A program made the position numbers and the translations under genes. Source: a virus. Taken from it: a DNA stretch of 30,539 nucleotides. Each line of letters starts with the position of its first letter. The first letter of the stretch is position 1. Under the pieces are notes generated by a model, which worked only from the letters and a program-made list of their open reading frames with translations, did no database searches and was not told the DNA's origin. Below, in pieces: positions 1 to 30,539 of this stretch. The stretch lies in IMG/VR virus record IMGVR_UViG_3300047560_000525, positions 1-30,539 of that record; one strand, given 5' to 3'.

Positions 1-943
1 TAGCCGCTTTAAGAACAAACTTGTTTGGATAATAAGTTGTTCCAGAAACGTCCTTTTGAAAAATTGTAACCTGAGTCGAGGTTAAATTTGACCACCCATA
101 TGATGAACCAGTACCAGTTGTACCTGCAGTAGTTGAGTAACCAAACTTAATAGTTCCCATTGTAGACATAATAGTTCTCCAAGTGTCATCCTTACCACCA
201 GGAGATGTGCTGCCGCCAGTTAAAGAACTACTAAACAACACTTGAGAACCTGAATTAAAAAAGTATCTTGCAGTATTAGCATCTGTAAAATTAATAGTAA
301 CTGTTTGTTGTACAGTACCGTTCCAACCAGGAGCACGTTGTTGCTGAGTTCCCAAAGTAGGAAGGTCAATTTCTGCGTCTGGTGGAACAATTAATCTATT
401 AGTAGTAATAGTATCAGCTAACGTATTATAAGCAGAACGATCAGCTTCAGTAATTTTAATGCCACCAAATCGCATAGCCATTGAACCAGTTGCAGTAGTT
501 AGTGCAAATACTGCACCACCTTTAGTTGCACTGATTGTAAATTGGGTGCTAGTAGCAACTTCAGCAATGTAATAAGTTGTACCTGCAACAACACCACCGA
601 ATACTGTTCCGCTAAATGTTACTGCTAAACCAACTGCTAGTGTAGTAGTGCTTGAAGTTGTGAATCTATTAGTGCTTACATCAGACGCAGTGACTGTTAA
701 ATTAATTGCAGGGTCAGTTAATAAAGAAGATTGGTCTCCACCGATTTGGTGTTGACGGGCACGTAATAAGTCATTTCTTAAATTTGACCATTGTGTCATT
801 GAAATTTTTGCGTTAGCAGATACTGAGCTACTAGATACAGTTTGTCCGTATCCATAATCACCAGATCCAGTTCCTAACACTAATGCGACCTTTCCTTGGA
901 TCGTATTATAGTCCGTTGCTGCAATTTTATCACCGACTGCCAT
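1..943 (-). CDS. Virion structural (fibre-like) protein, C-terminus cut by window edge
   Basis: The open frame starts at ATG 943 and runs off the left edge without a stop (at least 314 residues). The start is supported by an AGGG Shine-Dalgarno seven bases upstream. The N-terminus (MAVGDKIAATDYN, then a GTGSGDYGYGQ segment and a TQWxNLRxDLLxARQHQ segment) looks like a family of virion proteins I remember from marine T4-like phages; this is recognition from memory, not a search. Residues about 80 to 155 form an inserted beta-rich module with VTFSGTVFGGVVAGTTYYI, of the kind repeated in many phage fibres. The rest is Thr/Ser/Gly-rich. It lies 33 bases after the 510-aa fibre gene and has its own possible late promoter, so it is probably a virion component expressed late. 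The exact role is unknown. No frameshift is visible. Confidence 0.75.
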   Translation of the reverse strand, partial: MAVGDKIAATDYNTIQGKVALVLGTGSGDYGYGQTVSSSSVSANAKISMTQWSNLRNDLLRARQHQIGGDQSSLLTDPAINLTVTASDVSTNRFTTSSTTTLAVGLAVTFSGTVFGGVVAGTTYYIAEVATSTQFTISATKGGAVFALTTATGSMAMRFGGIKITEADRSAYNTLADTITTNRLIVPPDAEIDLPTLGTQQQRAPGWNGTVQQTVTINFTDANTARYFFNSGSQVLFSSSLTGGSTSPGGKDDTWRTIMSTMGTIKFGYSTTAGTTGTGSSYGWSNLTSTQVTIFQKDVSGTTYYPNKFVLKAA

Positions 944-964
944 ATTTTATCCCTGTATTAACGA

Positions 965-973
965 TTTTATTTA
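965..973 (-). promoter_or_regulatory. Candidate late promoter for the left-edge virion gene
   Basis: On the minus strand this reads TAAATAAAA, with TAAATA 24 bases before the ATG at 943. It is the weakest member of the set of TAAATA sites found in every minus-strand gap longer than 30 bases. It lacks the trailing AC of the better sites. Confidence 0.35.
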
Positions 974-976
974 GTT

Positions 977-2509
977 TTATAAAATTAAACATTCAACAAG
1001 TTTGACGTCACTGTTGTCGTTTGATTCTAAAGCAATAGCAAACGTGTCGGCGTTATTACCCATTGCAGATTGTGCTGTACCATTTGGACCAGCAACTAAA
1101 CGCTGACCTTTAATTACAGTTCCAGATACTTTAACAGGAACACGGCCTTTTAGGGCAATATATGTACCACCTTCTAATTCGCTGTTCATCATATAAGCTG
1201 GATTGGCAGATACTGCACCAATTGCACGGAAGCCAACTTGGGCTGCTGTTACTTCTTTTTCACCGCCTACAATAACAACTGTACCTACTTCATATTCAGC
1301 ATCAGCTAGATATTTTTCAGCCAAGTCAGCATAGTTTGCTGCCGTTGCAGTACCAACAAAGAATGTACCTTTAACTGCTCCAGCAGTAATGTTTGTGCCG
1401 TTGATAACTTCATCAACCGATGTGCGAGCTACAATAGTTCCTACACTTGATGCAGAACTTGCTGTTACATAATTTCCACTAACTGCAAGAGAATCTGCTT
1501 GAGTAGCAGTACCTGCAAACGAGTTAGCATATACAGTTGCAAACTTTAATGAGTTTGAACCAATGTTACTAGGTGTACCAGACGATGCATCTGCGCCAGG
1601 AACAATATCGTTTCCTACTAACTTCATTGGAGTTTTTGTTACAGATGCAACAGTTGTTTGGAATTGGATTGTGTCGTTTAACTGGTTTCTAATTGTAGGT
1701 ATTGTGTTGCCTTGGTTAAACACTGCTAATCTAGGTGTTGCACCAACTGTATAACCAACATCGTCAAATTGAACTAATGTATTAAAACTTGCAGACCCTG
1801 CACGAACATAACTGCTTGCATCATAGCCGCCTAAGCGATCAGAATCAGTTGCTGTTCCCCAGAATCTATGACTGTCAGTTGTTTGTCCTGGATTACCATT
1901 ATCATTTGTATATGCTAGTGTAATACCTTGACGAATTGTTGTAAATCCAGTAATTGGATTTGTGCCAGTGTCTAAATCAAATGCAGAATCTGGACTAATA
2001 ACAAATACTGTTTGATAAGCACCTGACCCTGTACCAACACGAGCTTCAATAATTGCGTGTGTTGTTGAAGAACCAGATTCTTTAACACTGCGAGAAATCA
2101 TTTGAGTTGTACCAGAACCTGCAACGCCCTGTGGACCAATTAGGGTAAAGTCGCTGCCGTTCCATGAATACAACTGTTTGTTAACTGTATCGAACCAGAA
2201 ATCACCAACTGTTAAACCAGTAGGTTGAGTTGCGCCAATTTCTGCGCCGCCTGTTGTGCGCCACTTATTACTATCATAAAATTTTAATTTAGAGTTAGTA
2301 CTATCGTACCAAATCTGCCCGCTTAGTGGTTTTGAAGGCGGGTTTGCGTTTGAAAAGTTTTCTAATAAAAATAGAAAGTTTTCGTTCTGAATTTCACCGT
2401 AACCAGCATAATTTTTACCAATTAGCTTAAGGTCAGTAGTTGTATCTACTGTACCGTCAGCAACTGTAGTTACTACCGATCCGTTATATCTGTTAATGGT
2501 ATATGGCAT
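977..2509 (-). CDS. Tail fibre protein with chaperone-like C-terminus (510 aa)
   Basis: This is one of three neighbouring proteins sharing an N-terminal module of about 130 residues. In it, GKNYAGYG and an NENFLFLLENF segment are followed by two GxxWxDxxxxxLxxxxG units. The middle (FWGTATDSDRLGG and NIGSNSLKFATVYANSFAG) also resembles the 709-aa collar fibre. The C-terminal 130 or so residues begin with TATAANYADLAEKYLADAEY and continue with GTVVIVGGEKEVT, an AIGAVSANPAYMMN segment and a GRVPVKVSG segment. This looks like the C-terminal region of phage fibres related to intramolecular-chaperone (peptidase G2-like) domains; that assignment is from motif memory. Start ATG has AGGA about nine bases upstream. 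It forms its own predicted late unit. Likely role: host contact or baseplate fibre. Confidence 0.8.
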   Translation of the reverse strand: MPYTINRYNGSVVTTVADGTVDTTTDLKLIGKNYAGYGEIQNENFLFLLENFSNANPPSKPLSGQIWYDSTNSKLKFYDSNKWRTTGGAEIGATQPTGLTVGDFWFDTVNKQLYSWNGSDFTLIGPQGVAGSGTTQMISRSVKESGSSTTHAIIEARVGTGSGAYQTVFVISPDSAFDLDTGTNPITGFTTIRQGITLAYTNDNGNPGQTTDSHRFWGTATDSDRLGGYDASSYVRAGSASFNTLVQFDDVGYTVGATPRLAVFNQGNTIPTIRNQLNDTIQFQTTVASVTKTPMKLVGNDIVPGADASSGTPSNIGSNSLKFATVYANSFAGTATQADSLAVSGNYVTASSASSVGTIVARTSVDEVINGTNITAGAVKGTFFVGTATAANYADLAEKYLADAEYEVGTVVIVGGEKEVTAAQVGFRAIGAVSANPAYMMNSELEGGTYIALKGRVPVKVSGTVIKGQRLVAGPNGTAQSAMGNNADTFAIALESNDNSDVKLVECLIL

Positions 2510-2530
2510 CTCTTATATTCCTTAGTCCTA

Positions 2531-2539
2531 GTGTATTTA
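2531..2539 (-). promoter_or_regulatory. Candidate T4-type late promoter for the 510-aa fibre gene
   Basis: Minus strand reads CATAAATACAC, with TAAATA 24 bases before ATG 2509. TAAATACAC is identical to the site in front of gp6. It resembles the T4 late promoter TATAAATA, which is recognised by gp55-RNA polymerase, and gp55 is encoded in this window. Confidence 0.6.
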
Positions 2540-2566
2540 TGCTATTTTGGCTAGTACAGCCGCTCC

Positions 2567-4216
2567 TTAAATGTCTATTCCGCTACCCCAAGCACCGCTA
2601 GATAGGGTAAATTGCTTTGCACTTGCTGTATCAATACACCAAACTCTGCAAATTGCGCCGTCTTGATGTTCAGACGGTGGATAAACCTTTGTAATAATTG
2701 TTAATGCAATCTGTTGATTAGTTAATAATCCAACGTTAATAGATAATGCTAACGGGGCAGTTTGAACTGCATATAGCAATGATTCGTAATTTACTCCGTC
2801 AGTAGGATCAGTCGGATCTGCTAAATTTGTAATTTTCTTGTTACTTACGTTAACTGCGCCCGATCCTTTTGGAACTAACACAATATCGCCGTTAGCTAAT
2901 ACTGGATTAACATACGAAATAGAATTATCGTTAGAATACAAGTAATCAACTTGTAACGATGTTAATGTGCCAACACTTTGCAAGCCTGGAGCACTATTAA
3001 CTGTAACACCCAATGCAGTTTGTGTTAAAACTTCAAAACCATTTACGTGGTATCCTTTTCCTGTTGCAATATCAATATGCTCAGAACTAGTCCACGCAGT
3101 TGTGTTAGCTACCCAAATAATCGACTTGTCTCCGTCGATGCCTGCTTGTAAATTAATACCACCGCCGTCTGCGGTTGTGTTGTCAGGGGTATCAGTTTTA
3201 CCTAAATCAATTAACTTATCTTCAATTTGTACATTAATAGTATTAATAGTTGTTAAATCACCCTCAACTGTTAAACTACCTCTAATTCTTGTATCGCCAT
3301 TTACATCAAGTGTAGCTGTAGGGAGATCTGTGTATATACCCACAAACTGATCCTGTGCGTTAATGTATTGTGCAGGCAATAAGCCTCCTACATTTAACGT
3401 ATAGATTGAATAGTCTTGATTAGCAATGTTAGAATTAATCTGCATTGCATTACTATCAACGTGAATTTCGATATTTTGATTAACACCGAGTATTAACGGA
3501 GTTTCGTTTGCAATTGTAATAGAACCGGATGTTCCTGAACTATCAGTTGTAGAAAGGAAACTTTCTGCATTTTTTAAACTTTGGTCTGCTGCTATTAAGT
3601 AACTAGACGAAGTTACAGGTACATCAAACTTAACACCAGAATAGTTACTAACGTTAAATCCAATATTAATGTCGCCAGTATATCCCGAAATTGGAGATGC
3701 CGGAGTAAATGCGTCTTTACTAAAAATACCTATTAATACTCGAGCAACATACACTAAAACAATAGTATGTTCAATAGTATTTGTATCAAGAACATCAACA
3801 GCTTGCAAACCGCTAATTCCCTGAGACCTAGTATAGATTGGACCTGCTAATATTGTTGCCAATCCATCATTAAAATATAACTGTTGGCGATTACTATCAA
3901 TCCACAGATCGCCCTGCACCATCGAAGGAGTAACGCCAGAAACAATAGTACCACCGGAAACTTTAAATCCGTTTCCGTCATAAACTTTTAATCGACCTTC
4001 GCTAGTATCATACCACAACTGTCCAATTATAGGATGATTTGGTGAACTAGTGTTAGCAAAATTTTCTAAAATATGAATAAAATTCTCATTTACTAATTCG
4101 CCGTATGAACTAGAATTCTTTCCAACTAATGTAATATCAGTTGCTGTTTGATCAATTGTTCCGTCTACAATCTCTGTTAATACAGAACCGTCAGTTTTGT
4201 TTATAATATAGCTCAT
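2567..4216 (-). CDS. Tail fibre protein (549 aa), paralogous N-terminus
   Basis: The N-terminal 130 or so residues match the other two fibres (GKNSSSYGELVNENFIHILE, then QLWYDTSEGRLKVYDG and GDLWIDSNRQQLYF). The middle contains TLDVNGDTRIRGSLTVEGDL and a VQIEDKLIDLG segment, the layered LTVxGDLTT type of repeat common in marine phage fibres. Near the C-terminus, KKITNLADPTDPTDGVNYES is the recurrent ItNLadPtdptDaVn fibre motif. There is neither a tail-collar domain nor the chaperone-like end of the 510-aa protein. Start ATG overlaps the TGA stop of the collar fibre as ATGA, and its Shine-Dalgarno is weak, so translation is probably coupled. Likely a fibre or fibre-associated protein; receptor unknown. 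Confidence 0.8.
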   Translation of the reverse strand: MSYIINKTDGSVLTEIVDGTIDQTATDITLVGKNSSSYGELVNENFIHILENFANTSSPNHPIIGQLWYDTSEGRLKVYDGNGFKVSGGTIVSGVTPSMVQGDLWIDSNRQQLYFNDGLATILAGPIYTRSQGISGLQAVDVLDTNTIEHTIVLVYVARVLIGIFSKDAFTPASPISGYTGDINIGFNVSNYSGVKFDVPVTSSSYLIAADQSLKNAESFLSTTDSSGTSGSITIANETPLILGVNQNIEIHVDSNAMQINSNIANQDYSIYTLNVGGLLPAQYINAQDQFVGIYTDLPTATLDVNGDTRIRGSLTVEGDLTTINTINVQIEDKLIDLGKTDTPDNTTADGGGINLQAGIDGDKSIIWVANTTAWTSSEHIDIATGKGYHVNGFEVLTQTALGVTVNSAPGLQSVGTLTSLQVDYLYSNDNSISYVNPVLANGDIVLVPKGSGAVNVSNKKITNLADPTDPTDGVNYESLLYAVQTAPLALSINVGLLTNQQIALTIITKVYPPSEHQDGAICRVWCIDTASAKQFTLSSGAWGSGIDI

Positions 4217-6342
4217 AGAAATACACCAGTGTAGATAATGTAGTTGATTGTCTGATATGGGTTCATTGTAGACAATGGTTGTCCTGTTGACGGTGTAATA
4301 ATACCACCAGTATTTGGAACCGATAAACCAGAACTTGTTGATTGCGGCCCTGGAGGACTTACTCCGTTAGAGTCGCTTGTTAGACCTGGACGACCAACTG
4401 CAAAGTAATCAGCTTGCCCGCTAGACAATGTGTGTCTATGGTCTGGTAAGTTACTAATAGCAAGTGTACGTGTTTCACTTCCTGAGCCTGCTCCTAATGT
4501 ATCAGCAGTAACGTCAGTAACTCGATTAGAGCTACCTCCGCCAGCATCAATAAGAACATTAGGATTAACTTTATCAGGAACCGTTGTATTGTTATCCATA
4601 TTGTCGCGCCCTAACGGGAAGCGACCTCTTAAATCAGGCAATGCAAAAGTGTTTTTACCAATTAACAATACTGCCGGTTTATATGTATAACCAATAACAG
4701 AGAACAAATCAGAATATGAACCAATTTGAACTTCGCTGCCATCACAGAACAAGTATCCAGTCGGAGGCGTTGCTCCTGCAAACGGAATAATAGCGCCAAC
4801 TGGTACTAACGGAATATTTGATAGTAATGTTTGTTTTGTTACTTTTCTTAAACCAACACCTGGTCTATAAATTAAAAGTTCGTCAGTATTATTAGAAGTT
4901 GTTGATTCTGTTTTATTTTGAATAAGGTCTTGACTAATCGATGTTTCAAAAGTTGCAGTACCGTTAGTAGTTTGTCCATTAAACGCAATACTATTACTAG
5001 AAACGTCACCTGTTAAACTAAAAACTGTAGGACTTGCTAACTTTGCAGCAGAACCAGTAATGTCACCTGCTAACGCACCGGTGAACGAACCAGTAAAGTT
5101 ACCAACAAATGTTTGTGCATAAACGTTTCTAAATGTTCTCGTTGAAGAACCAATATCGTATAATGCATTTGCTGAATCGGTACCTGGAAGAATAACACTC
5201 CCGCCGATTGGGTTACCAAGGCCGTCTAGCTTGTTAACAACAATGTTTCCATAAACATCAACATCTCCGCCAACATTAAGATTTAATCCAACACTTGTTC
5301 CGCCTGCAACAATTAAACTTCCGTTGCCAACTGCGGTAGAATCTGTTTCACTTGAAATTGTAGTAATACCTGATATCAATGCATTACCTAATACATCTAA
5401 TGTAGCTTGCGGGTTAGTATTACTTGGGCCTACACCAATTCGATTTCTTGCATCAACATGCAATACTGTGTTAGTCGAACCAGAATAATTAAGTTTAAAA
5501 TCAATACTTGCACCACTAGTCTTATTATAAAATACTGTACCGGATGTATCTGTACTTAAATTAAAACTTAAATCACTACCGACAGTAAGTCCACTGTTGT
5601 TTCTAATGTTAACTGAGTAATTTGTAGTACTTGTTTGATCGCTTCTTAAGAAATTGGCTGCAGATACTACAGCATTGTTTACGTTTAAACCGTCTGCTGT
5701 ACTTGCTGTTCCCCAAAACTTAGTGGGTGCTGTAGAGCTTCCCGAGTCAACTGAACTTAAATTAATACCTTGATTTATTGTTGTAAATCCAGATATAGTT
5801 TGTTTAGGAGTAAATGCTTCTTTACTAATAATTGCAATTCTGTTGCTGTTAGCATACATTGTCAACACACTGTGATCAATGTTTGCAGTATCTGAAATCG
5901 TTTCTACAATCGGACCTGTCTGTGTACCAGCACTAAATTGAGGACCAACTAGTAACCAGTTAGATCCAGAGAACATGTATAGCTGTTGATTGTTTGTATC
6001 AACCCATAAGTCTCCTTTAATACTACCAGACACACTCGGTGCAGTGGTTGCTTTTTTAACACTGCCTGCTGCCGACCATGTTGTTCCGTCAAATACTTTT
6101 AATAAGTTAATACCTGCACTATTATCAAACCATAATTGCCCCTGAACTGGGTTCGAAGGTGCAGTTGGTGCAGCAAAATTTTCTAATAAATGTAAAAAGT
6201 TTCCTGCAATAACTGGGCCATAGCCTGCATAATTCTTACCGGGAAACTGTAAGGTCGATGCAGAAGCTAACGCACCGTCAAGTACAACTATGGGCGGTTT
6301 AGCAGGATTGGCTGTTTCTGTATAATTTACGTTATAAGTCAT
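4213..6342 (-). CDS. Short-tail-fibre-like protein with phage tail-collar domain (709 aa)
   Basis: The N-terminus shares the fibre module (FPGKNYAGYG, GNFLHLLENF, two GxLWxD units). Residues about 513 to 580 form a phage tail-collar domain (VPVGAIIPFAG, GYLFCDGSEV, FALPDLRGRFPLGRD), as in T4 gp12. H635 and H637 in NLPDHRHTL match the HxH of the gp12 family, where trimers bind metal through such histidines; metal binding here is inferred. The end, NPYQTINYIIYTG, is typical of collar-domain fibres. The linker has the DIGSSTRTFRNVYAQTFVG module also seen in the 510-aa fibre. GGGGA lies six bases before the ATG. It lies 13 bases after the 201-aa gene and overlaps the 549-aa gene by four bases. 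Probable role: receptor-binding fibre attached to the baseplate. Confidence 0.88.
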   Translation of the reverse strand: MTYNVNYTETANPAKPPIVVLDGALASASTLQFPGKNYAGYGPVIAGNFLHLLENFAAPTAPSNPVQGQLWFDNSAGINLLKVFDGTTWSAAGSVKKATTAPSVSGSIKGDLWVDTNNQQLYMFSGSNWLLVGPQFSAGTQTGPIVETISDTANIDHSVLTMYANSNRIAIISKEAFTPKQTISGFTTINQGINLSSVDSGSSTAPTKFWGTASTADGLNVNNAVVSAANFLRSDQTSTTNYSVNIRNNSGLTVGSDLSFNLSTDTSGTVFYNKTSGASIDFKLNYSGSTNTVLHVDARNRIGVGPSNTNPQATLDVLGNALISGITTISSETDSTAVGNGSLIVAGGTSVGLNLNVGGDVDVYGNIVVNKLDGLGNPIGGSVILPGTDSANALYDIGSSTRTFRNVYAQTFVGNFTGSFTGALAGDITGSAAKLASPTVFSLTGDVSSNSIAFNGQTTNGTATFETSISQDLIQNKTESTTSNNTDELLIYRPGVGLRKVTKQTLLSNIPLVPVGAIIPFAGATPPTGYLFCDGSEVQIGSYSDLFSVIGYTYKPAVLLIGKNTFALPDLRGRFPLGRDNMDNNTTVPDKVNPNVLIDAGGGSSNRVTDVTADTLGAGSGSETRTLAISNLPDHRHTLSSGQADYFAVGRPGLTSDSNGVSPPGPQSTSSGLSVPNTGGIITPSTGQPLSTMNPYQTINYIIYTGVFL

Positions 6343-6355
6343 TTATATTCCCCGC

Positions 6356-6961
6356 TTAACCTGTTAAACTCTGAATACGAACCGTATAATCAATTTGAAT
6401 TAAACGGTTTAAAGATTTTTGAACCGGATGAAAAATAACATGAGTTAACAACATCCCATCACCATTAGGGTTATAAGATTTTAAACCTAATTCGTCAAAT
6501 ACATACGCACTTTCATTATTGTTTGTTGTATCATATGCTTGTTGACCACCTGGCTCGCCGTAATCTAATAAACAAGTAATGAATACATCTGTATAATTTG
6601 TACCAGTAACGTGACGTGTTTCAATAAAATTACGTGTAGGATCTACGTTATTACTAGATTTATCATCAACAACTTTTTTATATGTTTCGTTATAAAGACT
6701 AGCGTTTGATCCAGAGCTATTTGGTGTAAGGTACGTGATAATTCCTGTAGGATCTACCGATGTACCACCGTTACCAAATGCCATTTGATAGATGAATCCT
6801 TGCCCACTGTCTGCAATACTCTTTGCAAGAGCAATACTCATATTCTCGTAATGAATTGCATTGCTTTTATCTTGTAAAACAATGTGGTTATCAGGTTCAG
6901 TTACATCCGTAATCTTAATATGTCCACGGATTGCTAGGCCTGTCATGTCATTATGCTGCAT
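6356..6961 (-). CDS. Conserved phage tail/baseplate-associated protein, function unknown (201 aa)
   Basis: I do not recognise a named T4 homologue. The protein has no signal peptide or membrane segment. Notable segments are KSNAIHYENMS, IYQMAFGNGGTSVDPTGI, a YLTPNSSG segment and an LYNETYKKVVDD segment in the first half, then VFDELGLKSY and SLNRLIQIDYTVRI near the end. I recall similar proteins in T4-like marine phages, without a proven role. It sits between the giant baseplate-region protein and the collar fibre and opens their shared late unit, so an adaptor joining fibres to the baseplate is possible; this is inference. The first ATG is chosen because AGAGAG lies about six to seven bases upstream; the internal ATG at codon 6 has no such site. 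Confidence 0.7.
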   Translation of the reverse strand: MQHNDMTGLAIRGHIKITDVTEPDNHIVLQDKSNAIHYENMSIALAKSIADSGQGFIYQMAFGNGGTSVDPTGIITYLTPNSSGSNASLYNETYKKVVDDKSSNNVDPTRNFIETRHVTGTNYTDVFITCLLDYGEPGGQQAYDTTNNNESAYVFDELGLKSYNPNGDGMLLTHVIFHPVQKSLNRLIQIDYTVRIQSLTG

Positions 6962-6978
6962 AATAATCTCTCTTTATT

Positions 6979-6987
6979 GTATATTTA
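6979..6987 (-). promoter_or_regulatory. Candidate late promoter for the 201-aa/collar fibre unit
   Basis: Minus strand reads TAAATATAC, with TAAATA 20 bases before ATG 6961. It differs by one base from the TAAATACAC of the gp6 and 510-aa fibre sites. The palindrome AGCTAGCT (6987-6994) abuts it upstream. Confidence 0.5.
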
Positions 6988-7010
6988 GCTAGCTTCATTA
7001 TCTGCTACTT

Positions 7011-10000
7011 TTATGTATTCTTGAATTCCGAGTACCATGTACCAGGTTCAGATTTTAAAAACTGAGCAATTTTGTTAGTATCGTGCTGAATATTAACAGC
7101 AGAATCCCAAGATTTACCTAAACGTTTTACTACTACAATTCTGTTGCCTACAATTGGAGCATCTCGTAAAGTAATTTTCTTAGAAACCCCATCAACACTG
7201 AATTCAGCAGCAAACGCAACATCACCCTCCGGGCTATCTGGGTAGTTTGTATCTACTCTATACTCAGAGTACGCATATTTTTTAAGTCTGCGGCCTCCAA
7301 CAAACACTTCAATCTCGTCAACACTAGAAGGTACAAATTCTAAATCAACATTAGTTGTTCCATTGGAATCAACTTTAGCAATAACTGTATCTTCGGTATA
7401 AGGCAATGTTTCACTTACTCCGATTTCTTGAACTATCGCACCAACCTTGTGTACATCTCTTACACCTGTTCCTAAGGTACCTCGGCGAATCTGACCCAAC
7501 ACATTACCGTTTAAAGTAAAGTATTCAATACGTTCTCCAGAAATTTCAATAATACCAGGTTTGTTGTTTGCTGGACTTGGAGGGTCAAAGTTACTTGCAT
7601 CCGCAACATGGATTGTTGTATCTGTTTGATGCAATGCTTGTGTTAATACAGTTTGTTTTGTCTTGTTCAAGCGTTTGAAGATTGTTCTATTTAGAATATC
7701 CTTAAACTGCATATATGCGATACCAGAAGATAAAACATTAGTTCCAAATGTTATAATGCTAAACTGATCTTCAATTGCTGGATCAAACGCTAATTTAATA
7801 CTTTGCTTATCTTTTCTTAACTTGAAATCAATACCAGGGGTTAACAATGTTCCATTTTTAATAACCCAAATGTAACTATCATTTAATACTGCTCTATCAA
7901 GTTTTAATAAACCACTAGATAGGCCTCTATATTTGTAGTACTCTTCAGTAGACGGTGTTAACGATAAGTTAGAAGTAATATTAATAGCAGTTCTTTGCAT
8001 ATCAAGAATATCGTGTTGATATGAACTGATAACTTCAATTGTATCAGTAGATTGGTATGCTTGGCTTGTAACTAATAACGGAGGTGTACTTGGTACATAG
8101 TGGTACCCCTCACCTTGCTTAATGCTTACAATTAACTGCTTACCGGTGTATTTTTTATACGTTGCCTTATTAATTTTAATTGTAATACCACTTAAATCTA
8201 TAATATAATCAATTGCAGGATTTAATAAGTTGCCATCGACTAATACAACAATATCGTTTGCTGATACAGTATATGGTAAGAACTTAATCGGATCAATTGT
8301 ATAATTAAGTTTGTTACTCTTAATTGTAAAATAGTTATTGTTAGGTGCTAACAGAATATTTTGATTAACTCGTACTATCATATTAGATTCAATAGGTAAT
8401 GAATCTCCAATAATATTTGCTAATTGATATGTGTCTGTACCATTTCCGGCAAACGTTTCTGATTTAGTAACAGAGAATGTTTGTTGTGTTCCACTTACAA
8501 TTACAAAAGAAATTAATGATTGATCTGCAGGTTCTGTAATGAATCGGATACCAATTCTATTTGTACTTTCGTATGACGAGTCGGTTTTAAACAACTCAAC
8601 AATTGCCGGTTGTCCGTCTACATAAACCATATAAGATACATCTTTTAACCACGGTGCTTTAGTAATGAATTCTTTAGTTACACCATTACCAACAAAGTAG
8701 TCTAAGTCAAGGATGTTAGAACCGTTAAATCCAATACTGAATATAGAAATCGTAACTCCGTCTGCTGGAGGAACAACGGTTGTAACAGTTTTGTTCTTAT
8801 AATCAAATGTATAATCAGTGTCTCTTTCAAGAACATATGATTGTCTACTTAGAGTGCCATCTATGCCAACAACTTTTTCTACAGTTTTAACAATGATTGC
8901 TTGTTTGCTGTTAGGAGTTTGGCTAATAACAAAACTGTCAGTTGTGCCATCACCTAAGAAGCTATCAACCTTAACTACTGCATTACCAATACTTGGTCTA
9001 TCAAAAACTTTAATTGCAACAGCATCAACAACTTGTCCCGGAACAACTTCTTCAGGTGAAGGATTAGTTGTTGGGGTAACAAATCCGTCACCATCAATAA
9101 TAATTTCGTCAGCAGTTTTACCAGTTGCAGTACTGTATACTCCAGTAACATTATCCAATGTTCCACCTGAAAGCGCAGTATCATAATCGTCTTCTCCAGG
9201 CGCAATACTTCCGTCGCTTGTACTCTTACGAATTAAAAATTCGTCGCCTGCGTATGTATCAAAACCGCTAGGTATTGTTATAGAACTAATTGCGCCATCG
9301 GCAATTACAGTTTTCATAATTGCATATGGTTTGTCGGGCATAAAGGCGCCGTCATAATTTGGATCATCAATTCTAATTTTATTCAAATATGCTTTGATGC
9401 TAAGGTCTGCATGTTGTACTAATGGCTCAGTTAGCTGAACTAACCCAGTTGCATTAATTGTGTAATCCGTTGGTGAAACTAATGTTCGAGTAAACACTGC
9501 GGTTGCATTAACAGGAATAGTTCTAAATAAAATTTGTCCTAATTTAATTGTATTGCTCAAAGGAAGAATTTGAGAAATTTTGCAATTATATGCAACGCCG
9601 TTAACAACAGACGGGATTGTTAAAACATCACCAACTTTTAATCCAACAACGCTATTTAGAATCAACGAATCAATACCCAAATTACTCTGATGAGTTACTG
9701 TTCTAGTAATTGTTGCTTCTACATTAAGTGGTGCGTTGTCATAAACGCTAACAGGATAAGTTACTGTTACACCGTCGGTGTCTATATAAGTTTCATTGTT
9801 TAACTTTGCATAGTAAACATTTAATTCTGTACCTGTTTCTGGTACATACCCCAATTCAATAGTATGTTCACCGTCGGCTTGGATTGTTTTAACTATGTCA
9901 TTATAAGTTTCATCTAAACTTGCCCACTTGTCCGAATAGTAAGGTAAGTTATCCCAGCCGCCATTAACTTCAAAACCCATTCCAGATACAATTACGCCAC

Positions 10001-13000
10001 CGTAATCAATACCAGACATTAATTGTGCAAGGTCTTTACCTAATTCACCAGTTGCAGGATCATAATAAAACTGAACTCTATCCGCTGCATTAAGCAGAGA
10101 CCAATCTTTCTTATATGTAATCTTAATTTCTGCGCCTACTGCAGGAGCAACATCAAATGTAATCGAGCCGCTGTAGCTAGTGTACCCTTTAGATGTTGAC
10201 TTAACTGTTGTTAGTTTATATGAATCACGAAGCGCATCGACACCGTCAATAGTTACACTAGATTGGTTAACTCTAATATCTGGAGCCCATACTAATGGGA
10301 ATTGTAATCTAGATCCAGTTCCGTATTTTGTTTCAGTTTGTTCTAAACTGTTAAGAACATAAGTTTTTGTAATACGATCAAACTTCATTTTAATTAAAGT
10401 TGAGCGAACTACACTATCTCCGATAATTGCAACGGCAGTTGCTGGAGTTCCCGACGGTAACATGCCGCCATCAAGAACAATGCGAGGTGCATCTAAATAA
10501 TCAGATCCTTGTGTTAACAGTGTAATTCTGTTAACTTTGCCATTTGAAATAAATGCTCGTGCAGTAGCGCCTTTACCTGAACTGCCTACAAATCGAACTA
10601 CAGGTGCTGATATATAACCAGAACCTTGATCAATTATTTTAATATCAACAATTTTAAATCCAACATTATCTAACCAATGTTTCCAAGGATAGCTGTGTAT
10701 TGCACTGTCAGTAGCAGTAATTTTACCATTAGAAACACCGGTCCCAATAGTAATTACTTTGTCGCCTTCAAATATTGGCGGAACATCAAAGTCAGTTATA
10801 GACATTTTGCCAGTATCAATATTTGAATAATTGCTAATATACTCTCGTACTTTTGTTCTATAAGGTTTGACTTCGTTAACATATGATTCAAAGTCTGTCA
10901 AATTATCATTTGAATATGTAACTTTTTGTGATAGCTTGCCTACATTATGATGAACTTTAACAAAACTAGTTTTAAATGCCCAGTCAATGTAACTTTGTTC
11001 AGCTAGCGCATATCTTAAATTAGAGAAAAACAAGTTTAAATATTCAACTTTTAAATCATCAATTAGAATTGAATTCTTAATTGATGTAAGAATATTTCGC
11101 AACTCAACAGATGCAGCATTATCAAAAATACTTCCGTCATATAACGAACCGTCATAACCATACACACTGCCTTCAAAGTCATATAAGCTAGAAGAGAATT
11201 GTATAGTTCCGTTTTGAATGCCAACAACTTGATAACTTTGTGTCCAATCAACTGATGTAGATTCTTGATACTTTCTTAAAAGCATCCAATTGCCAGCGTT
11301 GTTTGTTGTTACTTTGACTAATTGTCCTACTTGAACATCGATAGAATTAATAGACGATAATGTATCAACTACATAATCAGATGCAACGAATTGGTTAAAT
11401 CCAGTGTCATACCAGTCAACATAATTCCAATATTTTCTTGTGTCATATGTTTGACTTTGTAATCTAGACCACACTTGTGTTAAGGGTTCGTATGAGTAGA
11501 TACTCCAACTACCGTCTGCTTGAGAATCACTTTTTACCAATACTGCATAGTTTCTAATTACTAGCACTGTTGACTGATCATATCCCTCGCCTGCATTTTC
11601 AATTTTTACTCCGGTGATTTGTCCTTTAACATTAATAACTGTACGAATCTTAGCATTAATACCGTTACCGATTACATCAATATACGGTGCAACTAGATAA
11701 CCATTACCTTTATTAATAATATCAACACCTGTAATTTTACCATCTGTAATTACTGGAGATAAAGACGGTTTTACAAATGTACTAATAACTGCAAATTTTA
11801 ATTCAGCATCAGTATCAAGTGTTGCATCATATAAGCCTTTAATAACATTAGGCTCAGAGTCATATACACCAAGAAGACTTAAATCACGATTTTCGGAAAT
11901 TTGATTTTTAATTAAAACTCTGTTAACTTGTTCAATTAATTGTTTTAATGCTTCAAAGCGATTAACAAAAATACCTTGACGTGGTCTGTTTTCAATGCCA
12001 TAACGCAGCTTAATAGGCAGAGTAGTATCAGGAACTATTCTACCCGAACTGTCTTTTCCACACAAGCTATCAAACCACTTTTGTTCAATACTTGCCGGTA
12101 ATGCTGACTCAACATCGTTGCTAACTAATTTCCACTCTGTGTGAATATTTCTAGTATCGCTATCAACAGTCCAGTATTCAATAGATAGTACAATATTAAC
12201 ATCGTTTAATAAAGGCTTAACGTTAACTAGACTAAAACTATTTGCGCTAGTTAATGCAATATATCTGTAACCTTGACCTCTTGGGTTTTCGATTAATGCA
12301 GCAACATCCTTAGCTGTAATATTTCTATTTTTTAAATTAGGTAAAGTAACTTTGTTTTTAACCCAATAGTAATACGTTCTCTTAAATGTTTTAGAAACAT
12401 TATCATAACGTTTAGTAATACTGTAAACAGTATCATCATAAAGTGTTGTGCCGCTTATACCTACTGCTAGACCTTCTTCAGTATCTGCTAATGTATTCCA
12501 TGCAGATGGAAGCATAGTAGAGCTCACCCATTCATACACATCAATACTTGCACCTGGGAATAAAGTATTCCAAGTACTGTTTCTATATACAACATCATTG
12601 TCAGAACTATCGATAAATTTAGCAGTTCTTAAATCCCACCACAGTGTTCCAACTTGGGCTGCGGACCAAGCAATGCCATCATCAACATTAACTGCATCTG
12701 TACCAACAGAATAAACTGCTGGATCATAAAATGTTTTGTATTTTAATTCTTCTTCAGCAATTCCAGGAATTTTTCCTTGTGTTGGATCTATAACATCTAA
12801 GTAAGTAACTAACTGATTAGTTTGCTTATTGTATAAGAATGCTTGTTTAATTTTTGTAACATCTGGTTTATCGATCTGTTCGTGTAATACTTTCCAGCTC
12901 AATGCATTTGCAGATTTAACAAATGTGTAAACTTTTCCAGACATAACTCCTTGATCATCTGCACTAGGAGCACTAACAAAAATAATGTTGTTACCTACAC

Positions 13001-16000
13001 TAAAACTAGAACCAAATCCATCAGCATCATTAGATGGGTTTGTTATTGTGTCACCATATACCCATTTTAATGAGTATCTATCATATGTACTAATTCTGCC
13101 AACGTTATTAGAAGTTTCACTAAAAATTACAAGTGTTTGGAAGTTATTCATGAATCTAATTTTAGATCCAAAGTAATCATTAGCTTCACCTTGATCGTTT
13201 AAGATTGGCTGGTATTCTTCATACCCCGAACCAGTATTAACGTAGACTGTAACTTTTCCTCTTCCAGAATTGTAAGAAATATCCGATACTGCAACATATG
13301 TTGCATCAGAAGACACACATATATCCGAGCTTCCGGTTATATAACCTACATAATCATATGTGCCTGAATTATTTGAATAGTAATAAGTTCGATTTACAGT
13401 TGGGCTAGTAACAAATAATGTCGAATTGTCATCACTCATTACTAACTTTTCTCCAAATGCTGTATCAGGCACAGCCGGAGTAAGTACATTATTTGTGTAC
13501 TGCCAATAAGTTAATGTAAACTGTAAAACACCAGACGGTGTGCTGTCAGGTAAACTGCTTATAATAATTGTGTTTGAATCAACAACTTGTACAACTGTTT
13601 GTCCGCTGGTAAATCCGTCACCAACTACTGTCATTCCTTCTGTAATTGTTCCGCTTAACACAGAAATCTTTACAGTATACTCTGAACTGCCAACTGGGTT
13701 GTAAGATGCTGTAGCTTGAGTTGCAGTTACATATTCTAATTGATAAATTTGATTAGAACCAGATGCTGTAACAAATAATCTGTTATCTCCGAATACTAAA
13801 GAGGATCCAAACATTTCATCATTGTCTGGGTTAGGACTTGCTATAGTATATTCTGGAGTGAAAATATTGTTGTTATCCTTTTTATAGATAGTAACAACAC
13901 CTTGATTATCAAACCCGCTAGTTGTACCAGTACTGTCAACAATGTTTAAATTAGTATTTGATATAGTTACAGCCTGTGATGCTGTCGGAACTCCTGACGC
14001 AAACCAAACACTATTAGATGACAGTGCAATAACATCACCAGTTTCAGTGTCAGATGTTGGGTTGCCATTTATGTCAGTAGCAGAAATAAACGGCGGTACA
14101 ATAATCTGACGTTGGATCCAAGGCGATAGTGAGGTTGCCTTATCGTAAACAATAATTTCGCCTAAACTGTTTGACAGGATAGATATTGAATTAGACTTGT
14201 TAACAAGAACCTGTCTGCCATATAGCAATCCATCTTGCGGTATAGAATTCGAAAGTTCAGATTTAGAGTAAATGTTGTTATGTTGCCAAACAGTCCATTT
14301 TCCCGAGCCATTGTCGTCAGTCCAAATAATCTCGTTTTCGGTTAATGTTAATGGTAGGATTGTTTGCGCATCGTCAATTCTACCAACTCTTTGTGTGTTA
14401 ATAGAAAATATTTGAATTGTGCTTTGTTCAGCAAATGGTTCCCAACCGCTAATTGTTGCCGTGACATCAAAAGAATTTGTGTCAACGTTTATAATTTTAT
14501 AAAAGTTACTAAATTTTTGAACACCCTTGATAGCAATGTAATCACCTACATTGTATGTGATAGTATTGCTGCAAGTTATAGTTAATGTTGTACCTGCATA
14601 CGCAGCATCAGTAACTGTTAAATTGTCATTAGTTAATCTATAAACATTCCAAAAATGAGGAGGATTGTCAAATGCACACCAAATGTAACTTCCTTCACTA
14701 AACAATGAAACATCTTGTGTTAATATATCTTCAAGCGATGCCAATGTTGCAGTAACATCGTCTGAACGAACATACCCCGGTGTTCTTAGATAAGGTTTAA
14801 ATTTATCAATTACAGGCCACGGTGCATTATTGTAACCTAAAGGTTTTAAGTAAACATCATTAGGTGTTTGACGAATGATAAAGTCTACTAATGCATTGTC
14901 AACAGTTTGTACTAATTCAATTCCTTGAGGATTTGCTTTGAATAGAGACTCGTCTAAATTAAATTCAATATTCTCAAATGCCGCTGTAGAACCGTATTGG
15001 CTTAATCTTAATGCCCACTCTTCGTAGAATGACAAACTTGATTGGTCTGCTGCACTTAATACATCAAACAATTTATTAAGAACGTTCTGTGTTCCTTTTT
15101 CAGCAATCATACCTTGATAGAATTTAAATTCACTAACATCATCTTTAATAATGTTTGAAAGGTATTGACGTTTTTGATATCCAACTAAGTGCTGTGCTAA
15201 TTGCTGTTGAGACGAGTCAAAATTATCACTGTCTAAACTGTAAAAATCCATAAACTGCCCAGCTCTGTATGTCCAGTTTGGTAGTAAAGTTTGAGTTGGT
15301 TTGTCAGTGTCTTTAATCCATTTAGTTGCGTCAAAAGTTTCAGCACCTGGGACAAACGATCCTGCGCTGTAATAAAATTCTTTATACTTAACAATATCGC
15401 CAAGCGCATAATCTTGCCATGGTTCCCAATTTTGAATTACAGCTTGGTCAAATATAAATCCAGGAACATCAAATCCACCATACCAATCAGTACTTACATA
15501 GCCGGCAACTTTAATTCTTTCTTGGCGATACCCGCTAGCAGGATTGTAAATTGTATCATTAAAAATTGTTGTGTTATTGATAAGAACAACTTGTTCTTGC
15601 TGAATTAAGTAGAAACTTGCACCAAAAATACCGTAGTCATCTCTAGGTGTGTAACTAACTGCATTTTCTTCTCTGTAAGAATTTAAAAAGTTAGAAGCAA
15701 GGGGAGTTCCATCAACTTTAAATATTTCATAATTGTTAAAAGGATTATTAATATTATCAACAACAGATAGTGGTGTTTTAAATGTAATATTTGTAGCACT
15801 TGGGCTTAATGATATTACTGAACTTCCAACAGTACTTAAACCTTCTAACTTAACATATGCTGTTGAATCAAACAGTGTTGTAGGAACGTTATCTTGGCTA
15901 GATCTGTAATACTCTCCGTTGTATCTAACAATTTCACCGTAATTAACGTGTTGATTTGGAGTCCATTCTTTCCACTTGTCTTGGCCGCTAGACCAGTTTT

Positions 16001-19000
16001 GTGTTGTCCAGAATAAAAATTCTTTAGCACTGGTTTCCCAATTAGAAACTACATTTAATGTGTTGTTAAAATTATCAAAGATAAATCCTTGATCTTTTAG
16101 ATACTCCCCGTATCCTTGTAAGAAATCAACTATTTCTTGGGTTGAACTAAATTTAGTTCCGTATGGGATTACAATAGGATCTGTGCGATCCCATGTTTTT
16201 CTTAAAATTGCATCTCTACCGCCAATGATTGGTAATGCTCCCAACACTTGATAGTTTGTAGGATCAAATGTTGCGGTTGTTGTATGTAATGATAACGATC
16301 TATAATATTTTTTGTTGTACTCAACAATTTTACCTGCGGCATATTGATATCCGGGAGTCCATATAGCATATGATTCCGAAATTCCGCCAACGTTAATTGA
16401 TACGCCAGACTGTGTCCAAGGATAATATTTAAAATACGGCTCAGTTAAACTGTACCCAGTTACACTATATCCATCAGCAAACTTTGTAACAATTACTGCA
16501 CTGTATGTAATCTTCTTAATAGGACTAGATGAATTAAGAATAATTGAATAGTCTTCTTGGGGTACAAATACACTACCTTGGCTTAACGGTGTTTTACTAT
16601 CTAATAATAAATTAAATTTTTCTTTGCTAGTAAATGCACCAACACGGTAGCTTAGTTTTGCTTCAATATTATTCAAATCGTATAGATATGAATTATAAGA
16701 TTTTAAATTATCACTTAAAATATAATCAACAATATAATTTATAATACCAGCTGTTTGAACAAATGCTTGGCTCAAGTAGATGCTAGGTAATACGATATCT
16801 TTCGGTGTTACTCGTAAGTTTGTATCTTTATAAACTAGTTGTCCAGTAACATTTCTGATAATTCTTGATCTATCTAACAATAATCCAAATGTCTTAGCTG
16901 GTTGCAATAACATAGAAGTTAACAACACTGCAAAAGGATAGTAACTGCTTCTTCTCCACGCTGCTTCTACTGGGCTTACATCGCCAAATGTAAAACTGCT
17001 ATCAGTAGATGTTGTAATAATGCCTTGAGATAACCCAGACATTAACGGGCTAAGAACATTTCCAGAAGCATCTACTGGGATGTGATTTAACAAATACTTT
17101 CTAATATATTTTGGCAATACTACGCCAGGAGTGCCTGGCTCTCTAACTAATCCGTTAGATAAATCTGTCCACAACGGAATATTGTCACTTGTATAAGGAG
17201 CAGGCCCATACACTGAGGTCCACCACGATGGTTCTTCGCTAAACCCTAACATTTCCCATGGGCATAGATGAGGACGGTCAGTTCCTAATATCCAACGATA
17301 TACACCTCTCCAATATCCGGGAGTTTCTCTGCCATCCGGAGCTGCATGACCTTTATAGTTAAAAGTCATTGGGTTATTTCTATCGTAACTTAAATGTTTT
17401 GTAAAATCTTTATCAACTAGCGGTAACCATTTATAGAAACTAGATGATAGTGCTATATTAAATTCTTCTAAAGAATAATCAGTTGCTCTATTGTAGTTAG
17501 GAACAATATCGTCAATGTCAAAAATACTTGTATCGTATGTTACTTTAATATTGTTATAGATTCTTTTTTCTAATTCTATAATTAAATCATCACGATAATC
17601 GCCATATGCAAGTGTAATACTTCCATCGTGGCCTTGAATAACATTTTGTGGAACTAATAACGTTGTATCCAAATACATCTTAGGTTCGTACTTTGGCCAA
17701 ATACCTAACTTAGTAGGTGTCTGTGGTACAAAACATCCATTAGTATTATCATATTCAATAATAGTAATAGTATCGCCGTTAGCTAGTTCAACACTGCTAT
17801 CAATGACAATAAATCCCTGAGGGTCAAAAGTATAATGACGCTTTACTAATAATTGTACGTTGTTTAAATAAACACCAACAGCTTTATTTGAAAGTTCGTC
17901 GATACTAAACACGTTAGTTAGTGGATATGTTTTAATTCTGTAATCAACAACATGTAAATTAGTTTTAATTTTGCCGCCATACGGAACCATATCGCTAAAA
18001 TAAAACGGCGAAGTGTTTGGTGTATCTTTGTTAAGTTTTTCTAAAATTAAATCTACTTGTGATACAGCGTTAGAATCAATACCTAAAGATTCTGCTACAA
18101 TAATAAAGTTTCTTTTAAATTTGCCGTATTCATCACGAGCATTTTCAATAGCTTTAACAACGTTGTTATTTTCGTTTGTTATATGATATATGCTTAAACT
18201 TGCAGGACCGCTATGTTGCACAAAACGAACGCCATACGGTGTAACGTTTCCTAAATCTCGTAAATTTCCAGCGCCAGGAAAGTTTCCAGAAAATCCATTA
18301 ATATTTTCTACAATAGACTCAACATGATCAATTACTTCACCTAATGTAAAAGTTGATATCTCTTCATTTAGAGGGTTATTTTGTAAAATCGGAGGAATTT
18401 CATAATGACCGTTTTTGTTAATCGGTTGTGATGCATACGCTTTGATTGTTAAGACATCATCTGTCGAAATATCAGAATCTAGCACAATACGTTTGTACAC
18501 TATTCCCGAAACTATAGACCATTTAGTATTATCTAATCTAATACCGTTAACATAAACTTTTACAACTAAGTCAGATAAACTGTTAACATCATCAAAAATA
18601 TCAATGTTAAAGTTGTTTACTTGATTAGAATTTTTGTAAATTCTAACTGCTGCTTGTGTAGTTGTAGCCAGACACTTTTGCCATCCGTTAATAAATGACG
18701 TTGTTCCATCGACATTAGTCTTCTTTAAATAACCAATGTTTGTGCTTTTAGTAACAACCTCGCTAATTGTTTTATATTGGTATGTGTCATTTAAAATATT
18801 AAAATTAAAAACAATGTCACCAATGTTGTTAATATTTTTATGTGATAATGCAAATCCTAAATTGCTATCAACTGTGCCTGTTCCTACTTTATAAGAAAAT
18901 AATGCAGTCCCACTAAATGTAGAACCATTATAGACATCTGTATTGCTAACACTATATCCGTTATCGTCAAAAATATCAAAATACGGTGTTTGATTTAATT

Positions 19001-20618
19001 TTGTTTTTTGCTGACCATAGTGCCAAGTTGATCCGTCATACCAGTACATTAGCCCTTGAGACGAAACTCCTTGCTTAACTAGTACAGTGTTACCCTCTAC
19101 CGGCTCTGATTCAAGTTCTAAATGAATTTGTCGACGACCTTGTATTGTAGTAAATGTTACTTTATAAATTTTATTTTTAACTAATCTATCAGTATCAGCA
19201 GTAAACAACACACGTTGGTTTTGACTTAATTGAATTCCATCAACGTTATAACCTAAGCTACCTTCAATTGTCGAAAATACATCTTTGGTAAAATTGTCAA
19301 TTAAATCTACGTCAGCAATAGCTCTTGTTCCAAAATTGAATAACTTAACGTTTGCTTCAAATTCGATAATTGGACGAACTGCTCTCGACGACTGGTCTAA
19401 CGCAGGTACTTGGCTGTTGTATTTTGCACTTGCTTCAATTACATCTTTGTGGAACCAACGATTAATACGGCTCCACGGGTTGTGATCTTGACTAGAACGG
19501 TTAATAACAATGTAATCTCTTGTTCCTGCAAACGAAGTTGCTTCACCCCATGGCATAGCATCAAACGGAGTGCTGTCAAACTGAACGTTTTCAGTCTTTG
19601 TATAATCGCTTACAATTTCAAGAATCGACTCAGGGACCAATTCAATTGAACTTCCTACACCTTCTACATAATAAAAACCAGATGCATATGATTCTGGAAT
19701 AACGGTTCCAATAAATCGCACCTTCATTCCGTTGCTAAGTTTTGTACCGTCTGCTAATGTGTAATTAACTTTTCCTAAAATTTCAGAGCTAACGTCTATA
19801 ACTGTATTAGTGTCTATAGATTCAATTTGAAATAGTCCACCAAGGTCGCTATCAGATTCACTCATGTAAAATAATACATCAGGTGCGCTAAATGGCACTG
19901 TAAAAGTAATTGAGCCAACTTCTACACTTTGATTATCAATGTCAGGAGTATTATATAAATCTTGTCCGTATGGAGTTCTGCGTGTTTTAATACTAAAAGG
20001 ATTGCCTGGACTATTAATATTAAATTTGTAAGTTTGCCCTCTATACAATTTAATTGTCGGGTTTCTTACAAGTGCATTAGGTTCAAAAATATAAACATTA
20101 TTGTCACCTTCGGATTCAATAGTAATATTGTACTCGCTTGTAATTTTTTCCTGAGCTCCAAAAATTACAATAGGTTCTGGGCCATAAGGTAGCCAGTAGT
20201 AATTTTGAAAGTTTACAAATTTATCCCAATCAATGTGCGGGTCCCAGCTATACATTTCTTGTTTGTTAATGCGTTGATGATCAGCAGTAGGGGCACCAAA
20301 CACGTTTAACTGATTAATATAATCTTGGTAATCTTTAAAAAATGTTGTATTGCCTAACGTGTCTTGTACTGTTAATCCTGGCTCTAGCTGATAATTCTGA
20401 CGCATTTGAGTAGCAGCGTTAATAAAGACATCTTTACCAACTGTTGCTTTTGCATACTGTCTACCAATATATCCGTTAATCTTATTAACAGTACCGGGTT
20501 GAATTAGCTGATCAATTGTTGCTTGTAAAAACTTTTTATTTGCATCTGATTGATAAATCTTTGGCAAAAATTCATAGCCTTTACCGCTAGATGAATTTGG
20601 ATTTGTTTTATCAGCCAT
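7011..20618 (-). CDS. Giant multidomain virion protein (4,535 aa)
   Basis: A single open frame of 13.6 kb predicts a protein of about 0.5 MDa. The N-terminus (FLPKIYQSD, KFLQATIDQLIQPGTV, INGYIGRQYAKA, then YSWDPHIDWDKFVNF) looks like large structural proteins of marine T4-like phages. Domains in order: about 180-267 cupredoxin-like fold without copper ligands; about 1060-1160 Trp-rich conserved core (PGYWRGVYRWILG, PWEMLGFSEEPSWW); W1420, W1552 and W1734 start three CBM5/12-like modules; about 2150-2570 FG-GAP-like beta-propeller; GxGY/xxAP modules near 2950-3020 and 3320-3385; then GNGTxxxF beta-sandwich repeats; about 4320-4400 a module with LGQIRRGTLGTG. The start overlaps the gp6 stop as TAATG and has GGGAG six bases upstream. 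It replaces the T4 gp7-gp10 neighbourhood, so a peripheral baseplate or fibre-network role is inferred. Confidence 0.85.
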   Translation of the reverse strand: MADKTNPNSSSGKGYEFLPKIYQSDANKKFLQATIDQLIQPGTVNKINGYIGRQYAKATVGKDVFINAATQMRQNYQLEPGLTVQDTLGNTTFFKDYQDYINQLNVFGAPTADHQRINKQEMYSWDPHIDWDKFVNFQNYYWLPYGPEPIVIFGAQEKITSEYNITIESEGDNNVYIFEPNALVRNPTIKLYRGQTYKFNINSPGNPFSIKTRRTPYGQDLYNTPDIDNQSVEVGSITFTVPFSAPDVLFYMSESDSDLGGLFQIESIDTNTVIDVSSEILGKVNYTLADGTKLSNGMKVRFIGTVIPESYASGFYYVEGVGSSIELVPESILEIVSDYTKTENVQFDSTPFDAMPWGEATSFAGTRDYIVINRSSQDHNPWSRINRWFHKDVIEASAKYNSQVPALDQSSRAVRPIIEFEANVKLFNFGTRAIADVDLIDNFTKDVFSTIEGSLGYNVDGIQLSQNQRVLFTADTDRLVKNKIYKVTFTTIQGRRQIHLELESEPVEGNTVLVKQGVSSQGLMYWYDGSTWHYGQQKTKLNQTPYFDIFDDNGYSVSNTDVYNGSTFSGTALFSYKVGTGTVDSNLGFALSHKNINNIGDIVFNFNILNDTYQYKTISEVVTKSTNIGYLKKTNVDGTTSFINGWQKCLATTTQAAVRIYKNSNQVNNFNIDIFDDVNSLSDLVVKVYVNGIRLDNTKWSIVSGIVYKRIVLDSDISTDDVLTIKAYASQPINKNGHYEIPPILQNNPLNEEISTFTLGEVIDHVESIVENINGFSGNFPGAGNLRDLGNVTPYGVRFVQHSGPASLSIYHITNENNNVVKAIENARDEYGKFKRNFIIVAESLGIDSNAVSQVDLILEKLNKDTPNTSPFYFSDMVPYGGKIKTNLHVVDYRIKTYPLTNVFSIDELSNKAVGVYLNNVQLLVKRHYTFDPQGFIVIDSSVELANGDTITIIEYDNTNGCFVPQTPTKLGIWPKYEPKMYLDTTLLVPQNVIQGHDGSITLAYGDYRDDLIIELEKRIYNNIKVTYDTSIFDIDDIVPNYNRATDYSLEEFNIALSSSFYKWLPLVDKDFTKHLSYDRNNPMTFNYKGHAAPDGRETPGYWRGVYRWILGTDRPHLCPWEMLGFSEEPSWWTSVYGPAPYTSDNIPLWTDLSNGLVREPGTPGVVLPKYIRKYLLNHIPVDASGNVLSPLMSGLSQGIITTSTDSSFTFGDVSPVEAAWRRSSYYPFAVLLTSMLLQPAKTFGLLLDRSRIIRNVTGQLVYKDTNLRVTPKDIVLPSIYLSQAFVQTAGIINYIVDYILSDNLKSYNSYLYDLNNIEAKLSYRVGAFTSKEKFNLLLDSKTPLSQGSVFVPQEDYSIILNSSSPIKKITYSAVIVTKFADGYSVTGYSLTEPYFKYYPWTQSGVSINVGGISESYAIWTPGYQYAAGKIVEYNKKYYRSLSLHTTTATFDPTNYQVLGALPIIGGRDAILRKTWDRTDPIVIPYGTKFSSTQEIVDFLQGYGEYLKDQGFIFDNFNNTLNVVSNWETSAKEFLFWTTQNWSSGQDKWKEWTPNQHVNYGEIVRYNGEYYRSSQDNVPTTLFDSTAYVKLEGLSTVGSSVISLSPSATNITFKTPLSVVDNINNPFNNYEIFKVDGTPLASNFLNSYREENAVSYTPRDDYGIFGASFYLIQQEQVVLINNTTIFNDTIYNPASGYRQERIKVAGYVSTDWYGGFDVPGFIFDQAVIQNWEPWQDYALGDIVKYKEFYYSAGSFVPGAETFDATKWIKDTDKPTQTLLPNWTYRAGQFMDFYSLDSDNFDSSQQQLAQHLVGYQKRQYLSNIIKDDVSEFKFYQGMIAEKGTQNVLNKLFDVLSAADQSSLSFYEEWALRLSQYGSTAAFENIEFNLDESLFKANPQGIELVQTVDNALVDFIIRQTPNDVYLKPLGYNNAPWPVIDKFKPYLRTPGYVRSDDVTATLASLEDILTQDVSLFSEGSYIWCAFDNPPHFWNVYRLTNDNLTVTDAAYAGTTLTITCSNTITYNVGDYIAIKGVQKFSNFYKIINVDTNSFDVTATISGWEPFAEQSTIQIFSINTQRVGRIDDAQTILPLTLTENEIIWTDDNGSGKWTVWQHNNIYSKSELSNSIPQDGLLYGRQVLVNKSNSISILSNSLGEIIVYDKATSLSPWIQRQIIVPPFISATDINGNPTSDTETGDVIALSSNSVWFASGVPTASQAVTISNTNLNIVDSTGTTSGFDNQGVVTIYKKDNNNIFTPEYTIASPNPDNDEMFGSSLVFGDNRLFVTASGSNQIYQLEYVTATQATASYNPVGSSEYTVKISVLSGTITEGMTVVGDGFTSGQTVVQVVDSNTIIISSLPDSTPSGVLQFTLTYWQYTNNVLTPAVPDTAFGEKLVMSDDNSTLFVTSPTVNRTYYYSNNSGTYDYVGYITGSSDICVSSDATYVAVSDISYNSGRGKVTVYVNTGSGYEEYQPILNDQGEANDYFGSKIRFMNNFQTLVIFSETSNNVGRISTYDRYSLKWVYGDTITNPSNDADGFGSSFSVGNNIIFVSAPSADDQGVMSGKVYTFVKSANALSWKVLHEQIDKPDVTKIKQAFLYNKQTNQLVTYLDVIDPTQGKIPGIAEEELKYKTFYDPAVYSVGTDAVNVDDGIAWSAAQVGTLWWDLRTAKFIDSSDNDVVYRNSTWNTLFPGASIDVYEWVSSTMLPSAWNTLADTEEGLAVGISGTTLYDDTVYSITKRYDNVSKTFKRTYYYWVKNKVTLPNLKNRNITAKDVAALIENPRGQGYRYIALTSANSFSLVNVKPLLNDVNIVLSIEYWTVDSDTRNIHTEWKLVSNDVESALPASIEQKWFDSLCGKDSSGRIVPDTTLPIKLRYGIENRPRQGIFVNRFEALKQLIEQVNRVLIKNQISENRDLSLLGVYDSEPNVIKGLYDATLDTDAELKFAVISTFVKPSLSPVITDGKITGVDIINKGNGYLVAPYIDVIGNGINAKIRTVINVKGQITGVKIENAGEGYDQSTVLVIRNYAVLVKSDSQADGSWSIYSYEPLTQVWSRLQSQTYDTRKYWNYVDWYDTGFNQFVASDYVVDTLSSINSIDVQVGQLVKVTTNNAGNWMLLRKYQESTSVDWTQSYQVVGIQNGTIQFSSSLYDFEGSVYGYDGSLYDGSIFDNAASVELRNILTSIKNSILIDDLKVEYLNLFFSNLRYALAEQSYIDWAFKTSFVKVHHNVGKLSQKVTYSNDNLTDFESYVNEVKPYRTKVREYISNYSNIDTGKMSITDFDVPPIFEGDKVITIGTGVSNGKITATDSAIHSYPWKHWLDNVGFKIVDIKIIDQGSGYISAPVVRFVGSSGKGATARAFISNGKVNRITLLTQGSDYLDAPRIVLDGGMLPSGTPATAVAIIGDSVVRSTLIKMKFDRITKTYVLNSLEQTETKYGTGSRLQFPLVWAPDIRVNQSSVTIDGVDALRDSYKLTTVKSTSKGYTSYSGSITFDVAPAVGAEIKITYKKDWSLLNAADRVQFYYDPATGELGKDLAQLMSGIDYGGVIVSGMGFEVNGGWDNLPYYSDKWASLDETYNDIVKTIQADGEHTIELGYVPETGTELNVYYAKLNNETYIDTDGVTVTYPVSVYDNAPLNVEATITRTVTHQSNLGIDSLILNSVVGLKVGDVLTIPSVVNGVAYNCKISQILPLSNTIKLGQILFRTIPVNATAVFTRTLVSPTDYTINATGLVQLTEPLVQHADLSIKAYLNKIRIDDPNYDGAFMPDKPYAIMKTVIADGAISSITIPSGFDTYAGDEFLIRKSTSDGSIAPGEDDYDTALSGGTLDNVTGVYSTATGKTADEIIIDGDGFVTPTTNPSPEEVVPGQVVDAVAIKVFDRPSIGNAVVKVDSFLGDGTTDSFVISQTPNSKQAIIVKTVEKVVGIDGTLSRQSYVLERDTDYTFDYKNKTVTTVVPPADGVTISIFSIGFNGSNILDLDYFVGNGVTKEFITKAPWLKDVSYMVYVDGQPAIVELFKTDSSYESTNRIGIRFITEPADQSLISFVIVSGTQQTFSVTKSETFAGNGTDTYQLANIIGDSLPIESNMIVRVNQNILLAPNNNYFTIKSNKLNYTIDPIKFLPYTVSANDIVVLVDGNLLNPAIDYIIDLSGITIKINKATYKKYTGKQLIVSIKQGEGYHYVPSTPPLLVTSQAYQSTDTIEVISSYQHDILDMQRTAINITSNLSLTPSTEEYYKYRGLSSGLLKLDRAVLNDSYIWVIKNGTLLTPGIDFKLRKDKQSIKLAFDPAIEDQFSIITFGTNVLSSGIAYMQFKDILNRTIFKRLNKTKQTVLTQALHQTDTTIHVADASNFDPPSPANNKPGIIEISGERIEYFTLNGNVLGQIRRGTLGTGVRDVHKVGAIVQEIGVSETLPYTEDTVIAKVDSNGTTNVDLEFVPSSVDEIEVFVGGRRLKKYAYSEYRVDTNYPDSPEGDVAFAAEFSVDGVSKKITLRDAPIVGNRIVVVKRLGKSWDSAVNIQHDTNKIAQFLKSEPGTWYSEFKNT

Positions 20619-23600
20619 TAGTTACTCCCGAATTTTGAACTTGTAATTGATTGTTGACTTGACACATTTGTAGTTGTAGTTGTTCCAGCAATTGCTTTAA
20701 TAGAACTTGCAGTGATTCCAGATATAATTTCAACATCGTCAACTGTTGCGCTACTAATGAATAGCTCATTATTTCCAGATTTAATTTCAAATAAACTACC
20801 AAAACTTAATCCGCTTTGCTTTGGTACTATAACAAAGTTTGAAATATCTGGGCTTAGTTGTGTTACAACATATGTTGATAATTCTGTAAAATAGAATGTA
20901 TCACCAAAGTCCCAATTGTTTAATAAAAAGAATTGATTTATTGCACCAATAATTCTCGATTTAATATCGTTATCCGATACAACTTGTCCTGAATTTTTTA
21001 CTACTTTAAATGTTGCTTGTAACTCAGGAGCAGCAGAAGGACCAAATAATAATTTGTACTTAACAGGATGATATACAACTTCATCGCTAATTGATTTTAT
21101 TAGATTTAAGTTTGGTGCAAGCATGTCGTGCAATTCATCAGATCCCGGAGGTAATGGTTCTTTAGAAATGGCACCTGCTAACCATTGACGGTAATTAGTG
21201 TCATATGTCTTTGTTAACACATATATGTCAATGATGTTGCTTGCGCCAGCATCAATTCTAGAATCATAATCTGCACTATGATTATATTGGAATTTAAGGC
21301 CGTCGCGACCTGGGTATACTTTGTAATCTAACGATGCGTTAAATAATCCAGTTGTTGCATCATACTTCATTACTACGCCGGTAGTTGTAAAATAAAAATA
21401 TTGACCATTAACCTTTTCGGAGTATTGAACGTTTTCTTTCTTATCACGAATAATAACCGGGCCAAGTATAGAATCGTTTTTAACATATCTATAATCTTCC
21501 TGACCAACAGTAATTAAATATTTCTCTAATACAATGTATTTTGTAGAAGGCAAGTACGATGGGTTAACAATGTTTAAGAATGTTTCAGGATCGTCAACTA
21601 CACCATCATCGTCTTCGTCTGCAAACGAAACTACTAATTTTTTGCTATCTACATAACCATCTAATCCAATAAACTCAGAAATAATATCCCATTTCTGATC
21701 AGTAGTAAACGGAATAGTTCCGCCCGGATTTGTAGAACTTGTTGGCTGAGCATTAATGCTTAGAACATTAATATAGTCTTTAACAACAGACGATGATCTG
21801 CTATCATATATTTTCTTAGACGAGTCAAAATAGAATCTAATTTGTGCATCACTTTCAAAAACATAACGCTGTTCTCTTGAAGTGATTGTATATGTAATAT
21901 TATCTGTTGTGAATAGTAACATCCAGCTTGCATCTTGGGATTGGTTACTGTTGTCGCCTTGTTTCGATAAGCTAAACGGATTTGTTGCATCTAAGTTAAC
22001 TTCAAACACTAATTGCCACGCTTGCGTCGATGCATTGTAACTTAATCCAAATGGTTTGTTTGCAAATATTAAATCAATCATTGTAGTGATAGTATTAGTA
22101 TCAATTACAGTTCTCCACTTTGGAATGATTTGTGTAATAATTGCACCTTCTGGAATGTTTTGATTTAGTGTAACTGCTCCATATCCTGTAGCTGCAACAC
22201 CAGAACTGCTTACACCTGTTCCGTCTCCTACAACAGAAACAACTTCAGCCCATAATGTAGTTGTTGAGCCAAACGCAGTTGCTGATCCGTTAACGATCGA
22301 GTTACTATCTAACTTATTAAAATACGTACCAGCAGGTGCTGTAAATTTAACTAGCGAACCTGGAGTAAAATATTTTAATCCAGTAATTGTATAAGACCCC
22401 AACGGATATACTGTTGCTGCTTGAATTGCCTTAATGTAACCAGTAGATGAAGAACTATCTTCCGTAACTCTTACCCACTCAATGTTTAATAAACTTTCAG
22501 AAATTAAATTAATGTAATTTGTGTAGTAGAAGTTTCTTAAATTTTTTCTTTTTAAAATATCAAATACGGTATTGTAAATAATGCCTTCAATGTCAGTTCT
22601 TACATTGTATGTAAAGTTAACTTGATTAGCATAATTTTCTAAATAGATGACACCGTCATCCGCAAATAACGTTGTACTGCTATATTTTCCTGTAGGATCA
22701 ATTAAATCAAAATAACGACTAATGCCGCTTGATGTTCTATTAATTGCTTTAATCTTTGAAACTAAACCATTTGCTGATAAAGGACTAATGTTATAGTCTT
22801 CGCCGGTAATCATTCTATTTTGTGTATAGAATGTTGCAGGTGCATTTGCTTTAATACTAGCGTTAGTTTCAGTTACTGTTGCATTAGAAACACTTGTTGC
22901 TAAGTTTAAATTGATTGTTAAAGTTTCAACTTGATTTGTTTGTGAAATATACGGAATAGAGAAAGATACATTTCTAATATCTGATGTATTAATTGTATAT
23001 GATAGTCCGTTGCTTACACGATAATATGTGCGGAATGATCCAAGAGGTAAATTACCAAATGTTCCATCGCTGAACTGTAAACTAACTGCATCATTAGCTC
23101 TTGTTAATACAGCAAAAATATCTCTAATATTTTTATTAAGGCTGTTATAGATAACGTTGTTAGATTCAAAATTAGATACAGATGTCCACTGTCCTGACTC
23201 AATGCCGTTAGAATCAAGTTTATATAACCAGACATCTGTGTCATTAATGTTTTGTGCATCAATATCAATCGATTGATTGCTGCTCGGTTGTGTTACAGAA
23301 AACACACCAGTATTAAGTGTACCTTGAACAAAACGAACAAAAAATCCAGTGCCCGGACTACTTGCACCGTGACCGTCATCTCGGTATACGCATTTAAATT
23401 GATTGCCTACTTTAGGTGCATCTTCATAGATAAATGATTGACCAGAAAATGTTGTGCTAACAATTTCAAAGTTCATTGATCTACCAGCAACTGTTTTTGT
23501 AAATGTAAAAATTGGAATGCCGGACGATACACTATTAAATTGGTATTGTTGGGTTGGTATTCCATAAATTGATGCAGAGTCAGCAGGATTGCCAAACTGT

Positions 23601-24103
23601 TGAATAGAAGGGAATGATGCGTTCATTACTTTAATAAACTGATCATACCAGTTGCTATTGCTTGAATCGTTCCACCCAATAACTTGATTTGCTAAATTTC
23701 TGCCGTTACTATCAATTACGTTTTCTGTAGTAGAGATAGTATTAAACTTTAATAGACCGCTTGCAGATGTATTACGTTTTGCGTTGTAGCTAATTAATCG
23801 TGCTAAACGTAAAACGCTATCGCGGCGCTCGGCTAATTCTAAAAAGTTTTCACGTGCGTTTAAATCAACACGGAATGATATGCTTTGCCCTAAGAATGCT
23901 ACTAAATCTATTAGCGCAAGGTATTCGCTAGACTCAATATAATCGTTAAAATCTTCTGGATAATTAACACGAATGTAGTCAATCATTGTGCGACGAAGAG
24001 TCTCAAAGTCATAACTTTGAAAGTTTGCATTACGGAAACTTTGATATATTTTTTTCCAATCTTCTGCGATTAATAGTCTATTTTGTCTAGTTGTTACGCT
24101 CAT
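20618..24103 (-). CDS. 6: Baseplate wedge protein gp6 (1,161 aa)
   Basis: T4 gp6 forms the inner iris ring of the baseplate wedge and is related to the P2 J protein. Diagnostic segments are the N-terminal EDWKKIYQSFRNANFQSYDF and ESSEYLALIDLVAFLGQSIS, the central TQNRMITGEDYNISPL near residues 420-440 (the R-vT-x-eDY signature of this family), and the C-terminal NNWDFGDTFYFTELSTYV followed by SGLSFGSLFEIKSG. All match cyanophage-type gp6. At 1,161 residues it is far longer than T4 gp6 (about 660), with extra beta-rich sequence in the middle. It starts at ATG 24103 with AGGA six bases upstream and a strong candidate late promoter. Its stop overlaps the giant gene start, which suggests coupled translation and assembly into the same structure. 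Confidence 0.95.
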   Translation of the reverse strand: MSVTTRQNRLLIAEDWKKIYQSFRNANFQSYDFETLRRTMIDYIRVNYPEDFNDYIESSEYLALIDLVAFLGQSISFRVDLNARENFLELAERRDSVLRLARLISYNAKRNTSASGLLKFNTISTTENVIDSNGRNLANQVIGWNDSSNSNWYDQFIKVMNASFPSIQQFGNPADSASIYGIPTQQYQFNSVSSGIPIFTFTKTVAGRSMNFEIVSTTFSGQSFIYEDAPKVGNQFKCVYRDDGHGASSPGTGFFVRFVQGTLNTGVFSVTQPSSNQSIDIDAQNINDTDVWLYKLDSNGIESGQWTSVSNFESNNVIYNSLNKNIRDIFAVLTRANDAVSLQFSDGTFGNLPLGSFRTYYRVSNGLSYTINTSDIRNVSFSIPYISQTNQVETLTINLNLATSVSNATVTETNASIKANAPATFYTQNRMITGEDYNISPLSANGLVSKIKAINRTSSGISRYFDLIDPTGKYSSTTLFADDGVIYLENYANQVNFTYNVRTDIEGIIYNTVFDILKRKNLRNFYYTNYINLISESLLNIEWVRVTEDSSSSTGYIKAIQAATVYPLGSYTITGLKYFTPGSLVKFTAPAGTYFNKLDSNSIVNGSATAFGSTTTLWAEVVSVVGDGTGVSSSGVAATGYGAVTLNQNIPEGAIITQIIPKWRTVIDTNTITTMIDLIFANKPFGLSYNASTQAWQLVFEVNLDATNPFSLSKQGDNSNQSQDASWMLLFTTDNITYTITSREQRYVFESDAQIRFYFDSSKKIYDSRSSSVVKDYINVLSINAQPTSSTNPGGTIPFTTDQKWDIISEFIGLDGYVDSKKLVVSFADEDDDGVVDDPETFLNIVNPSYLPSTKYIVLEKYLITVGQEDYRYVKNDSILGPVIIRDKKENVQYSEKVNGQYFYFTTTGVVMKYDATTGLFNASLDYKVYPGRDGLKFQYNHSADYDSRIDAGASNIIDIYVLTKTYDTNYRQWLAGAISKEPLPPGSDELHDMLAPNLNLIKSISDEVVYHPVKYKLLFGPSAAPELQATFKVVKNSGQVVSDNDIKSRIIGAINQFFLLNNWDFGDTFYFTELSTYVVTQLSPDISNFVIVPKQSGLSFGSLFEIKSGNNELFISSATVDDVEIISGITASSIKAIAGTTTTTNVSSQQSITSSKFGSN

Positions 24104-24118
24104 GATTTGTCCTAATAA

Positions 24119-24127
24119 GTGTATTTA
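24119..24127 (-). promoter_or_regulatory. Candidate T4-type late promoter for gp6 and the giant gene
   Basis: Minus strand reads CAAATAAATACACTT, with TAAATA 18 bases before ATG 24103 in the 47-base gap after gp25. It is one of the two best members of the TAAATA[C/T]AC set. Confidence 0.6.
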
Positions 24128-24150
24128 TTTGATAGAATTATGTGCGTATT

Positions 24151-24591
24151 TTATACTAGCATTCCGTTTGCTTGGTCAAAACGCACTTGCATTGTCTGGC
24201 TGACGTTGTATGGCAGGTACGTTAACACACACTCTAGTTGAATTCCTGATTGATAACTAGTAATCATAACTTGTGTTGCTTGGACTCTAGGATCGTAATT
24301 GATAATTCTATTAACGTTTTCTATAATTAAATTCTGTACGTCACTAGTTAATGGTTCGTATATAAAATCCCATATTACACAACCAAACTCTGGATTCATC
24401 AAACGTTCGCCTTGACGGATACTAAAATGATTTAAGATATCTTGTTGAATTAGATAAAAGTCATACAAATTGTAGTTTTCGGCATTAGCATTTATTGTGC
24501 TAAACCCTTTGTACATCTTAGATGTTGCTACTGGTCCTTTGTTAGCAGGATTAAGTACAATCTTATTATATAAAGACGAATTCGATGACAT
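24151..24591 (-). CDS. 25: Baseplate wedge protein gp25 (146 aa)
   Basis: This is a member of the gp25/GPW family that docks on gp6 and helps initiate sheath polymerisation. RLMNPEFGCVIWDFIYEPLT (residues 63 on) aligns with the RPFDPEFGC region of T4 gp25. The family's conserved EPR motif appears as NYDPRV (D100-P101-R102), a conservative E-to-D change. Length is close to T4 gp25 (132 aa). The start overlaps the gp5 stop as TAATG, with GAGGAG eight bases upstream inside the gp5 C-terminus. It is the last gene of the hub/wedge unit; gp6, its expected partner, follows after a 47-base gap with its own promoter. Confidence 0.95.
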   Translation of the reverse strand: MSSNSSLYNKIVLNPANKGPVATSKMYKGFSTINANAENYNLYDFYLIQQDILNHFSIRQGERLMNPEFGCVIWDFIYEPLTSDVQNLIIENVNRIINYDPRVQATQVMITSYQSGIQLECVLTYLPYNVSQTMQVRFDQANGMLV

Positions 24592-25946
24592 TATTGATTC
24601 TCCTCAGGAGGTGTAATTTGTTCAAAAGTATCAGTAGTTGTTGTATATTGTTGGAACGCTGCAGGGGCTGCGCCTGCGGGTGGTGCTGCTACTGATTTTG
24701 TTTTTGCAGGTGTAAATGCAGTTGGGTCTAAATTTTCGTGACCGTTCCATGGCTCGTGTTGCGGAACTCGAACTGTTTTATTTGCTTTAGTAGCTGTTGG
24801 ACCGTTCATATCAATTTTACCAGCGGTCTCATAATGATGAGCACTATTAATATTTGTATTTTTAGTAGCAGTCATATTAACGTTTCCAGTAGCGTTCATG
24901 TTAATGTCGCCCTTGGCCGTAAGGTTAATATCTCTGTCAGCAGTAAAATTAAAATCCTGTTTAGTATGAATACTGATGCTGTCTTCAGCAAAGATATCAA
25001 TTTTACCGTTACTTGTTAGTTCTATCCAAGTTGTTCCTTTAGCGTTGCCAATGTAAATTAAATCTTCGCTATTGTGCATTAAAATCTGATGACCAGTACG
25101 TGTTCTAATACGAACTAATTCGTTGTGTGGTATTGTTGGGTCGCCGTCTGTTTCTCCCTGTTCAACAGCAGCATACACCGGCGGTCCTTTATCGGCCGTT
25201 GTTTTTCTTAAAAACTTATCGTCACCGTCATCCATTACAAACGTTGTGCCGCCAAGGCGACTAACAAACGTCATTACTTTATCGTCGCCCTTACCAATGT
25301 TTCCCTTCTTAGCATTAGGCTTTTTATCAACCGGTCCGGGTGTACTAATTCCAAATACAGAACTAGGCACTTCTCGTCTTGCACTACTTGTTGTAATACC
25401 TCTAATGTCGTCTTTGATAAGACCTTGCGTTGTTAGCGTATCAGTTAACGGATGTTTTGGTTTTGGTATTTTTGTTACATTCGTAACTTGTGTATTAATT
25501 GCCTTATTGTACTCAGCAACTGGAACTCTGCCGTCGCCATCTGACGTGTACTTTGTAGCTGCAATGCCCGGTAACATAAAATTCATATTTTCGTCCGGAA
25601 CGCATCCGATCCAATAACCTGCCTTTGGGTTGCCGTCGATAAAAATAACAATAACAGTAGTGCCTACATCAGGCGGAACCATCCACATACCGTATGACTT
25701 TTGTGTGTTGTTATAATTGTCCGGATCATCTGTTACAAAGTCAACGTTAGTAACTCCGTAAAACGGTGTCATATATTGCACAGTATACAATTGACCCGGG
25801 TCGTCTGATCCGCCTACGGGTCTTAAAATTCTTACTTCTAACATTCCCATATAACCAGGATCGAGGTGGCTAACTACCTTAGCAAGAAAAGGACCAGGAC
25901 GAGGCTGACTACTGCCGGCATCTATTTTATCTATTCTATCTGTCAT
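24591..25946 (-). CDS. 5: Baseplate hub/needle protein gp5, no lysozyme domain (451 aa)
   Basis: T4 gp5 is the trimeric central spike: an OB-fold docking on gp27, a lysozyme domain and a triple beta-helix. Here the N-terminal OB-fold is present (residues about 17-125, with GPFLAKVVSHLDPGYMGMLE, a MVPPDVGTTVIVIFIDG segment and GYWIGCVPDE). The C-terminal helix is visible as consecutive octads from residue 314: GKIDIFAE, DSISIHTK, QDFNFTAD, RDINLTAK, GDINMNAT, GNVNMTAT, KNTNINSA. The intervening sequence (about 125-310) shows no lysozyme catalytic motif, as in cyanophage gp5. The C-terminal tail is Ala/Pro/Thr-rich. AGGT lies five bases before the ATG; the gene lies 12 bases after the gp27-like gene and overlaps gp25. 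Confidence 0.92.
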   Translation of the reverse strand: MTDRIDKIDAGSSQPRPGPFLAKVVSHLDPGYMGMLEVRILRPVGGSDDPGQLYTVQYMTPFYGVTNVDFVTDDPDNYNNTQKSYGMWMVPPDVGTTVIVIFIDGNPKAGYWIGCVPDENMNFMLPGIAATKYTSDGDGRVPVAEYNKAINTQVTNVTKIPKPKHPLTDTLTTQGLIKDDIRGITTSSARREVPSSVFGISTPGPVDKKPNAKKGNIGKGDDKVMTFVSRLGGTTFVMDDGDDKFLRKTTADKGPPVYAAVEQGETDGDPTIPHNELVRIRTRTGHQILMHNSEDLIYIGNAKGTTWIELTSNGKIDIFAEDSISIHTKQDFNFTADRDINLTAKGDINMNATGNVNMTATKNTNINSAHHYETAGKIDMNGPTATKANKTVRVPQHEPWNGHENLDPTAFTPAKTKSVAAPPAGAAPAAFQQYTTTTDTFEQITPPEENQ

Positions 25947-25958
25947 TGTTTACCTGTG

Positions 25959-28283
25959 TTAATTGTTAATTGCGTTCTTTACATCACTTACTACTGACTG
26001 TACCGCAGACGTAATTGATGATACACCAGACGAAATAAGCGACGATACTTGTCCTGCAACATCTGATATAACATCCGGAATGTTTGAAGACGGGCCGCTC
26101 TTTTGCGCCGGTGCTGGGTTGTCTTGGTTTTTAATTCGTTGTCCACGAAGGGTTTGTCTAAACTCACCGTTTCTAAAATTACTTTCAATAGTGTTAACTT
26201 TATACAAACCGTTAAAACCAACTTGGTCGCTAGTACCAGACCCGCTGTTGTAACCACCGGCTTTAAAATTATATAAACCAGTTGTTTGATTAATATCGAT
26301 TGGATTTCTAAAATTAACTTTAATATGTACTTCGCTACTTTGCCAGTTAACAGAACCGTCAGAGTTTAAATCTTTTGACAACGGTGCTTTCTTAGAAGTG
26401 TAATTTCCTACACCACTATTAATGATCCAGAAAGGATCTCCTTGTATTTCCATATTAAGGACAACCATGTCAAGTGGCGATGTAATTGCATCATGGAATG
26501 TTTTTGCAGCACGAGTAATTGCAGTTTCACGACCGCCACCGCCTTTACCATCAAGGGATGTTCTAGTACCATCGAGTCTAACAGATGTATTATCAATAAC
26601 ACCGGTTGGGTTTGAAATACCTTTAGGGTTTTGATTTACTGTAGGTTCTTTTGCTTCTTCGCCGCCTTCAGATTTTGCAGAAATAATATCCATGTTATTT
26701 CTACCAGCGTCTGCTGCTAACACGTTAGCAAAGCTAATACTAAAGTCAATATCAAATTTAATTACTTCTGAATTCTTTCCAGTAAAGATATAGTCGTATA
26801 CCTTTACAAGTTGCTTATCAATCTTTTCAAGACCTTCTGCTTTTACGTTAACAGACGGTGCTGCACTTGCATGTGCATCGTACGGTACAACTCTATAAAC
26901 AATAATTTTAGGAATAGTGTTAGTTGATGTTTCGTTTTGGCTAGTGTCAATACAATAAACTTGTGTATCAATCCTCCACCATGTTTTAAAGCCGTCTTTT
27001 TCATTATTAGTATCTAATGCAATTCGAGGATAGTCACTCATCATTAATACAGTATTAATAATTGTTGGTATATCAGTATCTTGAGTAAAACGCAAGCTAC
27101 CTTCTTTGATATCTGAAACAACATTACCTCGAATAAACACATTATTCTTAAGAACTTTAACTTCGCTCTTTGTAGTAGGATCACCTAATTTTGATAAGTC
27201 GTAACCCATACTAGCTGCACCTAATTCATTTAATGAACTATCTTGTTGAATATGAGAACTGTTAATAGAACTTTCAACAACACCTAATTTGCTATAAACA
27301 GTATCGGCACTAGATTGAAGACCTGGGTTTACTGTTGAGCTAGTATTTGTATTTGCTGCGTTGGCTACTACTGCAGAGGTCATATCTTGAGGAAATAAAA
27401 TAACGTATTCGTCTGCAACTGCTTTGTCTTTTTTTGCAACGTATTCTTTTTCTTTTCTGTTAAGAACAGCTTGCAAACTTTGCTCACCAGTTTGTAAAAT
27501 TTCTTGAACTGTTTTTCCTCTAATAGTCGATTCTGTTTTTAAATTTGCATACTGAACTGTTAGCGCCTGCGAATTAGTTGCATAAGCATTAAATCCGTAA
27601 GATGCACCTTGTTCATTTGCCTTAAAGGTCATTGTAGTAAGTTTAACTGGTATATGTCGTGTTGAATTAGGAATTGAAGTCAATGTACCAGCTTCTTTAT
27701 TACCTCTAAATTCAATTGTAAGTAAAAAGAAACAATCGCGCCAGTTAGACTTAGGATTTAACTTCTGTGCTGCTGTTTGCAATGCCAGTGGAAACATACC
27801 AATGCTATAAGGCTCAATAATGTCAAACTGAACAGTAGTAACGTTAGTAGATTTAGCATTGTTTAATCCAATTGCAGAATCAAATCTTACGTTATCGATG
27901 TAAAATTCAAACTTACCAAATTTTGTTTGAACTCTGTTGTTTGGATTTTTACTAGCCGTAGCACAAATAATAGGAAGAGTTTTTCCTGCTTTATAAGAGG
28001 TGTCTGGAAAGTTGTGATCAGTCCATGACATTGCACTTAATGTTATATTGTAATTGTAACTTGCGTATGCTGATAGCGGATTTGGTACTGGTAGTTTTGT
28101 TATACCGCCAGGGTTTCCACCAAACTGTCCTAGAAAAGATCCTGCTGCACCTAATGCATCAGAAAGTCCGCCAGTAATATTTGACAATGCTGCTGCTGGG
28201 CCGCCACCTACTAAATTCGAGACAGTGCCCGCAGCATTTGAAACTGCACCAAGGGCTGTTGTAGCTCCAGTAACATCTACCAT
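25959..28283 (-). CDS. Probable baseplate hub protein, gp27-like (774 aa)
   Basis: This hub assignment rests on position directly before gp5 and on motifs, not clear alignment to T4 gp27 (391 aa). The N-terminal 60 residues are Gly/Ala-rich (GAVSNAAGTVSNLVGGG). A conserved region follows with YNYNITLSAMSW, FYIDNVRFDSAIG, a FDIIEPYSIGMFPLALQTA segment and WRDCFFLLTIEFRG. The C-terminal half has VVLNMEIQGDPFWI and GLYKVNTIESNFRNGEFRQT, the type of hub ending where the tube-domain fold closes. The last 40 residues are Ser/Val/Ala-rich (VISDVAGQVSSLISSGVSS). It is about twice the length of T4 gp27, so it may be a fusion or expanded hub. AGGA seven bases before the ATG lies in the last codons of gp53. 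Confidence 0.62.
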   Translation of the reverse strand: MVDVTGATTALGAVSNAAGTVSNLVGGGPAAALSNITGGLSDALGAAGSFLGQFGGNPGGITKLPVPNPLSAYASYNYNITLSAMSWTDHNFPDTSYKAGKTLPIICATASKNPNNRVQTKFGKFEFYIDNVRFDSAIGLNNAKSTNVTTVQFDIIEPYSIGMFPLALQTAAQKLNPKSNWRDCFFLLTIEFRGNKEAGTLTSIPNSTRHIPVKLTTMTFKANEQGASYGFNAYATNSQALTVQYANLKTESTIRGKTVQEILQTGEQSLQAVLNRKEKEYVAKKDKAVADEYVILFPQDMTSAVVANAANTNTSSTVNPGLQSSADTVYSKLGVVESSINSSHIQQDSSLNELGAASMGYDLSKLGDPTTKSEVKVLKNNVFIRGNVVSDIKEGSLRFTQDTDIPTIINTVLMMSDYPRIALDTNNEKDGFKTWWRIDTQVYCIDTSQNETSTNTIPKIIVYRVVPYDAHASAAPSVNVKAEGLEKIDKQLVKVYDYIFTGKNSEVIKFDIDFSISFANVLAADAGRNNMDIISAKSEGGEEAKEPTVNQNPKGISNPTGVIDNTSVRLDGTRTSLDGKGGGGRETAITRAAKTFHDAITSPLDMVVLNMEIQGDPFWIINSGVGNYTSKKAPLSKDLNSDGSVNWQSSEVHIKVNFRNPIDINQTTGLYNFKAGGYNSGSGTSDQVGFNGLYKVNTIESNFRNGEFRQTLRGQRIKNQDNPAPAQKSGPSSNIPDVISDVAGQVSSLISSGVSSITSAVQSVVSDVKNAINN

Positions 28284-28284
28284 A

Positions 28285-28587
28285 TTAAATTCCTAACACC
28301 GTTCTTAGACTGCTACCTTTTGGTAGGTAAATTTTAGTTCCAGGAGTAAAATCAAACACAGGATCTTGAAGAACATCAAGATTGCGTTGTATAAAAACCC
28401 ACCATAAGCCCGGATCGCCGTATAGCGCATACGCTAATAAATCTGGTCTGTAAGCAAACTTAGCATCTATTGCGTACAATACATCGTCAGGCTCTGCACT
28501 AACTGGTCTAATAGATAATACGTCCAAATAATTTTGTTTGATTTGGGTAGTATACCAAGGACTTGTATTTGAATATTGTGTGTTCAT
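28285..28587 (-). CDS. 53: Baseplate wedge protein gp53-like (100 aa)
   Basis: In T4, gp53 joins neighbouring wedges around the hub. Residues 46-69 (YRPDLLAYALYGDPGLWWVF plus IQRN) match the LANAIYGNPQLYWVL region of T4 gp53. The C-terminal TPGTKIYLPK resembles the LysM-like ending of short gp53 homologues. At 100 residues it is about half the length of T4 gp53 (196), so it probably keeps only the core. No good Shine-Dalgarno sequence is seen; its ATG lies two bases after the gp48-like stop and one base separates its stop from the hub gene, so translation is likely coupled. Confidence 0.85.
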   Translation of the reverse strand: MNTQYSNTSPWYTTQIKQNYLDVLSIRPVSAEPDDVLYAIDAKFAYRPDLLAYALYGDPGLWWVFIQRNLDVLQDPVFDFTPGTKIYLPKGSSLRTVLGI

Positions 28588-28589
28588 GA

Positions 28590-29615
28590 TTAGAGATACC
28601 CGAATGGATTGTTTAAATATCCGCCTTGTACAAATCTATCAAGGCTAAATGTTCTTGCACTTTGTCTGCTGTACATTGGTTGTAGCGTGACTGAAAATTG
28701 ACTCTTTGTTGGAACATACGCTTGTCCGCCACTTGTAGTTCCGCCTAATCCAAACGTTCCAGCAAGACTTGCTACGTTGCCTACAAACCCGGCAGCAGAT
28801 CCAACTGCACCTGCAATGTCGCCAACTGCTCCTCCAAATGCGTCACCAAATGTTCCACCAATTGAATCTGATAAGCTACCAACGCTATCAGCAATACCTG
28901 CTACTGCGCCTGCTGCCGATCCAACAACATCTGTTGCAATATAATCACAATCATTTGGAAGCGTTGTACTAAATGATGTAATTGCAACTGGAATATTTTT
29001 AAACACATAGTTGCCATAACCGTTTAAAAAAACAATCGGTGGCGGGTTTCCTGCTTTTGGATCAGATCCTGTAAACATTTTTGACAGTGATCTTAAATAA
29101 TGTACACAAGCAATCCAATACAACGCTTGAGTTGGATCTTCAACGTTCATTGGTGCTGTAATTTGAATTTGTCCAGGATCACTACTCTTGTATGCCTGGA
29201 ATTGATAGTTTGTATGTACAGGCTGGGCTGCGGTATATCTTGCGCTAGATTGAATTTGAATCTGCGGAGTATATGGGAAAATTAATCCACCAGCATCTTT
29301 TAATGGTTTTAAAACAGGACTGTTTTGAAAACTTTGCCATCTTGGGAGACTTAGTCTGACACGCCAATCATTATCACTTGCGTCACTTCCGCCAAACATT
29401 GATACGGCGTCCATAACATCACCGATAGCTTCTGCTCCTGCAGATAAACCAGTGCCGCTTAATAATTTGTCGCCTAAACTGCCACCACCTCCGCTTAACA
29501 GCCCGCTAACAGTACCCGCGGCGCTAGTAACTGCACCAAATGTTGCAGTTGCAGCAGTAATGGTTGATGTTATCCCTTGCCCTAACGGTGCAGACGACGA
29601 TTTCGCTCTTGTCAT
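28590..29615 (-). CDS. Baseplate/tail-tube initiator protein, gp48/gp54-like (341 aa)
   Basis: T4 gp48 and gp54 cap the hub and nucleate the tail tube. The C-terminus (FSVTLQPMYSRQSARTFSLD, then FVQGGYLNNPFGYL) resembles the ending of this family, and a middle segment (ALYWIACVHYLRSLSKMFTG) fits its tube-fold region. The match is moderate and the choice between gp48 and gp54 is open. Two Gly/Ala-rich stretches (residues about 10-55 and 230-296) contain many GA, GS and AxG repeats. The ATG at 29615 is chosen because GAGG lies nine bases upstream and the late-promoter motif 23 bases upstream. An in-frame TTG at 29636 would begin inside the leader. First gene of the hub unit. Confidence 0.6.
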   Translation of the reverse strand: MTRAKSSSAPLGQGITSTITAATATFGAVTSAAGTVSGLLSGGGGSLGDKLLSGTGLSAGAEAIGDVMDAVSMFGGSDASDNDWRVRLSLPRWQSFQNSPVLKPLKDAGGLIFPYTPQIQIQSSARYTAAQPVHTNYQFQAYKSSDPGQIQITAPMNVEDPTQALYWIACVHYLRSLSKMFTGSDPKAGNPPPIVFLNGYGNYVFKNIPVAITSFSTTLPNDCDYIATDVVGSAAGAVAGIADSVGSLSDSIGGTFGDAFGGAVGDIAGAVGSAAGFVGNVASLAGTFGLGGTTSGGQAYVPTKSQFSVTLQPMYSRQSARTFSLDRFVQGGYLNNPFGYL

Positions 29616-29635
29616 AATAAATATCCTCTTTGGCA

Positions 29636-29644
29636 AAGTATTTA
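29636..29644 (-). promoter_or_regulatory. Candidate T4-type late promoter for the hub unit
   Basis: Minus strand reads CAAATAAATACTTTG, with TAAATA 23 bases before ATG 29615. The first ten bases equal the gp6 site. It points away from gp55, its presumed sigma factor, and lies two bases from the -35 of the gp55 promoter. Confidence 0.55.
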
Positions 29645-29645
29645 T

Positions 29646-29674
29646 TTGACTTTATTATCTACGTAGTTTATTAT
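29646..29674 (+). promoter_or_regulatory. 55: Sigma70-like promoter for gp55
   Basis: TTGACT (29646-29651) and TATTAT (29669-29674) are separated by exactly 17 bases; each box has one mismatch to the TTGACA/TATAAT consensus. The predicted start near 29681 leaves a leader of about 15 bases with GGAGA (29684-29688) at its front. This would let host RNA polymerase make the late sigma factor before late genes are on. Inferred from sequence only. Confidence 0.55.
29651..29674 (+). repeat. Direct repeats around a palindrome, possible operator
   Basis: TTTATTAT (29651-29658), the perfect palindrome CTACGTAG (29659-29666) and TTTATTAT again (29667-29674) abut exactly as three 8-base blocks. The second repeat contains the -10 box of the gp55 promoter and the palindrome lies in its spacer, a classic place for a repressor or activator site. 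No regulator for it is known. Confidence 0.45.
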
Positions 29675-29695
29675 TACAGTTCCGGAGACTCTATT

Positions 29696-30539
29696 TTGAC
29701 AACAATAACAACACCAGTAAAACAAAATTATTTAAACAATAAGGACATGCTAGCAGAGATACACAGAAGTAAAAATACTTACTGTAGCTTTGTAAAACCA
29801 GAATATCACCAATATGATATTATCCTACCTAGCATAGATAAAATTAACATTCGAACAATAGCAGAAGCTAAACGCAATCAAGCTAAACGACTAGGCGATG
29901 CAGAATACGCTAGACGTAAAGCAGCAGGCGAAAAGGTTAAACAAGCTGATTGTGAAGTAGATTATAAGAAAATTGCTAAAACCGATTTAATCTTTAGGAT
30001 TATGACATTCGAACATATTCCAGGTAATAGCACTCGTAAAAAGAATCCTAAAAGCACTGCTGACAAACATGATAAGGTTAACTTCCCACCGTTCCAGCAT
30101 TTTAAGTTTAACGATGAAGATGAGTTAATTTGTGTTGGAAAAAGCCACTGGAAGGGCGGGATGAAAACTGGTCACTTTGATAAAGATGCAGGACAGATAA
30201 CTAATAATCTCGCTCGAATGATGATTAAACTGTGTGAACGTTATGCAACACGTGGTAACGTGCGTGGCTACACTTATAACGACGAGATGAAGGGCCAAGC
30301 CATTTTACAATTAACACAAATAGGACTACAATTTGATGAGTCGAAATCAGACAATCCTTTTGCGTATTTTACTGCGGCTGTTACTAATAGTTTTGTTCGT
30401 GTTATTAATATTGAAAAACGTAACCAAAACATCCGTGATGACATTCTAGAAATGAATGGCATGAATCCAAGTTATACACGCATAGGCGAAGGCGAACATC
30501 AGGCAGCATTAAAGCGAGCCAACGAAGGACAACAAGATG
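29696..30539 (+). CDS. 55: Late-transcription sigma factor gp55 with long insertion, C-terminus cut by window edge
   Basis: T4 gp55 is a minimal sigma factor directing host RNA polymerase to TATAAATA late promoters together with gp33 and the gp45 clamp. Residues 11-18 (NYLNNKDM) match T4 NYVNNKEL. From residue 191 (GYTYNDEMKGQAILQLTQIG, then FDESKSDNPFAYFTAAVTNS and FVRVINIEKRNQ) it aligns with the T4 GYTQSWKQEM and FDETKYKNPHAYITQ core. Between them lie about 130 residues more than in T4, including a Lys/Arg/Ala helix (RNQAKRLGDAEYARRKAAGE) and VNFPPFQHFKF. TTG 29696 is the preferred start: GGAGA lies seven bases upstream, while the first ATG (29747) would remove the conserved NNK region. 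At least 281 residues against 185 in T4. Confidence 0.88.
   Translation, partial: MTTITTPVKQNYLNNKDMLAEIHRSKNTYCSFVKPEYHQYDIILPSIDKINIRTIAEAKRNQAKRLGDAEYARRKAAGEKVKQADCEVDYKKIAKTDLIFRIMTFEHIPGNSTRKKNPKSTADKHDKVNFPPFQHFKFNDEDELICVGKSHWKGGMKTGHFDKDAGQITNNLARMMIKLCERYATRGNVRGYTYNDEMKGQAILQLTQIGLQFDESKSDNPFAYFTAAVTNSFVRVINIEKRNQNIRDDILEMNGMNPSYTRIGEGEHQAALKRANEGQQD

Follow-up and report, generated by a model that had tools for sequence, protein, structure and literature searches.

In integrins, the B-C and D-A loops of the alpha-chain propeller make up the ligand-binding face, where the I domains emerge. FG-GAP propellers have also been described in viruses, being present in giant eukaryotic viruses and scattered phage proteins, and propeller lectins have been described on tail-like machines: extracellular contractile injection systems bear fibres with a beta-propeller lectin (eBAP3; PMC12923769). 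Literature searches, mostly outside subscription journals, yielded no paper that links FG-GAP with jumbo phages or with the tails, tail fibers, or baseplates of phages. The propeller analyzed here is like eBAP3 in use, both being presumed to serve for binding on a machine derived from a phage tail, but eBAP3 sits on collagen-like fibres (PMC12923769), whereas our propeller lies inside a giant protein of a baseplate cluster. Other viral propeller-fold or FG-GAP proteins include those of giant eukaryotic viruses, the "hemagglutinin protein" gp320 of Atu_ph07, and Phosso CDS notes 107 and 108 (in both of these phages, FG-GAP repeats are encoded in other genes). Unlike the present case, these are stand-alone genes outside the giant adjacent to gp6.

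In the stretch of DNA analyzed (the window), a virus record of 30,539 bases, the baseplate genes lie on the minus strand, as do all features located below. They encode a gp5-like hub (451 aa; 24591 to 25946; phrog_13211, E = 1.2e-49), a gp25-like wedge protein (146 aa; 24151 to 24591; phrog_261, E = 1.2e-16), a gp6-like wedge protein (1,161 aa; 20618 to 24103; phrog_10646, 1,015 bits), and then a protein of 4,535 residues, P0001 (7011 to 20618), which matched the PHROG profile phrog_10938, virion structural protein, at 1,104 bits in five stretches. Neighboring genes also encode several fibre-like proteins, one of which has a tail-collar domain. Proteins of this kind adjoin gp6 in cultivated jumbo phages and are homologous to P0001 over most of its length; they include PA5oct gp355, 121Q gp582, Atu_ph07 gp180, and SCTP-2 gp140, with further homologues in RaK2, GAP32, CBB, Phosso, Munch, and others. 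Few proteins of these phages are as large as the giants next to gp6, whose function label is just "virion structural protein."

The giant-protein gene lies directly downstream of the gp6-like gene, which is the position of the gp7 gene in T4. The order gp25-gp6-giant is repeated in PA5oct, Atu_ph07, Phosso, CBB, GAP32, and others, and gp6 was directly upstream of the giant gene in 57 environmental loci. Profile searches with nine pieces of the giant protein returned no significant sequence match to T4 gp7 or the other T4 tail and baseplate proteins tested. A match of residues 157 to 295 to a cyanophage "baseplate wedge initiator" extended over 5% of the query. It seems to reflect a small domain common to both proteins and was therefore left out of the evidence on gp7. 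From gene order, we infer that the giant protein either belongs to the baseplate or is attached to it. The initial annotation had called it a phage tail protein, a description backed by gene order and by the ESI-MS/MS note with which the record of the PA5oct homologue is annotated.

Residues 2131 to 2584 of the giant protein (12867 to 14228) are occupied by a seven-bladed FG-GAP-type beta-propeller. The initial annotation had recognized an FG-GAP/integrin-like propeller here from quoted strings, all of which are present in the 4,535-aa open reading frame (7011 to 20618, minus strand) and inside its interval: MFGSSLVFGDNRLFVTAS at residue 2269, AFGEKLVMSDDNSTLFVTSP at 2387, GKVTVYVN at 2454, YFGSKIRFMNNFQTLVIFSE at 2482, GFGSSFSVGNNIIFVSAP at 2534, and GKVYTFVK at 2561, together spanning 12915 to 13814. 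Its placement of the domain stands, while its extent needed slight lengthening to the boundaries given above. When we searched the whole 4,535-aa protein with a blade HMM built from relatives, leaving out the window and its nearest relative, matches fell only at residues 2215 to 2571 (4 domains, 34.6 bits). The slot, as we call the variable region between conserved flanks in which the propeller lies, scored 45.3 bits alone, against 6.1 for the best of 200 shuffles. Given that blades were matched only at this location and that the slot scored far above shuffled sequence, we consider the observation real. An AlphaFold2 model of residues 1925 to 2597, with an alignment of 39 slots (A3) as input, had a pLDDT of 89.3 and a pTM of 0.86 and contained 28 strands, four in each of seven blades, between residues 2133 and 2580. 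Structure prediction, proposed earlier with six or seven blades in view, thus returned seven four-stranded blades at high confidence. A separate model of a relative only 24% identical to the window (L042; alignment A4) again had seven blades of four strands and a pTM of 0.86. Closure of the ring is predicted on the basis of strand counts and fold matches, and the propeller fold of residues 2131 to 2584 is nearly certain.

Model strands place blade 1 at residues 2133 to 2173 (14100 to 14222) and blade 2 at residues 2192 to 2260 (13839 to 14045), with a long B-C loop (residues 2211 to 2240) that is the main insertion site among relatives. Blade 3 (residues 2266 to 2379; 13482 to 13823) is broken between strands C and D by a beta module of ~69 aa at residues 2299 to 2367 (13518 to 13724), which contains GTITEGMTVVGDGFTSGQTVVQVVDSNTIIISSLPDSTPSG, corresponds to AlphaFold strands 391 to 429 of the model, and is shared with two relatives (L014 and L018). 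Blades 4 (residues 2388 to 2428; 13335 to 13457) and 5 (residues 2428 to 2473; 13200 to 13337) follow; the FG position of blade 5 is SS in the window, where residue 2430 is S and most relatives have G. Blade 6 (residues 2479 to 2526; 13041 to 13184) carries at least 15 extra residues in the B-C loop of 31 of 38 relatives, and blade 7 (residues 2535 to 2580; 12879 to 13016) is the segment that matched FG-GAP_2.

The FG-GAP_2 family (PF14312) shares with this domain FG-x-S/A ... (G)AP ... G-x-V-Y-x-Y repeats of ~45 to 50 aa and short A-B hairpins that lack a calcium loop. It differs in that blade 7 is the sole blade of the window to reach significance for the family, at a borderline level, and in that the window domain is embedded in a phage structural protein of 4.5 kaa, with inserted domains. 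The profile check suggested by the initial annotation gave a mixed outcome. FG-GAP_2 scored 22.1 bits in the window (E = 1.8e-4) and 21.5 bits on the segment alone with hmmscan, close to the cut-off of 23, and 24.5 bits, above that cut-off, in a six-frame search, while PF01839 (FG-GAP) had no match in the window record. Among relatives, FG-GAP_2 matched 32 of 39 slots (best E = 1e-31, many well above the cut-off) and PF01839 matched 2 of 39. A search of NCBIfam returned no match. A profile of the 39 relatives searched against the PDB recovered human integrin alpha-4 (E = 3.8e-12) and the propellers of alpha-6, -L, -M, and -X, and Foldseek matched seven-bladed propellers, including those of integrin alpha-M/X. 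Together with the seven-bladed model, these matches support the integrin-like assignment made earlier.

The F-G ... (G)AP ... GxV signature recurs through the propeller, and the best-conserved columns overall are its F, G, P, and aromatic positions: G2134, G2194, F2270-G2271, G2389, F2483-G2484, and G2536, along with the G before V (2240, 2454, 2507, and 2561), P2211, and P2551. The DxDxDG calcium loops had been described as degenerate; they are indeed not canonical, but in the window slot they are absent altogether (zero between strands A and B), whereas a few relatives (L031, L032, L034, L035, and L065) have some at the A-B place. Their absence fits FG-GAP_2 and not the FG-GAP family, which binds calcium. 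Similarities to the integrin alpha chains (alpha-4, alpha-X, and alpha-M) comprise seven FG-GAP blades, the fold match of L042 (TMq 0.62), and extra domains in B-C/D-A loops, as with integrin I domains. However, the window slot lacks DxDxDG loops and belongs to a phage virion protein, in which no integrin-like leg region or partner was identified. Given the integrin and fold matches, the FG-GAP_2 matches in 32 of 39 relatives, and the absence of calcium loops in the window, the domain is an FG-GAP_2-like, integrin-type propeller without calcium loops and is not an integrin.

We then compared the propeller with its surroundings. A conserved helical flank (residues 1780 to 1905; 14904 to 15281) just before the slot shows 27 to 33% identity between the window and five cultivated jumbo phages (alignment A2), and a second flank just after it (residues 2585 to 2760; 12339 to 12866) has 32 to 40% identity (alignment A1). 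In a MAFFT alignment of 13 giants, residues 1801 to 1900 and 2601 to 2700 were conserved while the slot between them differed in content; a base domain at its N-terminal edge (residues 1925 to 2085; 14364 to 14846) is partly retained where the propeller is absent. The flanks are kept in 12 cultivated jumbo-phage homologues with a variable middle, and FG-GAP_2 had no match in the slots of PA5oct, 121Q, RaK2, GAP32, CBB, Atu_ph07, Phosso, or SCTP-2. In the 121Q group ~110 aa are left in the slot, in Atu_ph07 and Phosso the slot is ~1,000 aa of repeat-rich sequence, and in SCTP-2 it is a stretch without an FG-GAP_2 match. When inspected by eye, the SCTP-2 slot looked LamG-like, but Pfam gave no confirmation and this reading was dropped. 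Since an IMG/VR scan with the propeller only matched just one identical contig, the conserved flank was used as the query, and the flank after the slot had at least 568 relatives in IMG/VR. All 77 slots that could be delimited, counting the window, had 4 to 8 blade matches. DNA and protein searches with the propeller returned no match in 50,697 phage records, and scanning the genome contigs for a host clue gave no match.

Of 18 nonidentical pairs, 17 had lower conservation in the slot than in either flank; between the window and L014, for example, identity was 58% in the slot versus 77% and 78% in the flanks. Faster divergence of the slot can also reflect weaker constraint. Insertions of at least 15 residues among relatives numbered 61 in B-C loops, 14 in C-D loops (all in blade 3), 11 in D-A loops, and 0 in A-B loops, with gap positions chosen by MAFFT. 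Loops with large insertions made up 7 of 13 on the B-C/D-A face versus 1 of 14 on the other (Fisher P = 0.013), a statistic that is only indicative because the relatives are not independent samples; the 3C-3D loop insertions of some relatives lie on the opposite face. Three CBM5/12-like modules (chitin-binding type, PF02839; residues ~1415 to 1462, 1547 to 1596, and 1727 to 1772; 15303 to 16376) precede the slot in the window, with E = 1.3e-9 on this stretch and three stretches in the full protein, and several relatives carry such modules in loops 2B-2C and 1B-1C.

Taken as a whole, these data are best explained by a modular domain for binding the host surface, a calcium-loop-free FG-GAP propeller set in a variable slot of a baseplate-cluster giant of a jumbo-type phage with a contractile tail, a reading to which we give a probability of roughly 0.6. 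Its computed parts are the fold, the blade count, the slot between conserved flanks, the faster divergence, and the concentration of insertions in B-C/D-A loops. The giant protein would take the place in the baseplate that T4 gives to gp7, with the propeller facing outwards. The B-C/D-A face would bind a host surface glycan or protein, sometimes assisted by CBM5/12 modules in its loops, and other sequence, or almost nothing, would fill the slot in lineages that recognize the host otherwise. Slot divergence, loop insertions, CBM5/12 placement, and conserved columns that are mainly structural suggest a surface-binding domain whose binding face is remodeled as hosts change. Binding of host glycans or proteins is a putative role supported by the patterns of divergence and loop insertion, and the propeller probably contributes to attachment of the phage to its bacterial host.

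It is also plausible, though less likely, that the propeller is architectural, serving as a rigid spacer or docking platform in the baseplate that binds tail proteins (fibres or tail pins) and not the host. Propellers commonly serve as protein-docking platforms, this one is present in 77 of 77 environmental slots examined, and the fibre-like proteins, including the one with the tail-collar domain, are encoded nearby. Against this, cultivated homologues maintain the giant protein without a propeller, the propeller has diverged more than the remainder of the protein, and it is the B-C/D-A face that gathers foreign carbohydrate-binding modules.

Those same modules, lying close by, might instead accompany a propeller that degrades polysaccharides, as a glycosidase or lyase would, and so removes glycans from the host surface; such enzymes occur among several propeller folds. 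We regard this as improbable: no enzyme family was matched, no conserved acidic, basic, or histidine cluster was found among 25 or 39 relatives, and conserved columns that are mainly structural FG-GAP positions argue against a shared enzyme. Less probable still is membership in another propeller family (WD40, lactonase, or PQQ-like), which hairpins such as SxDG resemble; by E value, the top Foldseek matches include propellers of WD40 G-beta and lactonase. However, sequence profiles favor FG-GAP_2 (32/39) and integrin alpha chains, the F-G and G-x-V positions recur in blade after blade, and among the matches listed for L042 the highest TMq was that of integrin alpha-X/alpha-M (0.61 to 0.62, versus at most 0.58 for G-beta).

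Under the surface-binding reading, a ligand-binding fold in a variable slot, common to hundreds of environmental relatives, gives the giant protein a first testable role, and the propeller slot shows where host specificity might be sought in jumbo phages that have not been cultivated. The integrin-type propellers also gain a phage case, with large insertions on what in integrins is the ligand-binding face. More tentatively, host specificity in a large group of jumbo-type phages, nearly all uncultivated, may reside in an integrin-like propeller built into the largest protein of their baseplate cluster, with the slot acting as an exchangeable receptor-binding cassette. It would hold a propeller in the group of the window and other sequence elsewhere, with CBM modules in ligand-face loops like integrin I domains. 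If true, this mode of host recognition would be without a described counterpart in phages.

For the C-terminal part of one relative (L084), there was only a weak TolB-like match, in S-SCSM2R. The best BFVD match was an uncultured Caudovirales protein with 39 to 43% identity, and relatives are therefore already in UniProt without a propeller assignment.

Upstream of the propeller, the giant protein carries three modules of the CBM5/12-like, chitin-binding type (window 15303-16376, residues 1415-1772), and this stretch matches PF02839 at an E value of 1.3e-9. Similar modules are listed in the annotation of the PAC2 homologue and in that of the gp6-like gene in Vibrio phage 2.275. Nearer the N terminus, residues ~151 to 375 (window 19494-20168) are absent from about one-quarter of the relatives, and for residues 157 to 295 there is a 30% match in a protein of a Bellamy cyanophage. 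Given this patchy occurrence and the cyanophage match, the stretch is probably an optional mobile domain.

In both Atu_ph07 (L003, 6729-11375) and Phosso (L004, 7720-12348), the slot contains long arrays of G-x-GY-xx-P-x-V-x-V-x-G repeats, for which the sole Pfam match was a weak one, under the cut-off, in Atu_ph07. FG-GAP_2 repeats are found in other genes of Phosso, a Sinorhizobium phage, where two adjoining giant hypothetical proteins (CDS notes 107 and 108; ORFs of ~3,180 and ~3,700 amino acids; L102, 2339-22979) contain dozens of them, a number that would be enough for several consecutive propellers. Two more Phosso ORFs, of ~430 and ~400 amino acids, likewise match FG-GAP_2. The phage of the relative L064, besides the propeller inside its giant protein, has FG-GAP_2 in a second protein, a 1,749-amino-acid frame (L097, contig positions 127851-128804 of the same record).

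PHROG classes the family of the giant protein, phrog_10938 (window 7011-20618), as "head and packaging"; contrary to this class, the position of its gene next to gp5, gp25, and gp6 speaks for the tail baseplate. Elsewhere in the window, three successive tail proteins of 510, 549, and 709 amino acids (977-6342) have in common the N-terminal pattern YG...NENF..LLENF...GQLWYD....LK.YDG..W and are apparently tandem paralogues; in the third, a Phage Tail Collar domain lies at the C-terminal end.
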